DNA from: Rhodoplanes serenus
Lineage (GTDB): Bacteria > Pseudomonadota > Alphaproteobacteria > Rhizobiales > Xanthobacteraceae
Direction: 5' to 3'
DNA length: 64,000 bases
Assembly: GCA_945893145.1 (NCBI GenBank)
Contig: CAMDDZ010000007.1
Span: 1-64,000 of the forward strand
A program made the translations under genes and the position numbers. This document shows positions 1-64,000 of this stretch, piece by piece. Each line of letters starts with the position of its first letter. The stretch's first letter is position 1. The notes beneath the pieces were generated by a model. That model was not told where the DNA came from. It saw nothing but the letters and a program-made list of their open reading frames with translations, and did no database searches.

Positions 1-287
1 CCGGTCCCCGTGTCACCCAAAACTGGGCGCCCCTCGTAGTAGGGGGGACAGTTACCCGAGGCCTCCCGGGGATTGGGTTACGAGGCCAATCCGCAGGCGC
101 CGCATCCCACCCCGCCATCACGACGTCTCATGAGGACGCCCTCGGTTGGATAGGACTGAAGGAATATAATCAATAATAGGAATAAAGTCGAACGGCGGCG
201 ACCGCTATCCCCGAAATACACCACGGCTGCTTTTCCGGTCGCGATCCGGTGAGCCTTTGCGCTTGTGACCCGAAGCGTCCGCGGCAA
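1..287. other. Gene-free left edge with AT-rich patch
   Basis: No gene is supported here. Positions 155-195 are conspicuously AT-rich against a GC-rich background. Read on the minus strand, this patch lies just past the stop of the oxygenase beta gene and follows a weak GCGG/CCGC hairpin (about 200-212), so it may help end the minus-strand operon. The only reading frame on the minus strand (78-287) resembles no family I know and is probably chance. The first 40 bases could be the tail of a plus-strand gene cut by the window edge, but nothing identifies it. Confidence 0.4.
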
Positions 288-881
288 CTACAGAATAATG
301 CTCGGATTGCGGATGCACTGATCGCAATCGATCAGGTTTACCTGTTTCGCCACGATCTCCCAGCGGCTGCCATTCTGCGCGACGCGATGGCCAGCCCAGC
401 CCGAGAGCACGCGGGTCTCGTCGCCCCAGAACTCGCTGATCAGGAAGTTCGACCGCAGCATCCGGACCGTATCCACATCGGTCTTGAACACTTCGACGTT
501 GGTGATCAGCCGCACGGTGCGCGAGGCCGGCGCCTGCGACCAGGCGAAACCGGTACGCAGCCGGTAGATGCGGTCCTCCAGGCGGCGGCGGTCGTCGAAC
601 ATCACGGCGATCTCGCGGCGCGGATCGCCCGCATTCGGCGTGCCCGGCACCCAATAGATGCACTCTGGCGCATAGAGCTTGATCCAGTCCTCGTAGCGGA
701 GCTGGTCAAGGAGGCGCGCCTCGCGCTCGATCAACTGGCGGAAGCTGTCGCGGATCGCAGGGTCGGCGATGGCAAGCTCATCGTGCTGCCAGTCGGTGAA
801 GTTGGCGACCAACTCGCCGTAGAGCGCATCGCTGACATAGTGCGAGGTGCGCGACGGGTCGCGTACAGCAGGCGCGTTCAT
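288..881 (-). CDS. Aromatic-ring-hydroxylating dioxygenase, beta (small) subunit
   Basis: This 197-residue protein matches the NTF2-like small subunit of Rieske non-haem iron oxygenases (benzoate/anthranilate dioxygenase type). It should pair with the alpha subunit encoded immediately upstream in an alpha3-beta3 type oxygenase. Typical features are the N-terminal helical stretch with EREARLLD, the segment around YAPECIYWVPG, and the C-terminal strands ending in a Q-V-N-L pattern. The start at 881 lies 2 nt beyond the alpha stop codon, which argues for translational coupling. A longer in-frame start at 938 would run into the alpha gene and is less likely. No ferredoxin or reductase gene follows, because the operon ends here. 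Beta subunits are mainly structural, so substrate cannot be inferred from it. Confidence 0.88.
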   Translation of the reverse strand: MNAPAVRDPSRTSHYVSDALYGELVANFTDWQHDELAIADPAIRDSFRQLIEREARLLDQLRYEDWIKLYAPECIYWVPGTPNAGDPRREIAVMFDDRRRLEDRIYRLRTGFAWSQAPASRTVRLITNVEVFKTDVDTVRMLRSNFLISEFWGDETRVLSGWAGHRVAQNGSRWEIVAKQVNLIDCDQCIRNPSIIL

Positions 882-883
882 GC

Positions 884-2266
884 TCAGGGCTCCCGCTGCA
901 CGGCAAGGTTCGGCCGCGCCTTCATCAGACGCTTCCATTCCTTAAAGTGCTCGCGCATGAAGGCCTCGTCGGTGGCGGGCGCCGTGATCGAGCCGTCCGG
1001 ATGGGTCTTAGTGCGGCCGGGAATTCCCAGCCCACGGTGCATGTAGACCCACTCGTCCTCGATCGCCATCAGCCCGCGCTGGATCTGCTCGAAGTTGGCG
1101 ATGTCGTCGACCTCGCCGAAGTTCGGGAAGCCCTCCTGCGTGCGCATGCGCAACGCGTTGATGTCGTTGACGGCCTCTTCGCCAATGTCGCCGTTGGCGT
1201 CAACGATCATGGTGCCGTACCAGATCGCATTGGTCTCGCCGACGCTGACCGGCTCGAACACCTGGATGTGGTTGCCGAGCAGCGAGAAATTCGGGAACAC
1301 GTTGATGTTGACCGGCTGCGATCCGGCGAGATCGAGCAGCGACAGCGCGCGGTCGCCGAACTTCTGGCGGAACTTCTCCTCGTAATGCTCCATGCCGGGA
1401 TGCGCTGACTCCAGCGCCCAGAGTCCGCCCGGCCGTGCTTCGAGGTTCGGCCGCTTGTCCTTCAGGTGATTGCCGTGCCCTGTGTATTTCATATACATCG
1501 CGAGACTGTCGGGCGAGTTGCGGTAATAGGCCATGCCCTTGGCGTTGTCGCCCGCGAAGCGGTTCTCGGTCTCCAAGATCGAGCGATGCGAATAGATCAC
1601 GTGATAGCCGTCGCACGAATTGTCGTAGGCGAGCTTCCAGTTGCCTTTGTACTTGAACCGATTGGCCTCGCAGACCACGACCTTGCCGCCGGGATTACGG
1701 TCGAGCCATTCGTCGATGTACTTCGCGATCGGGCCGAGATGGTCGGTCAGCGGCAGCGCATCCATGTTGAGCGTGCCGAAGATGAAGCCGCGGTAGGATT
1801 CGAGCCGCGGCACTTGCGCGACATTGTATTTCGGATCGCGCAGATCAGTGGCGTAGCCATCCGGCCACGGCACGCCGCGCAGTTTGCCGGTGTTGAGGAA
1901 GTTCCAGCCGTGGTAGGGGCACTGGAACGACTTGGTGTTACCCTTGTCCCAGCGGCAAAGCGTGGTGCCGCGATGCGTGCAGCGATTGTACAGCGCCCGC
2001 ACCTTTCCATTCATGTCGCGCACGATGATGAGCGGGCGTAAGCCCAGCCGGCGCGTGATGAAATCGTTGTCGTTCGGGATTTCGCTTTCGTGCGCCAGAT
2101 ACGTCCAGGTGCCGCCGAAGATATGCGTCATCTCGGCTTCGAAGATCGCCGGATCGGTGTAGATCAGCCGGTGCGCGCGATCCTCCTGCACCAGTTCGTC
2201 CCAATCGTAGAGCGCGGTGCCGCCGAGCCTGGTCGGCGGCGCATTGATCTTTTCCAGGATCGTCAT
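884..2266 (-). CDS. Rieske aromatic-ring-hydroxylating dioxygenase, alpha (catalytic) subunit
   Basis: This 460-residue protein is the catalytic large subunit that would dihydroxylate an aromatic ring using O2 and electrons from a reductase. The Rieske 2Fe-2S ligands are visible as C96-x-H98 and C116-x2-H119. The mononuclear iron site is D219-x2-H222-x4-H227, where D219 is the Asp that bridges to the Rieske centre. The third iron ligand is probably an Asp near residues 387-388. Length is normal for the family. It starts 10 nt after the glutamine-synthetase-like gene and is followed by beta after 2 nt. The ligase-plus-oxygenase order recalls aniline dioxygenase operons, but benzoate-, anthranilate- or salicylate-type substrates remain possible. 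No reductase gene lies nearby. Confidence 0.93.
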   Translation of the reverse strand: MTILEKINAPPTRLGGTALYDWDELVQEDRAHRLIYTDPAIFEAEMTHIFGGTWTYLAHESEIPNDNDFITRRLGLRPLIIVRDMNGKVRALYNRCTHRGTTLCRWDKGNTKSFQCPYHGWNFLNTGKLRGVPWPDGYATDLRDPKYNVAQVPRLESYRGFIFGTLNMDALPLTDHLGPIAKYIDEWLDRNPGGKVVVCEANRFKYKGNWKLAYDNSCDGYHVIYSHRSILETENRFAGDNAKGMAYYRNSPDSLAMYMKYTGHGNHLKDKRPNLEARPGGLWALESAHPGMEHYEEKFRQKFGDRALSLLDLAGSQPVNINVFPNFSLLGNHIQVFEPVSVGETNAIWYGTMIVDANGDIGEEAVNDINALRMRTQEGFPNFGEVDDIANFEQIQRGLMAIEDEWVYMHRGLGIPGRTKTHPDGSITAPATDEAFMREHFKEWKRLMKARPNLAVQREP

Positions 2267-2276
2267 GGTGCGCTCC

Positions 2277-3761
2277 CTAGAAGAAGTCGAAGTATTCGTT
2301 CTGCTCCCACTCGGTCGGCTCGTCGCTTGCGGCGGCGCCTTCCTGCGAGCGCAGATAGCGGCCAGCTTCGTTGCGCTTGAGCTTCACGAAGTAGTCGATG
2401 AACGTATCCCCGAGCTCGCGGCGGAACAACGGTTCCTTGTCCAGCGCATCGAGCGCCTCCGGCAGGTTTTTCGGCAGCATCGGGCGCTCGGCCGCATAGG
2501 GCTCGTCGTCGGCCGGCTGCAACGGCAGCTTCTGCTCGATGCCGGAGAGGCCTGCGAGCATCTGCGACAGGATATAGAGGTAAGGATTGGCGGCAGGCTC
2601 GCCGACACGGTTTTCCAGCCGTGTCGCCGGATCGCCCACGCCGCCCAGCACGCGGATCATGGCGCCGCGATGGTCGTAGCCCCAGGTGGCGCGGTCGGGC
2701 GCGAGCGAGTTGGCGCGAAAGCGCCGGTAGCCGTTGATGGTCGGCGTTGAGAATGCCGAGGCCGGCACGGCGTGTTGGAGCAAGCCCGCGAGGTAAGTAC
2801 GGCCGAGCGGCGAGAGCACGTCGCCATCGCGCGCCGGGGCGAAGAGGTTGGCGCCCTTCTTGGTATCGACCAGCGACTGGTGCAGATGCCACCCGCTGGC
2901 GTAATAGCCCCTGAGTGCCGGACGGCACATGAAGGTCGCGAACAATCCCATGCGGCGGCAGATCTGCCGCGTCGCGGTGCGGAACAGCAGCACGTTGTCG
3001 GCGGCTTCCAGCGCATCGCGCGGCGCGAACGTGCACTCGACCTGGCCCGGGCCCCATTCGCTTTCGATCGAGCGCAGCGGCAGCTTGAGCTTTTCGTAGG
3101 CGTCGCCGAGCGCGTCGAACGCCGGCTGCATCATGTCCATGTAGGATTCGGAATAATAGTGATAGCCGGGCTCCATCGGCCAGGTCTTGATGGCACGGCC
3201 GCGCGTGCCCGGCACGCCGACGTGTTCCAGCGTGAGGTGCTCTTCGGCGACGCGCAGCAAATACCATTCGATCTCGGCGCCGACGACGAAGCCGTAGCCT
3301 TTCTCCGCCAGCCGCCGCACGCCCTTGCGTAACAGCTGGCGTGGCGCGAAATGGAACGGCACGCCGCTGCTGAAATATTCGTCGCACAGCATCCAGCCTA
3401 CGCCCGGCGCCCAGGGCAGCACACGAAACGTCGAGGGATCGGGTACCGCGGTAAGTGTCGGCGAACCAGTCATCTCGTCGAGACCCATGCCGCCGCCGCG
3501 GGTGAACGACGCGAAGGTGCGGGCGCCCGCGGAATCGAGTGTCGAGGCGGCGACACCGATGTTGAAGCCGTTGGTCAGCGCGCCGTTGAGCGCCGGGATC
3601 GTCAGCGTCTTGGCGCGCGAATAGCCGTGCGGATCGGCCCAGGCGAGACGCACGTAGCGCAGCTTTTCCTTCTCGACCCGCCGCTTAACCTCGGCGGCCT
3701 GGCGCCGCTGTTCGTCGGTCCAGAGACCGTGGCGTTTGATGAAGGGTGTCGGGGAAGGCAT
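2277..3761 (-). CDS. Glutamine-synthetase-like ligase (possible gamma-glutamylamide synthetase)
   Basis: This 494-residue protein belongs to the glutamine synthetase superfamily, whose members use ATP to join the gamma-carboxyl of glutamate to ammonia or an amine. The C-terminal catalytic domain has the expected order. A glutamate/ATP-site stretch (ESEWGPGQVE) is followed by an ATFMCRP motif, then an ASGWHLHQSL segment corresponding to the metal/ATP-binding GSGxHxH motif. I chose the start at 3761 because the family-like N-terminus begins there; an in-frame start at 3815 adds only unconvincing residues. It sits 10 nt upstream of the Rieske alpha gene. In aniline and isopropylamine catabolism such ligases glutamylate the amine. 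A polyamine- or other amine-glutamylating role is also possible. It is not the housekeeping GlnA. Confidence 0.87.
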   Translation of the reverse strand: MPSPTPFIKRHGLWTDEQRRQAAEVKRRVEKEKLRYVRLAWADPHGYSRAKTLTIPALNGALTNGFNIGVAASTLDSAGARTFASFTRGGGMGLDEMTGSPTLTAVPDPSTFRVLPWAPGVGWMLCDEYFSSGVPFHFAPRQLLRKGVRRLAEKGYGFVVGAEIEWYLLRVAEEHLTLEHVGVPGTRGRAIKTWPMEPGYHYYSESYMDMMQPAFDALGDAYEKLKLPLRSIESEWGPGQVECTFAPRDALEAADNVLLFRTATRQICRRMGLFATFMCRPALRGYYASGWHLHQSLVDTKKGANLFAPARDGDVLSPLGRTYLAGLLQHAVPASAFSTPTINGYRRFRANSLAPDRATWGYDHRGAMIRVLGGVGDPATRLENRVGEPAANPYLYILSQMLAGLSGIEQKLPLQPADDEPYAAERPMLPKNLPEALDALDKEPLFRRELGDTFIDYFVKLKRNEAGRYLRSQEGAAASDEPTEWEQNEYFDFF

Positions 3762-3813
3762 GACGGCCGACGCTACGCAATGGGAGGGCAGTTTTCTAGC
3801 CGACGGCATCGGC

Positions 3814-3829
3814 ATTCAAGCTATTGAAT
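3814..3829. promoter_or_regulatory. Inverted repeat in AT-rich internal gap (candidate operator/promoter)
   Basis: A perfect 16-bp inverted repeat, ATTCAA-N4-TTGAAT, sits inside an AT-rich patch (about 3810-3845). It lies in the only sizeable gap (112 nt) of the otherwise tight six-gene run. On the minus strand it lies about 53-68 nt upstream of the ligase start, next to a TATATT-like -10 sequence. This fits a separate, regulated promoter for the ligase-oxygenase genes. The regulator is unknown and no regulator gene is adjacent. Confidence 0.4.
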
Positions 3830-3873
3830 ATATTGATAAATCGAGACGCTGGCCTGCTCGCCTTAGGGGGCGA

Positions 3874-4836
3874 TCAATCGAGATAGCCGCGCTGGCGCCA
3901 GAACCGCTCGGCTGCGGGATGCAGCGGCACGTCTTGCGGCGTGTCGGGCGCCTCGCGGCACATGCGCTCGACCGGCAGCGGCTTACCGTCCTCGCCCGGA
4001 ATGCTGCCCTTGCGCGCATCGAGGCTGGCGCAGATTTGGGTGACCAGCCGATCGGATGTTTCGGCGTGGACGAAGATCGGCCAGCCGCTGAAATCGACGG
4101 TCAGCACGTCGGCGGGAAGCTTCGGAAATGCGCTCTTGCGGATGATGGCGCGGCGTAAGCCTATCGCCTCGAGCTTGCGCACCGTCGGCTCGCTGAGCGG
4201 CAGGATGGTGGCACCGGCATCAAGCGCCTCGGCCACCCAGATGTAAGACGCTTCGTCGAAGATCGCGTCAATCTCGCCCTTCGCGAACGCCTGGAACTTG
4301 GCGCTGTCCGGCCACGGCAGCGTGCCCTCGCGTTTCGGCGTGCCGCCCCAGGATTTCATCGCGTCGAGCGAGAAACCGGCGGCCGCCAGAACCTGGTCCA
4401 GCATCATGTGCAGGCAATGATCGGGCTGACCGCGCAGGCTGACGCGCAGTGGAATGCGCCGCGCGGCGATCTCCTCAACTGTGGTCAGCCCGGTTTCCTT
4501 GCGCACCGCGAACACGAACTGGTCTTCCGAGGGGATCACCGCGATGGCGCGCAGCGGTACCGGCGCGCTGTAGGGCCCGGTGCCGCGAACGGCCATGTTC
4601 AATGCGGCGACTGGATTGATGATCGCGACATCGGCTTGCCGCGACAGCACGGCCTCGATGCTGTCGATGGTCGAATGGCTGCGCAGCCGTGTCGGCGGCA
4701 CGCTGCTCTGGCCGAACGGCGTCAGCGTCACCTCGGCCTGCGCGAAACCTTGCAGCGGCGTACCTGCCAACTCTGACGCAATCTCCAGCATGACGCGCGC
4801 GCGCGTGGTGTTGGGATTGACCGGCATCAACGGCAT
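3874..4836 (-). CDS. TAXI/NMT1-like solute-binding protein without signal peptide
   Basis: This 320-residue protein resembles the TAXI (TRAP-associated extracytoplasmic immunogenic) family of periplasmic binding proteins. It shows ordered features such as a long segment with DVAIINPVAALN, a central VSLRGQPDH stretch and a C-terminal part where lobe II ends. Family members normally begin with a cleavable signal peptide, but none is visible from the start at 4836, nor from the alternative Met at 4827. Starts further upstream lie inside the preceding peptidase gene in another frame. The gene begins 5 nt after the peptidase stop. No TRAP membrane subunit lies in the window, so it may be a cytosolic ligand-binding protein or may serve an unlinked transporter. 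Substrate is unknown. Confidence 0.72.
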   Translation of the reverse strand: MPLMPVNPNTTRARVMLEIASELAGTPLQGFAQAEVTLTPFGQSSVPPTRLRSHSTIDSIEAVLSRQADVAIINPVAALNMAVRGTGPYSAPVPLRAIAVIPSEDQFVFAVRKETGLTTVEEIAARRIPLRVSLRGQPDHCLHMMLDQVLAAAGFSLDAMKSWGGTPKREGTLPWPDSAKFQAFAKGEIDAIFDEASYIWVAEALDAGATILPLSEPTVRKLEAIGLRRAIIRKSAFPKLPADVLTVDFSGWPIFVHAETSDRLVTQICASLDARKGSIPGEDGKPLPVERMCREAPDTPQDVPLHPAAERFWRQRGYLD

Positions 4837-4841
4837 GCGCG

Positions 4842-6068
4842 TCAGACCGGCAGGCGCTGGAAGTCGGTCGAGAACGAATGCATTCGCTGCGCGCCGTCGG
4901 CGGTGATCTCGATGGTCTCGGCGAACACGCAACCGGTCTTGCCGTCCTTCCATTTCGGATCGAACAGATCGATGTTGAAGGCGAACACCATGCCGGGCTC
5001 GAAGCGGTCACCGATCACCTTGATGGCTTCGCGGTCGGCCGCGATGGCGTGGTGGCGGTAGCGCGGATATTCCAACGAGGCGAGACCGTGGCCGTGGATG
5101 CCGGCCTCGCAAATCGCGAGGCCCCGCGACACGATCTCGTCCTTCACGGCCTCCATGGCGGTCGAGATGGTCTTGCCGGGGCCGAAGCCTTCGAGCCCGC
5201 GCCGGTAGGCGGCGACGCAACCCTCGTAGATTTTGAGCTGCTTCGGCTCCGGCTCGCCACCGACGCAGAACGTGCGCTCGACGTGGGTGAAATAGCCGCC
5301 GTACTTCGGGTGCATTTCGCAGATGATCAGATCGCCGCGCTCGATCGGCCGCATGGTCGGCACTCGGAAGGGATGCGGGTAGGGGTAGCGGTCGCAGGCC
5401 CAGAGAAACAGCGTCGGCTCCTCGCCGCCGTTCGCCATCATGGCGTGCATCATGCCGGCATAGACCTCGCACTCTTTGACGCCCGGCTTGGCGATGTCAC
5501 GGCACGCGCCAAGCATGAGGTCGCCGAGCCTCGCGGCCTGTCGCAGCGTGTCGATTTCCTCGGCGCTCTTGATCGAGCGGATCTTTTCCAGCATGTCGTC
5601 GAGGTTGACGATCTGGGCATGCGGCATCAGCTCGGTCATGCGCAGATGCACGTCGTGCGGCACCCAGCCATCCGGGTCGAGCGGGCCGGCATAGCCGTCC
5701 ATGCCGATGCGGGCGCCGTCGAGCTTCAATTCCTTCAGCCGGTTGGCGACCGAATCCGCCCAGGTCTTGGTGCGCGGCCGCACGTCGCTGACCCAATTCT
5801 GCGCGCTGCGCCAGCCTTCCAGGAAGGTCGGCATCTGCACGATCGAGGTGGGCTCGCCACTCGCGGGGAACACCAGCACGTTGAACTCGGCATTGCCGCC
5901 GATCGGGCTGAGATAGCGCGCGTTGGCGGTGTAGAAGTCCCACATCGTCGGCCAGCCCCACAGCACGATGGCGTCGAGCTTGCGCGCCGCCATTTCCTTG
6001 CGGACGGCCGCCCAGCGGCGATCGCGCTCCTTCAGCGACAGGCGGGGAAGTTCGAGGATGGGGCGCAT
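4842..6068 (-). CDS. M24 (Xaa-Pro peptidase/creatinase-type) family protein with altered metal site
   Basis: This 408-residue protein has the two-domain pita-bread layout of prolidases and creatinase: an N-terminal domain (about 1-165) and an M24 catalytic domain (about 170-400). The usual five metal ligands (D, D, H, E, E) align here to E251, H262, H327, N365 and E384, so at least three positions deviate. Creatinase shows that a member of this fold can hydrolyse a C-N bond without metal. Activity here may therefore be non-peptidase or use a different metal centre. It starts 33 nt after the epimerase stop and ends 5 nt before the TAXI-like gene. An amidohydrolase role toward an operon substrate is inference. 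Confidence 0.8.
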   Translation of the reverse strand: MRPILELPRLSLKERDRRWAAVRKEMAARKLDAIVLWGWPTMWDFYTANARYLSPIGGNAEFNVLVFPASGEPTSIVQMPTFLEGWRSAQNWVSDVRPRTKTWADSVANRLKELKLDGARIGMDGYAGPLDPDGWVPHDVHLRMTELMPHAQIVNLDDMLEKIRSIKSAEEIDTLRQAARLGDLMLGACRDIAKPGVKECEVYAGMMHAMMANGGEEPTLFLWACDRYPYPHPFRVPTMRPIERGDLIICEMHPKYGGYFTHVERTFCVGGEPEPKQLKIYEGCVAAYRRGLEGFGPGKTISTAMEAVKDEIVSRGLAICEAGIHGHGLASLEYPRYRHHAIAADREAIKVIGDRFEPGMVFAFNIDLFDPKWKDGKTGCVFAETIEITADGAQRMHSFSTDFQRLPV

Positions 6069-6101
6069 GAGATTCCTTCAGATTGGAATGCGGAGAACGC
6101 G

Positions 6102-7070
6102 CTATGCCGTGGCCTTCATTCGTTTCAGGCTCGTCAGATAGTCCGCGATGCCCTTTTCGAGATCGTATTCCGGCTTGTAGCCGAGTTCCTCCCGCGCGCG
6201 AGAGATGTCGTAGACGCCAGTCGCCGGATAGGGAAAGCCGTAGAAATTCAGCCCGTCGCCGATGTCCATCTGCGCCGTGGGAATATGCTTTTTGATGACG
6301 GTTGCGAAGTCCTTCAGCGTGACGCCGACGCCGGTGCCGATGTTGAACACCCGGCTTTTCAGCTTGCCAGCGAGGGTGGCGAGATAAATGCCGGCCGCCG
6401 AATCTTTGTTGTAGATGAAGTCGTCCTTGTCATCGCCGCCCTTCTCCAATTTGAAGGGAAGGCCATTGGCGGGATTTTCCACGATGCGGCTCATCACCGC
6501 CATCGGCCCGTGGCGCGCGGTCTTGCCGGGGCCATAGGTCGAGGCAAAGCGCAGCGAAACCGTGTCGAGGCCCATGTTGTCGCTGTAGTAGATGCAGATG
6601 TTCTCGCCCATGAACTTCGCCGAGTCGTAGATGCGCTTGGGCTGCTTCGGCATGTCCTCGGGGATCAGCTTCCAGGTCGGCGAGCCATATTCGCCGGTGA
6701 CGGGGCCATAGACGCCTTTGGCCGAGGTAAACACCACGCGCTGCACGTCGAGCGCGCGGGCGGCCTCCAGCACGTTGACGAGGCCCATCACGTTGACCTG
6801 AACGCTGAGCGCTGGATTGGACGCCGACACCGCGCCGACGAACGCGGCCGCATGCACCACATGCGTGACCTTGTTCTTCTTGATGGCTTGCAGGATGCGG
6901 GGCATGTCGAGAATGTCGCCCTGCTCGAAGTCGATCTTGTCGAGAATGTCGCCAACCAGGCTGTCGTCGCGGTGGCGCGCAAAGATGACCGGCCGGTGGC
7001 CTTCCTTGACGAACTTGCGGCTGGTTTCGGCGCCGATGACGCCCATGCCGCCGGTGATCAGGACTTTCAC
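6102..7070 (-). CDS. NAD-dependent epimerase/dehydratase (extended SDR)
   Basis: This 322-residue extended short-chain dehydrogenase opens with the nucleotide-binding glycine motif (TGGMGVIG, residues 6-13). It carries the YxxxK catalytic pair as YDSAK at about residue 170, preceded by a Ser/Thr-rich strand (VVFTSAKGVYG). Members act on sugar nucleotides or other hydroxy-ketone substrates in the cytosol. The start at 7070 is the first codon of the MKVLITGG pattern. It appears to be the first gene of the six-gene minus-strand run. Its presence beside an aromatic-amine-type oxygenase set is odd, and it may oxidise an alcohol or a diol intermediate. The exact substrate is unknown. Confidence 0.87.
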   Translation of the reverse strand: MKVLITGGMGVIGAETSRKFVKEGHRPVIFARHRDDSLVGDILDKIDFEQGDILDMPRILQAIKKNKVTHVVHAAAFVGAVSASNPALSVQVNVMGLVNVLEAARALDVQRVVFTSAKGVYGPVTGEYGSPTWKLIPEDMPKQPKRIYDSAKFMGENICIYYSDNMGLDTVSLRFASTYGPGKTARHGPMAVMSRIVENPANGLPFKLEKGGDDKDDFIYNKDSAAGIYLATLAGKLKSRVFNIGTGVGVTLKDFATVIKKHIPTAQMDIGDGLNFYGFPYPATGVYDISRAREELGYKPEYDLEKGIADYLTSLKRMKATA

Positions 7071-7162
7071 GCCGTGGCCCCCATTGGTGATCCGCCGATA
7101 GTGTTCGGCGTATCGGGGTTGTGCGCAAGCCCGGCGGCTTCTGCGCGGCCGCCCAAAAGCTT

Positions 7163-7192
7163 CGGGCCCGACGCTGGAAGGCGGCGGGCCCG
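7163..7192 (-). terminator. GC-rich hairpin downstream of L,D-transpeptidase gene
   Basis: Two copies of the self-complementary octamer CGGGCCCG (7163-7170 and 7185-7192) can pair around a 14-nt loop. On the minus strand the hairpin comes about 35 nt after the transpeptidase stop and is followed by AAGCTTTTGG, which is only a weak T-run. It may be a weak terminator, or it may belong to the promoter region of the epimerase operon. Confidence 0.3.
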
Positions 7193-7226
7193 GTCAACAA
7201 GGAAGTCAGTGAGCGAAACGGCTGGC

Positions 7227-9137
7227 TTAGCGGAACGTGCCCTGCGGGGGGCGCGCCGCGCTCGTGCGGCGAACCGGAGCAGCCGGCGTCGGGGCGCCGA
7301 ACAGTTTTTCGAAGAACGACGGCCCGCTGAACATGCTGTTCGGGGCGCGCACCGGCTTCGACGGCGTGCCTTTCACCCGTTCGATCGCGACGTCAGCCAT
7401 CTTGCGCTCCGACCCTTTGAGCATGGCAAGCATCTTGGCGTCGCGGCCGTAGATGTCGTCGAAAATCTGCAGCTCGCCGGTGCCATTCACGTAGGCGGTC
7501 TGATAGGTCAGGTGCACCGGGATGACGGTCGGGAAGTTGATGTTGACCTCGCTGCTGCCGAACATCTTGCGCAGCCGCTCGGCCGTGTAGTTCTCGTTCG
7601 GCAGCACGAGCGAGAGCAGCTTCTCGCCGTACATCGTGGGGTTCTCGACCCGCATGCAGCCGTGGCTGTAGGCGCGCTTGTCGTGCGCGAAATAGTTCTT
7701 GTCCGGCGTGTCGTGCTGGTAGACCAGGAACTTGTTCGGGAAGTTGAAGCGCATGCGGCCGAGCGCGTTGCGGTCGCCCGGCGGCTGCCAGATGCGCACG
7801 GTGCCGTCGCGCGCGGTCTCGACCTTGAGGCCGATGCGCTCCATCGCCTGCGGATCGTTGGCAAGCGCCGGCAGGTATTCGTTCTGAATGATCGACGGCG
7901 GCACGTTCCAGGTCGGATTGACGGTGATGAACTTCATCTCCGCGGTGATGATCGGCGTCGCCATGTTCGGCTTGCCGACCACGACCTTGGTGGTCCAGTA
8001 GAGCTCGCCGTCATGCATCAGCCGCAGCCGGTACTCCGGGATGTTGACCATCACGTAGTCTTTGCCGAGATCGCGCGGCACCCAGCGCCAACGTTCCATG
8101 TTGACGATGATGATGTCGGCGTCGCGGTCGCGCTTCGGGCCGTTGATGGCCTCGATGGTGGCCGCGGTGAGCTGACCGGAGGGCGCGATGCCGTGCGACT
8201 TCTGGAATTTGAGAACAGCGTCAGCAAGCGCCTTGTCAAAGTTGGTGTCGCCACTCGCTTCGAGTCCGAGCCGCTCGCGCACCAGCGGCACGCGCTCGTC
8301 GCTCATCAGCACGTCCTGGCCCTTCTTGTCCTTGGCGTATTTCAGGACGGGGCCGCTGGTAGAGATGCGGGCTGGGCCGGCGTTCTTGTTGGCGCGCGCG
8401 TCGGTGAGCTTGGCCTTTAGCGCCTTGTATGCGGGTAGCTGCGGTTGGAAGCCATCGAGCGCCGCGCGGATGTCACCGGCATTGGCGAGCTTCGCCAGCA
8501 CGTCCACCGGCTCGGGGCGGACGAGCTGTTCGTACAAGATGTCGCCCGAAACGCGTGTGTAATGGATGCGGCCGTTCAGGGCGTGGCGCGCGTAGGTCAT
8601 GATCGTGTCGGTGAAGCGCAATTCGGCGTCGGCCAGCGCATCGACATCGGCGCCCGCCCTGATTTGCGGCGCCGGGTAGTCGGCCGGATCGAGGCCGTCG
8701 GCATCGACTGACGCGAGGAACGCAATCGCGGCCTTGGCGCGATCGTTCAGCGCGCCGCCGCTGATCCACAGCGGGGCAAAGTTCCGGCTGGCGTAGAACG
8801 TCTCGAAGCCGGTGCGCTCCTTCTTGCCGCCGAGGATCTTGTCGAATTTGCCCGCCGTCATTTCCTTCAGCTTGTCGGTCAGCTGGGTATCGGGCGAAGC
8901 CGTAGTGGTAACCGGTTCCGGGGTGGGGGAGGTATTGGTCGCGGCCGGCTCGTTCACGATCGCTGCGGGGGTAGCTTCGCTGGCAGCCGGCGGCGTGGCC
9001 GTGCGCTGCGAGGCAGGCGCTATCGCATTGGTTTGCCGGGTGGATTGGGCCAGAGCAGTGCTGGAACCCGCCAGAGTGAGGGCAAACGCCACGGCTGTAC
9101 CGGTCAGCACGTGATCGAAGCGCGCGCTTCGCATCAT
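7227..9137 (-). CDS. L,D-transpeptidase, YcbB/LdtD-like
   Basis: This 636-residue envelope enzyme would make 3-3 (or attach protein to) peptidoglycan cross-links in the periplasm. A signal peptide with a hydrophobic core (VLTGTAVAFALTLAGSSTALA) starts at 9137. A GGGAG ribosome-binding site just upstream supports this start over the longer in-frame one at 9239. Then come a Thr/Pro-rich linker, the LdtD-type scaffold domain, a peptidoglycan-binding domain (around residues 270-330) and a YkuD catalytic domain. The catalytic motif is SHGCMRV with Cys494. A low-complexity Pro/Arg tail closes the protein. It stands alone between two minus-strand operons. Family members confer beta-lactam-insensitive cross-linking. 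Confidence 0.92.
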   Translation of the reverse strand: MMRSARFDHVLTGTAVAFALTLAGSSTALAQSTRQTNAIAPASQRTATPPAASEATPAAIVNEPAATNTSPTPEPVTTTASPDTQLTDKLKEMTAGKFDKILGGKKERTGFETFYASRNFAPLWISGGALNDRAKAAIAFLASVDADGLDPADYPAPQIRAGADVDALADAELRFTDTIMTYARHALNGRIHYTRVSGDILYEQLVRPEPVDVLAKLANAGDIRAALDGFQPQLPAYKALKAKLTDARANKNAGPARISTSGPVLKYAKDKKGQDVLMSDERVPLVRERLGLEASGDTNFDKALADAVLKFQKSHGIAPSGQLTAATIEAINGPKRDRDADIIIVNMERWRWVPRDLGKDYVMVNIPEYRLRLMHDGELYWTTKVVVGKPNMATPIITAEMKFITVNPTWNVPPSIIQNEYLPALANDPQAMERIGLKVETARDGTVRIWQPPGDRNALGRMRFNFPNKFLVYQHDTPDKNYFAHDKRAYSHGCMRVENPTMYGEKLLSLVLPNENYTAERLRKMFGSSEVNINFPTVIPVHLTYQTAYVNGTGELQIFDDIYGRDAKMLAMLKGSERKMADVAIERVKGTPSKPVRAPNSMFSGPSFFEKLFGAPTPAAPVRRTSAARPPQGTFR

Positions 9138-9166
9138 ACTCTCCCAATCTGCAAGAATAAGTTCAC

Positions 9167-9194
9167 CATATACACGGTGGAAACCATCAGACAA
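9167..9194 (-). promoter_or_regulatory. Candidate promoter of the L,D-transpeptidase gene
   Basis: On the minus strand TTGTCT (9194-9189) and TATATG (9172-9167) are separated by 16 nt, about 30 nt upstream of the start codon. A perfect GTTGTTAACAAC palindrome lies further upstream at 9251-9262 and could be an operator. Both are weak single-sequence predictions. Confidence 0.33.
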
Positions 9195-9404
9195 GGCGCA
9201 CAATCGCATACCGTCTGCCGCTGTCTCATAATCCTTCAAGTTGTTGATTTGTTGTTAACAACGATGGGCCGGGCCGCGCCCTGGTGGCGGTTGGTCGCCT
9301 CTGCAACCGTGTCATGGCTGGATTGGCCCGCAGATCGTGACGGACCACCGATCCGGCCCTCGATCATGACAGGAATTAAGGCCGGCGGGCCGGGGCAAGC
9401 GCCG

Positions 9405-11492
9405 CTACTGCACCGATGGGATGATCTTCAGCGCTGGGAAAAGCTGACCGATCAGCGAGGGCGGCCAGGGGATCGCCATGAACACATCGAATGCGATCCA
9501 GATCCCTAAGATCAGGATGACCGTATAGGGAATGACCAGTGACCAGCGTTCAGGCCCCTCGAGCCGCATAAACACCACGACGAAAACGGCGACGGTTGGA
9601 ATGAGCCCGATCACCGCCATGCAGGCCATAAAGGCCAGCAGATAGCTAAAGAAGCGCGCCGCCCGCTCCAGGATGGTGCGCACCGGCAGGTGCTCGGTGT
9701 CGGAGGTGAGATCCATGTGGATCTTCTGCTCGACTTCGTGCTGTGCCTGATCCGCGAGGGCGGTAGCACTGGCCGCCGTTGGCTTGCGGCACATTTCGTT
9801 GAACAGGCTGAGCGACAGCACGGTCAGCGCAATGGTGCCGACCACGAGCGGAACGAGCTTGGCGCTGAAGTGCCACGGCACCGCCGCGATCACGAGGCTG
9901 GCAATGACCACGATGTAGAACATCGTGAACAGTTGCGACACATGGAATCTCGGCGCCTGAAAGCTTGTCAGCATCCTGCCGATGCCACCCTGCTGGCGGA
10001 CGTCGGCGATGAACGGCCGCAGCAGGCCGATGAGGGCCATTGTCAGCAGTACTGCTACCACGGGCCGCGTCAGCCAGGAAAATCCGTAGCGCTCGATCGA
10101 GATGAACATGTAGCGCTCGATGCTGTCGCCCAGCACCAGGCCGAGCACGAGCGGCGGCCGCGGCCACTTGAACTGCTTCATCACCCAGCCGAGCAGGCCG
10201 AACAGCAACAGTGCGAACAGGTCGCCCCAGTTGCGCGAGGCTTCGAACGCGCCGATGTAAACGATGCCGAGCACTGCCGGCAGGATCAGCGTGTAGCGCA
10301 GCGTGGCCAGGCGTGCGAATTGCGGGCTGAAGGCGTAGCAGGCGCCGGCGCCGAGAATGTTGGCGAGCGCCACCGACCACACCATCGTGTAGGTGATGTC
10401 GAGATTCTTGTGCAGCATGTCCGGGCCCGGCACCAGCCCGTGAATGAGGAACGCGCCGAGCAGGATTGCCATGGTGGCGCTGCCGGGAACGCCGAACGCG
10501 ATGGTCGGCACCAGCGCGCCGCCCTCTTTGGCATTGTTGGAGCTTTCGGAGGCGATCACGCCGCGCACGTCGCCCTTGCCGAAGGTCTGACTGGCGCCCT
10601 TCTCGGTCTTGAGCGCGTGGCCATAGGCGAGCCAGTCCACCACCGAGGCGCTGATGCCGGGGATCGAGCCGATGCCGCCGCCGATCCACGAGCAGCGCAT
10701 GATCAGCCACCAGTTATCGAAGCAATCCTTCACGCCCTGCCATTGGCCTTTGTAAATGTCGGCTTTGTTGACGCCCTTAGCGATGGCGACGCGGGCGATC
10801 AAAAGGTCACAGAGCTCCGGCAAGGCGAACAGGCCGAGCAGCAGCGGGGTGAGCGGCAAGCCGTCCCATAAATAAAGACTGTCGAAGGTCCAGCGCAGCG
10901 TGCCGGTCTGCGGATCGGACCCGATCATCGCGATCATGATGCCGAGGCAGCCGGCCGCAACGCCGCGCAACGGCGCGCTGCCGGACAGCACGGCCACCAT
11001 GGATATGCCCAATATGGAAAACGCGAGCAGCTCCGGTGATCCGAGATAGAGCATCACGGGCCGCAAGATCGGAATCGAGATCGCCAGCAGCATTGCGCCG
11101 AAGATCCCGCCCATCAGCGAAGACATGTAGGCCGCGCTGAGTGCGCGCCCGGCTTCGCCGCGTTTCGCCATCGGGAAGCCATCCAAGACCGTTGCCGCAG
11201 AGGCGGCACCTCCGGGCACACCAAACAAAATGGCTGGAATGGGATCGCCGGTCGCTGTGGTCGCGCCGAGACCGAGCAGCAGCGCAAAGGCGGCGTAGGG
11301 GTCCATCGCGAAGGTGAACGGCAACAGCATCGCCGTCCCGGTCAGCCCGCCGATGCCGGGCACGATGCCGAGGATCAGGCCCATCATGCAGCCGAGCGCC
11401 AGGAACCCCATCCGATGTGGTTCCATCAGCGTCAGGAAGGCTTTGCCCGCCGCCGCTGCCATGAAGGCTGCTTCTGTGCCGAAGCCTTCCAT
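9405..11492 (-). CDS. Tripartite tricarboxylate transporter permease, fused TctA-TctB
   Basis: This 695-residue membrane protein imports a carboxylate together with a TctC binding protein. Residues 1 to about 500 are a TctA large permease with the family glycine-rich signature near the N-terminus (GLILGIVPGIGGLTG) and about 10-12 hydrophobic helices. Residues about 510-690 contain further hydrophobic helices and match the small TctB (DUF1468-type) subunit. TctA is normally about 500 residues, and TctB is normally a separate gene. The upstream gene, 38 nt away on the same strand, is a TctC binding protein, so the transporter is complete in two genes. Substrate (citrate-like or aromatic carboxylate) cannot be assigned. 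Confidence 0.92.
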   Translation of the reverse strand: MEGFGTEAAFMAAAAGKAFLTLMEPHRMGFLALGCMMGLILGIVPGIGGLTGTAMLLPFTFAMDPYAAFALLLGLGATTATGDPIPAILFGVPGGAASAATVLDGFPMAKRGEAGRALSAAYMSSLMGGIFGAMLLAISIPILRPVMLYLGSPELLAFSILGISMVAVLSGSAPLRGVAAGCLGIMIAMIGSDPQTGTLRWTFDSLYLWDGLPLTPLLLGLFALPELCDLLIARVAIAKGVNKADIYKGQWQGVKDCFDNWWLIMRCSWIGGGIGSIPGISASVVDWLAYGHALKTEKGASQTFGKGDVRGVIASESSNNAKEGGALVPTIAFGVPGSATMAILLGAFLIHGLVPGPDMLHKNLDITYTMVWSVALANILGAGACYAFSPQFARLATLRYTLILPAVLGIVYIGAFEASRNWGDLFALLLFGLLGWVMKQFKWPRPPLVLGLVLGDSIERYMFISIERYGFSWLTRPVVAVLLTMALIGLLRPFIADVRQQGGIGRMLTSFQAPRFHVSQLFTMFYIVVIASLVIAAVPWHFSAKLVPLVVGTIALTVLSLSLFNEMCRKPTAASATALADQAQHEVEQKIHMDLTSDTEHLPVRTILERAARFFSYLLAFMACMAVIGLIPTVAVFVVVFMRLEGPERWSLVIPYTVILILGIWIAFDVFMAIPWPPSLIGQLFPALKIIPSVQ

Positions 11493-11530
11493 CGGTCAGG
11501 CGTCCGTTGCGTTTGCAGTCAGCACGATCG

Positions 11531-12583
11531 TCACCGCTGCGGCTTGGCGGCGAGCGCCAGCCTTGCCTTGTCCACCACTCGCGACGGAGTGGCATAGAGG
11601 TCTGTGACCAGGGTCTGCAAGTCATCGCCGGCGAGCGGCTCAACGTCGAGCTGCATCTTACTGGCTTCGCCCCGCAGGGTCTTATCGTTCATGGCTTGCA
11701 TGAATGCCTTGCGCAACGCAGCCACGCGGTCGGCCGGCACGCCAGGCGGCATGATGAAGGGCCGTCCGAACACGCCCTGGCTGAATACGAGTTCGATCAC
11801 GCGGCGATCGTCGTCGGTGCTGGCGAATTCCCCGGCGCGCGGCACGCCGCGCTTGTTCAGGTCGGCGTGCCCCTTGTTGCTAAGTTGCACAAGCACGCGA
11901 ACGGTATCCTTGGCGAACCATTCAGGATGCATCGCCTCGATGCCGGTCCAGCCGATGCCGCAGGCGCCCTGCACCTCGCTGCGGTCGATCGCCAGCGTGA
12001 TCTCGCGGCTGCCGGGATAACCGGTGACGATCTTGAAGCGCGTGCCGAGGATGTTGTTGAGGAGGAGCGGCAGATCATAGGTGGTGGCGCCTGGATTGCT
12101 GGCGCCGACGATCACTTCTTGGTTCAGCGTATCCTTGAACGTCTTCACTGGCGCGTCGGTGCGCAGATAGCAGACATAGACGTCGCTGTTGGCGCTGCCG
12201 AGATAGACAAGCTTGTTCGGATCGACACCGGCTGCCGTGTCGCCGAGCAGGGGTTGCAGCACGGCGCCGGGGAAGATCGCGCCGAGCGCAGTGCCGTCCT
12301 TCGGCGCCACGCCATAGATATAACCGGCCGCGCGGTTCGAGCCCGCGCCACTCATGTTCTGCACCACGATCGACGGATTGCCGGGAATGTAGTTGCCGAG
12401 ATGGCGTGCGAGCAGACGCGCGTAGGTGTCGTAACCGCCGCCCGCAGACGAGCCGACAATGAGGTTGATCTGGCGGCCCTTGTAGAAATGTTCGACCGAA
12501 TCCTGCGCCGCCGCGACGTTCGCGGCCCACAGCGCACAGGCGCCAGCGACGACGATCCGCCGCAAGCAACACCCGATCGACAT
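11531..12583 (-). CDS. Tripartite tricarboxylate transporter substrate-binding protein (TctC/Bug family)
   Basis: This 350-residue periplasmic binding protein starts with a clear signal peptide (hydrophobic core near residues 8-23, cleavage after AAA before QDS). It continues with the Bug-type binding-fold features INLIVGSSAGGGYD and YARLLARHLG. The start at 12583 is chosen because the signal peptide begins there; the alternative at 12628 only adds charged residues. It is 38 nt upstream of the fused TctA-TctB permease and should feed substrate to it. The upstream region (12584-12829) is shared with the divergent GST gene and contains a short CGCGGTT/AACCGCG hairpin near 12674-12690. Confidence 0.9.
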   Translation of the reverse strand: MSIGCCLRRIVVAGACALWAANVAAAQDSVEHFYKGRQINLIVGSSAGGGYDTYARLLARHLGNYIPGNPSIVVQNMSGAGSNRAAGYIYGVAPKDGTALGAIFPGAVLQPLLGDTAAGVDPNKLVYLGSANSDVYVCYLRTDAPVKTFKDTLNQEVIVGASNPGATTYDLPLLLNNILGTRFKIVTGYPGSREITLAIDRSEVQGACGIGWTGIEAMHPEWFAKDTVRVLVQLSNKGHADLNKRGVPRAGEFASTDDDRRVIELVFSQGVFGRPFIMPPGVPADRVAALRKAFMQAMNDKTLRGEASKMQLDVEPLAGDDLQTLVTDLYATPSRVVDKARLALAAKPQR

Positions 12584-12829
12584 TATCCCACCATCCCGCA
12601 CTGCTGCCCGGCGCGGATCCCCCGCCATTCGCCGGCGGCGCGAGGTTTTCAGGCGGGGGTTCCCCTGTCAACACTCGCGGTTCCGAACCGCGGAACAGGG
12701 CGTGGCCGAAGCCCCGTGGACCGGGTAGGGTGCGGCCCGCCGTCCCGCCCCGCGACACGCGGACGCAGGACACACCCGTTCCAATAGCCGCCAACGACCG
12801 GCGGTGCCCCCAACCTTCGGTGAGAGACC

Positions 12830-13531
12830 ATGATCGACTTCTATGGATTGACCAGCCCGAACGTGCAGAAAATCTTCATCATGCTCGAGGAGTGCGGGCT
12901 GCCTTACAATTTCAAGCCCGTCGATGTTTGGGCGAGCGCGCAGCACAGCGCTGAATTCACGAAGCTGAATCCAAACGGCAAAATCCCGGTGATTGTCGAT
13001 CAGGACGGACCGGGCGGTAAGCCCTACACGGTGTTCGAGTCCGGCGCGATCCTGATGTACCTCGCCGAGAAGAGCGGCAAGTTCATGCCCAAGGACATGG
13101 CGAAGAAATACGACGTGATCCAGTGGCTGATGATTCAGGTCACCGGCGTCGGCCCGGCGTTCGGCAACTTTACGCATTTCAATTTGTTCGCGCCGAAGCC
13201 GGCCGATCCGTATGCGCTGGCCCGTTACCGCACCGAGATGCTCCGGCTTTACGATCTGCTCAACACGCGCCTCGGCCAGGCCAAGTATCTTGGCGGCGAC
13301 GAATACTCGATCGCCGACATGGCGACGTTCCCGTGGACGCGCCAGTATCAGGCGCAGGGCGCCAAGATCGAGGCGCTGCCGAACTTCAAGCGCTGGTTCG
13401 ACGATTTGTCGGCGCGGCCGGCGGTCAAGGCCATGATCGCCAAGCAGGCCGATATCAAGTCGAGCCGTGAAACCGCAACGGACGAGAACAAGGATCGGTT
13501 CTTCAATCGCGGCAAATACGCGCGGGCGTAA
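12830..13531 (+). CDS. Glutathione S-transferase family protein
   Basis: This 233-residue cytosolic protein has a thioredoxin-fold N-terminal domain (about 1-85) with the glutathione-site patterns NPNGKIPVI and FESGAIL, followed by an all-helical C-terminal domain. The pattern is closest to the YghU/YfcG (Nu-class/Ure2-like) group, several of which act on disulphides or peroxides. The start at 12830 has a GAGAG-type ribosome-binding site. It is monocistronic: divergent from the TctC gene and separated from the next gene by an inverted repeat. A specific substrate cannot be inferred, although some GSTs act in aromatic catabolism. Confidence 0.9.
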   Translation: MIDFYGLTSPNVQKIFIMLEECGLPYNFKPVDVWASAQHSAEFTKLNPNGKIPVIVDQDGPGGKPYTVFESGAILMYLAEKSGKFMPKDMAKKYDVIQWLMIQVTGVGPAFGNFTHFNLFAPKPADPYALARYRTEMLRLYDLLNTRLGQAKYLGGDEYSIADMATFPWTRQYQAQGAKIEALPNFKRWFDDLSARPAVKAMIAKQADIKSSRETATDENKDRFFNRGKYARA

Positions 13532-13603
13532 AGCATAATCCGCGAAATCCCATCCCGGCCTCGATCCGGGGTGGGAATCGAGGGGGCGGCGCGATAAGGC
13601 AAG

Positions 13604-13633
13604 CCATGATCCGGTCAACGAATCGGATCATGG
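13604..13633. repeat. Inverted repeat (hairpin) between GST and CMD genes
   Basis: CCATGATCCG (13604-13613) and CGGATCATGG (13624-13633) are perfect inverted arms around a 10-nt loop. The arm sequence resembles the ends of the dispersed CATGATC repeats near 18.6 and 19.3 kb. It may act as a GST-gene terminator or be a short member of that repeat family. Confidence 0.6.
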
Positions 13634-13657
13634 TTGAGCTGTCTCAGGGAGGTCGAT

Positions 13658-14293
13658 ATGAGAGCTTCTGTGTTGCGCGTCTCGCTGTGTGCGGCGTTGC
13701 TGGCCTTGGTCGTGGTCCCGGCGCAGGCGGAAGACGCTCCCGTCTCGCGGCTGCCGCTGATCTCGGACGAGCCCGCCGATCCGTTGCTCAAGCAATTGTT
13801 TGACGAGACCCGTGCGCGCGGCGGCAAGATCCTCAATCTGCATCGGACGCAGGGTCTTGCGCCCAAGCTCGCCAAGGCACGGCGCGATCTCGCCTATGCG
13901 ATCCGTTTTGAAACCAAGCTTCCGGCGGCGCTGCGCGAGATGGCGATCATCCGCACCTCGCAGATCCTCGATTCGGAATACGAGCGCAACCAGCACATTC
14001 CGCTCGCCAAAGCCTGCGGCGTGACCGATGCGCAACTCGGCGCGTTGGAGGCCTGGGAGAGCAGCAACCTGTTCGACGACAAGGCGCGCTCGATGTTGCG
14101 CTACGTTGAAGCGATGATCCTTGCCGGGGGCGAGATCGATGACGAGATATTTGCCGCGTTGTCGAAGCAGTTCAGCCCGCAGGAGATCGTCGAGATCACG
14201 ATCATCGTCGGCAATTATTTCGCAACCGGCCTGCTGACCAAGGCGCTGAAGGTCAAGGTCGATCCGCCGGGCGCCGTGCCTGGCAAGTGCTGA
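13658..14293 (+). CDS. Exported carboxymuconolactone decarboxylase-like (CMD/AhpD-fold) protein
   Basis: This 211-residue protein has a helical CMD-like core with the pattern RTSQILDSEYERNQH at about residues 100-115, typical of gamma-carboxymuconolactone decarboxylase relatives. The start at 13658 follows an AGGGAGG ribosome-binding site. It begins a signal peptide ending at AQA before EDAP, so the protein is predicted to be exported, which is unusual for CMD proteins. An in-frame TTG start at 13634 would only precede the signal peptide. The redox Cys pair of AhpD is absent. It is followed 76 nt later by a TctC binding protein and may act on a compound bound in the periplasm. Function is unknown. 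Confidence 0.8.
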   Translation: MRASVLRVSLCAALLALVVVPAQAEDAPVSRLPLISDEPADPLLKQLFDETRARGGKILNLHRTQGLAPKLAKARRDLAYAIRFETKLPAALREMAIIRTSQILDSEYERNQHIPLAKACGVTDAQLGALEAWESSNLFDDKARSMLRYVEAMILAGGEIDDEIFAALSKQFSPQEIVEITIIVGNYFATGLLTKALKVKVDPPGAVPGKC

Positions 14294-14369
14294 ATTGGAA
14301 AGTGCTGACGGTGTAGTGGCGGACAGGCCAGCGCCGGGTGCATGATCCTCCTCTTGAGGGGTGGGTGAC

Positions 14370-15338
14370 ATGCGATTGCGGCTCGCGCTTTTCTGCCTCA
14401 CGCTTTCAGCGTTTGCGGCGCAAGCCCAAGACGCCTATCCGTCCCGCCAAATCTCGCTGATCGCACCTTATGCGGCCGGCGGCTCGATCGATCTGATCGC
14501 GCGCCTGCTCGCCGAAGGGCTCACCGCGCGGCTCGGCCAGACCGTCGTGGTTGACAATAAGCCGGGCGGCAATGGCGTGATTGGCATTCGCGAGGCGATC
14601 AAGGCGCCGCCCGACGGCTACACGCTGCTGATGGGTTCGGTCGGCGCCAACGTGACGCCCGCAGCCGTGCAAAAGGAATATCCGTTCGATCCGCTGCGTG
14701 ACTACGTGCCGGTTTCGGTGGTGGCCGAGTGGTCGGCAATCCTGGTGGTGAAGAAGGACTTGCCGGTCTCGACGCTCGCCGAATTCGTCGCCTATGCCAA
14801 GGCGCGGCCGGGTGCGCTCAACTTCGGCACCACCGGTTACGGCAGCTTTGCGCACCTGATCTCGGAAGTGTTCATGCAGCAGACCGGCATCCGGATGCAG
14901 CATGTGCAGTACAAGGGCGGCTCGCAGGCCACCGCCGACCTGCTGGCGGGCACCATCGACGCCCACATGATGAGCTCGGCGGTCGGCGCCGGTCAGGCCG
15001 AGAACCCGAGGCTCAAGATGCTGGCGGTCGCGAGCCGGCAGCGGCTGAAGCTGTTGCCCAACGTGCCGACCATGGCGGAGGCCGGCGTGCCCGGCGTTGA
15101 GCAGACCTCATGGCTTGCGGTGTTCGCGCCGCCGGGAGTGCCGGCGGCGATCCGGGAGCGGCTGGCGCGCGAACTGGTCGCGATCGCGAACGATCCGGCC
15201 TATCAGGCGAAATTCCGTCGCACCGGCTTTGAGCCGGTGGGGCTCGATGCGGCAGCGACCGACAAGTTTTATCGCGACGAGATCACGCGCTGGACAGCGC
15301 TGATCAAGGAGCGGGGACTGGCGGAAAACGCGAAGTAG
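14370..15338 (+). CDS. TctC/Bug family substrate-binding protein
   Basis: This 322-residue periplasmic protein has a signal peptide (MRLRLALF... to AQA before QDAYPSRQ) and the Bug hallmarks ISLIAPYAAGGSIDL, PGGNGVIG and PDGYTLLMGS. The ATG at 14370 has a GAGGGG ribosome-binding site, so the upstream GTG at 14361 is not needed. It follows the exported CMD-like gene on the same strand and has no permease next to it. It may therefore use a TctAB permease elsewhere, for example the fused one at 9405-11492. The ligand is probably a carboxylate. Confidence 0.9.
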   Translation: MRLRLALFCLTLSAFAAQAQDAYPSRQISLIAPYAAGGSIDLIARLLAEGLTARLGQTVVVDNKPGGNGVIGIREAIKAPPDGYTLLMGSVGANVTPAAVQKEYPFDPLRDYVPVSVVAEWSAILVVKKDLPVSTLAEFVAYAKARPGALNFGTTGYGSFAHLISEVFMQQTGIRMQHVQYKGGSQATADLLAGTIDAHMMSSAVGAGQAENPRLKMLAVASRQRLKLLPNVPTMAEAGVPGVEQTSWLAVFAPPGVPAAIRERLARELVAIANDPAYQAKFRRTGFEPVGLDAAATDKFYRDEITRWTALIKERGLAENAK

Positions 15339-15365
15339 ATTTTCGGCACCGCCAGTCGGCGGCTG

Positions 15366-15599
15366 CTACTTCCCGAGCATCTTCCGCAGTGCGTCGTTGA
15401 TGCGGTCCTGCCAGCCGGGGCCACCGGCCTGGAAGTGATCCAGCACGTCGCGGTCGATGCGCAACGACACCATCTCGCGGACGCCGGGGACGGCGGGCTT
15501 CGGCGGCGGCAGATCGGCGGGCTTGGTGGTGGCCTTCTTGAATGCCGCCTCGGCGGCATCGCGCGAGGTCATGGGCCTTCGGATTCGGTCATCAGCCAT
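15366..15599 (-). CDS. BrnA-type antitoxin (DUF4415-like), no toxin partner
   Basis: This 77-residue protein ends in the BrnA-family DNA-binding pattern VSLRIDRDVLDHF, a short glycine linker, then a WQDRINDALRKML helix. The N-terminal half is Lys/Pro-rich and probably disordered. BrnA normally neutralises the BrnT ribonuclease and represses the brnTA operon. Here no BrnT-like (DUF497) frame is seen on either side: upstream is the LLM oxidoreductase and downstream the convergent tctC gene. It starts 5 nt after the oxidoreductase stop and so may simply be co-transcribed with it. An orphan antitoxin or a plain ribbon-helix-helix-like regulator are both possible. Confidence 0.75.
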   Translation of the reverse strand: MADDRIRRPMTSRDAAEAAFKKATTKPADLPPPKPAVPGVREMVSLRIDRDVLDHFQAGGPGWQDRINDALRKMLGK

Positions 15600-15604
15600 G
15601 GGAG

Positions 15605-16789
15605 TTAAGCCGCCACCACTTCGGCCACCGGCTGGTTCCATTCTTTCAGCCGCGGCATGACCTCTTTGGCAAAAATCTCAAGATTGCTCACGGTGTCCTC
15701 GTGCGTGAGGAAACCGGCGTGGCCCATCATCAGCAGATTGCCCATGCCGCCGCAGTAGGTGCAGAAATCCACGATCTGGTCGTGCACCTGATCGGGTGTG
15801 CCGCAGAACAGGATGCCGGCGTCGATCAGGTCCTGCACGCTGCCGTGGTGCATGTTCACCGGGCGGCCGTCCTTGGTGAAGCTTCGCGGCGCGCTCATGC
15901 CGCGCAGCATCTTGGCGTTGTCATCGACGGTCAGGAAGCCGGGCGGATTGCGGAACGGCACGTGCACGATCGCCGATGAACGCAAATATCCGGCGATGAG
16001 TTCGCCGCGGCGGCGCGCTTCGGCCTCGTCGTGAGCCACAGCGACCAGCCCCAGATAGGCGAAGCGATCGGCGCCGGGCGCGCGGCCGCGCTTGGCCATA
16101 TAGCCGGCCCGATAGGAGTCGTAGAGCGGGCGGGTGGCGTAGCCCGAGCCGAGTGTCGCCATCACGTAGCCCTTCTCGCCGAGCAGTTTTGCCTGCGCGC
16201 GGTTGCCAGTGGTGGTCCAGATCGGCGGATGCGGCTGCTGCACCGGGCGCGGCCAGATGTTGACCTGGCGATAGTGGAAATAGTCGCCTTCCCAGTTGAA
16301 CGGCTCGTCGTGGCTCGACATCGCCTTGATGATGAAGTCGTGCGCCTCCCAGAAACGATCCATGACACCGACCGGATTCTGGTTCGACGCCGGGAATTCG
16401 TAGGGCACACCCTTGATAAAGCCCATGTCGAGACGGCCGCGTGACACCACGTCGATGGTCGAGAGCTCCTCGGCGCAGCGCAGCGGATCGGGCCGGTGGC
16501 CGATCGGATAGCCGAGTACCAGGATGCGCGCCTTCTTGGTCTCGCGCGCCAGCACCGACAGGCCGACGATCACGGTCGAGGCCATGCAGGTCGCGGTCTG
16601 ATGGTGCTCGTTGACCATGATGTTGAAGCCGAGATCGTCGGCGATCATCCACTCGTCGTAGTAGCGGTGGAACAGATCGCCCGCGAGTTTGGGATCGACG
16701 ATGCGGTTTGGAAGATTGACCCGCAGCGAACCCTTGTGCTCGTTCCACGCCGGATAATAGGGCTGCTCGGTGAACTGATAGACCTGCAT
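15605..16789 (-). CDS. LLM class flavin-dependent oxidoreductase (luciferase-like monooxygenase)
   Basis: This 394-residue protein has the bacterial-luciferase TIM-barrel pattern, with an EHHQTATCMAS segment near residues 60-70, a GRLDMGFIKGVPYEFPASN stretch and a typical TTGNRAQAKLLGEKGY strand. Such enzymes use reduced FMN or F420 to oxygenate substrates such as aldehydes, ketones or amines. The gene follows the alpha/beta-hydrolase gene after 13 nt and precedes the brnA-like gene by 5 nt, so the three form a small minus-strand operon. No flavin reductase gene is nearby. A monooxygenase-hydrolase pair suggests Baeyer-Villiger or amide/ester chemistry, but substrate is unknown. Confidence 0.9.
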   Translation of the reverse strand: MQVYQFTEQPYYPAWNEHKGSLRVNLPNRIVDPKLAGDLFHRYYDEWMIADDLGFNIMVNEHHQTATCMASTVIVGLSVLARETKKARILVLGYPIGHRPDPLRCAEELSTIDVVSRGRLDMGFIKGVPYEFPASNQNPVGVMDRFWEAHDFIIKAMSSHDEPFNWEGDYFHYRQVNIWPRPVQQPHPPIWTTTGNRAQAKLLGEKGYVMATLGSGYATRPLYDSYRAGYMAKRGRAPGADRFAYLGLVAVAHDEAEARRRGELIAGYLRSSAIVHVPFRNPPGFLTVDDNAKMLRGMSAPRSFTKDGRPVNMHHGSVQDLIDAGILFCGTPDQVHDQIVDFCTYCGGMGNLLMMGHAGFLTHEDTVSNLEIFAKEVMPRLKEWNQPVAEVVAA

Positions 16790-16802
16790 CGCGTCAGTCT
16801 CC

Positions 16803-17618
16803 TTAAGCTCGCTTGGCGCGCGGCGCCTCGGGCGCCGCCGCGCTCGCGAACGCCAGCGTCCGGCGGGCGAACTCCTCTGGCTGCTCGATGTGAGGGAAGT
16901 GGCCGGCGTTCTCGATCGTCTCGAAGCGCGCGCCCGCGATCATCGCGCAATAGGCGCGGCCGTATTTCTCCGACAGGATTCGGTCCGCGGTCCCCCACAA
17001 GAACAGCGTCGGGATGCGGATGCGGTGCAGCCGGTTCTTCAGCTTCGGATTGTGCATATAGGGCGACCAGCAGAAGCGGGCGGTCGCCTCGCGGTTGCGG
17101 GCGGCGGCGATGGATTCCACTTCGGGCAGGTTCTTGTAGTCGCGCTGGCCCTTTTGCGGGTCCGCATAGGCCAGCGCATTGAGTTCGTCCGGCATCAGCG
17201 ACCAGATATCGACGATGTCGCGCGTCTCGCGGTCGCCGACCTTGACGCCGATGGCGTTGGCCATCACGAGCTGAGACAGCCGCGATGAATCCTTCACCGC
17301 GATCTCGGCGGCGATCCAGGCGCCGAGGCCTATGCCGACCACCAGCACGTCGCGCAGATCAAGCTGCTCCAGCACATCGAGGTAGAAATAGGACAGGTCA
17401 TCGACCGTGGTCATGCCCTTGGGCAGTGACGACGTGCCGAAGCCCGGATGCGACGGCGCCAGCAGACGTCCACCGCGCGCCAGCTCAGTCAGGACGGGTG
17501 CGTTGGCTTCGATGCCGATGCCGGGATGCAGGAACAGGATCGGGCGGCCTTGACCGCGTTCGATCGCTTCGATGGTCGCGCCGTTGACCACAAGCGATGT
17601 CACGGCGTCGGCACTCAT
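16803..17618 (-). CDS. Alpha/beta-hydrolase fold protein lacking the nucleophile
   Basis: This 271-residue alpha/beta-hydrolase resembles MhpC-like hydrolases, with an oxyanion-hole HPG motif at about residue 31 and a lid region at 120-190. The nucleophile elbow, normally G-x-S-x-G, reads G95-I-G97-L-G99, so the catalytic Ser is replaced by Gly. The acid D212 and the base H240 (GHFPHIEQP) are kept. The start at 17618 fits the family N-terminus, and the longer frame to 17660 is less likely. It is the first gene of a three-gene operon with the LLM oxidoreductase. It may catalyse a nucleophile-independent reaction, as some alpha/beta-fold dioxygenases and lyases do, or it may be inactive. Confidence 0.85.
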   Translation of the reverse strand: MSADAVTSLVVNGATIEAIERGQGRPILFLHPGIGIEANAPVLTELARGGRLLAPSHPGFGTSSLPKGMTTVDDLSYFYLDVLEQLDLRDVLVVGIGLGAWIAAEIAVKDSSRLSQLVMANAIGVKVGDRETRDIVDIWSLMPDELNALAYADPQKGQRDYKNLPEVESIAAARNREATARFCWSPYMHNPKLKNRLHRIRIPTLFLWGTADRILSEKYGRAYCAMIAGARFETIENAGHFPHIEQPEEFARRTLAFASAAAPEAPRAKRA

Positions 17619-17721
17619 ACGCTGGCCCCTTGGTTTTTCCTGCCCCTCTTCCCATTGCACGAGGGGAGGCGCTGTTTCAAGATTGTCGCACGTTACACGT
17701 TCAACGGGGAGGAACGATACG

Positions 17722-18585
17722 ATGAATCCGGCCGGAAACTTGAATGAAATCGAAATGCGGCCGGGCCTGACTTACGCGACGCATGACAGCGTTGCGCTTG
17801 TGGGCGACCTTTATCTGCCGAAGGGCACGGGACCGTTCCCGGTGCTGGTCGGCGTGCACGGCGGCGGCTGGGTGCAGGGCGTGCGCGGCCAGTTCCAGCA
17901 TTGGGGCCGCTATCTTGCGGCCCACGGCATTGCGCTGTTTGCGATCAGCTATCGGCTCGCGACCAAGGGGCAGAAGACCTTCCCGCACGCGGTGCAGGAT
18001 GTGCTGGCGGCGATCCAGTTCGTCCGCGGCAACGCCAAGGACTTCAACATCGCGGCGGACCGCATCGGCGTGTTCGGCCATTCCGCCGGCGGCAATCTTG
18101 GCGCGCTGGCGGCGCTGGGTGGCCGAAGCCCGCTGTTCGCCAATGGCTATCCGAACGATACGCACGCCAAGGAAAGCACTGCCGTGAAGGTGTTCTGCGG
18201 TGTCTATGGCGTCTATGACGTCGCCGAGATGTGGGGCAAGTACAACATTCAAAGCCCGAAGCAGAACAACATCGAGTGGTTCACCGGCGCGTCGCTCGCC
18301 GACAACCGTCAGCTTTATTTCGATGCCTCGCCGATCAGCTACGCGGTCAGCGCCAACAACAAGGTCGCGGTGCATTTGAGCGTCGGCACCGAGGACGATC
18401 TGGTCGATCGCAAAGTCAACACCGACACGTTCGTGCTGGCGCTCAAGCAGGCCGGCTTCTTCGTGCGCACCACCATCCTGCAAGGCGCGCCGCACTACTG
18501 GGGCAGCGATCCGATCGACGAGCCCGGAAGCTTTTCTGGATTCCTCGCGCCGCGGCTGGTGCGGTTCCTGGCGGAGAAACTCTAA
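17722..18585 (+). CDS. Alpha/beta-hydrolase, HSL/BD-FAE-like esterase
   Basis: This 287-residue probable esterase carries the oxyanion-hole motif HGGGW (about residues 51-55) and a complete nucleophile elbow GHSAGG at about residue 124. The end holds the Asp (EDDLVDR) and His (GAPHYWG) of the triad. The start at 17722 follows a GGGGAGGAA ribosome-binding site. It is transcribed divergently from the LLM/hydrolase operon, with a 103-nt shared upstream region. No signal peptide is seen, so it should be cytosolic. It is probably an arylformamidase/carboxylesterase relative; substrate is unknown. Confidence 0.88.
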   Translation: MNPAGNLNEIEMRPGLTYATHDSVALVGDLYLPKGTGPFPVLVGVHGGGWVQGVRGQFQHWGRYLAAHGIALFAISYRLATKGQKTFPHAVQDVLAAIQFVRGNAKDFNIAADRIGVFGHSAGGNLGALAALGGRSPLFANGYPNDTHAKESTAVKVFCGVYGVYDVAEMWGKYNIQSPKQNNIEWFTGASLADNRQLYFDASPISYAVSANNKVAVHLSVGTEDDLVDRKVNTDTFVLALKQAGFFVRTTILQGAPHYWGSDPIDEPGSFSGFLAPRLVRFLAEKL

Positions 18586-18590
18586 AGCGG

Positions 18591-18637
18591 CGCATGACCC
18601 CGAAAAGTGGAAGCCGGTTTTCGGATCAGATCATGCG
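18591..18637. repeat. Dispersed palindromic repeat, copy 1 (47 bp)
   Basis: Outer arms CGCATGA/TCATGCG enclose inner arms CCGAAAA/TTTTCGG. The same 47-bp architecture recurs at 19315-19361. It matches what I recall as a high-copy intergenic repeat of Bradyrhizobium-type genomes. It starts 6 nt after the esterase stop and may also serve as its terminator. An 11-bp direct repeat (AAGCGATAAAC twice) follows at 18639-18660. Confidence 0.8.
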
Positions 18638-18663
18638 CAAGCGATAAACAAGCGATAAACAAA

Positions 18664-19296
18664 ATGTCCCCACAGATGGACTCAAGCGAACCCGAAGGCG
18701 CCCTGTCATCGCCCGCGGCGCTGCGCAACCGCGATCCGATCCTTGCGGTGCTGCGGCGCGTGCTGCCACAGCAAGGGACGGTGCTGGAGATCGCCAGCGG
18801 CAGCGGCGAGCACGCCGTGCATTTCGCCGCGGAGCTGAGCGGTCTGCTCTGGCAGCCGACCGATCGTGACGCCGATGCGTTGCGCAGCATCGCGGTTCGC
18901 CGCGCGGCGGCGGGCTTGCCCAATCTGCTGCCGCCGCTTGAGCTCGATGTGACCGCGCCAGTCTGGCCGGTTGTGCGGGTCGAGGCGGTGGTGTCGATCA
19001 ACATGATCCACATCGCGCCGTGGCCCGCGGCGAAAGGGCTGATGGCGGGAGCCAGCAGGGCGCTGGCGCCGGGCGGTGTGCTCTTTCTCTATGGGCCCTT
19101 CAAGGAGAACGGTGAACACACCGCGCCGAGCAACCGCGCCTTCGATGCAAGCCTGCGCGCGCGCGACCCGGCTTGGGGTGTGCGCGACCTGGTCGATGTT
19201 GCGGAGCTCGCCGACCGCGGCGGGCTCGATATCGTCGAGCGCATCGAAATGCCGGCGAACAATCGCAGCGTGGTGTTTCAGCGCCGCGGGCGCTGA
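18664..19296 (+). CDS. DUF938-type SAM-dependent methyltransferase
   Basis: This 210-residue protein has a class I methyltransferase fold with the SAM-binding motif LEIASGSGEHAVHFA near residues 38-52. The family pattern INMIHIAPW lies in the middle. The C-terminal strands are typical of the DUF938 family. The in-frame starts at 18664 and 18676 are both plausible; 18607 lies in the upstream repeat and is unlikely. The methyl acceptor of this family is not established. The gene is bracketed by two copies of the same dispersed repeat, has no co-transcribed neighbour, and ends about 80 nt before a large palindrome shared with the convergent LysR gene. Confidence 0.85.
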   Translation: MSPQMDSSEPEGALSSPAALRNRDPILAVLRRVLPQQGTVLEIASGSGEHAVHFAAELSGLLWQPTDRDADALRSIAVRRAAAGLPNLLPPLELDVTAPVWPVVRVEAVVSINMIHIAPWPAAKGLMAGASRALAPGGVLFLYGPFKENGEHTAPSNRAFDASLRARDPAWGVRDLVDVAELADRGGLDIVERIEMPANNRSVVFQRRGR

Positions 19297-19314
19297 CCGA
19301 CGGTGCCGCGCCAG

Positions 19315-19361
19315 AGCATGATCCCGAAAAGTGGAATCCGGTTTTCGGAAAAGATCATGCT
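19315..19361. repeat. Dispersed palindromic repeat, copy 2 (47 bp)
   Basis: Arms AGCATGATC/GATCATGCT (19315-19323 and 19353-19361) enclose CCGAAAA/TTTTCGG. It has the same length and layout as the copy at 18591-18637 and starts 18 nt after the methyltransferase stop. Confidence 0.85.
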
Positions 19362-19373
19362 CCAACAAGAAAG

Positions 19374-19415
19374 CTAGAGTTTGATCCGATTCAATTGAAT
19401 CGGATCAAACTCTAG
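19374..19415. terminator. 42-bp perfect palindrome, bidirectional terminator candidate
   Basis: Positions 19374-19394 are the exact reverse complement of 19395-19415, a 21-bp arm with no spacer. It separates the convergent methyltransferase and LysR genes. The LysR stop codon (19405-19407, minus strand) lies inside it. As RNA it would form a long hairpin in either direction. It shares the GAATCGGATCA core with the inverted repeat at 13604-13633, so it may belong to a repeat family that serves as a terminator. Confidence 0.7.
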
Positions 19416-20310
19416 GCGCCGGCCGCAGCTCGCGGATCGCCTTGGTGACGATCTTCATGCCGTCGGTGGTCCGCTTGCTGCGCAATTGCACCAGCGCGAC
19501 GCGCCGGCTGGTGCGCGGGCTCAGCGGCATTACCCGCACGTTGTCGACCGGGACATGGCCCGGGCCGAGCGAAAGGCTCGGCACGATCGAGGCGCCAAGC
19601 CCGACCGCGACCAGGCTCTTGATCGCCTCGACGTTGTCGAACTCCATCACCGGCTTCGGCACCGCTGTGCCGCTGCGGCCGAGCCAATCCATCACGGTCT
19701 GCCGCAGCGCCGACGCCTCGTTGCCGAGGATGAGTGGCTGGCGAACCATGAAGTCCGGCGTCGCTTTCTTCGGCAATGCACCGAACGAGGCGGGAAAGAT
19801 GGCGAGCAATTCGTCGTCGAACAGCGGGATGATCTCGAAGGCCGGATCCTTGACCGGCAAGGCGCAGATGCCGAGATCCAGCGCATTGGTCTTGAGCAGG
19901 TGCAGCGTCGCCGCGGTGAGCCCGGCCTTGAGCGTGATCTCAAGCTGCGGGTGCTCGGTCCTGAGCTGACGCAGCGTCGGCGGCAGCAAATACATCAGCA
20001 CCGTCATGCTGGTGCCGACCCGCACATGCTCGACGCCCCCGCCGGTGAAACGGCGCATCGCCGCGTTGGCGCGCGCGTCCTCGTCCAGCAGCTGCTTGGC
20101 GTGCTCCATCAGCTTGGTGCCGGCTTCGGTGAGATAGACGCGTTTGCCGACGCGTTGCATCAGCGGAATGTTGAAGCGGCGCTCAAGCTCTTGCAGCTGA
20201 TGCGTCACCGCCGGCTGGGAGAGACTGAGCTCTTTTGCCGCCGCCGTGACGCTGCCGCGCTCAACCACCTCGATGAAGGCTCTGAGCTGATCCAGGTTCA
20301 GGCTGCGCAT
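19405..20310 (-). CDS. LysR-family transcriptional regulator
   Basis: This 301-residue regulator has the N-terminal winged helix-turn-helix of the LysR family (residues 3-62, with TAAAKELSLSQPAVTHQLQ as the recognition region). A two-lobed effector-binding domain follows from about residue 90. The first codon at 20310 fits the family N-terminus. The 3' end reads into a large palindrome that contains the stop codon. Upstream lies a 146-nt gap with two inverted repeats and a divergent small gene. It is the only recognisable DNA-binding regulator in the window apart from the BrnA-like protein, so it could control the catabolic genes at 20.8-43 kb. That link is inference. Confidence 0.93.
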   Translation of the reverse strand: MRSLNLDQLRAFIEVVERGSVTAAAKELSLSQPAVTHQLQELERRFNIPLMQRVGKRVYLTEAGTKLMEHAKQLLDEDARANAAMRRFTGGGVEHVRVGTSMTVLMYLLPPTLRQLRTEHPQLEITLKAGLTAATLHLLKTNALDLGICALPVKDPAFEIIPLFDDELLAIFPASFGALPKKATPDFMVRQPLILGNEASALRQTVMDWLGRSGTAVPKPVMEFDNVEAIKSLVAVGLGASIVPSLSLGPGHVPVDNVRVMPLSPRTSRRVALVQLRSKRTTDGMKIVTKAIRELRPAPRV

Positions 20311-20331
20311 GCACTATAACGTCCGTCTATT

Positions 20332-20367
20332 GTTTCCATTGAAACTATCATGTTGCGCTATGGCGCA
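20332..20367. promoter_or_regulatory. Two inverted repeats upstream of lysR (candidate autoregulatory site)
   Basis: GTTTC-N4-GAAAC (20332-20345) and TGCGC-N4-GCGCA (20354-20367) lie 22-57 nt upstream of the LysR start codon in an AT-richer stretch. LysR proteins usually bind such dyads to repress their own gene and activate a divergent one, here the small membrane protein gene at 20457. Confidence 0.4.
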
Positions 20368-20456
20368 TAACCACACAGGCTGAGAACGTCTAGGGGGGTC
20401 CATCAACCGCGCAGAGTTGCCGTCAAGGCGCCGCTGCCAAACGAGAGGGACCTGCG

Positions 20457-20858
20457 ATGAGTTTAGCTCAGCATCAAGCTGACTTCGCGCATTCGTTCGA
20501 CCGCACTGATCCAGACCTTCAGGCTAATCCCTCCAACGTGCGAGCGTCTGCGCTCGAACGCGGTGCTGTCTTTGCGCTGGTGCCGAGCGCGAGGTGGCTC
20601 GAAATAGGCGGCGTTGCGGCGATTGCGTTGCTGTGCGCGGTGCTGCTGACGCACCAGAAGGCACCTTCGCTGGATCGGCTGGCGGATCGCGTGGAGCGCG
20701 CCCAGGTCCTCCCCGAGGCAACACGCCAGGAGCTTCAGCGGGTGCTTGACCGCACCGCCAAGGCCCCGAGGCTTGCCGGCGTTCCCGACCACAACGCCGC
20801 GGCTGCGGCTCGCATCGAACGGGCGATGCAGCAGAAGCCCGCGACGCGTAACCCTTAA
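20457..20858 (+). CDS. Hypothetical single-pass membrane protein
   Basis: This 133-residue protein is not recognised. One hydrophobic helix is visible at about residues 49-66 (EIGGVAAIALLCAVLLTH). The N-terminal 45 residues are polar. The C-terminal half is charged and helical (SLDRLADRVERAQVLPEATRQ), consistent with a short coiled coil. The start at 20457 has a GAGAGGGA ribosome-binding site. It is divergent from lysR, and its stop codon overlaps the stop of the convergent dioxygenase gene (a shared TTAA at 20855-20858). No function can be proposed. Confidence 0.6.
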   Translation: MSLAQHQADFAHSFDRTDPDLQANPSNVRASALERGAVFALVPSARWLEIGGVAAIALLCAVLLTHQKAPSLDRLADRVERAQVLPEATRQELQRVLDRTAKAPRLAGVPDHNAAAAARIERAMQQKPATRNP

Positions 20859-21748
20859 TCGCGCCCGCGAAAGAAATCCGGCAGCGGCGGCAGGCCCCAC
20901 ATGTAGGCCGCGCTGTGGCGCTCCCAGACCTTCGGCCGTTGCGGATAGTCCTTGTGCCACGGCCGGGGGTCGAAATAGCCGAGTTGCTCGTCCTTCATCT
21001 GGTCGAGCTCGGCGTAGAACTCGACCACCCAATCATCGGAATTGCGATGGAAGGCCGCGACGTTGTGGCCGGGGCCGAGCCGGACTGGCCCCCAGATGAT
21101 CGGAATTTGCTTCTGCCCGAACAGGTCGCAGGCGTTCTGCAGGTGTGAGAAGTCGCGCAGCTCATAGGCAATGTGGTGCATGCCGACGGTCTTGCCGGTG
21201 ATGAAGTTCACCGCATGGTGGTCGGCGTTACAGCGCATGAACACGAAAAAGTCACCGATCCAGTCCGACACCTTGAAGCCGAGCACGCGGGCGTAGAAGT
21301 CGGCGATGGCCTTGGGGTCGGGCACCATGAAGGCGACGTGGCCGAGCTTGAGCGGCCCGATGCCGCCAAGCGATTGGTCGCGTCCGAGCGCGGTCCATTC
21401 GGTGAAGAGTTCGATGGTGGTGCCCTTGGGGTCTTTGAACGACAGCATCTTGGGCGTGCCCGGAACCGAATCGCTCTTCAGATCGCTGGCGATGCCTTCC
21501 GCCGCAAGCCTGCGCGCCATGTCGGCAAAGTCTTCATCGGGCGCGACTTCAAACGACAGCTTGGCGCAGCTTGGTTTGTCGGCGCGTTGCAGTTCGATCG
21601 CAAGCTGGCCGGTGCGCGCGGCGAAGAAGGCATGATCGGAGTCGCGCGCGATCAGAGCCAGGCCCGTGACGTGGGTGTGGTAGTCGATCTGCCGGGCCAG
21701 GTCCGGCGTCTCGAAGGTTGCGTGTCCCATGCGGCGTACTTTGATCAT
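20855..21748 (-). CDS. VOC-family extradiol-type ring-cleavage dioxygenase
   Basis: This 297-residue protein has two vicinal-oxygen-chelate domains (about 5-120 and 130-260), like type I extradiol catechol dioxygenases. The likely iron ligands are H137 (GHVAF), a His at 191-192 (MHHIAYE) and E243 (VVEFYAEL). It would cleave a catechol adjacent to its hydroxyls. The start at 21748 is the last of three tandem ATGATCAAA starts created by a 20-bp repeat. It is the second gene after a methyltransferase on the same strand. With the HpaB-type hydroxylase transcribed from the opposite strand at 22521, it could form a hydroxylate-then-cleave step. Confidence 0.88.
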   Translation of the reverse strand: MIKVRRMGHATFETPDLARQIDYHTHVTGLALIARDSDHAFFAARTGQLAIELQRADKPSCAKLSFEVAPDEDFADMARRLAAEGIASDLKSDSVPGTPKMLSFKDPKGTTIELFTEWTALGRDQSLGGIGPLKLGHVAFMVPDPKAIADFYARVLGFKVSDWIGDFFVFMRCNADHHAVNFITGKTVGMHHIAYELRDFSHLQNACDLFGQKQIPIIWGPVRLGPGHNVAAFHRNSDDWVVEFYAELDQMKDEQLGYFDPRPWHKDYPQRPKVWERHSAAYMWGLPPLPDFFRGRD

Positions 21749-21795
21749 GCAAGTCTCACTTTGATCATCCAGTCCTCACTTTGATCATCCAGGGC
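21736..21795. repeat. 20-bp tandem repeat (3 copies) spanning the dioxygenase start
   Basis: Units at 21736-21755, 21756-21775 and 21776-21795 share the core ACTTTGATCAT. Each copy carries on the minus strand an ATG-ATC-AAA-GT start like that of the dioxygenase gene. The two upstream copies form seven-codon mini-frames (21788-21765 and 21768-21745), whose TGA stops overlap the next ATG as ATGA. The last one joins the real start at 21748. The methyltransferase stop lies at the upstream edge (21796-21798). Confidence 0.85.
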
Positions 21796-22404
21796 TCACT
21801 TCCGTCCGACCAGATCGATCAGCGCCGACATGCCGCCGTGACCGGCGCCTTCGCTGATCATCTTGTCGTACTCGTCGATCGCGATCGAGGAAAAGTCCTT
21901 GAATTCCTTTTCCAGCAGCTCGCGCGTGTAGAGGTTCTCCACCTGGGACGGGCCGCCGGTTTTGTACTCGAGCTGTTTGGGCCGGTAGCCCTCCAGCAGC
22001 AACAGCCCGCCGGGCTTCAGCGCGCGTTTGATGCTTGCGAAAATGCGCGAGCGAAGCTCCGGCCCGCAAAACTGAAAGAAGATCGCGACCACCACATCGA
22101 ATTCCGCAACCGGCCACGTCCAGGTCGCGACATCGGCAAGTTCGGTGCGCAACGTCACCCCGCGCTCCTTGGCGAGCGCGCGCGATTTTTCCAATGCAAC
22201 CGGCGAGAAGTCGAGCGCCAGCACATCAAGGCCCTGTTCGGCGAGGAATACGCCGTTGCGGCCCTCGCCATCGGCGATCGAAAGCGCCTTCTGGCCGCGC
22301 TTGAGCAGGCTGGCTTGGCTTTTCAGGAATCCGTTCGGCTCCTTTCCGAACAGATAGCCTGGCGCGGAAAACCGCGTCTGCCAGCGCTGGTATTCATCCG
22401 ACAT
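21796..22404 (-). CDS. Class I SAM-dependent methyltransferase (TehB/thiopurine-type)
   Basis: This 202-residue protein contains a SAM-binding motif ALSIADGEGRNGVFLAE (about residues 28-44) and the family-typical opening W-x-x-R-F-x2-P-x-Y-x-F-G-x-E-P-N. That opening resembles TehB-like and thiopurine-type methyltransferases, which methylate small molecules. The start at 22404 has an AGGA ribosome-binding site seven bases upstream; starts further upstream (22425, 22506) lie in the divergent promoter region. It stands 47 nt upstream of the extradiol dioxygenase gene, with mini-frames in between. The acceptor is unknown. Confidence 0.85.
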   Translation of the reverse strand: MSDEYQRWQTRFSAPGYLFGKEPNGFLKSQASLLKRGQKALSIADGEGRNGVFLAEQGLDVLALDFSPVALEKSRALAKERGVTLRTELADVATWTWPVAEFDVVVAIFFQFCGPELRSRIFASIKRALKPGGLLLLEGYRPKQLEYKTGGPSQVENLYTRELLEKEFKDFSSIAIDEYDKMISEGAGHGGMSALIDLVGRK

Positions 22405-22520
22405 TCGTTTGTCCTGCATGGTCATGGGCGCGCAGATTTGAGCGCAGACTTGGGCGCAGAGCGTGATTGACGGCGCATCCGGTTGCAAGGCCAAATAGCG
22501 GCTCAACGGGAGCGGCAGTC

Positions 22521-23972
22521 ATGCGCAGCGGTGCGGAGTATCTCAAATCGCTCAATGACGGACGGGTGGTGTTCGTCGAAGGCGAGCGGGTCGCAGACGT
22601 CACCAAGCATCCGGCGTTCCGCGAGGCGGCGCGCTCGGTGGCGCGGCTTTTCGACATCGCGGCCGATCCCGCGAACCGCGAGCGGATGACATTCGCTTCG
22701 CCAAAGACCGGCGAGCCGGTCTGGCGCTGCTATCAGATCCCTCGCACCCATGCCGACCTGCGGGCGCGGCGGTTGTTCTCCGAGACCTGGGCGGAGGCGA
22801 CGTTCGGGCTGATGGGACGCTCGCCCGATCACGTGGCGAACTTCTTCACCGGCTATGCGGCGGTGCCGTCGGTGTTTGCGGCGGGCGGGCAGAAGTTCGC
22901 CGATAATGTCGTGGCGTTCCACGAGAAGATGCGCGACGAGTACCTCTACCTCAGCTACGCGATCGTGCCGCCGCAGATCGACCGCAGCAAGCCCGCGCAC
23001 AAGCAGAGCGACCCGACGCTCTACGCCGGCGTTGTGAAGGAGCGCGACGACGGCATCGTGATCGCGGGCGCTCAGCAGGTCGCGACCGGCGGCGTGCTGT
23101 CGGATTGGATTCATCTGAGCTGCATCCATCCGCTTCAGCCGGGCGATGAGAATTACGCCAACTGCGTGGTGGTCCCAGTGGGTGCCCCGGGCGTCAAGCT
23201 GATCCCCCGCCGGCCGTTCGCGCTGCACGCCGACAATTCGTTCGACTATCCGCTGTCGAGCCGGTTCGATGAATCCGACAGCTACGTGGTGTTCGACAAC
23301 GTGTTCGTGCCGTGGGAACACGTGTTTATCTACCGCAATCTCGAAATCAGCCGCGATCAGTGGTTCAAGACGCCGTCGCATTCGCTCGGCAACCACCAGG
23401 CGCAGGTGCGCTACGTGACCAAGCTGCGCTTCATGATGGGCCTCGTGCAGCGCACTTGTGAGATGATCGGCAGCGCCAGCATGCCGCCGGTGCAGATCGC
23501 AATGGGCGAGATCGCGGCGCTGGCCTCGATGTACGAGGGCATGCTGCTGGCGCATGAGACCAATGCGCCGATCCGCGACGGCGTGCTGTGGCCGTCCGTC
23601 CTCACGCTCTATGCCGCGATGGCGATGCAGGCGGAGTTCAATGGCCGGATGCTGGAAACGGTCCGCGAGCTGGTCAGCTCTTCGGTGATCTCGCAGCCGT
23701 CGTCGGTGAAGGACTTCGACAATCCGGAAGTGGCGCCGCTGATCGAGCGTTATATGCGCTCGGGCACGATGGACGCGAAGTCACGCACCGCGCTGGTGCG
23801 GCTGTTGTGGGATTTTATCGGCACAGAATTCGGCAGCCGCCACCAGCAATACGAGAAGTTTTATGGCGGCTCGCCGGCGATCGTGAAGCAGAACGTCTAT
23901 CGCAACTTCGACTTCAAGCGCGCCACCGCGCTGGTCGATGCAGCGCTGAAGTTGCCGCAGGTGAAGACGTAA
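22521..23972 (+). CDS. HpaB-family flavin-dependent aromatic hydroxylase
   Basis: This 483-residue protein fits the large oxygenase component of the 4-hydroxyphenylacetate 3-monooxygenase/PvcC family, which ortho-hydroxylates phenols using FADH2. Family patterns include the N-terminal YLKSLNDGR, a central IVIAGAQQVATGG, HLSCIHPL and the C-terminal GTEFGSRHQQYEKFYGG. The start at 22521 follows an ACGGGAGCGG ribosome-binding site. The partner reductase (HpaC-type) is not in the window. It is divergent from the methyltransferase-dioxygenase pair and convergent with ubiD, from which it is separated by a hairpin repeat. The substrate is probably a phenolic acid or amide. Confidence 0.92.
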   Translation: MRSGAEYLKSLNDGRVVFVEGERVADVTKHPAFREAARSVARLFDIAADPANRERMTFASPKTGEPVWRCYQIPRTHADLRARRLFSETWAEATFGLMGRSPDHVANFFTGYAAVPSVFAAGGQKFADNVVAFHEKMRDEYLYLSYAIVPPQIDRSKPAHKQSDPTLYAGVVKERDDGIVIAGAQQVATGGVLSDWIHLSCIHPLQPGDENYANCVVVPVGAPGVKLIPRRPFALHADNSFDYPLSSRFDESDSYVVFDNVFVPWEHVFIYRNLEISRDQWFKTPSHSLGNHQAQVRYVTKLRFMMGLVQRTCEMIGSASMPPVQIAMGEIAALASMYEGMLLAHETNAPIRDGVLWPSVLTLYAAMAMQAEFNGRMLETVRELVSSSVISQPSSVKDFDNPEVAPLIERYMRSGTMDAKSRTALVRLLWDFIGTEFGSRHQQYEKFYGGSPAIVKQNVYRNFDFKRATALVDAALKLPQVKT

Positions 23973-23996
23973 ATCGGCGGGAGCCAAACGTTCAGG

Positions 23997-24028
23997 GTGT
24001 CATGTCCCGCCTTCGCGGGCGACGACAC
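23997..24028. repeat. Hairpin repeat between convergent hpaB-type and ubiD genes
   Basis: Outer arms GTGTC/GACAC and inner arms CCCGC/GCGGG around a CTTC tetraloop form a two-tier hairpin. The inner CCCGCCTTCGCGGG core is very common between genes of bradyrhizobia-like genomes as I recall. It can terminate transcription from both sides. Confidence 0.7.
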
Positions 24029-24035
24029 TCACAAC

Positions 24036-25559
24036 TCACTTCTTATCCAGTCCTAATTCCGTCCACCGCTTCTTCACCGCGTCGATGTCCTTCTGCTCCG
24101 GCCAAGCCTTGGGCGGGAAGCGCGCGCCGCCAAAATCCGGATCGGGGTCGTAGTCGAGGTTCATCGTCGCGTCGATCAGCACCCGGTTCCACTTGCCGGT
24201 ACCAAAGAGCGTCGGATTGCGGTCGCGTTTGCGGGTGGACGGGTCAAGACCAAGCCCGAAGGTCGACGGCATGATGATGATGTCGTCCTCGCCGGCGTTG
24301 ACCCGATACGCGATGGCCCAATCGACCGCGGCGTAGTCGTGGATGTCGATATCGTCGTCCACCACGATGACGTGCTTGTAGCGCACGTGGGCCGCCGACG
24401 AGCCCCAGATCGCGTTGGCCGCCTGCTTGGCCTGATTGCGGTAGCTCTGCTTCATCTGAATCAGAAGGTGAATGCCGGCCTGCACCGGATTGCACCACAC
24501 ATCGGTGATGCCCGGCACGCCGGAGCGATCGAGCACGTTCCAGGCGGTGGCGGCGCGCATGATCGATGACGTGACGGTGTTTTCCGAATAGCTGCCCGGC
24601 AGCGCGCCCTCGATAGTGCCGCGCAGAATTGGATTGTTGCGATGGGTGATGGCGGTGACGCGAATGGCCGGCTTCGGCGCCGGATCGCCGGCGAGATAGC
24701 CGGTGAACTCAGCGAACGGGCCTTCGGGCAAATACTTGGCCGGATCGATCTGGAGGAATCCTTCGATCACGATCTCGGCGTTGGCCGGCACGTAGAGATC
24801 GACCGTCTCGCACTTCACCAGCTCGACCGGCGCGCCGCGGATCGAGCCCGCCACGTCGTACTCGCAGATCCCCTTGGGCACCGGTGCGCCGGCGACGAAC
24901 TCGATGGACGGCTCGACGCCCATCGCCACCGCAATCGGCACCTCGCTGGCGCCGCCTTGTTGCCACGCCGTGACGTGATGGCCGATGTGCTGCGCGCGCC
25001 ACATCAGGATCGGGATGCGGTTCTTGTCATGGATCATGCCGCGATAGACGCCGACGTTCATCACGCCGGTTTCCGGGTCCTTGGTGACGCAGCCGCCGTA
25101 GGTCATCAGGTAACGACCGCCGTCCAGCCGGTTCCAGTACGGCGCCGGAAATTCATAGAGATTGACCGCGTCGCCCGTGATGATGTTTTCCTTGCAGGCA
25201 CCGGTCTTGACGATCTTGGGTGGGATGGTGCCGGACAAAAGAGTGCGGCCGAGCTTCACCAGTTCGCGCGGATGCGTGTCGGCGGGCAGGCCCAGCATCA
25301 GTGCGATGCGGCGGTAGCTCGACAGACCGCCGGTGAACACCTTTTTGCAGCGGCTGTCCGGCTTGTTGTAGTCCTTGATGTTGTTGAACATGACCGACGG
25401 GCCGGTCGCAGGTCCCTGCAACAGCCGGGCGATGGTGCCGAGTTCGATGTTCCAATCGACCTCGCCGTTGACGTGCTTGATCTCGCCGGCCTTCTCCAGC
25501 GTATCGAGCCAGCCGCGCATCCCGTCAAAGCTGACGGGCTTCCGTTCAACACTCATCAT
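24036..25559 (-). CDS. UbiD-family prenylated-FMN decarboxylase
   Basis: This 507-residue protein shows the UbiD layout. The cofactor-site region has PYWNRLDGGRYLMTYGG and NVGVYRGMI. EVPIAVAMGVEP and EGPFAEFTGYLAGD contain conserved acidic residues of the active site. The C-terminal part is the oligomerisation half. These enzymes reversibly decarboxylate aromatic, heteroaromatic or unsaturated acids with prFMN made by a UbiX. No ubiX gene is in the window. The start at 25559 overlaps the upstream FeS gene stop by ATGA. It is the last gene of the large minus-strand run. Relatives act on protocatechuate-type acids, phthaloyl-CoA and furan dicarboxylate; which applies here is unknown. Confidence 0.93.
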   Translation of the reverse strand: MMSVERKPVSFDGMRGWLDTLEKAGEIKHVNGEVDWNIELGTIARLLQGPATGPSVMFNNIKDYNKPDSRCKKVFTGGLSSYRRIALMLGLPADTHPRELVKLGRTLLSGTIPPKIVKTGACKENIITGDAVNLYEFPAPYWNRLDGGRYLMTYGGCVTKDPETGVMNVGVYRGMIHDKNRIPILMWRAQHIGHHVTAWQQGGASEVPIAVAMGVEPSIEFVAGAPVPKGICEYDVAGSIRGAPVELVKCETVDLYVPANAEIVIEGFLQIDPAKYLPEGPFAEFTGYLAGDPAPKPAIRVTAITHRNNPILRGTIEGALPGSYSENTVTSSIMRAATAWNVLDRSGVPGITDVWCNPVQAGIHLLIQMKQSYRNQAKQAANAIWGSSAAHVRYKHVIVVDDDIDIHDYAAVDWAIAYRVNAGEDDIIIMPSTFGLGLDPSTRKRDRNPTLFGTGKWNRVLIDATMNLDYDPDPDFGGARFPPKAWPEQKDIDAVKKRWTELGLDKK

Positions 25560-25900
25560 GATCCCTTTATAGCAAGGCGTTCGGCTGGCGGGGCGATCTC
25601 GGTGACGAGGTCGCGCACGAGCTTTTTGTTGGCGAGCGGGGCGAGCGTCATCTCGCGCGGCTCGAGCCGCGCCGTGCAGGCATAGACGGTCTCGCCATCG
25701 AGTTCCATCATGCATTCCTTGCAGGCGTTGGCGTTGATGCAGGAGAAGCGGATCGCCAGCGTTGGGTCGCGGTGAACGCGGATCCAGCGCAGGCCGTCGA
25801 GCACCGACTGGCCGGGCTCGAACGGCACCTCGTGGAGTTCCCAGGAACCGCTGTTGCGGTCCGCACCGCGCCAGATTTTCAGTGTGGCGGTTTCGCTCAT
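25556..25900 (-). CDS. Short 2Fe-2S protein, SdhB/FrdB N-terminal-domain-like
   Basis: This 114-residue protein consists of only the plant-type 2Fe-2S domain found at the N-terminus of succinate dehydrogenase/fumarate reductase iron-sulfur subunits. It carries C-x5-C-x2-C (SCINANACKEC) and a later Cys in TVYAC. SdhB/FrdB are normally about 230-260 residues with two additional clusters; that whole C-terminal domain is missing here, with no remnant downstream. Both ends overlap neighbours by 4 nt (ATGA), so it is an integral operon member. It probably hands electrons to or from the flavoprotein encoded just upstream. Confidence 0.85.
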   Translation of the reverse strand: MSETATLKIWRGADRNSGSWELHEVPFEPGQSVLDGLRWIRVHRDPTLAIRFSCINANACKECMMELDGETVYACTARLEPREMTLAPLANKKLVRDLVTEIAPPAERLAIKGS

Positions 25901-27594
25901 TGGGCAGCCACTGCCCCGGCGGCGGGCGTGCGGGAAATTTCCGTGCGTCCGCCATTGAGACGGATCGTCTGATTGACGTGCCATTCCGGCAGCATGCCGG
26001 GGAAGTCCTCGCGCTGATGGGCGCCGCGGCTTTCGGTGCGAAGCAGCGCCGCCTGCGTCACGGCGCGCGCCACGGTCAGCATGTTGCGCAGGTCGAACCA
26101 ATCGAGCCGCGTGAGATCGAACGCGCCGGCGTCGCCGAACGGCCGCTCGCCGAGATCGCGTGCAAGCTCGTCGATGCGCGACAGCGCGCGCTTGAGCCCC
26201 GGCTCGGTGCGCAGCGGGCCGACGTCGTCGGCCATAGTCTCTTGCAAGGTTTGAACCATCTCGGCGCTGTTGCGGACGTTCTTTGGCGCGTCCGCAGTGA
26301 TGAGGTCGGTTGTTGCACGCCCGGCGTTCTGGGTAACAGGCGCGGCGCGCATTTGCTTTGCCCGCTCGGCCGCGCTGCGGCCGGCCTCGCGGCCGAACAC
26401 CAGCGCCTCGGTGATGGCATTGCCGGACAGCCGATTGGCGCCGTTGGCGCCGCCGACCGCTTCGCCCGCCACCAGCAGGCCTGGCACCTCGGTGTGCATC
26501 CTGGCGTCGGCCGCCACGCCGCCCATGTGGTAATGCGCGATCGGCGCTACCTCCACCGGCGTTTTGGTAAGATCGATGCCGTTGGCGGCAAGCCGATCGA
26601 TCACCGGGCCAAAGGCTTCGCGCAGCGCCGGGCCCGGGCAGTGCTGGAAGCTCAAATAGACGCCGCCGTGCGGCGAGCCGCGTCCGGCCTCGACCTCTTT
26701 TAGGATCGCGTAGGTGCCAACATCGCGGGTGATGACGTATTTGCCGCCCTCGGCCACGCCGTAGCTCTGGGTGAACTCTTCCATCTTGTTGTTGAGCAGC
26801 CGCCCGCCGAGCTTGTAGCGGAACGGGTCCCACATGATCGGGTCCATCCCGATCAAGCGAGGGGCCAGATGACCGATCGGGAAGAATTGCACGAATTCCA
26901 TATCGATCAGCGGCGCGCCGGCGCGCAGACACAGCGCATAGCCGTCGCCGCCCATGTTGGCCGAGGCGCTGTTGCGGCGGTAGAGCCGCGTCAGGCCGCC
27001 GGTCGCCACGATGGTGGCCTTCGCGGCGATCGTCACCGGCGCGCCGGAGCCGGCATGCCAAGCCACGGCGCCTGTCACCTCGCCATCGGCCTTGATGAGA
27101 TCGACCACGCAGAGGTCGCCCTTGCGTTCGATGCCGGCGATCTTGTGCACGGCTGTGCGCAGCGTCTTCGACACCGCTGGCCCGGTATTGAGAAAGTCCA
27201 CATAGACGCAGCGCGGCCGGTCATGACCCGGCGCGAAGGCCGAGGTGATCTTGCCGTTTTTGCGCGCCCAGCCGACGCCCCAGCGATCCATTTCGCTGAT
27301 GCATTCGGGGCCTTGCTCGCAGAGCAGCTGCGCCAGCGCCTCGTTGCACAGCCCGCGGCCGGCGGCGAGCGTGTCGTGAAGGTGGTGGCTCCAGTGGTCG
27401 GGGGCTTCGGCGCCCAGCGCCACCGCGACCGTCATCTGCGCCATCACGGTCGCGCCGCCGCGGCCGATCAGGCTGCGGTCGATCAGCAGCACATGGCAGC
27501 CCGCGCGCGCCGCCTCGATCGCGGCGTACATGCCGGCGGCGCCGGAGCCGATCACCAGCACGTCGGTCTCGACTCGCATGGGCTCGGTGCTCAT
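25897..27594 (-). CDS. FAD-dependent fumarate reductase/succinate dehydrogenase-type flavoprotein
   Basis: This 565-residue flavoprotein opens with the FAD-binding GSGAAGMYAAIEAARAG. It continues with catalytic-region motifs resembling SdhA/FrdA/AprA: HYHMGG and the GANRLSGNAITEALVFGR stretch holding the probable active-site Arg. The C-terminal helical domain is present. With the 114-residue 2Fe-2S partner it would form a two-subunit soluble dehydrogenase/reductase without membrane anchor. Its position between the molybdenum hydroxylase and ubiD argues for reduction or oxidation of a pathway intermediate rather than a TCA-cycle role. It starts 40 nt after coxS. The exact substrate is unknown. 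Confidence 0.9.
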   Translation of the reverse strand: MSTEPMRVETDVLVIGSGAAGMYAAIEAARAGCHVLLIDRSLIGRGGATVMAQMTVAVALGAEAPDHWSHHLHDTLAAGRGLCNEALAQLLCEQGPECISEMDRWGVGWARKNGKITSAFAPGHDRPRCVYVDFLNTGPAVSKTLRTAVHKIAGIERKGDLCVVDLIKADGEVTGAVAWHAGSGAPVTIAAKATIVATGGLTRLYRRNSASANMGGDGYALCLRAGAPLIDMEFVQFFPIGHLAPRLIGMDPIMWDPFRYKLGGRLLNNKMEEFTQSYGVAEGGKYVITRDVGTYAILKEVEAGRGSPHGGVYLSFQHCPGPALREAFGPVIDRLAANGIDLTKTPVEVAPIAHYHMGGVAADARMHTEVPGLLVAGEAVGGANGANRLSGNAITEALVFGREAGRSAAERAKQMRAAPVTQNAGRATTDLITADAPKNVRNSAEMVQTLQETMADDVGPLRTEPGLKRALSRIDELARDLGERPFGDAGAFDLTRLDWFDLRNMLTVARAVTQAALLRTESRGAHQREDFPGMLPEWHVNQTIRLNGGRTEISRTPAAGAVAAQ

Positions 27595-27634
27595 AGCGGC
27601 ACCTAACCGCGCTGCCCGCGCGGGATCAAGCCGG

Positions 27635-28123
27635 TCAGGCGCCTTTGCGCTTCTTGGCGGCGAGTTTCACCGCCTGCATCACCTCCGGGTAGGTGGCGCA
27701 GCGGCAAAGGTTGCCGGTGAGATAGTGCTTGATCTGGTCGTCGCTCGGGTCCGGGTGCTCGTCGAGCAGTTGCGTCACCATCAGCACAAAGCCGGGAGTA
27801 CAGAACCCGCACTGGAACGCCGACGTTTCGATGAAGGCTTCCTGCACCGGCGAGAGCTTGCCGCCGGCGTCGAGGCTCTCGACCGTGACCACCTCGGCGC
27901 CGTCGATGAAGCTCGCGAGATAGAGGCAGCCGGATACGGCAAGGCCGTTGACGATGACGGTGCAGCAGCCGCAGAGGCCCTGGCCGCAAGTCTCGCGCGC
28001 GCCGGTCAGCCCGAATTGGGCTTGCAGGAGCTCGACCACGTTGTGATGCGGCTTGACGTCGGCTGTGACCGGCGCGCCGTTGAGCGTGAAGTTAATGGTG
28101 CGGGCGGCGATCATGTCACTCAT
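27635..28123 (-). CDS. Molybdenum hydroxylase small (2Fe-2S) subunit, CoxS-type
   Basis: This 162-residue protein has the two 2Fe-2S domains of xanthine-dehydrogenase-family small subunits. The plant-type cluster is seen as CGQGLCGCC with a later Cys (SGC), and the second domain as CGFCTPG and CRCATY. It relays electrons from the molybdopterin subunit to the FAD subunit. The start at 28123 overlaps the coxL-type stop by 8 nt. Length is normal. The gene order in the operon is medium, large, small. No nearby gene encodes a molybdopterin insertion chaperone of CoxF/XdhC type. Confidence 0.92.
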   Translation of the reverse strand: MSDMIAARTINFTLNGAPVTADVKPHHNVVELLQAQFGLTGARETCGQGLCGCCTVIVNGLAVSGCLYLASFIDGAEVVTVESLDAGGKLSPVQEAFIETSAFQCGFCTPGFVLMVTQLLDEHPDPSDDQIKHYLTGNLCRCATYPEVMQAVKLAAKKRKGA

Positions 28124-30419
28124 CCTCCAGCGGCTTGCCGGCTTTAGCGCGGATGGCGCGATAAACGGCCTCCGGATTGAGCGGCAGTTCGGTGAGCCGC
28201 ACGCCGACCGCATCGTCGATGGCGTTGGCGATGGCGGGCGACACGCAGAAGGTCGCAACCTCGCCAACGCCTTTGGCACCAAATGGGCCGTTCGACTGGA
28301 ACACCTCGAGGGCTACGTTCTCCATCACGGTCGGCGTGTCGTGAAAGCCGGGGATCTTATAATCCGCGAGCGACGCATTGGTGACCTGGCCGCCATCCAG
28401 ATGCATCTTCTCGAACATGGTGAAACCGAGCTGCATCGTCGCGCCGCCTGAGATTTGCGTTTCGACGATGCGCGGGTTGATCGGCTTGCCGCAGTCCACC
28501 ACGTTGACCAGCTTGTCGATCTTCACGTGGCCTGTTTCGGTATCGACCGACACCTCGGCGCCGGCGCTGGAGACCATCCAGAACGCAGTGACGTTCTTCG
28601 ACAGGCCGGTGCCGGGCGCGGGCGGAATGTAGTCCGGCTTGAAGATGCCGCTACCGATCACGTTGCCGGCCTGCATGCCATAGCGCTTCACGAACAGCTC
28701 CCGGATCGGGATGTTGGAGCCCTCCGGCTCGCCGACCTCGCGCGCCAGCGCTTTGAGCTTCTCGCGCGCATCCTCGGCGGCGCGCTTCACGGCGTGGCCC
28801 ATGTGGAACAGCGAGCGCGAGCCCAGCGTGCCCATGTCGTAGGGCGTGACATCGGTGTCGCGCTGCACCACGCGTACCGACTCCGCCTGAATGTTGAGAA
28901 CCTCGCCGACCATCTGCGCCATGGCGGTGTCGGAGCCTTGGCCCATGTCGACGGTGCCGCAATAGAGCGCAACCGAACCATCGGCCGAGACGTTGACGAT
29001 GGCCACCGATGTGGTCGGCGTGATCACCGCCTTGATGGCGACGCCGAAGCCGCGGCCGCGGCGGATGACGCCTTTGCCCTTATCGAACGGCTTCGACCAG
29101 TTCATCCGTTCGAGCACCGTGTCCATCGCCTTCTCGCACGCCGCATCCTTGAGGATGTGCGTGGTGGTGTGCTCGCCGCCTTCGCGCATGATGTTCTTGC
29201 GGCGGAATTCGACCGGATCGAGTTTCAGCTCGCGCGCCATCATGTCGGTGTGGCTCTCGTAGGCCCACACCAGTTGCGGTACGCCAAAACCGCGCAACGC
29301 ACCGGATGGCGTCACATTGGTGTAGAGCGCGTAGGAATCGATCCAGACGTTGTCGATGTCATAGGGCCCCGAAGCAGTGAGGCCGGATTTCTGCGTGACG
29401 CGCGGGCCGATGTCGGCATAGGCGCCGCCGTTCCAGTACACCTCACACTTGCGCGCGACGATCTTGCCGTCCTTGTCGACGCCGCTCTTGATGCGAAACG
29501 TGCAGGGATGTTTGGTGATCTGGTAGAACAGCTCTTCAAAGGTAAGCGCCACCTTGACCGGCCGCCGCGCGATCATCGATAGCGCCAGCGCTAGCGCCTC
29601 GAGCTTGATGTAGAGTTTGCCGCCATAGCCCGAGCCGAGATACGGCACCTTGATGCGTACTTTGTTTTCCTGCCAGCCGAGCAGGCGGGCAATCTCGGTG
29701 CGCACGAACGAGGGGCCTTGCGACGCGGTGTGAAGCGTAACGCCGGTGTCCTTGTAGTCGGCGATGGTGGCGTGTGGCTCGAACGGCAGGTGCAGCACCT
29801 TCTGCGTCTTGAATTCGTGCTCGAACTTGTGCGCGGCCGCGGCATAGGCCTTGTCGAAGTCGCCACGGCGCAGCCGGTAGTCGAGCGCCATGTTGGTGTC
29901 TTTGGCGTTCTTGAGGTGCTTGAGGTCCGCGAAGGTCCCGGCGGGCTTGAGCACGTCGTGGACGTAGACTTTGGAGGTCAGCGCATCGACCTCGTCGAAC
30001 ACTGCCGGCAGCTCCTCATATTCGGCGGTGATGAGCTGCACCGCTTCATCCGCGATATGCGGATCGAAGGAGAGCACGGCCGCGACCGGCTCGCCGACGA
30101 ACCGGACCTTGCCGTCGGCGAGGATCGGCTGGTCGTGAAACGCGGGCCCGTAATACGGGTCGGGGATGACCTTGCGCACGTCGTCGATGGTGATGACGGC
30201 AACCACGCCCGGCACCTTCTTCGCCGCGCTGGTGTCGACCGACTTGATGCGGCCATGCGCCACCGTGCTGCGGAACAGCTTGGCGTGCAGCATGCCCGGA
30301 ACGCGCATGGTGTGGGTGTATTCAGCGCGGCCGGTGACTTTGTCGCGGCCTTCGAGCCGCGGCACCGAGCGGCCAACCTGGGCGCCGACCTTGGCGGCGT
30401 CTTGTGTGATCTTGGCCAT
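28116..30419 (-). CDS. Molybdenum hydroxylase large (molybdopterin) subunit, XDH/CoxL-type
   Basis: This 767-residue catalytic subunit of the xanthine dehydrogenase family would hydroxylate a carbon using water. The N-terminal a/b hammerhead (TGRAEYTHTMRVPGMLHAKLFRS) is followed by the Mo-cofactor binding domain. The active-site Glu is in GAKGVGE (E720). The loop that in true form-I CO dehydrogenase reads AYxCSFR reads ALRGFG here, so CO oxidation is not expected. It overlaps coxM by 1 nt (TGATG) and coxS by 8 nt. Plausible substrates are N-heteroaromatic or furan-type acids or CoA thioesters; this is inference from the UbiD/CoA-transferase context. Confidence 0.93.
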   Translation of the reverse strand: MAKITQDAAKVGAQVGRSVPRLEGRDKVTGRAEYTHTMRVPGMLHAKLFRSTVAHGRIKSVDTSAAKKVPGVVAVITIDDVRKVIPDPYYGPAFHDQPILADGKVRFVGEPVAAVLSFDPHIADEAVQLITAEYEELPAVFDEVDALTSKVYVHDVLKPAGTFADLKHLKNAKDTNMALDYRLRRGDFDKAYAAAAHKFEHEFKTQKVLHLPFEPHATIADYKDTGVTLHTASQGPSFVRTEIARLLGWQENKVRIKVPYLGSGYGGKLYIKLEALALALSMIARRPVKVALTFEELFYQITKHPCTFRIKSGVDKDGKIVARKCEVYWNGGAYADIGPRVTQKSGLTASGPYDIDNVWIDSYALYTNVTPSGALRGFGVPQLVWAYESHTDMMARELKLDPVEFRRKNIMREGGEHTTTHILKDAACEKAMDTVLERMNWSKPFDKGKGVIRRGRGFGVAIKAVITPTTSVAIVNVSADGSVALYCGTVDMGQGSDTAMAQMVGEVLNIQAESVRVVQRDTDVTPYDMGTLGSRSLFHMGHAVKRAAEDAREKLKALAREVGEPEGSNIPIRELFVKRYGMQAGNVIGSGIFKPDYIPPAPGTGLSKNVTAFWMVSSAGAEVSVDTETGHVKIDKLVNVVDCGKPINPRIVETQISGGATMQLGFTMFEKMHLDGGQVTNASLADYKIPGFHDTPTVMENVALEVFQSNGPFGAKGVGEVATFCVSPAIANAIDDAVGVRLTELPLNPEAVYRAIRAKAGKPLEDE

Positions 30420-31285
30420 CAGTGCGCTCCCTGTCCGTCGATCGCCGCGCGCACGGCGCGCCGCACATAGACGCGTATCAATTCGCGTTTGTAGGGCACC
30501 GAGCCGCGCACGTCGGCGAGGATCTCGGCGTCCTCGGCGGCCGCATCGCCGGCTTGCGCCAATACCTTGTCGTCGACGGTCTTGCCCGCCAGCGCAGCCT
30601 CGGCGGATTTCATCCGAGTCGCTTTGGTGGTTGCGGCGCTCACCACCACGCGGGCGGATTTGATTGCCTTGCCGTCGGCTTCCATCACGACCGCGACGCC
30701 CAGCGCCGGCCAGTCGTCGGCCGAGCCGGTGGTTACCTTCATGTAGGCGGCCTTCTTCGGCCCTTGCGAGGGTACGTGCACCTCGGCGATCAGCTCGTTC
30801 TTTTCCAGCGTCGTCTCGTAATAGCCGCTGAACAGATCTTCGAGTGCGAGGCTGCGTTCGCCCTTCGGCCCCACGATGGTGATCGTGGCGCCGAGCGCCA
30901 TCAGAACCGGCGGCAGGTCCATATGCGGGTCGCCGTGCGCAAGTGCGCCGCCGACCGTCGCGACGTTGCGAACCCGCACGTTCGACAGCGTTATCATGGT
31001 GCGGGTGATGACCGGCGCGTGCTTGCGCACTTCAGCCGAGCGCTCGATCACGCCGAGCGTCGTCATGGCGCCGATGCGCAGGCCATCGTGGCTCGCGACA
31101 ATCCCCGAATATTTACTCTCGATCTTGCGCAAGCTGACGAGCTTCTGCGGGCGGAACACGCCGGCCTTCATCATGAGCATCAAGGCGGTGCCGCCCGCGA
31201 TCGGACGCACGGTCGCGTCGTCCGGATCGAGCAGCTTGATCGCTTCGGAAAGCGATTTCGGTTCAGCGAGGTCAAACGGGATCAT
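30419..31285 (-). CDS. Molybdenum hydroxylase medium (FAD) subunit, CoxM-type
   Basis: This 288-residue FAD subunit has the family N-terminus MIPFDLAEPKSLSEAI, the FAD-binding IAGGTALMLMMK near residue 32-44 and a second FAD motif around VRNVATVGGALAHGDPHMDLP. The C-terminal CO-dehydrogenase flavoprotein domain follows. The start at 31285 is chosen by this N-terminus; a longer frame to 31432 runs through the coxG gene. It lies 25 nt after coxG and shares one base with coxL. It passes electrons to an external acceptor that is not encoded here. Confidence 0.92.
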   Translation of the reverse strand: MIPFDLAEPKSLSEAIKLLDPDDATVRPIAGGTALMLMMKAGVFRPQKLVSLRKIESKYSGIVASHDGLRIGAMTTLGVIERSAEVRKHAPVITRTMITLSNVRVRNVATVGGALAHGDPHMDLPPVLMALGATITIVGPKGERSLALEDLFSGYYETTLEKNELIAEVHVPSQGPKKAAYMKVTTGSADDWPALGVAVVMEADGKAIKSARVVVSAATTKATRMKSAEAALAGKTVDDKVLAQAGDAAAEDAEILADVRGSVPYKRELIRVYVRRAVRAAIDGQGAH

Positions 31286-31310
31286 TGCATCCTCTATGAC
31301 GGAGCTTGTT

Positions 31311-31760
31311 CTACGAGGTGGCTTGCGCGAGCCTTTCGCGCAGCCGCTTGGAGAATTCCTTTTCCATGTCCTTGGCCTTCGACCGCAGGACAGGCTGGCC
31401 CATGCTGCCGAGCTTGCCGGCGAGCGTGGCATCGACCGAATAGGTCACTTTGGTCTCGTCGCCGGTCTGGTCGAGTTTCGTGGTCGCGATCGCGGTCAGC
31501 CGTCCGACGATGCCGAGCGGCGTGCCTTCGACCTTGGCGCCGATCTCGCCGATCTCGAGCTTGGTCACCTCGACGCTGACGTTAAAGCGGAACTTCATGT
31601 AGGCGATCTTGGTTTCGAACACCGCCTCATAGTGGGTCGGGTCGATCTCCTTGAGATCGTGCAGGCCATCGACCAGTGCGATGAAGCTCTTGGGGTCGCG
31701 GATGGTCTCGAACACGGCCTCGCGCGGTGCCTTGACGGTGAATTCGCCTGAAACGTTCAT
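31311..31760 (-). CDS. CoxG-family (SRPBCC) protein
   Basis: This 149-residue START/Bet-v1-like protein matches the CoxG family, whose members recruit or support molybdenum hydroxylases at the membrane. It opens with the family pattern G-E-F-x-V-K-A-P-R-E-A-V and contains IRDPKSFIALVDGLHDL and a C-terminal amphipathic helix. The start at 31760 lacks a strong ribosome-binding site. A hairpin at 31802-31831 sits between the upstream lyase gene and this start. Its position at the head of the CoxG-CoxM-CoxL-CoxS set is typical. Confidence 0.88.
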   Translation of the reverse strand: MNVSGEFTVKAPREAVFETIRDPKSFIALVDGLHDLKEIDPTHYEAVFETKIAYMKFRFNVSVEVTKLEIGEIGAKVEGTPLGIVGRLTAIATTKLDQTGDETKVTYSVDATLAGKLGSMGQPVLRSKAKDMEKEFSKRLRERLAQATS

Positions 31761-31801
31761 CGGTTACGCTGCAGCCTTGAAGCCCAAGAACAGGGAGAGC
31801 G

Positions 31802-31831
31802 CGGCAAGCAAAGCGCATAGCGCGCTTGCCG
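31802..31831 (-). terminator. Nested hairpin within the large operon (attenuator or processing site)
   Basis: CGGCAAGC (31802-31809) pairs with GCTTGCCG (31824-31831), and inside the loop GCGC-ATA-GCGC pairs again. It lies in the 94-nt gap between the lyase gene and coxG on the minus strand. No clear T-run follows, so partial termination, RNA processing or stabilisation are all possible. Confidence 0.45.
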
Positions 31832-31854
31832 TCAAAGCCTTTGGGCGGCCTGAG

Positions 31855-33207
31855 CTATGCGCGTTCGCGCATCGCCAGCACCCGGTCCACCATTTCACCG
31901 GCCTGGCCGAGATAATTCGCCGGATCGCAGAGCTTTTGCAGGTCAGCCTTGCTCATGTGCTTGGCGATCTCCTTGTTCTCGGCGAGCAGATCGACGAGCG
32001 GGCGGCCGGTCGCCACCACTTGGCGGCAGATGTCGTAAACCAGGTCATGCGCGTATTGCCGGCCGAGGTGCGGTCCGAGCCCCATCATCACTGCCTCGGA
32101 CACGATCAGCCCTTTGGTGATGTCGAGGTTGGCGCGCATCCGCTTCTCGTTGACCTGAAGCCCGCTCACCAGGAAGCGCGTCTGCGCCAGGCAGCCGGCG
32201 CTGAGCACGAAGATTTCCGGCATCACGATCCACTCGATCTCCCACTGACCGGTGGCGCGCTCGTGGTCCTGCTCCATGGCATTGAGTAGCGCGGTAACCT
32301 GGGTGCGGATCACGGCGGTCTGCGCCGTGATGTAAACGCAGGAGATGGGATTGCGCTTCTGCGGCATGGTGGAGGATGAGCCGCGGCCTTCGTGGAACGG
32401 CTCGTAGACCTCTTCCACTTCGGTCTGCATCATCAGCTTTACGTCGAAAGCGATTTTGCCGCAGATGCCGGTGACGAGGCCGAGGAAGCAGCCGACCTCG
32501 GCCATGCGGTCGTGAACGGTGTGCCAGGCGATTTCGGGCTGCTTGAGATTCAGCTCCTTCGCGAGCTCCACCTGCGTGCGCAGGCCATCCTTACCCAGCG
32601 ATGACAGCGTGCCAGCCGCTCCGCCGAACTCGAACACCAGCACGCGCTCGCGCAATTGCTTAAGCCGTTCCTTGTGGCGCTCGAACGCCGCCAGGTACGT
32701 CGCGCACTTGTAGCCGAAGGTGATCGGCACCGCCTGCTGCAGGTTGCTGCGCCCGGCCATCGGCGTGTCGCGGTATTTCTTCGCCAGCGCCGCCAGCGAA
32801 TCCGAGATCGCATTGATGTCTTTTTCAATGAGGTCGAGGCCTTCGCGGATCTGCAGGATGGTCGCGGTGTCGGTGATGTCCTGCGTAGTGGCGCCCCAAT
32901 GGCACCATTCGCCCAAGCCGCCCTTGCAGAGCTTGACGAGCTGCGCCACCACCGGCAGCACCGGATAGCCGATGCGCTCGGTTTCCTTTTTCAGCTTTTC
33001 GATGTCGAACTGATCGAACGTCACGTGTTTGAGGATTTCGTCGCAGGCCTCCTGCGGGATGATCTTCAGCTTGGCCTGCGCGCGCGCCAGCGCGGCTTCG
33101 AAGTCTAGATATTTCTGGATGCGGTTGCCGTCCGACCAAACGTTCCGCATGGCCTCGTTGCCGAAGATGTCGCGGAAAATGGCGGAGTCGAGCGCGGTCG
33201 CGGGCAT
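31855..33207 (-). CDS. Fumarase/PurB superfamily lyase (PcaB-like cycloisomerase or adenylosuccinate-lyase-like)
   Basis: This 450-residue protein belongs to the aspartase/fumarase/adenylosuccinate lyase superfamily. Visible are the GATTQDITDT motif (105-114) and the superfamily signature loop GSSSTMPQKRNP (276-287) with the catalytic Ser. Length and motif wording resemble 3-carboxy-cis,cis-muconate cycloisomerase (PcaB) and related lyases more than housekeeping PurB. The start at 33207 is chosen over 33300 by the family N-terminus. It sits between the 2-hydroxyacid-dehydrogenase-like gene and coxG. It might eliminate or cyclise a ring-cleavage or succinyl-type intermediate. Confidence 0.86.
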   Translation of the reverse strand: MPATALDSAIFRDIFGNEAMRNVWSDGNRIQKYLDFEAALARAQAKLKIIPQEACDEILKHVTFDQFDIEKLKKETERIGYPVLPVVAQLVKLCKGGLGEWCHWGATTQDITDTATILQIREGLDLIEKDINAISDSLAALAKKYRDTPMAGRSNLQQAVPITFGYKCATYLAAFERHKERLKQLRERVLVFEFGGAAGTLSSLGKDGLRTQVELAKELNLKQPEIAWHTVHDRMAEVGCFLGLVTGICGKIAFDVKLMMQTEVEEVYEPFHEGRGSSSTMPQKRNPISCVYITAQTAVIRTQVTALLNAMEQDHERATGQWEIEWIVMPEIFVLSAGCLAQTRFLVSGLQVNEKRMRANLDITKGLIVSEAVMMGLGPHLGRQYAHDLVYDICRQVVATGRPLVDLLAENKEIAKHMSKADLQKLCDPANYLGQAGEMVDRVLAMRERA

Positions 33208-33277
33208 GGCGGGCCTTTCGGGATTTTGGACGGGCTGTCTTAGCAAGACACGACGCAGGAAAACAGCACCGTTCCCG

Positions 33278-34363
33278 CTATGCGGCCAGTGCGCGGGCAA
33301 GGCCGGTGATCAGCTCCTCGAAATCGTTCAGGCCGTTGTGGCGCGGCGAGCCGGCCATGCGCGGCGTCAGGATCACGTTGGCAAAGCCGAGCAGGGGATC
33401 GTCGTCGGCGACCGGCTCTTGGTAGTGAATGTCGAGAGCCACGCCGCCCAGCCGGCCGGCCCGCAGCGCTTCGAGCAGGGCGTCGCGATTGATGATCGGT
33501 GCATTGGCCACGTTGACGATGCTGGCGCCGGGCTTGATGCGCGAAAGCTCGGCGCGGCCGAGCAGGTTGCGCGTGTAAGGCGCGGTCGGCACCTGCGGCA
33601 CGATCCAATCGCTTTCGGCGAGCAACGTGTCGAGCGGCACGTGGGTGACTTTGAATTCGCGCTCCTCGGCTTCTGGGGCGCGCGTGCGCTGGTAATAGAG
33701 CGTGCGCATGCCGAAGGCCGCGGCACGCAGCGCAATTTCACGCCCGATTTCGCCGAGGCCAATGATGCCGATGGTCGCACCATGGAGCGCGCGCGTGCCA
33801 CCGACGCGCGGATAATTGCCGCCCGGGGTGTGGCGGCGGTCGAACGGCCGCAACGGCAGGCCGGCAGCTTTGATGCGTTCGGCGCTGACCAGGCCGCTGA
33901 CGGTTTCGAGCTTGCGGGCGAGCGCCAGCATCAGCCCGAAGGCGTGCTCGGCGCAGGAAATGTTGGCACGCCGCCGCAATGTGAGCAGCGTAATACCTTT
34001 GTCCGCGCAGGCTTTGGCGTCGATGTTGCGCAAGCCCGTGCCAAACTTTTGCACGACCTTGAGTTGCTTCGCCGCAATCAGATCGTCGCGGCCGACCTGC
34101 AACGACTCGACCACCAGCGCCTGGCAGTCCGATAGCGCCGCCCGCATCTCGGCTTCCGAGTTCACCATCCTGACCTCGGCAGGATAAAGGCCTTTGGCGC
34201 CCGCGCGCACGCGCCCGATCCAACCGTCGAAATCCGGTTCGTCGTGCGTCATGAAATCGGCGAACGCCAGGCGCCGCTCATCGCTCGAGTTCGGATCGAG
34301 CACGATCGGGATGAGCCGCGTGAACGGATCGTCCTCGACCACGATGATGGGATGGGCCGGCAC
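33278..34363 (-). CDS. D-2-hydroxyacid dehydrogenase family protein with altered catalytic residues
   Basis: This 361-residue protein has the NAD-binding core GIIGLGEIG (199-207) of D-2-hydroxyacid dehydrogenases. The usual catalytic trio is Arg, Glu and His. The Arg position (N-x-A-R-G) reads N287, the Glu is kept as E316 in QEP, and the His position reads R335 in TPRMAG. The fold and NAD site are intact but the chemistry must differ, or the protein may have a non-dehydrogenase role. It starts 6 nt after the CMD gene and ends 70 nt before the lyase start. It is clearly an operon member. Confidence 0.86.
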   Translation of the reverse strand: MPAHPIIVVEDDPFTRLIPIVLDPNSSDERRLAFADFMTHDEPDFDGWIGRVRAGAKGLYPAEVRMVNSEAEMRAALSDCQALVVESLQVGRDDLIAAKQLKVVQKFGTGLRNIDAKACADKGITLLTLRRRANISCAEHAFGLMLALARKLETVSGLVSAERIKAAGLPLRPFDRRHTPGGNYPRVGGTRALHGATIGIIGLGEIGREIALRAAAFGMRTLYYQRTRAPEAEEREFKVTHVPLDTLLAESDWIVPQVPTAPYTRNLLGRAELSRIKPGASIVNVANAPIINRDALLEALRAGRLGGVALDIHYQEPVADDDPLLGFANVILTPRMAGSPRHNGLNDFEELITGLARALAA

Positions 34364-34369
34364 GCGCGT

Positions 34370-34903
34370 TCAGTTCTTTTTCGGTTCGAGATCGACACGC
34401 AGCGCCGTGAACACGCGGTTGTGCATGATGTAGGTACCGGCGAGCACCGTCAGCTCCACGACCTCGCGCTCGCTGTAGTGCTTGCGCACTGCATTGAACA
34501 CATCGTCCGGCACCTCGGGGCCGGCGATGATGGCGTCCACATAGGCGAGCGCCGCCCGCTCGGCCTCGTTGAAAAACGGCGACGGTTTCCAGTCCTTCAG
34601 CGCGTTGCATTCTTCCAGGCTCACGCCGTCCGGCACCGCGATCCCCGGTATGTGTTGCTGGAGCGCGTAGCCGTAGCGCGCCGCTTGCGCGATGCGAACG
34701 ATCGCGATTTCGCGCAAGCGCGGCGACAGCTTGGTCTTCCAGCGGATCGCACCGATGTGCTCGAACCAGTTCATGCACACGGCGGGCGAGTGCAGCAGCA
34801 GCTTGTAAATGTTGATCAGCGCGCCGCGCCCGCCCTTGATCTTGGCGATTTCGGCGGCGAGCTCGGGGTGATCTTTTTCTTCGATGTATGCAATGCGGGC
34901 CAT
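34370..34903 (-). CDS. Carboxymuconolactone decarboxylase family protein (cytosolic)
   Basis: This 177-residue CMD-family protein has the core pattern EIAIVRIAQAARYGYALQQH at about residues 67-86. It lacks the CxxC pair of AhpD peroxidase-type proteins, so a decarboxylase or isomerase-like role is more likely than a redox one. The start at 34903 shares one base with the CoA-transferase stop (TAATG). The longer frame upstream runs through that gene. It is related in pattern to the exported CMD-like protein at 13658-14293 but has no signal peptide. Confidence 0.88.
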   Translation of the reverse strand: MARIAYIEEKDHPELAAEIAKIKGGRGALINIYKLLLHSPAVCMNWFEHIGAIRWKTKLSPRLREIAIVRIAQAARYGYALQQHIPGIAVPDGVSLEECNALKDWKPSPFFNEAERAALAYVDAIIAGPEVPDDVFNAVRKHYSEREVVELTVLAGTYIMHNRVFTALRVDLEPKKN

Positions 34904-36075
34904 TAGGCTTCTCCAATCTCTTGCAAAACTTCGTCGGTGTGCTCGCCGACGCGCGGCTGTGGCCGTTCGGCGGCGGCACGGTATCCATTGATCGTCATCG
35001 GTGAGCGCACGCCCGGAATGCTGCCGCCTTTGGCGTCGGGGTGAGGGCGGTCGATCCGCATGCCGCGCGCGATGACTTGCGGGTCGGCAAAGGCGTCCGC
35101 GATGGTGTTGATCGGCCCGGCCGGCACGCTCGACTTCTCGAACTGGGCGCAAAGCTCGGCGCGGGTGAATTTTTGCGTCAGCTCGCTGAGCCTGGGGATC
35201 AGCGTCGCGCGGTTGACCACGCGGCCCGCGTTGGTGACGTAGCGCTCGTCCTTTGCCATCGACGGGTCGCCCAGGATCGCCATCATCTTCACGAACTGGC
35301 TGTCGTTGCCGCAGGCGATCAGCACGTGGCCGTCGGAACACGGGAAGGTCTGGTAGGGCACCACGGCCGGGTGCGCGTTGCCCATGCGCTTCGGCGGCGT
35401 GCCGGAGACGAGATAGAACAGCGCCTGGTTGGCCAGCACGCCGACCAGCGAGTCGAGCAGCGCCATATCGATGTAGCTGCCTTTGCCGGAGGTCTCGCGC
35501 TCCTTCAGCGCGGCGGTGATCGCCAGCGCCGAATAGACGCCGGTGAACACGTCGGCGAAGGCGACGCCGAGCCGCATCGGCTCGCCGTCGGCCGGACCGG
35601 TGATGTCCATGATGCCGCTCATGCCCTGCACCAGGAGGTCATAGCCGGCGCGATGCGCATAGGGGCCGTCCTGGCCAAAACCGGTGATCGAGCAATAGAC
35701 CAGCCGCGGATTGTCGGGCGCGAGGCTTTTGTAATCGAGGCCGTACTTGGCGAGGCCGCCAAACTTGAAGTTCTCGATCAGCACATCCGAACGTGCCGCG
35801 AGCTTCTTGACGATACGCTGGCCCTTTTCGGTTTCGAAATCGACCGCAATGGAGCGCTTGCCGCGATTGCAGGCCAGATTGTAGGCGGAGCTCAGCCGGC
35901 CGCCGTCCTTGTCATCCATGAACGGCGGGCCCCAGGCGCGGGTGTCGTCGCCTTCGTCCGGCCGCTCGACCTTGATCACCTCGGCGCCGAGATCAGCGAG
36001 CGTTTGTCCCGCCCACGGACCAGCCAGGATGCGCGCCAATTCAAGCACGCGAATACCGCTCAGCGGCCCCGCCAT
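34903..36075 (-). CDS. CaiB/BaiF-family CoA-transferase (copy 1)
   Basis: This 390-residue family III CoA-transferase would swap CoA between an acyl-CoA donor and a carboxylic acid. The N-terminal pattern LSGIRVLELARILAGPWAGQ, ENFKFGGLAKYGLDY and the catalytic Asp D175 (FADVFTG) are visible. It begins 29 nt after the enolase-superfamily gene. It is strikingly similar over its full length to the second copy at 44287-45459, with the same total length and D175 in the same position. In the operon it may activate the acid taken up by the ABC transporter, allowing CoA-ester chemistry. Confidence 0.93.
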   Translation of the reverse strand: MAGPLSGIRVLELARILAGPWAGQTLADLGAEVIKVERPDEGDDTRAWGPPFMDDKDGGRLSSAYNLACNRGKRSIAVDFETEKGQRIVKKLAARSDVLIENFKFGGLAKYGLDYKSLAPDNPRLVYCSITGFGQDGPYAHRAGYDLLVQGMSGIMDITGPADGEPMRLGVAFADVFTGVYSALAITAALKERETSGKGSYIDMALLDSLVGVLANQALFYLVSGTPPKRMGNAHPAVVPYQTFPCSDGHVLIACGNDSQFVKMMAILGDPSMAKDERYVTNAGRVVNRATLIPRLSELTQKFTRAELCAQFEKSSVPAGPINTIADAFADPQVIARGMRIDRPHPDAKGGSIPGVRSPMTINGYRAAAERPQPRVGEHTDEVLQEIGEA

Positions 36076-36104
36076 GACGTGTTCCTCGTTTCGTTGAATG
36101 TACT

Positions 36105-37253
36105 CTAGCGGACCCGGAAGCGCGCGACAGCCGCTTCGTCCACCTCGACGCCAAGCCCGGGGCCGGACGGCAACGCGACGAAACCGTCGGCGAGCGGCAG
36201 CGGGCGGCGCACGATGTCCTCGGCGAGATAGAAGTGCGTGATGCTGACGCCCCAGTCGGCCTTCGGCACGCCGCACGCGAGATGGACGGCGGCGGCGCTG
36301 CCGATGCTCGACTCCGCGATCTTCGCCGCGATGTTCACCGACAGGCCGAGCCGCTGGCAAAGTTTGCCGGCTTCGAGCGCAGCCGTCATGCCGCCGAGCT
36401 TGATCAGTTTCAGCGACACGCCACCGGCGCCGGCGCGCGCGCTCGCGCCGATGTCGGCAAGCGAATGAATGCCTTCGTCGATGCCGATCGGGACTTTGGT
36501 GGCGCGGGTGAGCTTCCGCAAACCCTCGATGTCGTCATAGGCGAGCGGCTGCTCGACGAACAGCAATCCGGCCTTTTTGGTTTTCTCGGCGTAGCTGTGC
36601 GCCGCCGCGAACGTGAGCCCGCAATTGGCGTCGGCGCAGAGCGGCATTTTCGGCAAGGCTGAGCGCACCGCATGCGCGATGGCGATTTCCTTCGCCAGCG
36701 GTTTCACGCCGATCTTGAGCTTGAAGAAATGAAAGCCCAGCTTTTCCTTGGCGTGCGCCTCGGCGACGTCCTCCTCGGCGGTCTTGTTGCCGAGGAGCCA
36801 CATCGGTTTCACGGCGTTGCGTTTGGGCTTGCCGACCAGATCGATGAGGCGCTTGCCGGAGGCGCGGCCGAGCAGATCGAGCACCGCCATCTCGACCGCC
36901 GAATGCGGGCCGCCATTTCCGAGCAGCGCGCGATGCAGCGCCGGGCGCAGCGTTTGCCAGTTGTGCGCATCCTGCCCGACCAGCATCGGACCGAGATGAT
37001 CGCGCACCGCGGCGACCATGCCGCCCTGCGTGTCGCCGGTCATGGTTGGCGCGGACGCGGCCTCGCCCCAGCCGACGGTGCCGTCGGCCGCTTCGATCCG
37101 AACCAGGAGATTGTTCGCGGCCGTGATGGTCTCGGCCGCCATCTTCATCGGCGCCTTCAGCGGCAGCGCCACCGGAATGGCATCGACGCGGCGGATGACA
37201 AGTGGGGCCTGGGCGTTGCGCGCCATCGCGGCCGGTTGCGGCAGAACGTTCAC
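36105..37253 (-). CDS. Mandelate racemase/muconate lactonizing enzyme family protein
   Basis: This 382-residue enolase-superfamily member has the Lys pair KLK (FFKLKIG), metal ligands Asp (CADANCG), Glu (FVEQPL) and Asp (GIDEGI), and the second Lys in LKLIKLGG. That places it in the muconate-cycloisomerase/dipeptide-epimerase subgroup. I favour the GTG start at 37253, preceded by AAGGTG and following the permease stop at once. An ATG at 37226 would give 373 residues. Beside an oligopeptide-type ABC transporter, a dipeptide-epimerase-like role is as likely as cycloisomerisation of a muconate. Confidence 0.87.
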   Translation of the reverse strand: MNVLPQPAAMARNAQAPLVIRRVDAIPVALPLKAPMKMAAETITAANNLLVRIEAADGTVGWGEAASAPTMTGDTQGGMVAAVRDHLGPMLVGQDAHNWQTLRPALHRALLGNGGPHSAVEMAVLDLLGRASGKRLIDLVGKPKRNAVKPMWLLGNKTAEEDVAEAHAKEKLGFHFFKLKIGVKPLAKEIAIAHAVRSALPKMPLCADANCGLTFAAAHSYAEKTKKAGLLFVEQPLAYDDIEGLRKLTRATKVPIGIDEGIHSLADIGASARAGAGGVSLKLIKLGGMTAALEAGKLCQRLGLSVNIAAKIAESSIGSAAAVHLACGVPKADWGVSITHFYLAEDIVRRPLPLADGFVALPSGPGLGVEVDEAAVARFRVR

Positions 37254-37254
37254 G

Positions 37255-38148
37255 TCACACCTTGAAGCGCGGGTCGAGGAAGTCTCGCAGACTATCACCG
37301 AACAGGTTGAACGCGAACACCGCGAGGCTGATCATCGCACCCGGAAAAAGGATCATCCACGGTGCTTCGCGGTAGAAGTCGGCGGCATTGCCCGACAGCA
37401 TCAGGCCCCAGGCGGCGGTCGGCTCCGTGACCCCGAGACCCAGGAAAGAGAGCGAGGCTTCCGCCAGGATTGCCTGCGCGATGAAAGCGGTCAGCATGAT
37501 GAGGTACGGTGCCACCACGTTCGGCGCCATGTGGCGGAAGATGATGCGGGTGTGCGAATAGCCCGCCGCGCGCGCAGCATCGACATAAGGCATAACCCGA
37601 ACCGAGAGCGCTGCGGCGCGCACCACGCGAGCGACCCGCGGGATGATCGGGATCGCGATGGCGAGGATAAGATTGACGTCGACACCGCCGACCACGAACC
37701 GGCGGAACGCCGCGACCACGACCAGCGCCAGCACGATCAGCGGGAAGGCCAGCAGGACATCGACGAAGCGCTGGATCCAGTCGTCGATCTTGCCGCCGAA
37801 ATAAGCAGACGCGATGCCGAGCACCGCGCCCATCGACGAGCCGACGAACGAAGAGGTGAAGCCGATCACCAGCGCGGTGCGCGAGCCGTAGATCAAGCGC
37901 GAACAGATGTCGCGGCCGTAGGCGTCGGTGCCGCACCAGTGCTCCCAGGACGGCGCGCCCAGGATCGAAGCGAAGTCGATGTTCAGCGGATCGTAGGGCG
38001 CGACCAGCGGCGAGAAGATGCCGGCGAACATCATGATCACGATGATGACGAGGCTCACCGCGCCGAGCGGCTGCTGGCGGATGAATTCGAGCGCCGCGCC
38101 GCGCGGCCGCGTGCCGGTCTCGGGGACGGAGGGGGCTGCGATCGTCAT
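37255..38148 (-). CDS. ABC transporter permease, DppC/OppC-type
   Basis: This 297-residue inner-membrane permease has about six transmembrane helices. Its cytoplasmic N-terminus is followed by the DppC-typical APYDP stretch and GTDAYGRDICSRLIYG. The EAA-loop region is RAAGYSHTRIIFRHMAPNV. It pairs with the DppB-type permease, overlapping it by 4 nt (ATGA). With the binding protein and fused ATPase it makes a complete importer of the oligopeptide/opine/nickel family. Members also carry glutathione, opines and other amide-linked compounds, so substrate is not fixed by family. Confidence 0.93.
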   Translation of the reverse strand: MTIAAPSVPETGTRPRGAALEFIRQQPLGAVSLVIIVIMMFAGIFSPLVAPYDPLNIDFASILGAPSWEHWCGTDAYGRDICSRLIYGSRTALVIGFTSSFVGSSMGAVLGIASAYFGGKIDDWIQRFVDVLLAFPLIVLALVVVAAFRRFVVGGVDVNLILAIAIPIIPRVARVVRAAALSVRVMPYVDAARAAGYSHTRIIFRHMAPNVVAPYLIMLTAFIAQAILAEASLSFLGLGVTEPTAAWGLMLSGNAADFYREAPWMILFPGAMISLAVFAFNLFGDSLRDFLDPRFKV

Positions 38149-39101
38149 GTGCCGTAACGGATACGGGGATCGAATACTGCGTAGAGCAGGTCGATCGCCA
38201 GATTAACGAACACGTAGAACGCCGCGATCAGCATCACCATGCCCTGGATCAGCGTGAAGTCGTTGCGCGAGATGCTCTGCACGAACAACTGGCCGATGCC
38301 GTTGAGGTTGAACACCTGCTCGGTGACGACGAGGCCGCCGATCAGGAAGGTGAACTCGAGCCCGATTACGGTGATCGCCGGCAACAGCGCGTTGCGGAGC
38401 GCATGGCGCGAGATTACCAGCTTCTCGTACACGCCCTTGGCGCGCGCGGTGCGGATGTAGTCCTCGTTTAGCACCTCGAGCAGCGAAGAGCGGATCATGC
38501 GCGCCACCACGGCGCAGTAGCGGTAGCCGACCGCGAGTGCCGGCCAGATCAATTGTTTGAGGTTGGCGATCGGATCGATGTAGATCGGTGTGAACGTGAT
38601 CGGCGGCAGCCAGTTGAACAGCGCGAGCAGGCTCAACATGATGAGCATGCCGAACCAGAATGACGGGATCGACAGGCCGCCGATGGTCACAAGACGCATC
38701 GTGTAGTCGATCCAGGAATCCCGAAATAGCGCCGCCATCGTCCCCAATGGTATGGCGATGAAGACCGCGATCAGCGTTGCCATGATGGCGACCTGAAGCG
38801 ACAACTCGAGACGGATCGCGATCTCCTCAAGCACCGGCCGCTCGGTCCACATTGACTTTCCGAAGTCGAGGGTGGCCATGCCGACCATCCACTCGCCGAA
38901 CTGGACATAGAGCGGCCGGTCGAGACCGAGCCGCTTGCGCTCCATTTCGATCGTCTCCTGTGAGACGCTGCCGCCGTCGCCGCGTAGCTTCACCTCGACG
39001 ATGTCGCCCGGCACGATGCGCAGCAGAAAGAACACGAGCACCGCGACGCCGATCAGCGTCGGGATCGCCAGCAGCACGCGGTTGATAGTGTAGCGGAGCA
39101 T
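38145..39101 (-). CDS. ABC transporter permease, DppB/OppB-type
   Basis: This 318-residue permease has about six transmembrane helices. The opening MLRYTINRVLLAIPTLIGV is characteristic of DppB. A periplasmic loop with QFGEWM follows, and the EAA-loop is YIRTARAKGVYEKLVISRHALRNALLP. It forms the channel with the DppC-type permease downstream. It is separated from the binding-protein gene by a 148-nt gap filled largely with a dispersed repeat (39132-39235), which may set different expression levels for binding protein and permeases. Confidence 0.93.
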   Translation of the reverse strand: MLRYTINRVLLAIPTLIGVAVLVFFLLRIVPGDIVEVKLRGDGGSVSQETIEMERKRLGLDRPLYVQFGEWMVGMATLDFGKSMWTERPVLEEIAIRLELSLQVAIMATLIAVFIAIPLGTMAALFRDSWIDYTMRLVTIGGLSIPSFWFGMLIMLSLLALFNWLPPITFTPIYIDPIANLKQLIWPALAVGYRYCAVVARMIRSSLLEVLNEDYIRTARAKGVYEKLVISRHALRNALLPAITVIGLEFTFLIGGLVVTEQVFNLNGIGQLFVQSISRNDFTLIQGMVMLIAAFYVFVNLAIDLLYAVFDPRIRYGT

Positions 39102-39131
39102 GCGATGTCAGTTTGGCCTTGCGATGCGACC

Positions 39132-39235
39132 CCACCCTTCGAGACGCGGCCTTCGGCCGCGCCTCAGGGTGAGGTCGTCTCTTCGTAATCCTCATCCTGA
39201 GGAGCCGTGTGTAGCACGGCATCTCGAGCGACAAG
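39132..39235. repeat. Composite REP-like repeat inside the ABC transporter operon
   Basis: Three hairpins are visible: GCGGCC-TTC-GGCCGC (39146-39160), CCTCA-TCC-TGAGG (39190-39202) and GCCGTG-N5-CACGGC (39204-39220). The element is flanked by CCTTCGAGACG-type and ATCTCGAGCG ends in inverted orientation. This matches the general design of REP-like intergenic repeats of bradyrhizobia as I recall them. It lies between the binding-protein and permease genes. Confidence 0.75.
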
Positions 39236-39249
39236 GGCGGATATGACGC

Positions 39250-40860
39250 CTACGAATTCAACCACACCTCTCCGAGGTCCTGGCCGAGGTTGTGGCTGGG
39301 CGACATCTTCCAGCCCATCACGACCTTATGGGTCGGGATGATGCGGTGCCACCACAACAGCGGCTGCTGGTAAGCTTGGTCGAACAACCGCTTTTCGAAG
39401 GCGCGGATCATCACCTTGCGCTTCTCGACGTCGCGCTCGCGCAGGTGATCGTCATAGAGCTTGTCGAGCTCGGGGTCGTTTGAACGCGACCGGTTCTCTG
39501 GCGCACGGCTGAGCGAAAGGTACTTGGCAAGCCCAAGACTCGTGTCGTCCATGAACAGGTTGGAGAAATCGATCGCCACGTCGTGGTTGCCGGCGTTCAT
39601 GGTGGCGAGATACGGCGCTGTGTCGGACTGCTTGTGCTCGACCTCGATCCCGATCTGCCGCCACTGATCCACCAGGAAAACGCCAGCCGGTGTGTAGGGC
39701 ATGGCGAGGTTGCGGTTCCAGAGCGTGAACTTCAGGTTGGACTGGCCCGCTTCGGCAAGAAGCTTCTTGGCGTCCTCGCGCGACTTGCGGATATCCTTGG
39801 AGAAGCCCGGCAGCTTGACGAGCTCGGCCTCCGGCGTCGCGAACGGCGAGCCGGGACGGACCACGCCGCCGACCGAACGCAGCGTCGAGATACGGGAGAG
39901 ACCCTGGCTGCCGCCCCATCGGTCGATCGCCATCAGCAGCGCCTTGCGCACGCGCACGTCGTCGAACGGCTTCTTCTCGATGTTGAAGCAGACCAGCAGA
40001 TTGAGCGTCCAACTCGACTCCTCGATCCGGACCTTGTCGCCCATTGTCTGCACCAGACGGTCGCGCTCAGCCGGCGAGATGCCGCGGAACTCCGCCTGCA
40101 CCTGGCCGCCCTGGAATGCATTGAGCATGGCGGCGGCTTGCAGCGTGAACACTCCCTTCCAGCCGTCGAGATAGGGCAGGCCGTTCTTGAAGTAGGTGTC
40201 GTTCTTCTTGCCGGCGACGTGGCTGCCCTTGACGTGCTCGACGAACAGGAACGGTCCGGTGCCGTTGATCTTGGTCCGCGGTGCCGCGGGATTTTCGGCC
40301 AAGTCTTTCGCCGAGTAAATGACGTTCCACGGCGAGGCGAAGTGCTCGAGCATCGAGGCGTTAAGCGCCTTCATCTTGAACACGACGGTGAGCGGGTCCG
40401 GCGTCTCGATCGTGCCGATGTCGGCGAAGGTTGCCTTGCGGGTGGAAACCACGCCCTGTGGCGGGTTGCGCAGCCGGTCGTAGGTGGCCTTGATGTCGGC
40501 CGAGGTGAGTACGGTACCGTCGGCGAATTTCACATTGGGATGGAGCTTGAACGTATAGGTCATCAGGTCCGGCGCGACCGTCCAGGACTGCGCGAGGTCG
40601 CCTTCGACCTCCGGGAACTTGGGCAGGTTGAAGCGCAGCAATGTCGAATAGAACGGTGACGCGAAATGAAGAGTCGCGAAGGTGTCGCTGGCGTGCGGAT
40701 CGTAGTGCGGTGTCTCGGCGCTGATCGCGAACGTCAGCGTGCCGCCGCGCTTTGCCGCCTGGGCGTGGGACTTGGCCATGTCCCAATGCAAGCCGCCCAT
40801 TCCGAGGGCGAATGCGCCGCCGATCTGCTTTAAGGCTGTCCGTCTTGTTGTCGTTGTCAT
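39250..40860 (-). CDS. ABC transporter substrate-binding protein, family 5 (DppA/OppA-type)
   Basis: This 536-residue periplasmic binding protein belongs to the peptide/nickel/opine family. The start at 40860 follows an excellent GGAGGAAA ribosome-binding site. It opens a signal peptide with a twin-arginine-like beginning (TTTTRRTALKQIGGAFALG), so Tat export is possible. Family features include GGTLTFAIS near the mature N-terminus, LAQSWTVAPDLMTYTFKLHPNVKFADGT and the C-terminal domain. It lies 41 nt after the fused ATPase gene. The ligand is unknown; the family binds peptides, opines and many amide or glycoside compounds. Confidence 0.93.
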   Translation of the reverse strand: MTTTTRRTALKQIGGAFALGMGGLHWDMAKSHAQAAKRGGTLTFAISAETPHYDPHASDTFATLHFASPFYSTLLRFNLPKFPEVEGDLAQSWTVAPDLMTYTFKLHPNVKFADGTVLTSADIKATYDRLRNPPQGVVSTRKATFADIGTIETPDPLTVVFKMKALNASMLEHFASPWNVIYSAKDLAENPAAPRTKINGTGPFLFVEHVKGSHVAGKKNDTYFKNGLPYLDGWKGVFTLQAAAMLNAFQGGQVQAEFRGISPAERDRLVQTMGDKVRIEESSWTLNLLVCFNIEKKPFDDVRVRKALLMAIDRWGGSQGLSRISTLRSVGGVVRPGSPFATPEAELVKLPGFSKDIRKSREDAKKLLAEAGQSNLKFTLWNRNLAMPYTPAGVFLVDQWRQIGIEVEHKQSDTAPYLATMNAGNHDVAIDFSNLFMDDTSLGLAKYLSLSRAPENRSRSNDPELDKLYDDHLRERDVEKRKVMIRAFEKRLFDQAYQQPLLWWHRIIPTHKVVMGWKMSPSHNLGQDLGEVWLNS

Positions 40861-40901
40861 GGCATTTCCTCCGGTGAAGTCGCCCTCATTGTGGTCCGCC
40901 G

Positions 40902-42941
40902 CTAAATCTTGATGCAGGCGGCATAGTGTCCCGGCCGTTTTTCTTCCAGCGGGGGAATAGTCTCCCGGCATTCCTGGCTTGCTATCGGGCACCGGGTATT
41001 GAACACGCATCCGGTCGGCGGCGCCATGTGGCTCGGCAGCTCGCCCTTGATCAGCCGAGGCGCGCGGGCCTTCTCAACCGTTGGATCGGGAACCGGAGCC
41101 GCGTCCAGCAAGACCTTGGTATAGGGATGCAGCGGCTCGCGGTAGATGGTGTCGCGGTCGGCGACCTCCATGACGCGTCCGAAGTACATCACCACCACGC
41201 GCATCGAGATGTGGCGGACCACGGCAAGGTCGTGGGCGATAAACAGGTACGCGAGGCCAAGCCGGCGCTGGAGGTCCTCCAGCAGGTTGATGATCTGGCC
41301 CTGGATCGACACGTCGAGCGCCGAAACCGCCTCGTCGCACACGATGAAAGACGGCTCCATCGCCAGCGCGCGCGCGATGCCGACGCGCTGGCGCTGCCCG
41401 CCAGAGAGCTGGTGCGGGTAGCGTTCGCCAAGTTCGGGCCGCAAGCCGACTTGGCTGAGCAACTGGCCGACGCGCTCGTCCGCGGCCTTGCGGGTGGGGG
41501 CGAGCTTATAGACGTGCAGCGGCTCGCCGATGATCTGCCTCACCGTCATGCGCGGGTTGAGCGAAGAATAGGGATCCTGGAAGATCACCTGGATCTTGCG
41601 GCGGATGGTCTGCATCTCGCCGGCCGTGGCGGTGAGCAGGTTGGTGCCCTCGAAGGCGATCTCGCCGGCGGTTGGCTGCTCGAGGCGTAGGATCAGCCGG
41701 CCGACTGTGGTCTTGCCACAGCCGGATTCGCCTACGAGGCCCAACGTCTCACCGGGATAGATTGAGAAGCTGACGTCCTCGACCGCACGCACCACCGCAC
41801 CCTTTTTGGCGAGCTTGCCGCGCACCGGGAAGTGCTTGGTGAGGTTCTTCACCGACAGAAGCGGCGCGCCGTGCTCTGCCGCGACAGCGAGCGTACCCGC
41901 GTCGGCCGCCGCCCACGCAATCTTGTTCTCGGCGATCTCGGCGTGGCGATGGCAGCGCGACAGCGCCCCGGTATCGGTCAGAAACAGCGACGGTTCCTGC
42001 GCACAGATCTCGATGCGGAACGGGCAACGCGGCGCGAAGCGGCAGCCGGGTGGAGCATTGGCGAGGTTCGGCACCAGCCCTTCGATGGTTTCGAGTCTCG
42101 AACCGCGTGGCCGGTCGAGCCGCGGGACCGAGCGTAAAAGTCCCATCGAGTAGGGATGGCGCGGACGGTGGAACACCGCTTCGGCCTCGCCCTGCTCGAC
42201 CATGCGGGCGGCATACATCACGATGACGCGGTCGGCGTAGCGGGCGACGACGCCGAGATTATGTGTGATGACGATCAGCGCGATGTTGAGCCTGCGCGAC
42301 AGGTCCTTCATCAATTCGAGGATCTGCGCCTGGATGGTGACGTCGAGCGCCGTCGTCGGCTCGTCGGCAATAATGAGCTTCGGATTGCACGCGAGCCCGA
42401 TTGCGATCATCACGCGCTGGCGCATACCGCCGGAGAACTGGTGCGGATACTGATCGAGCCGGCTCTCCGGATCGGGAATGCCGACGAGCGAGAGGAGCTC
42501 GCAGGCGCGTGCGCGGGCCTGCGCGTCGCTCATGCCGAGATGGATGGTCAGCGGCTCGGTGATCTGCAACCCGATGGTGAGCAGCGGGTTGAGCGATGTC
42601 ATCGGCTCCTGGAAGATCATCGAGATGTCGCGGCCGCGCAGCTCGCGCATGCTTTCGTCGTCGAGGTCCAGGAGCTGCTTGCCGTCGAAGGTGACGCGGC
42701 CGCGGGTGCGGCCGGTCAGCCGCGGCAAGAGTCGCATGATCGCAAGCGCCGTGACGGATTTGCCAGAGCCGGATTCGCCGACGATGGCCACCACCTCGCC
42801 GCGCCCGATCTCGAAGCTCAGCCCCTCGACCGCGCGCACGACCCCGTGCGACGTCTCGAAATGGACGTGCAGGTCCTCAACTTCGAGCAACGCGCCCGAT
42901 GCTGCCGCCGGTTGCGGTCGTGTTGCCGTTAGCGCTTCCAC
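40902..42941 (-). CDS. ABC transporter ATP-binding protein, fused DppD-DppF
   Basis: This 679-residue protein carries two complete nucleotide-binding domains. Domain 1 has Walker A GESGSGKS (55-62), an SGGMRQR signature and Walker B LIIADEPTTALD, then the oligopeptide-family C-terminal Cys motif. Domain 2 begins near residue 365 with Walker A GESGCGKT, an LSGGQRQR signature and FIVCDEAVSALD. DppD and DppF are usually two genes of about 330 residues, so this is a fusion. The start is a GTG at 42941 without a strong ribosome-binding site. It appears to be the first gene of the minus-strand run reaching to 24036. Confidence 0.94.
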   Translation of the reverse strand: MEALTATRPQPAAASGALLEVEDLHVHFETSHGVVRAVEGLSFEIGRGEVVAIVGESGSGKSVTALAIMRLLPRLTGRTRGRVTFDGKQLLDLDDESMRELRGRDISMIFQEPMTSLNPLLTIGLQITEPLTIHLGMSDAQARARACELLSLVGIPDPESRLDQYPHQFSGGMRQRVMIAIGLACNPKLIIADEPTTALDVTIQAQILELMKDLSRRLNIALIVITHNLGVVARYADRVIVMYAARMVEQGEAEAVFHRPRHPYSMGLLRSVPRLDRPRGSRLETIEGLVPNLANAPPGCRFAPRCPFRIEICAQEPSLFLTDTGALSRCHRHAEIAENKIAWAAADAGTLAVAAEHGAPLLSVKNLTKHFPVRGKLAKKGAVVRAVEDVSFSIYPGETLGLVGESGCGKTTVGRLILRLEQPTAGEIAFEGTNLLTATAGEMQTIRRKIQVIFQDPYSSLNPRMTVRQIIGEPLHVYKLAPTRKAADERVGQLLSQVGLRPELGERYPHQLSGGQRQRVGIARALAMEPSFIVCDEAVSALDVSIQGQIINLLEDLQRRLGLAYLFIAHDLAVVRHISMRVVVMYFGRVMEVADRDTIYREPLHPYTKVLLDAAPVPDPTVEKARAPRLIKGELPSHMAPPTGCVFNTRCPIASQECRETIPPLEEKRPGHYAACIKI

Positions 42942-43136
42942 CCAGGACTCGAAGGTTATTGTGTTCTTGTGCCGCCCCGGCCGGACCTATAGCCGATTGG
43001 GCTCGGCGCCACCACTTTGAATTGCCGTTCGGACCGATGGTCGCAGGGTCGCGGCGCCGCAGCGGTTCCGGTCGTTCAAGGCCGAACGCGAAAACTGTAC
43101 TAATATTGCGGTGCAAACCCGGCGCGAGTGACAACG

Positions 43137-44279
43137 ATGATCCTCCTCTCCAACGGCGGCACCAACATCCAGCGTTCGCAAGCGCCATCCGACTCGATGC
43201 TGGTCGGCACCGTCGATGGCGTGGCGCTGCTCGGCAAGACCGAGCGGGGATGGACGCTCAAGAACCGTGCCCTGCAGGGCATCTTCGTCAGCGGCATGAC
43301 CGCGCTCGAAGACGGCACATTGTTCGCTTCGACCCGCGGCGTCGGCATCGCCCGCAGCGACGATGGCGGCATCAAATGGCGATGGGTCAACGAGGGTCTC
43401 GCGCACCACGAGTTCTGGTCGACCCGCGCCGGCCGCCTGCAAGGCCGCGAGGCTTTGTTCGCGGGCGCTTTGCCGGCGCATCTTTATGTCAGCGAGGACA
43501 AAGGCGGCTCCTGGCGCGAGCTGAAGGCGTTCCGCAACGCCAAAAGCGTCGCGCAATGGACCTTTCCGCCGCCGCCGCGCATTGGCCATATCAAGGACAT
43601 CGTGCTCGACGGCGACCGCCTTCTGGTCGGCGTCGAGATCGGCTCGTTGCAGGTGTCGAAGGACTTCGGCGAGAGCTTTGTCGAGTTGCCGGTCGATCCC
43701 GATCCGCAGGAGTGCGATATCCACCGCATCCTGGTGCATCCGGAGCGGCCGCATCGCATCATCATCGCCAACGGCATCGTTGGCATGATGGCAAGCGAGG
43801 ACAGCGGCGCGACCTGGCAGAAGATGAAAATGCCGCCCGATGCCAATTACCCGGACGCCATCGTGATTCATCCCGACCAGCCGGACCTGCTGTTCATGTC
43901 GGCCGGCGTCGGCTGGCCGGTGCACTGGTATGAACTTGGCCGGGCGCGCGGGAAAATTTTCCGAAGCCCGGACGCCGGCAAGACCTGGCAGCGGCTGCTG
44001 GGCGGCCTGCCCAATGGTCAGCGTGCGCTGTTCAGTGCGCTCACGATCGAGGCGCGCCCGGATGGCTATTCGCTCCACGCCGCCGACACCGACGGCCAGG
44101 TGTTCGAAAGCCTCGACGGCGGCGACACCTGGACCATCATCGCCGACGTGCCGCCGGTTTCAAAAGCCGACTTCTACAAGGGGCTGGTGCGCGACCGCGT
44201 GCGGCTCGCCAATGTGGATGACATCGTCGCCAATCCGACCGCGACGAAGCGGTGGCAGGACGCCGGCAGGGCGCTTTGA
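43137..44279 (+). CDS. Asp-box (BNR/sialidase-type) beta-propeller protein, no signal peptide
   Basis: This 380-residue protein contains six Asp-box motifs (S-x-D-x-G-x-T/S-W like) at about residues 74, 119, 174, 220, 277 and 325, roughly 50 apart, e.g. SEDSGATW, SPDAGKTW and SLDGGDTW. Regular spacing predicts a beta-propeller like sialidases, VPS10 or photosystem assembly factors. No signal peptide or membrane helix is visible, and sialidase catalytic Arg residues cannot be recognised. A GTG at 43128 is an alternative start. It is divergent from the ABC ATPase gene and ends 7 nt before the convergent CoA-transferase. Function is unknown. Confidence 0.82.
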   Translation: MILLSNGGTNIQRSQAPSDSMLVGTVDGVALLGKTERGWTLKNRALQGIFVSGMTALEDGTLFASTRGVGIARSDDGGIKWRWVNEGLAHHEFWSTRAGRLQGREALFAGALPAHLYVSEDKGGSWRELKAFRNAKSVAQWTFPPPPRIGHIKDIVLDGDRLLVGVEIGSLQVSKDFGESFVELPVDPDPQECDIHRILVHPERPHRIIIANGIVGMMASEDSGATWQKMKMPPDANYPDAIVIHPDQPDLLFMSAGVGWPVHWYELGRARGKIFRSPDAGKTWQRLLGGLPNGQRALFSALTIEARPDGYSLHAADTDGQVFESLDGGDTWTIIADVPPVSKADFYKGLVRDRVRLANVDDIVANPTATKRWQDAGRAL

Positions 44280-44286
44280 CGCCAGC

Positions 44287-45459
44287 TTAGCCCTCGCCGA
44301 TTTCCTTCAGAATTTCCGCGGTGTGCTCGCCAAGCTTTGGCGCGGGGCGGGGCGACGCCATGGGCGCGCCGTCGAGCATGATCGGCGTGCGCACGCCGGG
44401 GATGCTGCCGGCCTTGGCCTCGGGCAACGGCAGCGACAGCTTCATGCCGCGGTGTTTGACGTGCGGATCGGCGAACACCTGATCGAGGGTGTTGATCGGG
44501 CCGGCCGGTACGCCGACCGCTTCGAGCCCGTCTGCCAGGTCCTGCATCTTGAACTTCATCGTCAGTGCGGTGAGCTTGCCGACGAGCTCAGCACGGTTGG
44601 CAAGCCGCGCCTTGTTGTCGATGTAGCGCGGGTCTTTCGCGAGGCTCGGTTCGCCCAGCACGCCGCACAGCTTGACGTATTGGCTGTCGTTGCCGGTCGC
44701 GATGATGATGTAGCCGTCGGCCACCGGGAAAACCTGGTAGGGCACGATGTTCGGATGCGCATTGCCGATGCGCTCCGGCACCTTGCCGCCGACCAGGAAG
44801 TTCATGCCCTGGTTGGCCAGCATGCCGACCGTGGTGTCGACCAGCGCGGTGTCGACGTAACAGCCTTTGCCGGTGCGCTGGCGCTGCTGCAGCGCCGCCA
44901 GGATGCCGACCACCGAATAGATGCCGGTGCAGAGGTCGGACACCGGCACGCCAGCGCGGGTCGGCTCGCCATCGGCCATGCCGGTCAGCGACATGAAACC
45001 GCCCATGCCCTGCGCCATCAGGTCATAGCCGGCGCGCGACGAATAGGGTCCGTCCTGGCCGAAGCCGGTGACCGAGCAATAGATCAGCCGCGGACACTCC
45101 GCCGCGAGGCTTTTGTAGTCGAGCCCGAACTTGGCGAGCCCGCCGACCTTGAAATTCTCGATCAGAATATCGGACCGCGCCGCGAGCTTCGTAACGATGC
45201 GCTTGCCATTCGGGCTTTCGAAATCGGCCTCGATCGAGCGCTTGCCGCGGTTGGTGGAATGGAAATAGGCAGAGCCCAGGTGGCTGCCGTCCTTGGCCTC
45301 GATGAACGGAGGCCCCCAGGCGCGGGTGTCGTCGCCGGCCTTGGAGCGCTCCACCTTGATCACGTCGGCGCCGAGGTCGGCCAGGATCTGGCCGGCCCAC
45401 GGTCCCGCCAGGATACGGGCCAATTCGAGCACGCGGACACCCGCCAGCGGACCGGACAT
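44287..45459 (-). CDS. CaiB/BaiF-family CoA-transferase (copy 2)
   Basis: This 390-residue family III CoA-transferase keeps the N-terminal VRVLELARILAGPWAGQ, the ENFKVGGLAKFGLDYKSL stretch and the catalytic Asp D175 (VSDLCTG). It is a close paralogue of the protein at 34903-36075, and the two align without visible gaps for most of their length. It is divergent from malonyl-CoA decarboxylase with a 161-nt shared upstream region. Use of malonate as acceptor, feeding the decarboxylase, is a reasonable but unproven idea. Confidence 0.93.
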   Translation of the reverse strand: MSGPLAGVRVLELARILAGPWAGQILADLGADVIKVERSKAGDDTRAWGPPFIEAKDGSHLGSAYFHSTNRGKRSIEADFESPNGKRIVTKLAARSDILIENFKVGGLAKFGLDYKSLAAECPRLIYCSVTGFGQDGPYSSRAGYDLMAQGMGGFMSLTGMADGEPTRAGVPVSDLCTGIYSVVGILAALQQRQRTGKGCYVDTALVDTTVGMLANQGMNFLVGGKVPERIGNAHPNIVPYQVFPVADGYIIIATGNDSQYVKLCGVLGEPSLAKDPRYIDNKARLANRAELVGKLTALTMKFKMQDLADGLEAVGVPAGPINTLDQVFADPHVKHRGMKLSLPLPEAKAGSIPGVRTPIMLDGAPMASPRPAPKLGEHTAEILKEIGEG

Positions 45460-45620
45460 GCTTACTCCTTAAGCAGTGGAAAGGCCCGGAACCTCTGGCG
45501 TGCCGCCGCACTTTTGTCCAGAGCTTAACGTTGGCTTTAACGATGGCGACGGGTTGTCTTCAGCCCTTCAAATTTTCCGGTAAAATCGCCATCTAGGGTT
45601 TCTCGGGATTTCAGCGATCG

Positions 45621-46988
45621 ATGAACACGTCATTTTTCGGCGAAATGCTCACCAGCATTGCGGAACGCGGCCGTGCGCTGCTCGACCGCGCGCGCGCCCG
45701 CCGCGGTCAGCCGGCGGCGCGTTCGGAGAGCCTTGCGGATTTGTGCGAGGAATTGCTGTCGGGGCGCGGCGAAGCGTCCGGCGTGGCGCTCGCCGGCGAA
45801 ATCCTCGCCAAATATGCAGAGCTGACCACCGGTCCGCGCATCGCGTTCTTTGAAACACTGGCCAACCGGCTCGGCCCCGATCGCGAGGCGCTCGAAGCCG
45901 CCATCGCGGCCTGGCATTCCAATCCGTCGGATGTGGCCGCGGCCGCGATCCATCACGCCGCCGAGCCGCGGCGGCAGGAGTTGTTCCGCCGCCTCAATCT
46001 TGCGCCCGGCGGCACTGCCGCACTGGTGCGCATGCGTGAGCAATTGATCGACGCGCTCGACCATCGCGGCGATCTCGCGCCGCTCGATGCCGACTTCGTC
46101 CACCTGTTCACGTCCTGGTTCAACCGCGGCTTCCTGGTGCTGCGGCGGATCGATTGGGCGACGCCCGCGATGATTCTGGAAAAGATCATCCGCTACGAGG
46201 CGGTGCACCGAATCAAGAGCTGGGACGACTTGCGCCGGCGCATCGATCCGCCGGACCGGCGCTGCTACGCCTTCTTCCATCCGGCGCTGCTGGATGAGCC
46301 GCTGATTTTCGTCGAGGTCGCGCTCATGCGCGGCATCCCGAATGCGATCGCGCCGATCCTGTCGGTGCAGCGCGAGGCGGTGCCGGTCGATCAGGCCACC
46401 ACGGCGGTGTTCTATTCGATCTCCAACTGTCAGCGCGGGCTGACCGGCGTTTCGTTCGGCCACTTCCTGATCAAGCAGGTGGTGCAGGAGATCATCCGGG
46501 AGAACCACGGCAAGCGCATCTTCGTGACGCTGTCGCCGGTGCCCGACTTCAAGCGCTGGCTCGACCGCGAACGCAAGTCGGAGTCCTCTGTCGCGTTGAG
46601 CGCGGCCGATCGTGTGGCGCTGGCGGGCCTGGATCGGCAGGGCTGGTGGCAATTGCCGGAGGTGCGCGAGCCGATCCGCGAGCCGTTGCTGCGCGCGGCG
46701 GCGTGGTATTTTCTGCGCGCGCGCAATTCGCGGGGCCTGCCGGTCGATGCGGTCGCGCGCTTCCATCTCGGCAATGGCGCGCGCCTCGAGCAGATCGACT
46801 GGCTCGCCGACACCAGCGAGCGCGGCATCGCCCAGTCGCACGGATTGATGGTCAACTATCTCTATGACCTTGACGACATCGAAAAGAACCACGAGGCCTA
46901 TGCGGAAGGCCACAATGTGGTCGCCGCCAACGCGGTGAAGCGTCTGGTGCGCAAGGCCGCGACCGAGCTCGTGCCGGTCGCGAGCTGA
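45621..46988 (+). CDS. Malonyl-CoA decarboxylase
   Basis: This 455-residue enzyme converts malonyl-CoA to acetyl-CoA and CO2. An N-terminal helical domain (about 1-150) is followed by the acetyltransferase-like catalytic domain. The two catalytic residues expected from the family are seen as S278 in CQRGLTGVSFGHFLIKQVV and H407 in SHGLMVNYLYDL. FVTLSPVPDF and the C-terminal FHLGNGA stretch also match. The start at 45621 opens the family-like N-terminus. Neighbours are a divergent CoA-transferase and a downstream RutE-like reductase, which suggests a malonate or malonic semialdehyde module. Rhizobial homologues are called matA, but no malonyl-CoA synthetase (matB) is here. Confidence 0.95.
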   Translation: MNTSFFGEMLTSIAERGRALLDRARARRGQPAARSESLADLCEELLSGRGEASGVALAGEILAKYAELTTGPRIAFFETLANRLGPDREALEAAIAAWHSNPSDVAAAAIHHAAEPRRQELFRRLNLAPGGTAALVRMREQLIDALDHRGDLAPLDADFVHLFTSWFNRGFLVLRRIDWATPAMILEKIIRYEAVHRIKSWDDLRRRIDPPDRRCYAFFHPALLDEPLIFVEVALMRGIPNAIAPILSVQREAVPVDQATTAVFYSISNCQRGLTGVSFGHFLIKQVVQEIIRENHGKRIFVTLSPVPDFKRWLDRERKSESSVALSAADRVALAGLDRQGWWQLPEVREPIREPLLRAAAWYFLRARNSRGLPVDAVARFHLGNGARLEQIDWLADTSERGIAQSHGLMVNYLYDLDDIEKNHEAYAEGHNVVAANAVKRLVRKAATELVPVAS

Positions 46989-47078
46989 CCACCAGTTAGT
47001 CGGCACCCGAGAACCGAACCGGTGAGGAACCGGGCGGCTGCTGCATCTGGCCCCTTTTCACGACCGCCAATCCGCCGC

Positions 47079-47107
47079 ATCCTTCGAGATGCCCGCCTTC
47101 GAAGGAT
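47079..47107. repeat. Short inverted repeat upstream of the nitroreductase gene
   Basis: ATCCTTCGA (47079-47087) and TCGAAGGAT (47099-47107) are perfect arms around an 11-nt loop, ending 23 nt before the start codon at 47131. The arm resembles the ends of the composite repeat at 39132-39235 and is probably a truncated member. In RNA it could influence translation initiation or end transcripts from the decarboxylase gene. Confidence 0.55.
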
Positions 47108-47130
47108 TGAGGCCGATCGGGGTTACCAGC

Positions 47131-47733
47131 ATGAACGCCAAAGCCACGCCACGGATTTCAGACGAAGCCGCCGATCTGCTGTTCCGCAAGGCGCGCAGCT
47201 TCAACGACTATCGGCCCGAGCCGGTCGGCGACGACGTGCTGCGCGCGCTCTACGAGCTGATGAAGTGGGGGCCGACGACTGCCAATTCGCAGCCGCAGCG
47301 ACTGCTGTTTATCCGCAGCGCAGAGGCCAAGGAACGGCTGAAGCCCGCGCTGTCCTCGGCCAACCTGAAGAAGACCATGGGTGCGCCGGTGGTGGCTTTG
47401 CTCGCCTACGACATGCGCTTCTTCGAGCATCTGCCGCGCTTCTTCCCCGATCCGCGGGCGCGCAGTTGGTATGAGACCACGCCGGAGGCGATCCGCACCA
47501 CGGCGCTCCGCAACGCCACCTTGCAGGGTGCTTACCTGATCATCGCGGCCCGCGCCCTGGGGCTCGACTGCGGTCCGATGTCGGGCTTCAATAATGACAA
47601 GGTTGACGCCGAGTTTTTCCCCGACGGCCGATTCAAATCAAATTTCTTGTGCTGCCTTGGCTATGGCGATCCGAAGAGCCTCGATCCGCGCTACGAGCGC
47701 TTCGCCTTCGATGAGGTTTGCAAAATCCTCTAG
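47131..47733 (+). CDS. RutE-like nitroreductase family protein (possible malonic semialdehyde reductase)
   Basis: This 200-residue FMN-dependent protein matches the RutE/HadB branch of the nitroreductase family. Family patterns include RSFNDYRPEPV near residue 25 for phosphate/FMN binding, WGPTTANSQPQRLLFI, the C-terminal GLDCGPMSGFNNDKVD and SNFLCCLGYGD. In E. coli RutE reduces malonic semialdehyde to 3-hydroxypropionate in the pyrimidine pathway. No other rut gene is here. The start at 47131 fits the family N-terminus; a frame start at 47089 lies in an inverted repeat. Its place after malonyl-CoA decarboxylase suits a C3 role. Confidence 0.88.
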   Translation: MNAKATPRISDEAADLLFRKARSFNDYRPEPVGDDVLRALYELMKWGPTTANSQPQRLLFIRSAEAKERLKPALSSANLKKTMGAPVVALLAYDMRFFEHLPRFFPDPRARSWYETTPEAIRTTALRNATLQGAYLIIAARALGLDCGPMSGFNNDKVDAEFFPDGRFKSNFLCCLGYGDPKSLDPRYERFAFDEVCKIL

Positions 47734-47870
47734 CAGTCGAACGGATCATTAAGGTTACGCGATCGCACGGCCAACCCGCAGGTGCCCACGCGATCCGAAC
47801 CATTTGCGGTTCCCTCTTTAGCGCAGATTCAGACTTTCCGGCCATGCTGCGCGGAGGGAGACGCCTCATC

Positions 47871-49625
47871 ATGACAGCACAGAATCTCGCACGGCTCGTG
47901 GCCGACACCGAATCCATTTCGATTGCGGCCACCGAGCCGCTCGGCCGCGTCGTGTCCGTGAGCGGCGCTCAAGTCATCGCGCAGTTCTCCTCCGAGTCGT
48001 TGTCGAAGTCCGAGGATCATCCGGAGATCACGGTCGGCACGTTCCTCGGCATCCGCAACCGCAATTCGCTGGTGATCGGCGTGCTGTGCGAGATCTCGCT
48101 CGACAACCTCTCCGCCGGTGAGCAGCCCGTCAACGTCACCGCGCGGCTCGACCTGCTCGGCGAAATCCTCACCGACAAGGCAGGTAACAGCTATTTCCAG
48201 CGCGGCGTGATGGTCTATCCGAAGCTCGGCACCGCCATCGTCCCGGTCGGCAATCGCGAGCTGCGGCTGATCTTCGACGTCTCCGGTCCCAACACCATCA
48301 ACGTCGGTCATCTCCAGCAAGACAGCTCGATCGGCGCCTACGTCGACGTCGACGACATGGTGCGCAAGCATTTCGCCGTGTTCGGCTCGACCGGCGCCGG
48401 CAAGTCGTCCGGCGTCGCCCTGATCCTGCGTGAGATCATGCAGGTGCGGCAGGATCTGCGCATCCTGCTGATCGATCCACACAACGAATATGGCGAGTGC
48501 TTCGGTGCGGCCTCCTATGTGGTGCGGCCCGGAAACCTGCGGCTGCCGTACTGGTTGTTCAATTTCGACGAGATCGTCGAAGTGTTCTTCGGCCGTCGCA
48601 CCGAGTTCGACGAGGAGATCGGTCTGCTCGCCGAACTCATCCCGCTCGCCAAGAACGACTATGCGCGGGCCCGTCAGGGTGGTCCGGTGCACTACAAGCA
48701 ATTTGAGCCGGAGGGCGGCAAGTACACGGTAGACACGCCGGTGCCGTATCGCATCGAGGATTTGATTGCGCTCGTCGACAGCCGGATGGGCAAGCTCGAG
48801 AATCGTGCGGTCGCGGTGCACTACCAGCGGTTGCTGATGCGCATCAATGCGGCGCGCAAGAACCCGCGCTACTCGTTCATCTTCGACGAGTCGGGTGGCG
48901 GCGGCGGCGACAACATGGTCGACATTCTGTGCCAGCTGCTGCGCCTGCAGCACGACGGCCAGCCGATGACGGTCATGCAGCTCGCAGGTTTCCCGGCCGA
49001 GGTGTTCGACGCCATCGTGTCGGTGCTGTTCCGGCTCGCATTCGAGTTCGGCCTGTGGAGCGATGGCGCGCTGCCGCTGCTCATCGTTTGCGAAGAGGCG
49101 CACAACTATGCCAACGCCGACCGCAGCATCGGCTTCCGCCCGGCGCGCGAGGCGGTCTCGCGCATCGCCAAGGAGGGCCGCAAGTACGGCGTGTTCCTGG
49201 CCCTCGTCTCGCAGCGCCCGGCGCAGATCGATCCGACGCTGATCTCCCAATGCAGCACGGTTTTCGCCATGCGCATGGGCAACGAGAGCGACCAGCGCAT
49301 CGTGCGCGCTGCGGTGTCCGATCCGGCCAATCGTCTGCTCGGCTTCCTGGCGTCGCTCGGCACCCGCGAGGCGCTGGCGTTCGGCGCCGGCGTTCCGGTC
49401 GCCACGCGGCTTTGCTTCAAGCAATTGCCCCCTGACTTCATTCCACGCAGCGAAGCGGTGTCGGGCGGCCGGGTCGACAAGGGCACCAAGGTCAACAAGA
49501 CGCTGGTCGCCTCGGTGGTGGCGCGCTGGCGCGGCGTCGCGCTGAGCAACAAGCCGCAAGAAGATGCGCAGCGGCCGCGCTTGCCGGAAGGCGTGTTCAT
49601 GCCCGCGCCAGTAGGGCGGCGCTAG
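47871..49625 (+). CDS. HerA-like (DUF87) hexameric ATPase
   Basis: This 584-residue ATPase of the HerA/FtsK superfamily has an N-terminal HAS-barrel-like domain (about 20-150). Walker A is GSTGAGKSS (172-180), and the Walker B-like strand LLIVCEEAHN lies at about 403-412. An Arg-finger-type region SQRPAQIDPTLISQC follows. HerA proteins pump or translocate DNA and usually pair with NurA, or in defence loci with Sir2 or other effectors. No such partner is adjacent: the next genes are a secreted protein and tadA. The start at 47871 is favoured; 47844 is an alternative. The role is probably DNA processing, but the context gives no confirmation. Confidence 0.88.
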   Translation: MTAQNLARLVADTESISIAATEPLGRVVSVSGAQVIAQFSSESLSKSEDHPEITVGTFLGIRNRNSLVIGVLCEISLDNLSAGEQPVNVTARLDLLGEILTDKAGNSYFQRGVMVYPKLGTAIVPVGNRELRLIFDVSGPNTINVGHLQQDSSIGAYVDVDDMVRKHFAVFGSTGAGKSSGVALILREIMQVRQDLRILLIDPHNEYGECFGAASYVVRPGNLRLPYWLFNFDEIVEVFFGRRTEFDEEIGLLAELIPLAKNDYARARQGGPVHYKQFEPEGGKYTVDTPVPYRIEDLIALVDSRMGKLENRAVAVHYQRLLMRINAARKNPRYSFIFDESGGGGGDNMVDILCQLLRLQHDGQPMTVMQLAGFPAEVFDAIVSVLFRLAFEFGLWSDGALPLLIVCEEAHNYANADRSIGFRPAREAVSRIAKEGRKYGVFLALVSQRPAQIDPTLISQCSTVFAMRMGNESDQRIVRAAVSDPANRLLGFLASLGTREALAFGAGVPVATRLCFKQLPPDFIPRSEAVSGGRVDKGTKVNKTLVASVVARWRGVALSNKPQEDAQRPRLPEGVFMPAPVGRR

Positions 49626-49754
49626 CCTACCCAATCTGAACGCTCGCTGAACCGCCGGTTCGGAAAGCCTGCCGCCGCACGCGCGACGGCAAATCGCTCA
49701 TTGAATTGTGGCCGGATCGGCGCGCACAAACGGGCGCGCCGTTCTGAAACGGTC

Positions 49755-49783
49755 TTGAGCAAGGGCCGCAAGCTCGCTAGCAT
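49755..49783 (+). promoter_or_regulatory. Candidate sigma70-type promoter
   Basis: TTGAGC (49755-49760) and TAGCAT (49778-49783) are separated by exactly 17 nt, giving a predicted transcript start near 49790 and a leader of about 75 nt before the small secreted protein gene. Upstream, GAACC-GCC-GGTTC near 49647 could end the HerA-like transcript. The rest of 49626-49864 shows no gene. Confidence 0.42.
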
Positions 49784-49864
49784 TTCGAGTCGCGACACAA
49801 TGTTGTCACCGGCCAAGGCGACGGTTGGGGGCTTCTCGGGGAAATTTCAGCAGGACATCACATC

Positions 49865-50365
49865 ATGAAGACGGATCGGTTGTCTGCGCGCTTCCTGCCG
49901 GCAGTGGCGGTGTCCGCCATCGCGGCTCTCACGCTCGTCGGCGCTCAGCACGTCATGGCGCAGGAGTCGCGCTTCTGCTCGACGCTCGACCGCGTCATGC
50001 GGGACAAGCCGAACGATTTCGAAACTTTCAAGACCGGGGAGTATTACGACAGCACGAAGGAATGGGATGCCAGCATTGAGTTGCCACGGCTGCGCACCTG
50101 CCGGGTCGATATCGAGCTGAAGAACTACAATTGCTACACGGTCGGGTTGACCGCCACCGAGGCTAACCGCAGCGCTAGCGACCTCAAAGAAATCATCTCC
50201 GGTTGTCTCGGCACCAACCCCGGCGCGCCGCGCGTCAAAGAGGATTCCGAACGCACCCGCACTGTCTATGTGTGGCCGAAGAAGCGCGGCGCCGAGGTCG
50301 AGCTCGTGCTGCGTCTCGGCAAGCAGGAGCGGCCGCGCAACTCGGTGTTCGTGTACGTCCAGTAG
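49865..50365 (+). CDS. Hypothetical small exported protein
   Basis: This 166-residue protein is not recognised. A signal peptide is evident, with a basic start MKTDRLSARF, hydrophobic core VAVSAIAALTLVGA and likely cleavage after VMA before QES. The mature part (about 135 residues) has four Cys residues at spaced positions (FCSTL, RTCRVD, YNCYTV, SGCLG), which could form two disulphides in the periplasm. It ends in a beta-rich EVELVLRLGKQERPRNSVFVYVQ-like region. A candidate promoter lies 82 nt upstream. It ends 18 nt before the convergent tadA stop. Confidence 0.75.
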   Translation: MKTDRLSARFLPAVAVSAIAALTLVGAQHVMAQESRFCSTLDRVMRDKPNDFETFKTGEYYDSTKEWDASIELPRLRTCRVDIELKNYNCYTVGLTATEANRSASDLKEIISGCLGTNPGAPRVKEDSERTRTVYVWPKKRGAEVELVLRLGKQERPRNSVFVYVQ

Positions 50366-50383
50366 GCCTTGGGCTGAAGCAAT

Positions 50384-50827
50384 TTAACCCCGCCGCGCGG
50401 CGAAGAAGCCGCGCAGCAGGGCGGCCGCATCGCCCTCGTTGATCCCGCCATAGACCTCCGGCCTGTGATGACAGGTCGGGGAGGTAAAGAAGCGCACACC
50501 ATGCTCGACGGCGCCGCCCTTGGGATCGGGGGCGCCATAATAGAGTCGCCGGATGCGCGCGAACGAGATCGCCGCCGCGCACATGGCGCAGGGCTCGAGC
50601 GTCACGTACAGGTCGCAATCGGTCAGACGCTCGGAGCCCAGCGCTGCGGCGGCAGCGCGAATCGCCAGCAATTCGGCGTGTGCGGTCGGGTCGTGGTCGC
50701 GCAGCGTGCGATTGCCGGCCTGCGCGATCACGGTGCCGTCGCGCACGATGGCGCAGCCGACCGGCACCTCGCTGGCGGCTTGCGCCGCGCGGGCCTCCTG
50801 CAAGGCCAGATCCATCAACGACGGCAT
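50384..50827 (-). CDS. tadA: tRNA-specific adenosine deaminase TadA
   Basis: This 147-residue enzyme deaminates A34 of tRNA-Arg(ACG) to inosine. The zinc-site motifs of the cytidine deaminase fold are present: HAE (TAHAELLAIR, with the catalytic Glu) and PCAMC. The proton-shuttle environment and the C-terminal helix are normal. The start at 50827 is chosen because MPSLMDLAL matches the family opening; the frame to 50869 adds arginine-rich residues. It is divergent from the rluB-type gene with 76 nt between starts, an arrangement I recall from other Hyphomicrobiales. Confidence 0.94.
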   Translation of the reverse strand: MPSLMDLALQEARAAQAASEVPVGCAIVRDGTVIAQAGNRTLRDHDPTAHAELLAIRAAAAALGSERLTDCDLYVTLEPCAMCAAAISFARIRRLYYGAPDPKGGAVEHGVRFFTSPTCHHRPEVYGGINEGDAAALLRGFFAARRG

Positions 50828-50903
50828 CGCGTTTCTCGCGGTCCGGGCGCCGCACCGTATCCGCGACACGGACCGGCAACTCTGCTATCAGCCGCACCAT
50901 AAC

Positions 50904-52022
50904 ATGACCCAGCACAGCGACGAGCCACGCCCGCACAGCGGCCGCAAATTTCGCGGCAAGCGGCTGCGTACGTCATTGCCGCGGCCCGAGGCCCCGGCCG
51001 CGCCGTTGCCCGAGCGGAAAGCTGCCGAGCGCATCGCCAAGGTGATAGCGCGTGCAGGGGTGGCGTCGCGCCGCGAGGCGGAGGCTCTGATCGCTGCGGG
51101 CCGCGTTTCGGTCAACGGCGCGGCGATCTCTTCGCCGGCGCTCAACGTCACGCCGCAGGATCGCGTCGTGGTTGACGGCAAGCCGCTGCCGGGCCGCGAG
51201 CGGACGCGGCTGTTTTTGTTCCATAAGCCCAGCGGCCTCGTCACCACCAGCGTCGACACCCACGGCCGGCCGACCATCTTCGGCGCGCTGCCCAAGGACC
51301 TGCCGCGCCTCGTCAGCGTCGGCCGTCTCGACCTCAACACCGAGGGTCTGCTGCTGTTGACCAATGACGGTGGGCTCTCTCGCGCGCTCGAATTGCCGGC
51401 GACCGGCTGGCTGCGGCGCTATCGCGTTCGCGCCTTCGGCAAGATTACCCAGGATCGGCTCGACCGGCTGCGCAACGGCATCGAGGTGGACGGCGTCCAC
51501 TATGGCGCGATCGAGGCCACGCTTGAACGCGAACAGGGCTCGAACGTGTGGCTCAGTTTTGCCATGCGCGAGGGCAAGAACCGCGAGATCAGGAACGTGC
51601 TGCGCGAGCTCGGGCTGCAAGTGAACCGGCTGATCCGCATTTCGTTCGGGCCGTTTCAACTGGGCGATCTGCCGGCGGGCGCGGTCGAGGAGGTCAAGAC
51701 ACGCACGCTGCGTGAGCAGCTCGGCGAGCGGCTTGCGGCGCAGGCGGGCGCCGATTTTTCCGCTCCGATTGTCGAGCGTGCACCGGCCGATCGGCCAGTG
51801 CAGCCGTCCTCCCGTCACGCCGAAACGCGAGTGGAGCAAGCTTCGAAGGGCGGCGCTTCAAAGGGCAGCGCTCCGAAAGGCCGCGGCCCGGGCCGTTCGT
51901 CCCCGGAGCGCGGCCGCGGCAAGCCGTTCGAGGCCCGCGATCGGCGGGCGGCTCAGGATGACGTCGAGAGGCCGCCGCGCGGGCGTCGTCACCGCAACGA
52001 TCATCGCAAACGGGACCGCTGA
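50904..52022 (+). CDS. rluB: 23S rRNA pseudouridine synthase, RsuA/RluB family
   Basis: This 372-residue enzyme isomerises a uridine of 23S rRNA (position 2605 in E. coli RluB). An S4 RNA-binding domain (about 47-110, KVIARAGVASRREAEALIAAGRV) precedes the catalytic domain, whose Asp lies in GRLDLNTEGLLLLT. The last 80 residues are a Lys/Arg/Gly/Pro-rich low-complexity tail (repeated SKG units and RDRR), probably disordered and RNA-binding. Such a tail is common in alphaproteobacterial versions. It is followed immediately by rsmD (TGA directly before ATG), so the two are co-translated. The RluB rather than RluE/RsuA assignment is by general similarity. Confidence 0.92.
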   Translation: MTQHSDEPRPHSGRKFRGKRLRTSLPRPEAPAAPLPERKAAERIAKVIARAGVASRREAEALIAAGRVSVNGAAISSPALNVTPQDRVVVDGKPLPGRERTRLFLFHKPSGLVTTSVDTHGRPTIFGALPKDLPRLVSVGRLDLNTEGLLLLTNDGGLSRALELPATGWLRRYRVRAFGKITQDRLDRLRNGIEVDGVHYGAIEATLEREQGSNVWLSFAMREGKNREIRNVLRELGLQVNRLIRISFGPFQLGDLPAGAVEEVKTRTLREQLGERLAAQAGADFSAPIVERAPADRPVQPSSRHAETRVEQASKGGASKGSAPKGRGPGRSSPERGRGKPFEARDRRAAQDDVERPPRGRRHRNDHRKRDR

Positions 52023-52583
52023 ATGCGCGTCGTCGGCGGCCGATTCGGCGGGCGCACGCTGAGCGCACCGAAGTCGCAGGCGATCCGCCCGACCGCCGAT
52101 CGCCTGCGCGAAGCCGTGTTCAACGTGCTGGCACACGCCTACGGCGATCCGGTTGCGGGGGCGCGCGTGCTCGACCTGTTCGCCGGCACTGGCGCGTTCG
52201 GCATCGAAGCGATGTCGCGTGGGGCTGCGTTTGCGCTGTTCGTCGATGACGGCGCCGAGGCGAGGGCGCTGCTGCGCGGCAATGTCGAGACGCTCGGCCT
52301 CGGCGGCACCACCAAGGTCTATCGCCGTGACGCCACCAAGCTCGGGCCGGTTAGCCCGCTCGACCCGTTCGGGCTGGCCTTCCTCGATCCGCCCTATGGC
52401 GCGGGCCTTGCGGAGAAAGCGCTAACCTCCGCGCGCGACGGTGGCTGGCTCACGCCGGACGCGCTGATCGTGGTCGAGGAGGCTGCGGATGCCGGTTTCA
52501 CGCCGCCCGTAGGCTTCGACGCGCTGGAGCGGCGCGACTATGGCGACACGCAGGTGACGTTCCTGCACGTTACTCCACGGTGA
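52023..52583 (+). CDS. rsmD: 16S rRNA (guanine966-N2)-methyltransferase RsmD
   Basis: This 186-residue SAM-dependent enzyme methylates G966 of 16S rRNA. The family opening MRVVGGRFGGRTL, RPTADRLREAVFNVL, the SAM motif VLDLFAGTGAFGIEAMSRGA and the catalytic DPPYGAGL are all visible. The start codon directly abuts the stop of the pseudouridine synthase gene. Its last 14 bases overlap the 3' end of the convergent tctC gene (52570-52583). Confidence 0.95.
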   Translation: MRVVGGRFGGRTLSAPKSQAIRPTADRLREAVFNVLAHAYGDPVAGARVLDLFAGTGAFGIEAMSRGAAFALFVDDGAEARALLRGNVETLGLGGTTKVYRRDATKLGPVSPLDPFGLAFLDPPYGAGLAEKALTSARDGGWLTPDALIVVEEAADAGFTPPVGFDALERRDYGDTQVTFLHVTPR

Positions 52584-53544
52584 TGCCGGCGGCCTTGATC
52601 ACCTTGCCCCAGCGTTCGATGTCGGCGCGCAGGAACGTGCTGAAATAGGCCCCGGTGCGCTGGTTGGGCGGCAGGATTTCGAGGCCGAGGTCTTCCAGTT
52701 TCTTGCGGATTTCGGGCCGCGCCACCATCGTCTCGATCGCCCGGTGCAGCTTGTCGATGATCGGTTGCGGCGTGCCCTTTGGCAAAAAGAAGCCGTTCCA
52801 CACCGTCGCTTCGACGCCTGGCAGCCCCTGCTCACCGGTGGTGGCAAGGTTCGGGATGATCGAGGCGCGGCGCGGCGCCATTACGGCGATGCCCTTCACG
52901 GTGCCTTGCGTAGCTTGCGCTGCGCCGCTTTGGATCGTGGTGCACATGTAATCGATGCGGTCGGCGATCACGTCCTGCAACGCCGGGCCTTCGCCGCGAT
53001 ACGGCACGTGCGTGATGTCGACGCCCAGCGTGAAGTTCAAAAGCGCGCAGGGCAGGTGGGTGCCCGAGCCGACGCCGGCGGAGGCGTACTGCATCGTCTT
53101 TTGGTTCGCCTTCATGTAGGCGATCAGCTCTTGCAGGTTGTTCACCGGCAGGCCCTTGCGGGCGAGCAGGATGCGCGGCGATTCCGTCACCATCGCGACG
53201 GCCTCGAAATCCTCGGCGGAATCGAAGGGACGCTTCTTGTAGAGCGACTGGCTGTAGACGTGGGTGCCGCTGTTGCCGATCAGGAACGTGTAGCCGTCGG
53301 GCGCCGCCTTGGCGACGCGCGCGCTGCCCACCGTGCCGGCCGCGGCGCCGATGTTTTCGATCACCACCGTCTGGCCGAGCGCTTCACCGATTGCGAGCGC
53401 CTGCAGGCGGGCGCTGGCGTCGATGCCGCCGCCCGGCGCGAACGGCACCACCAGCGTGATCGGCCGTGTCGGCCAGTCCTGGGCAGCGACGGGGGTCGCG
53501 ACAGCCGTCAGCGCGGCGAGCGCCACAATTCCAAGATTCTTCAC
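52570..53544 (-). CDS. TctC/Bug family substrate-binding protein (tandem copy 3)
   Basis: This 324-residue periplasmic binding protein has a signal peptide (MKNLGIVALAALTAVATPVAA before QDWP) and the Bug hallmarks ITLVVPFAPGGGIDASAR and PDGYTFLIGNSGTH. It is the last of three tandem tctC genes on the minus strand, 11 nt after the previous one. Its 3' end overlaps rsmD by 14 bases. No TctA or TctB gene is near. The three copies differ enough to bind different carboxylates. Confidence 0.92.
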   Translation of the reverse strand: MKNLGIVALAALTAVATPVAAQDWPTRPITLVVPFAPGGGIDASARLQALAIGEALGQTVVIENIGAAAGTVGSARVAKAAPDGYTFLIGNSGTHVYSQSLYKKRPFDSAEDFEAVAMVTESPRILLARKGLPVNNLQELIAYMKANQKTMQYASAGVGSGTHLPCALLNFTLGVDITHVPYRGEGPALQDVIADRIDYMCTTIQSGAAQATQGTVKGIAVMAPRRASIIPNLATTGEQGLPGVEATVWNGFFLPKGTPQPIIDKLHRAIETMVARPEIRKKLEDLGLEILPPNQRTGAYFSTFLRADIERWGKVIKAAGITVE

Positions 53545-53555
53545 TCTGAGTCTCC

Positions 53556-54536
53556 CTATTCGATTTGTACGCCGCTCGCCTTGATCGCCGAGCCCCAGCG
53601 CTCGATTTCGGTCTTGAGGAACTGGTTGAGATATTCCGGCGAGCGGCGGTCCGGCGCGATGTTCGTGACGCCGAGCATCTTATACCGCGCCTGCACGGCC
53701 GGCGTGTCGAGCGCACCGCTGATGGCCTTGGCGAGCTTGTCGACCGCGACTTTCGACGTGCCCTTGGGGAACGAGAACGCGCCCCAGGCGCCGCAGTCGA
53801 TACCCTTCAATCCCTGCGAGTCGGATGTCGGCACGTCCTCCAGGCCGGGGCCTGGCTCCGATCCCATGGTCGCCAAGACCTTTACGGTGTGGCTGCGAAT
53901 CTGCGGGATCGCGGTCGAGATCTGCTCGAACATGTAATCGAGGCGGCCGGCCAAGAGATCCTGCATCGCCGGACCGGCGCCGCGATATGGCACGTGCGTC
54001 GCCTTGGCGCCCGTCGCCTGATCGAACAGGATGGCGCAGACGTGGCCGCCCGAGCCGACGCCGGGCGAGCCGTACTGCATCTTGTCACCGTTGGCTTTCA
54101 CGTAAGCGACGAAATCGCGGAAGTTGTCGGCCGGAAAATCCTTGCGCACGATCAGCACGCGCGCCGAGTCGTTGTGCAATGCGACGTGCTCGAAATCGGT
54201 GACGGGGTTGTAGAGCTGGCGCTTGTAGAGCGCCGGGTTCTGGGCCAGCACGGCGCTGCCGGACAACAGCAAGGTGTAGCCGTCGGGTGCCGCCTTGGCG
54301 ACGCGCGCCGCGCCGGTCGAGCCGCCGGCGCCGCCGACGTTCTCGATGATGAGCTGCTGGCCGAGGATTTCGCTCATCCGCGCCGTTACGATGCGGGCGA
54401 CGGTGTCGACCGGTCCGCCGGCTGCCCAGGGCACGTTCACGGTGATCGGGCGGCTCGGCCAGTCCTCGGCGGAAGCCGGACCTGCAAGGCCTCCCAATGC
54501 GGCTGCGAGAACAAATCCGAACACGGTTTTGCGCAT
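53556..54536 (-). CDS. TctC/Bug family substrate-binding protein (tandem copy 2)
   Basis: This 326-residue periplasmic binding protein has a signal peptide ending before EDWPSRPIT and the family patterns ITVNVPWAAGGPVDTVAR, IIENVGGAGGSTGAARVAK and PDGYTLLLSGS. It is the middle gene of the tandem trio, 88 nt after the upstream copy and 11 nt before the next. It is recognisably paralogous to both neighbours. Ligand unknown. Confidence 0.92.
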   Translation of the reverse strand: MRKTVFGFVLAAALGGLAGPASAEDWPSRPITVNVPWAAGGPVDTVARIVTARMSEILGQQLIIENVGGAGGSTGAARVAKAAPDGYTLLLSGSAVLAQNPALYKRQLYNPVTDFEHVALHNDSARVLIVRKDFPADNFRDFVAYVKANGDKMQYGSPGVGSGGHVCAILFDQATGAKATHVPYRGAGPAMQDLLAGRLDYMFEQISTAIPQIRSHTVKVLATMGSEPGPGLEDVPTSDSQGLKGIDCGAWGAFSFPKGTSKVAVDKLAKAISGALDTPAVQARYKMLGVTNIAPDRRSPEYLNQFLKTEIERWGSAIKASGVQIE

Positions 54537-54624
54537 GGCGGTCTCCTGTATTGTGACGGAGACTTGCCGCCGCCGGGATCGAGGTCAAGCGGCGCTATTG
54601 CCGCGCCGGCATGCCTGCGGACTA

Positions 54625-55605
54625 TCATTCGATGAGGAGGCCGCTGGCCTTGATCGGGCCCTCGTATTTCTTGATCTCGTCCTCGACGAATTTCGCCGCG
54701 TAGGCCGGGCTGCGGCGGTCTTTCGCGGGAATGTCGATGCCGAGCGCGTGCAGCCGTTTGATCGTCTCGGGCGAATCGAGCGCCTCGCTGATCGTGGCAT
54801 TGAGCTTGCGAACGATCGGCTCAGGCGTGCCCTTGGGCAGGAAGATGACGTTCCAGCTTCCGGCGTCGAAGCCCGTCATGCCCTGCTCCTGCGCGGTGGC
54901 CAGATTGGGCATCAGCGGAGCGCGCCGCGCCGCCAAAAGCGCCAGCGCCTTGATCGACTGGTCGCGCACCTGCGGATAGGCGCTGGTGATGATGTTGCAG
55001 CTGTAGTCGATGCGTCCGGCGAGCAGATCCTGCATGGCCGGATTGCCACCGCGATAGGGGATGTGCGATGCGTCGACGCCGGCCGACGCGTTGAACAGCA
55101 CACAGCCCATGTGAATGGCGGAGCCGACGCCTGCCGAGCCGAACTTCAGCGCACCAGGATGTGTCTTGGCGTAGGCGATGAACTCCTGGAGATTGGTAGC
55201 CGGAAAATCCTTGCGCGTGACCAGGAGCAGCGGCGTTTCGGCGGTCAGAATGACCGGCTCGAACTCGGCCATGACATTGTAAGCCGGATGTTTGTAGAGC
55301 CACTGGTTTTGCGCATGCGTGCCGACGCTGCCGAGCACGAATTGGTAGCCATCGGGCGTAGCCTTGGCGATGCGGTTCGCGCCGGTCATGCCGCCCGCGC
55401 CGCCGACATTCTCGATCACGACTTGCTGGCCGAGGATTTCAGCCATGCGTGCGCCGAGCGCGCGGCCGAGCAGATCGACCGCGCCTCCAGCGGCAAACGG
55501 CACCACCATGGTCACGGGGCGGTTGGGCCAATCCTGCTGCGCCTGCGATGGCGCGACGGACAAAAGCAGGCCAAGCGAAGTGAGGGCGGACAGCGTGCGT
55601 GACAT
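54625..55605 (-). CDS. TctC/Bug family substrate-binding protein (tandem copy 1)
   Basis: This 326-residue periplasmic binding protein starts at 55605 with a signal peptide (MSRTLSALTSLGLLLSVAPSQA before QQDWPNRPV), preceded by a GGGAG ribosome-binding site. A longer frame to 55653 is unlikely. Family patterns are VTMVVPFAAGGAVDLLGR, VIENVGGAGGMTGANRIAK and PDGYQFVLGSVGTH. It heads the tandem trio, so any promoter lies in the 119-nt gap shared with the divergent gene at 55725. Ligand unknown. Confidence 0.92.
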   Translation of the reverse strand: MSRTLSALTSLGLLLSVAPSQAQQDWPNRPVTMVVPFAAGGAVDLLGRALGARMAEILGQQVVIENVGGAGGMTGANRIAKATPDGYQFVLGSVGTHAQNQWLYKHPAYNVMAEFEPVILTAETPLLLVTRKDFPATNLQEFIAYAKTHPGALKFGSAGVGSAIHMGCVLFNASAGVDASHIPYRGGNPAMQDLLAGRIDYSCNIITSAYPQVRDQSIKALALLAARRAPLMPNLATAQEQGMTGFDAGSWNVIFLPKGTPEPIVRKLNATISEALDSPETIKRLHALGIDIPAKDRRSPAYAAKFVEDEIKKYEGPIKASGLLIE

Positions 55606-55724
55606 GGCGATCTCCCAATGCGGGCGTAGGCTAGGGCGTGAACCCATGAACACGCAACCACAGCCTTCACATCCGTAGTGATTGACCCAAAGCGGGCACT
55701 ATCCCAACGTGAGCACACACAGAG

Positions 55725-56633
55725 ATGATCACCCTCACCAAAGTTCGCGAACTTAACCTTTCAGCCGCGACTGCGGGGCGCCCCTTGCATTTGAGTGCCG
55801 CAAGCGGGCTCGCGTGCCTTAACTCTTTCAACTACGTCGTTGCTGACGACGAACTTCACCTCGGCGTGTTTCGCGCCAACTCCAGCGAACCCGGTCATCT
55901 GATTCGGTTGTTCGGTGGCGAGCTGCCCGCTTCCAAAGCCGACCGCAAGAAGCAAAAGCCCGACTTGGAAGCGCTCACGCTGCTTCCTGCTTACGGGGAT
56001 TACCCTCACGGCGCGCTTTTGGCGCTCGGCTCCGGCTCCAGGCCCAATCGGCGCTTGGGCGCTTTGCTCGGACTGGACGCGCAAGGCGCTGTGCGCGGGT
56101 CACCGCAGGTCGTCGATCTTTCGCCAATTCTTGCCCCCCTCGACGACGAGTTCCCTGCGCTCAACATCGAAGGCGCTGTCGTGAGCGGCGGCGAGCTGCG
56201 ATTGTTCCAGCGCGGAAATAAACGCCATGTCGATAACGCTGTCATACGATTTCCACTTTCGGCTTTGCTCGACACGTTGAGCTCCGAGAATACCGGCGCG
56301 ATCAAGCCATCAGCCATCGCTACATTCGACCTTGGGCAGATCGATGGAATTCCGCTCTGCTTCACCGACGCAGCGGCTTTGCCGGATGGCGCAATGGTGT
56401 TTACAGCTGTCGCGGAAGATACCGACGACGCCTACAACGATGGAGCTTGTGTTGGCGCAGCCATCGGAATCGCGGACCACAAACTGCGCTGCCTGCATCG
56501 GCTGGAGCGGCCCTATAAGGTCGAAGGTGTGGATGCCCGAATGGAAGGCGATGTCGTAAGTCTTTTGCTTGTGACCGATGCCGACGACGCCGATACCCCG
56601 GCAGTCCTGTTCTCAGCGACCATCCCACGATGA
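55725..56633 (+). CDS. Uncharacterised probable beta-propeller protein (DUF6929-like)
   Basis: This 302-residue protein resembles a family of unknown function that I recall under the name DUF6929; the number should be checked. Typical phrases are VVADDELHLGVF, RLFGGELP, KPDLEALTLLP, HGALLALGSGSRPNRRLG and LNIEGAVVSGGELRLFQRGN, which read like successive blades of a propeller. No signal peptide is present. Codon use is visibly less GC-biased than in neighbouring genes (e.g. AACTTAACC and many T-ending codons), which may reflect later acquisition. It is divergent from the tctC trio and convergent with mutL. Confidence 0.72.
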   Translation: MITLTKVRELNLSAATAGRPLHLSAASGLACLNSFNYVVADDELHLGVFRANSSEPGHLIRLFGGELPASKADRKKQKPDLEALTLLPAYGDYPHGALLALGSGSRPNRRLGALLGLDAQGAVRGSPQVVDLSPILAPLDDEFPALNIEGAVVSGGELRLFQRGNKRHVDNAVIRFPLSALLDTLSSENTGAIKPSAIATFDLGQIDGIPLCFTDAAALPDGAMVFTAVAEDTDDAYNDGACVGAAIGIADHKLRCLHRLERPYKVEGVDARMEGDVVSLLLVTDADDADTPAVLFSATIPR

Positions 56634-56673
56634 CCCGAATTTATGAATCCACGCCCTGCACGGCACGACGGAA

Positions 56674-58491
56674 TCACCGCCTGCCAAAGAGTCGCTCGAT
56701 GTCGGTGAGCTTGAGCTCGACATAGGTCGGCCGGCCGTGGTTGCACTGGCCGGAGTTCGGCGTTGCTTCCATCTCGCGCAGCAGCGCGTTCATTTCCTCG
56801 GCTTTCAGCCGCCGGCCGGCGCGCACCGAGCCGTAGCACGCCATGGTGGCGGCGACGTGCAGGAGGCGCCGCTCGAGCGGCAGCGTCTCGTCCCATTCCG
56901 CCATGTGCTCGGCGAGATCGCGCAGCAGCGCCGCGGCATCGATTTCGCCCAACATGGACGGCGTCTCGCGCACCGCAACCGCGCCAGGCCCGAACGACTC
57001 GATTGCAAGGCCGTAGCGCACCAGCTCCGCCGCGCGGGCGACGAGACGTTCGGCGTCCGCCTCGTCGAGCTCGACGATGTCCGGAATGAGCAGGATCTGC
57101 CGCGCCACGCCGCGCTCGCCGAGTGAGGCCTTCATGCGCTCGTAGACGAGGCGCTCGTGCGCGGCGTGCTGATCGACGATGACGAGGCCGTCGCGGGTCT
57201 GCGCCACGATGTAGGTGTCGTGGACCTGGGCGCGGGCGGCGCCGAGCGGACGGTCGAGCGCGTCGGGTGTGGGCTCGATCGTTTCGACCCGCGCCGCAAC
57301 CGCAGCACCGCCGACGTCGAAGGCGGCTTGCGCTGCTTCTGCGAAGCCTGAGCCCGTGCTCCAGGCCGCGACCCCGCCGGGTGGCGGGAACGGCCGCGAT
57401 GGCGAGTTCCGCCAGTCGAATCCGCCGCGCCGGGGCAGGGTGGCCGGACGGAAGGCCGCGATGGTGGCGCTGCCGCCGGTGGTCGAGGCGCGCTGCGCGC
57501 CGCGCGCCAGCCCGTCCTTGAGCGCGTGCAGCAGCAGCGCGCGCACCAGGCCGGAGTCGCGGAAGCGCACCTCGGTCTTGGCGGGATGCACGTTCACGTC
57601 CACCTCGCGCGGCGGCAGCGTGACGAACAGCGCGACCAACGGATGACGGTCGCGCGGCAGATAATCCGCATAGGCCGCGCGCACGATGCCGAGCATGAGC
57701 TTGTCGCGCACCGGCCGGCCGTTCACAAAGAGATACTGCCCGAGCGCGTTGGCGCGGCTGAGCGTCGGCAGTGCGGCGTAGCCTTCGACAACGACGCCGT
57801 CGCGCTCGGCGCCGACCTCGATGGCGTTGGCGCGGAACTCAAGGCCGAGCACGTCGGCGAGGCGCGCGAGACGCCCGGCCGCGCCCGGCAGCGCCGCGGC
57901 CCAAGTCACCGGCATGCGTTCCTCGCCCGCCAGCGTGAAGGCGACGTCCGGGCGGCTCATCGCCAGCCGCCGCACCACTTCGCGCACGGCTTCCGCCTCG
58001 GTGCGGTCGCTCTTGAGGAACTTCAGTCGGGCTGGCGTGGCGTAGAACAGGTCCTGCACCTCGACGCGGGTGCCTTCCGAAAGCGCCGCGGGCTTGGCCT
58101 GCTGTTTGTCGCCGGCATCGACGGTCAGCGCCCAGGCGTGCGGCTCGCTGGCATGTCGCGTCGTGATCGTCAGGCGGGCGACCGCGCCGATCGACGGCAG
58201 GGCCTCGCCGCGGAAGCCCAGCGTCTTGATTTGCAAAAGGTCGTCGCCGTCGAGCTTGGAGGTGGCGTGCCGGTCGACCGCTAGCTCAAGGTCGCCGCGC
58301 GTCATGCCGGCGCCGTCATCGCTGACGCGGATCAGCCGCCGCCCGCCGCCGTCGGTGACGATCTCGATGCGGCTCGCGCCGGCATCGAGGGCGTTCTCGG
58401 CAAGCTCCTTGACCACGCTCGCAGGCCGTTCGACCACTTCGCCGGCGGCGATGCGGTTGACGAGGGTCTCTGGCAACTGGCGGACGGGCAT
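56674..58491 (-). CDS. mutL: DNA mismatch repair protein MutL
   Basis: This 605-residue mismatch-repair protein has the N-terminal GHKL ATPase with NRIAAGEVVERPASVVKELAENALDAGA (11-39), DDGAGM and TLGFRGEALPSI. A transducer domain, a Pro/Ala-rich linker (about 340-420) and a C-terminal dimerisation domain follow. The C-terminal domain contains DQHA-x2-E-x4-E (DQHAAHERLVYE), the metal-binding endonuclease motif that E. coli MutL lacks, so it should be a nicking MutL. The start at 58491 is the family N-terminus. It follows arfB by 79 nt on the same strand and converges with the DUF6929-like gene. Confidence 0.96.
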   Translation of the reverse strand: MPVRQLPETLVNRIAAGEVVERPASVVKELAENALDAGASRIEIVTDGGGRRLIRVSDDGAGMTRGDLELAVDRHATSKLDGDDLLQIKTLGFRGEALPSIGAVARLTITTRHASEPHAWALTVDAGDKQQAKPAALSEGTRVEVQDLFYATPARLKFLKSDRTEAEAVREVVRRLAMSRPDVAFTLAGEERMPVTWAAALPGAAGRLARLADVLGLEFRANAIEVGAERDGVVVEGYAALPTLSRANALGQYLFVNGRPVRDKLMLGIVRAAYADYLPRDRHPLVALFVTLPPREVDVNVHPAKTEVRFRDSGLVRALLLHALKDGLARGAQRASTTGGSATIAAFRPATLPRRGGFDWRNSPSRPFPPPGGVAAWSTGSGFAEAAQAAFDVGGAAVAARVETIEPTPDALDRPLGAARAQVHDTYIVAQTRDGLVIVDQHAAHERLVYERMKASLGERGVARQILLIPDIVELDEADAERLVARAAELVRYGLAIESFGPGAVAVRETPSMLGEIDAAALLRDLAEHMAEWDETLPLERRLLHVAATMACYGSVRAGRRLKAEEMNALLREMEATPNSGQCNHGRPTYVELKLTDIERLFGRR

Positions 58492-58570
58492 TGTGTAGCC
58501 TGATTCGGATCAGCCTCGAATCTACCGGTGCATTGCGGCGGTCACGAGGGCCGCGGCGGTGCTGTTCCCG

Positions 58571-58993
58571 CTATTCGAACGACGGCTTGTCCTGGCGCAG
58601 CCGCTTGATGCCGGAGCGGCGCTTCTTGGTATCGAGGCGTTCGCGCCTCGATGCGCGTGTCGGCTTGGTTGGCCGGCGCGGGATTGGCGCGACCGCAGCC
58701 TCTTTAATCAACGCGACCAGGCGGTCTTGCGCCTCCGCGCGGTTGCGCTCCTGGGTGCGGTGAGTTTGCGCGATCAGCACCAACACACCGTCCTTGGTGA
58801 TGCGCTTGCCGGCGAGCTGCATCAGCCGAATGGCCACGTCGTTCGGCAGCGATGGCGAACGACGCACGTCGAACCGAAGCTGCACCGCGGTTGAAAGCTT
58901 GTTGACGTTCTGTCCGCCCGGGCCGGACGAGCGCACGAAGCTTTCCTCAAGCTCGCTCTCGTCGATGCTGATGGTGTCGGTGATGCGGATCAT
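58571..58993 (-). CDS. arfB: Alternative ribosome-rescue factor ArfB (class I release-factor-like hydrolase)
   Basis: This 140-residue protein rescues stalled ribosomes by hydrolysing peptidyl-tRNA. The catalytic GGQ is in RSSGPGGQNVNK at about residue 26, and the last 35 residues form the basic tail (PTRASRRERLDTKKRRSGIKRLR) that enters the empty mRNA channel. No stop-codon recognition domain is present, as expected. The start at 58993 is the family-like MIRI; the longer frame upstream runs through pgi. It begins 11 nt after the pgi stop, so the two are co-transcribed. Confidence 0.94.
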   Translation of the reverse strand: MIRITDTISIDESELEESFVRSSGPGGQNVNKLSTAVQLRFDVRRSPSLPNDVAIRLMQLAGKRITKDGVLVLIAQTHRTQERNRAEAQDRLVALIKEAAVAPIPRRPTKPTRASRRERLDTKKRRSGIKRLRQDKPSFE

Positions 58994-59004
58994 CGCGGGG
59001 ACAA

Positions 59005-60276
59005 TTAGCCCGCCAGATACTTTTTCGCCAGCACCTTGCCCTCTTCGACCGCGGGCTGGTCGAACGGATCGACGCCAAGCAATCGCGCCGCGATGATGGT
59101 TTCCAGCATGAAATGCATCAGCAATTCGCCCAGGCTGCGCTCGTCGATGGTCTCGACGTGCATCGTGCGCACCGGACAGCCATTCTTGGCGAGCGTCTCG
59201 GCGGTGGCGCGGCCTTGCGCGGCGACGAGATCGCCGATGGTCTTGCCGCCGAGGCCGGGCTCGCCGGCTCGCTTGGCGAGTTCGGCATCGACGCGCGGGC
59301 CGCGTCCGGCCGTGCCGGCTGTGATGATGGTGAAGAGTTTGTCGCGCGGGCCCGCGATGAAAAGTTGCAACTGGCTGTGCTGATCGACCGGGCCCAGGGC
59401 GCCGATCGGGGTGGTGCCCTTGCCGTCCTTGCCGAGGCTCTCGGCCCAGAGCTGCACATACCAGTGGGTGAAGCGCTCCAGGCGATCGGCATAGGCCATC
59501 ATCACGGCGATCGGCTTGCCGGAAGCCATTGCGCAAGCCGCGCCGACGGCCGCGGGCACCTCGGCGGGCGGCTTGCCGTCCAGCACCGGCGCGAGCGCCG
59601 CCGCAGCGCCAGCGCGCACCGCGCCAATGTCGAGGCCGGTGACGGCCGCGGGCAGGAGGCCCACGTTGGTCAAAACCGAATAGCGGCCGCCAACACCCGG
59701 ATCGTGCTCCATCATCGGGATCTGATGGGCCGCCAGCAGATCACGCAGCCCGTTGGCCTTGCCAGGCTTGGCCGGTTCGGTGAGGCCAAGGACGTGCTTT
59801 TCCGGATCGAGCCGCGCGGCTTTGAGTGCGGTCAGCGCCGTGATGGTCTGCATCAGCGTCTCGGCGGTGCCGCCGGACTTCGAGATCGCGACGAAACGGG
59901 CGGATTGCAGCGGCACCCTGTCCAGCAGCGTGCCGTAACTTGCCGGATCGAGATTGTCGGTGAAATGAATGCGTGGCGGATCGCGAAGCAGACCCACGCC
60001 CGGCACCGCATGGCCGGCCAGTTGCGTCAGCGTTTGGGCGCCGAGGCTCGAGCCGCCGGTGCCGAGAAACACCACGTCGGTCGCGTTGGCGCGCAATAAC
60101 GTCGCGTAGCCCAGAATGGTTGCGATGTCGTCCTGCTTCTCCGGCAGCCGAAGCAGTGGCAGGGTGCGGTCGGCGTGACGCGCGCGCAGCCAGTCGAGCG
60201 CCTCGCCGGTGCGCTTCAGCGCGTCGGCAAAGCCCGAGGCGCCGGCCTTATCGATGGATTGGGTAACGAGCGGCAT
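59005..60276 (-). CDS. pgi: Glucose-6-phosphate isomerase, short form
   Basis: This 423-residue isomerase interconverts glucose-6-phosphate and fructose-6-phosphate. Both family signatures are recognisable: DPGVGGRYSVLTNVG, and near the C-terminus GVDPFDQPAVEEGKVLAKKY. The phosphate-binding loop SKSGGTAET is also present. The usual proteobacterial enzyme is about 550 residues, so this is a compact version lacking N-terminal and internal segments, more like some thermophile or Gram-positive forms. The start at 60276 has no competing upstream start. It is first in a pgi-arfB pair. Confidence 0.92.
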   Translation of the reverse strand: MPLVTQSIDKAGASGFADALKRTGEALDWLRARHADRTLPLLRLPEKQDDIATILGYATLLRANATDVVFLGTGGSSLGAQTLTQLAGHAVPGVGLLRDPPRIHFTDNLDPASYGTLLDRVPLQSARFVAISKSGGTAETLMQTITALTALKAARLDPEKHVLGLTEPAKPGKANGLRDLLAAHQIPMMEHDPGVGGRYSVLTNVGLLPAAVTGLDIGAVRAGAAAALAPVLDGKPPAEVPAAVGAACAMASGKPIAVMMAYADRLERFTHWYVQLWAESLGKDGKGTTPIGALGPVDQHSQLQLFIAGPRDKLFTIITAGTAGRGPRVDAELAKRAGEPGLGGKTIGDLVAAQGRATAETLAKNGCPVRTMHVETIDERSLGELLMHFMLETIIAARLLGVDPFDQPAVEEGKVLAKKYLAG

Positions 60277-60410
60277 GGCGTGATGTCTAACTCCGAGATG
60301 GCCAATTTGTCCCGCCTGCGGGCCCGTAGCACATCACAAGGAGTCTGCGGAATTAAACCCTTCAGCGGGCGAAGGCCCGGCCATCCACGCCACCAACGTT
60401 GGAAATATTC

Positions 60411-61757
60411 TCAGCCGCCGTTGTCCTTGGAGGTGATGCCCTTGGGCCGGCCAACCACGGTGACCAGCAAGCCGCCGGCCGCCAGGCGCTTGGCGACCCG
60501 CTTGGTGTCCGCGATGGTCACCGCATCGATCAGGCCGTTGCGCTTGTCGATGTAGTCGATGCCAAGCTCGGCGGTCTGGATCGCCAGCAGCGCGCCCGCG
60601 ATCTTGGTCGAGGTGTCGAAGGCAAGAGCGTAGGAGCCTTTGAGGTAAGCCTTAGCCTTGGCCAGTTCGTCCTCGGTCGGGCCTTCAGCAGCCATGCGGC
60701 GGATTTCCGCTTCGATCAGGTCGAGCGCCTCGCCGGCGCGATCGGCGCGCGTCTGCGTGCTGCTCATGAAGAGGGCGGAGTGATCGAGCGGCAGCAGATA
60801 AGAATAGACGCCGTAAGCCAGTCCGCGCTTCTCGCGCACCTCGTTGTAAAGCCGCGACGAGAACGATCCGCCGCCGAGGATATGGTTGACGATGAAGGCC
60901 GGGATGAAATCGGGGTCCTTCCGGCTGATGCCGGTGCCGCCGAGACTGAGCACGGCCTGCGGCACGTCGAGATCGACCACGATGCGGCGTCCGGCGGCCT
61001 GGGGCGGGGCCTGCGGTACTGGGGACAGGTTGCTCTTTGCCGGCAGTGCGCCGAACACGCGGTCGAGCAGCGGGCCGAGCGTCGCCGCGTCGATGTCGCC
61101 AACCACCGCAACCTTGAGGTTGTCGCGCGCGAAGACGCGCTTCACGTAAGACCGCAGATCGTCCGGCGTCAGCAGCGGCACCGATTCAAGCGAGCCGTTG
61201 TTCGGGCGCCCATAGGGATGGTTCGGGAAGGCGGTCTTCCACCACAGGCGGGTGGCGATGTCGCCGGGGCTCGTGGTTTCGCGCCGCAGGCTGGAGAGCA
61301 CCTGCGCGCGCACGCGCTCCAGCGCCTCGGCCTCGAGGCGTGGTGCGGTGAGCGCCAGCCGGACCAGATCGAAGCTCTGCGCTTGGCGGTCGCGCAACAC
61401 GCGCACCGAACCGCTGAAATGATCGCGGCTGGCGTTGAAGCGCAGCTCCAGCGCGTTCTCTTGCATCAACCGGTTGAACGCGTTCGCGTCGAGATCGCCG
61501 GCGCCCTCGTCGAGCATCGACGAGACCATGTAGGCGAGGCCCGATTTGGTCACGGGGTCCTGGTTGCTGCCGCCACGGAACGAGAAGTCCATGGCGATCA
61601 CCGGTACCGCGGGCTCGCGCACCAGCCAGGCTTCGATGCCGCCGGGCGAGACGACGCGTTCGATGGTGGTGGCTTGAGCGGGCGCGGTCAGCGCAAAAAA
61701 CAGCGCCGCGAAGGCGGCGGTGACGGCGAGCTTGATCGATCGGGCTTGCATGTTCAC
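60411..61757 (-). CDS. M16-family protein, probable non-catalytic partner
   Basis: This 448-residue M16-family protein has a signal peptide (hydrophobic core AVTAAFAALFFALTAPAQA), so it is periplasmic. The zinc motif HxxEH of active M16 proteases is replaced by SGLAYMVSSMLDEG. It keeps the C-terminal-type substrate-binding R/Y motif (LYNEVREKRGLAYGVYS). Proteins like this pair with an HxxEH subunit, here the gene immediately upstream. The start is GTG at 61757, overlapping the upstream stop, or ATG at 61751. Such pairs are peptidase-like complexes of the PqqL/mitochondrial-processing type. Confidence 0.9.
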   Translation of the reverse strand: MNMQARSIKLAVTAAFAALFFALTAPAQATTIERVVSPGGIEAWLVREPAVPVIAMDFSFRGGSNQDPVTKSGLAYMVSSMLDEGAGDLDANAFNRLMQENALELRFNASRDHFSGSVRVLRDRQAQSFDLVRLALTAPRLEAEALERVRAQVLSSLRRETTSPGDIATRLWWKTAFPNHPYGRPNNGSLESVPLLTPDDLRSYVKRVFARDNLKVAVVGDIDAATLGPLLDRVFGALPAKSNLSPVPQAPPQAAGRRIVVDLDVPQAVLSLGGTGISRKDPDFIPAFIVNHILGGGSFSSRLYNEVREKRGLAYGVYSYLLPLDHSALFMSSTQTRADRAGEALDLIEAEIRRMAAEGPTEDELAKAKAYLKGSYALAFDTSTKIAGALLAIQTAELGIDYIDKRNGLIDAVTIADTKRVAKRLAAGGLLVTVVGRPKGITSKDNGG

Positions 61758-63118
61758 GAACGCTTTTCCTCGCGCTTCGGTTGTTCTTTGATGAGATAGC
61801 CGCTGACGGAATGGCTCCTGTCGAGCCAGGAGCGCGCGGCATTGCGCACTGCGTCGGCGGTCACCTGGCGGATGCGATCCGGCCAGCTTCCAACTTTTTC
61901 CACGGTCGAGCCGGTGGTCAGTGCGGTGCCGTACCAGCGCGCCATGGTGGCTTGGCTGTCCTGGGCGTAGATGGCGTCGGCGAGCAGGCGGTTCTTGCTG
62001 CGCGTCAACTCATCCTCGCTGACGCCGTTCACCAGCACCTCGTTGAGCACCTCATCGATCGCATCTTCGATCTGCGTGAGCGATACGTTCGGCTTGGGCG
62101 TGCCGTAGACGCCAAAGCGCGTTGAGTCGAGTGCCGAGCCCTGGTACCAGGCGCCGGTGCTGACGGCGAGCGCGCGATCGACGACGAGCGTGCGATAGAG
62201 CCGGCTGGCGGTGCCGTTGCCGAGAACGTGGGCGAGCACCTCGATCGCTTCGGACTCGCCGGCTTTGGCGGTTGCGGCGGAGGGCACCAGATAGCTGCGC
62301 TGGAAGCTCGGCTGGGCGACTTGCGGATCGGCCAACGTGACCTGGCGCCGCGACACCTGCGGCGGCTCCTGCGGCCGGATGCGCGGGCCGATCTGGGCGC
62401 GCGGCGCGATCTTGCCGTAGGTCGCCTCGGCCATCGCCTTGACCTCGTCAGCGCTGACGTCGCCGGCGACGACCAGGATCGCGTTGTTGGGTGTATAGAA
62501 GCGGACATAGAACGCGAGCGCGTCCTCGCGCGTGAGCTTCTCGATCTCCGGCCGCCAGCCGATCACCGGTCTGCCGTAGGGATGGTTGAGATAGAGCGCA
62601 GCCTCGACCTGCTCGCCGAGGCGCGCGGCCGGACTGTTGGCAACGCGCTGGTTCTGCTCTTCCAGGACAACGTTGAGCTCGGGCGCGACGACCTCATCGG
62701 TGAGCACGAGGCCGGTCATGCGGTCTGCTTCGAATTCCATCAGCATGCGCAGGTGTTCGCGCGAGGCGCGCTGGTAGTAGCCGGTGTAATCGCTGCCCGT
62801 GAAGGCATTCTCCTGGCCACCGATCGCGGCAAGCTCCTTGGAAAAGCGCCCGGCCGGATTGGTCGCAGTGCCCTTGAACATCAGATGTTCGAGGAAATGC
62901 GCGAGACCGGACTTGCCCGGCGTCTCGTCGGCGGCGCCGACCTTGTACCAGACCATGTGGGTGACGACTGGCGTGCGGCGGTCAGGCACCACCACGATTT
63001 CCATGCCGTTGGCGAGCTTGAAGTAACTGACGTTGGGTGGTGCGGCGTCGGCGCGAAGGCCCGACAGGGCGACGATGAGCGTGAGAGCGGTAACGACGTA
63101 AGTCAGACGGTTTTTCAC
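61754..63118 (-). CDS. M16-family zinc metallopeptidase, catalytic subunit
   Basis: This 454-residue metallopeptidase has the inverted zinc motif HFLEH (SGLAHFLEHLMFKGT, residues about 60-75) and the distal Glu about 76 residues later in ELNVVLEEQNQR. A signal peptide (VKNRLTYVVTALTLIVALSG...ADA) supports the GTG start at 63118; the frame continues upstream with unconvincing residues. It should form a heterodimer with the non-catalytic M16 protein whose gene overlaps it by 4 nt. Location is periplasmic. Natural substrates are unknown. Confidence 0.93.
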   Translation of the reverse strand: MKNRLTYVVTALTLIVALSGLRADAAPPNVSYFKLANGMEIVVVPDRRTPVVTHMVWYKVGAADETPGKSGLAHFLEHLMFKGTATNPAGRFSKELAAIGGQENAFTGSDYTGYYQRASREHLRMLMEFEADRMTGLVLTDEVVAPELNVVLEEQNQRVANSPAARLGEQVEAALYLNHPYGRPVIGWRPEIEKLTREDALAFYVRFYTPNNAILVVAGDVSADEVKAMAEATYGKIAPRAQIGPRIRPQEPPQVSRRQVTLADPQVAQPSFQRSYLVPSAATAKAGESEAIEVLAHVLGNGTASRLYRTLVVDRALAVSTGAWYQGSALDSTRFGVYGTPKPNVSLTQIEDAIDEVLNEVLVNGVSEDELTRSKNRLLADAIYAQDSQATMARWYGTALTTGSTVEKVGSWPDRIRQVTADAVRNAARSWLDRSHSVSGYLIKEQPKREEKRS

Positions 63119-63221
63119 GTATGCGGTCTCGCCAATGGTTTGACGGGGTTGCGAAGTTCGTTGTTGGTCGCAGGCGATCACGCGCACGACGAAAAAATCG
63201 GCAGCAGGCCGCCGCAATCTC

Positions 63222-63890
63222 TTAGCGCGTCGGGTCCTGCCTGTCGCCCGGCTTGTAATCCCACTTTTGCTTGCCGATGCCGTAAGGCTGGGCTGGCGAG
63301 GGCGTGAGATATCCTGCCGGCGGCTGGGTCAGGCTCGAACGCGCCGGTTCGCCGCTGAAGGGCGTGTACTCTTCCTTGCTCTGCAAGATGCCGCTGAACA
63401 TGTTCTTGGCTTGCAGCTCCGCCGGCGTCGACGGACGGGATGGGTCCGGCCGGTCGGTGCCGTCCGGCTTGCTGCCGGGTTTGGGGGCCGCATTCGGATT
63501 GCCGTACTGGTTCGGCAATTGCGGGCGCGTCGCATCGATCGGGTCTGCGTTTGACGCCGCGCGCGTCACCTTCTTCTTCACGGCCTTCCTGTCGTCGGGA
63601 TCGACCGGCCAAGCCGGGCCACGCGGTGCCGCGTTCGTGGCCTCCGGCTTTGGCAGATCGCGGGCTGGCGGGACCACCAGCGGCGAGCGCTCACGGTAGT
63701 CGATGCTCGACTCGTCGCGGCGAAGCCCGAACGATTTCAGCAGGCCTTGGATGAACTTGGTGTCGGGCGCCACGTCGTCGTCATCGTCGGCGCAAGCGCT
63801 CAATCCCGCGCCACTGAGCAAAAGTGTCGCAGCGAGAAAGCCCTGCAGGGCGATGCGGGTCAGCCGGTGCTTCGAAGCGAATGTCATCAT
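63222..63890 (-). CDS. Hypothetical lipoprotein, Pro/Asp-rich
   Basis: This 222-residue protein starts with a lipoprotein signal peptide: basic MMTFASKHRLTR, hydrophobic LQGFLAATLLLSG, and lipobox LSAC with Cys33 as the lipidated residue. A DDDDD stretch follows the Cys, then a Pro-, Asn- and Lys-rich low-complexity middle (about 95-150) and a C-terminal segment with few secondary-structure features. It precedes the two M16 genes on the same strand by about 100 nt and follows a probable lspA tail, a local order I recall from bradyrhizobia. The start is 63890 or 63887. Function unknown. Confidence 0.78.
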   Translation of the reverse strand: MMTFASKHRLTRIALQGFLAATLLLSGAGLSACADDDDDVAPDTKFIQGLLKSFGLRRDESSIDYRERSPLVVPPARDLPKPEATNAAPRGPAWPVDPDDRKAVKKKVTRAASNADPIDATRPQLPNQYGNPNAAPKPGSKPDGTDRPDPSRPSTPAELQAKNMFSGILQSKEEYTPFSGEPARSSLTQPPAGYLTPSPAQPYGIGKQKWDYKPGDRQDPTR

Positions 63891-63959
63891 GCCGAGTTCC
63901 AAGGCGCCCCTCAAAAACCGCGGGAAATGGCGGCATTTGGACGGGTTTTTAGCCCGCGA

Positions 63960-64000
63960 TCAGGGCGCTTTTGCGGCGCGGTCCCCGACGAAGGATTCAT
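63960..64000 (-). CDS. lspA: Probable 3' end of lspA (signal peptidase II), cut by window edge
   Basis: On the minus strand the last 12 codons before a TGA at 63960-63962 read ESFVGDRAAKAP. This resembles the hydrophilic C-terminal tail of signal peptidase II in related bacteria. The gene order (lspA, lipoprotein, M16 pair) also fits what I recall of bradyrhizobial genomes. The evidence is short, so the identification is tentative. A chance reading of intergenic DNA remains possible. Confidence 0.38.
   Translation of the reverse strand, partial: ESFVGDRAAKAP

Follow-up and report, generated by a model that had tools for sequence, protein, structure and literature searches.

A glutamine synthetase-like ligase linked to a two-subunit Rieske oxygenase in a clade of mostly uncultured Alphaproteobacteria is a probable module for glutamylation-dependent amine oxidation

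Introduction

Polluted sites and mobile plasmids are the sources of the proven cases in which bacteria tag an amine with glutamate and then oxygenate it. In the AtdA1A2A3A4A5/TdnQ-type sets, such as that of Delftia pNB8c (L008), a glutamine synthetase (GS)-like ligase is encoded upstream of a two-subunit Rieske oxygenase, with an amidotransferase gene between ligase and alpha subunit, a reductase gene after the beta subunit, and a LysR gene. The NpaA1A2A3A4A5 set, which serves 1-naphthylamine degradation in Pseudomonas sp. JS3066 (L007) and is carried by a mobile IncP plasmid, also has a linked amidotransferase and reductase. The activity of NpaA1 on 1-naphthylamine and anilines is proven, deletion of NpaA2 revealed that the amidotransferase is dispensable for 1-naphthylamine oxidation, and GoaS enzymes accept isopropylamine and putrescine besides anilines (PMC11335346). 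In this report, we focused on a ligase–oxygenase locus at the start of contig C7, whose first 64 kb are the stretch analyzed (hereafter the window), and on its relatives at 53–81% identity, which form one clade of 39 loci, mostly from uncultured Alphaproteobacteria, with a few members labeled Betaproteobacteria. We found no papers on this clade in the open-access literature.

Results

The original prediction, made from the window alone, described a GS-like ligase gene 10 nt upstream of genes for a Rieske alpha and then a beta subunit, and coordinates and Pfam matches agree with it. All three genes lie on the minus strand and are tightly packed in the open reading frame listing. The ligase gene (2277–3761) encodes 494 residues matching PF00120 (Gln-synt_C, 1.8e-75); its reading frame is open up to 3815 (2277–3815), 3761 being the start given in the original prediction. 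The alpha gene (884–2266) encodes 460 residues matching PF00355 (Rieske, 1.9e-20) and PF00848 (Ring_hydroxyl_A, 4.5e-14). The beta gene (288–938) encodes 216 residues from its first ATG and matches PF00866 (Ring_hydroxyl_B, 3.1e-33); its reading frame overlaps alpha, and a start at 881, giving 197 residues, is more likely than the first ATG. Because just 287 nt of contig remain beyond beta, the absence of a reductase or an amidotransferase can be read from the relatives only and not from the window alone. No ring-cleavage gene adjoins the module in the window.

The nearest solved relative of the ligase is NpaA1 (8wwu, 1.5e-149 over 489 residues), at an identity to proven enzymes of just 46–48%. 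GoaS enzymes are defined by a set of sequence features together with ATP-dependent glutamylation of an amine and inactivity toward ammonia (PMC11335346), and the protein has each of the sequence features: the GS catalytic fold is present, the columns of the GS ammonia-site residues Asp50 and Glu327 hold Ala and Leu (both residues are likewise lost in NpaA1 and the TdnQ-type ligases), the motif-15 loop (Val68–Met81 in NpaA1) aligns without gaps, and the amine-binding Glu232 and Glu234 are kept. We annotate it as a putative GoaS-type gamma-glutamyl-amine ligase. Among the tunnel residues, Phe86 and Trp235 are kept, Phe75 is replaced by Leu, and position 81, a tunnel position of the ligase (PMC11335346) that is Met in NpaA1 and Trp in AtdA1, is Arg; a Tyr stands where NpaA1 has Val201. 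Arg81, whose codon was checked (3519–3521, minus strand), is invariant in the 28 of 28 clade rows with sequence at that position. With Leu and Arg in place of Phe75 and Met81 of NpaA1, this ligase may act poorly on aniline itself. In the ligase tree, the window clade (100/100) falls inside a group of ligases linked to Rieske alpha/beta genes (95/98) and away from Escherichia coli PuuA, which is an outgroup; the polyamine-glutamylase placement named in the original prediction as counterevidence was thus not found. Identity as PuuA was also rejected by score (206.9 bits against an equivalog cut-off of 650).

The oxygenase appears equally complete. In alpha, the Rieske CxH...CxxH motif, the bridging Asp and the His/His/Asp iron ligands are all intact, as is the signature of GS-linked alphas, DGYHxxxSH ... 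DDxxNF, and beta is present. The alpha tree, with benzoate-, indoleacetate- and phenylpropionate-type oxygenases and three alphas from the same genome as the outside set, was built without the single-subunit oxygenase L009, which has a 10-unit branch and creates a false root when included. All GS-linked alphas, the aniline type included, form one clade (98/99). Within it, the window clade (100/100) branches with sequences from Nostoc and actinobacteria (98/93), apart from AtdA3/TdnA, and a grouping of the window clade with AtdA alone is disfavored (AU p 0.034). The other grouping that would have counted against the prediction, with benzoate dioxygenase, was likewise not seen. BenA identity was rejected (235.9 bits against a cut-off of 781), with the BenA-type L102 outside the GS-linked clade, as was AntA identity (177.9 bits against 672).

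Conserved linkage of the two genes, on which the original prediction depended, proved general. Since the codon-usage gene caller missed genes in the lower-GC loci L007, L047 and L048, linkage was taken from homology searches. Ligase, alpha and beta occur together in 36 of the 36 loci that reach far enough; alpha adjoins the ligase wherever the contig extends to it, beta being found in 36 of all 39. The linkage also holds in genomes from an independent class-wide sample. Ligase and alpha have diverged in parallel, with a Mantel r of 0.80 within the clade and 0.92 when every two-subunit set is included, values that none of 2000 permutations reached. The predicted lack of an amidotransferase and a reductase extends to the whole clade: with the same query, a class I amidotransferase (AtdA2) is linked in 0 of 39 clade loci vs 9 of 13 other two-subunit loci, and an FNR-type reductase (AtdA5) is closely linked in 0 of 39 vs 12 of 13, one weak 33% reductase match lying 5 kb off in L144. 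No linked ferredoxin was found in the 39 loci, where a weak HcaC query matched only the Rieske domains of the alphas and a VanA-like protein in L045. Genes near clade members include those for a UbiD-type hydroxyaryl-acid decarboxylase, a PcaB-like cycloisomerase, an aromatic flavin hydroxylase and TTT-type transporters, in combinations too variable across the loci to fix one pathway.

One part of the original prediction did not survive, namely that three upstream genes on the same strand take the place of the missing parts. These encode a TAXI/NMT1-like solute-binding-domain protein (3874–4827; PF16868, 1.5e-8; TIGR02122, 8.7e-9), an M24 creatinase/prolidase-like protein (4842–6068; PF00557) and an NAD-dependent epimerase/dehydratase (6102–7070; PF01370). 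None recurs beside the module in the 39 loci. The M24 protein has homologs at 70–92% identity in same-genus genomes, away from any GS–Rieske pair, and its pairing with the epimerase is syntenic in four of these (G001, G004, G006 and G010). Epimerase and M24 are thus a genus-core pair that stands outside the module.

Elsewhere in the same genome, a family search found candidate reductases: an FNR-type enzyme encoded beside another Rieske oxygenase (contig C20) and two Reductase_C-type enzymes (C17 and C23). The genome also encodes an intradiol dioxygenase and a second, single-subunit Rieske–GS type.

Discussion

The homology evidence, i.e., kinship with NpaA1, conserved linkage, parallel divergence and a shared alpha clade, gives good support to a logic in which an amine is activated with glutamate and then oxygenated. 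From these sequences, the ligase very probably glutamylates an amine, likely an aromatic one, and the Rieske oxygenase then oxidizes the product. In the mechanism that we propose, the ligase would use ATP and L-glutamate to form gamma-glutamyl phosphate and would then load the glutamyl moiety onto the amino nitrogen of an organic amine that is most likely aromatic. The resulting gamma-glutamyl amide would be the substrate of the alpha/beta oxygenase, which would dihydroxylate the ring at the nitrogen-bearing carbon and its neighbor, yielding an unstable adduct that sheds the glutamyl amide to leave a catechol. A reductase whose gene lies in another part of the genome would supply the electrons. 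We consider this complete two-step scheme, with an aromatic amine as the most plausible substrate, ring dihydroxylation to a catechol and an unlinked reductase, to be likely. It survives the lack of an amidotransferase, NpaA2 being dispensable for 1-naphthylamine oxidation. The aniline-dioxygenase logic of the original prediction therefore stands as regards the homologous pair and its linkage; aniline itself is not indicated. The invariant Arg81 and the aromatic-acid genes near several clade members hint, less firmly than the aromatic character of the substrate, at an amine bearing an acid group, resembling an aminobenzoate or aminophthalate.

The same logic could instead be applied to an aliphatic or aryl-alkyl amine, in which case the oxygenase would not dihydroxylate an aniline ring but would hydroxylate either the carbon adjacent to the amide nitrogen or the ring of an arylalkylamide. 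The activity of GoaS enzymes on isopropylamine and putrescine (PMC11335346) speaks for this, as do tunnel residues that differ from those of the aniline enzymes. We nevertheless regard it as unlikely: the closest kin of both proteins are in aniline and naphthylamine sets, not PuuA, the oxygenase has the alpha/beta architecture of ring dioxygenases, and several clade members have aromatic-degradation genes nearby. It is more improbable still that the pair is biosynthetic or detoxifying, with glutamylation shielding the amine and the oxygenase tailoring a metabolite, and with no growth on the amine. A Nostoc plasmid carries a module too, and the genes next to the one in the window include none for ring cleavage, which would suit such a role, but the decarboxylase, cycloisomerase, hydroxylase and transporter genes around the clade point to catabolism, as does the intradiol dioxygenase of the same genome.

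That a polyamine- or ethanolamine-type ligase merely happens to lie beside an unrelated benzoate-type oxygenase is scarcely credible. The BenA and gamma-glutamylputrescine synthetase models, whose weak matches might suggest it, score far under their cut-offs, the linkage is present in every informative relative, and both trees place the two proteins with other GS–Rieske pairs. Conserved linkage and codivergence led us to reject chance adjacency.

The window pair belongs to a conserved and phylogenetically separate unit in uncultured Alphaproteobacteria that has neither a linked amidotransferase nor a linked reductase. If the proposed reaction is correct, the aniline pathway would be a side branch of a broader natural route that handles the nitrogen and carbon of aromatic amines, and the Arg81 ligases would offer a new substrate range for biocatalysis. 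A bolder view, which we find possible but would not yet favor, is that glutamylation-dependent Rieske oxygenation is broad and old and no speciality of aniline plasmids. The window clade might then be a stripped, chromosomally spread version with a borrowed reductase that oxidizes acid-bearing aromatic amines, natural or humic, in uncultured soil and marine bacteria, and the single-subunit Rieske–GS type of this genome would carry the same strategy over to another oxygenase architecture.

Comparison with the known systems places this clade among them as follows. Relative to the Delftia-type aniline set, the window proteins are 48% (ligase), 42% (alpha) and 42% (beta) identical; membership in AtdA is rejected because two parts are missing and the tree branch is separate. 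With NpaA1, the window ligase shares its catalytic and amine-anchoring glutamates (46% identity over 95% of the query). The cassettes of Dietzia (L095) and Rhodococcus gordoniae (L094) also couple a GS to an alpha/beta Rieske oxygenase, and their alphas, 48–49% identical, fall in the same sub-branch (98/93). However, their order is alpha-beta-amidotransferase-GS-ferredoxin-reductase, ferredoxin, reductase and catechol genes being linked, and their ligases cluster with those of the aniline sets (100/98) and not with the window clade. The beta-alpha-GS cassette of a Nostoc plasmid (L093) has the closest alpha outside the clade (51%) and, like the clade, no amidotransferase or reductase found within 6–7 kb; unlike it, the gene order is inverted, the ligase is 45–46% identical and position 81 is not an arginine. 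The window clade is thus not AtdA itself and not nested within it, but a sister branch of the aniline-type sets that stands beside the Nostoc and actinobacterial ones.

Results

At the beginning of contig C7 of the host genome (5.5 Mb in 161 contigs), the minus strand carries, at 288-3761, a GS-like ligase (2277-3761) followed after a 10 nt gap by a Rieske alpha subunit (884-2266) and an overlapping beta subunit (288-938). This tightly packed order, as first described, is borne out by the ORFs. Pfam and NCBIfam confirm all three families, and none of the three proteins reaches the NCBIfam equivalog cut-offs for PuuA, type I/III GS, BenA, AntA or HcaE. The window is uninformative on genes downstream of beta because just 287 nt remain there.

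The ligase-oxygenase linkage recurs elsewhere, as anticipated. Scanning genome contigs and relatives yielded a clade of 39 related loci, with ligases 53-81% identical to the window ligase, in which alpha comes after the ligase in every case where the contig extends that far, and beta was observed in 36. The ligase occurs in 8 of the 385 genomes of an independent even class sample (own genome counted), and the same ligase-alpha-beta core was found in the six others covered over a longer stretch. Ligase and alpha distances are correlated across 30 clade loci (Mantel r 0.80) and across 42 two-subunit loci (Mantel r 0.92; 0/2000 permutations each), and the clade has 100/100 support in both trees. 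All GS-linked alphas form a single clade (98/99); the benzoate, indoleacetate and phenylpropionate types fall outside it, as do three more alphas from the own genome. Within it, the window clade joins Nostoc and actinobacteria (98/93), its grouping with the aniline clade alone being weakly rejected (AU p 0.034). Unlike their alphas, actinobacterial ligases join the aniline ligases (100/98), so some partner exchange may have occurred.

The window alpha has the full set of Rieske and mononuclear iron ligands. The iron-site signature DGYH...SH plus DDxxNF is common to all GS-linked alphas, and DDxxNF is found in none of the 8 alphas not linked to GS. Each of the 21 plasmid records that best match alpha (39-51% identity) also carries a related ligase; the matches after these are at 36% or less. 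The closest solved relative of the window ligase (8wwu/8wwv/8x6z chain, 1.5e-149 over 489 residues) is NpaA1 from Pseudomonas sp. JS3066, an enzyme that adds glutamate to 1-naphthylamine and anilines (PMC11335346). Among plasmids, the top matches of the window ligase are TdnQ/DcaQ-type aniline ligases (48%). A shared alignment shows that the GoaS loop is present in the window ligase, which retains Glu232, Glu234, Phe86 and Trp235 and is missing the ammonia-site Asp and flap Glu of true glutamine synthetase. Its tunnel differs, with Leu replacing Phe75 of NpaA1 and, at position 81, Arg instead of Met in NpaA1 and Trp in AtdA1; Arg81 is found in 28/28 clade rows with sequence at that position and in no non-clade row.

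The absence of amidotransferase and reductase noted in the window holds across the clade. Homology queries for amidotransferase, several reductase types and ferredoxins detected no amidotransferase in the 39 clade loci, versus 9/13 other two-subunit loci, and no linked reductase, versus 12/13; in L144, a lone weak reductase match (33%) lies at a distance of 5 kb from the ligase. At least 2 kb past beta is visible in 32 clade loci, and in the nearest relative (L119/L032) convergent genes immediately follow beta, the first from a solute-binding-protein family. A module of this kind is workable without an amidotransferase, since 1-naphthylamine turnover persists upon deletion of the amidotransferase NpaA2 (PMC11335346). 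The module must therefore rely on a reductase acting in trans. The own genome encodes one FNR-type reductase beside another Rieske oxygenase (C20) and two further, Reductase_C-type, reductases.

The original prediction that upstream neighbours on the same strand, TAXI/NMT1-like (3874-4827), M24 (4842-6068) and epimerase (6102-7070), stand in for the missing parts is not supported. None recurs in the 39 related loci, so a search across these finds the order epimerase-M24-TAXI-GS-Rieske in the own genome only. Elsewhere in the genus, M24 and epimerase form a conserved pair (70-92% and 84-86% identical, respectively) that lies away from any GS-Rieske module; module and M24 are on separate contigs in one genome (G009) and 3.2 Mb apart in another (G004). 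Visual inspection of the TAXI/NMT1-like protein from its likely start reveals no obvious signal peptide, which is unusual in a periplasmic binding protein, and a tripartite tricarboxylate transporter lies at 9405-12565, with TctA and TctB fused (695 aa) and a TctC-like binding protein adjoining. Neighbours in the clade vary: a class II aldolase adjoins the module in 8 loci, and others include UbiD-type hydroxyaryl-acid decarboxylase, aromatic flavin hydroxylase, PcaB-like cycloisomerase, SDR, amidohydrolase and solute-binding proteins. In L140, the ligase comes immediately after the UbiD-family gene (5619-7199), and ~4 kb downstream there is a second alpha/beta Rieske pair (14755-16595); L139 and L141 have a similar order.

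Other GS-Rieske arrangements exist. In a second type, a GoaS ligase (~34-49% identical to the window ligase) is directly preceded by a single-subunit Rieske oxygenase belonging to another family. We found no characterised example of this type, which is present in 28 loci, including L111 in the own genome (G000:C51; Rieske 5454-6770, GS 6777-8261), L009, L019, L021-L025, L028, L029, L031, L064, L065, L067-L070, L073, L080, L081, L084, L086, L109, L110, L115, L116, L118 and L120. In L009, a Methylobacterium nodulans plasmid, it comes with ferredoxin and FAD reductase (5848-10431), near a nitroreductase adjoining a DUF4863 protein (13105-14386), hinting at a nitro/aminobenzoate route. A Nostoc sp. 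UHCC 0926 plasmid (L093, 6125-9805) has beta-alpha-GS, with the alpha nearest to the window clade (51%). Plasmids of Rhizobium sp. BG4 (L096) and Shinella sp. H4-D48 (L097) display another, uncharacterised arrangement, GS-alpha-beta with a PDR/VanB-type reductase, L097 having a gamma-glutamyl hydrolase two genes beyond.

Discussion

The analysis shows what the proteins are, which residues they keep, that their genes are linked and to which proteins they are related. In characterised relatives, the ligase glutamylates the amine and the oxygenase oxidises only after glutamylation (PMC11335346). By analogy, the window ligase would glutamylate an amine and the oxygenase would then oxidise the glutamylated product, an order that likely holds here. 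The substrate is probably an aromatic amine. The presence of Arg81 at the entrance to a tunnel that is otherwise hydrophobic suggests one bearing an acid group, and this fits with several neighbour enzymes acting on aromatic acids; we put this forward as a tentative possibility that is somewhat less likely than not to be correct.

The underlying chemistry is already known. What is new, as far as the open-access literature goes, where we found no description of them, is the clade, its stripped gene content and its spread. The aniline-like logic originally proposed stands, with good confidence, as a mode of working and not as membership of the AtdA set, for which we considered amidotransferase, reductase and tree position; the window module falls outside that set because it agrees with it in none of these. 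Whereas the AtdA set has linked amidotransferase and reductase, the window clade is without them, and its module would work like the aniline system.
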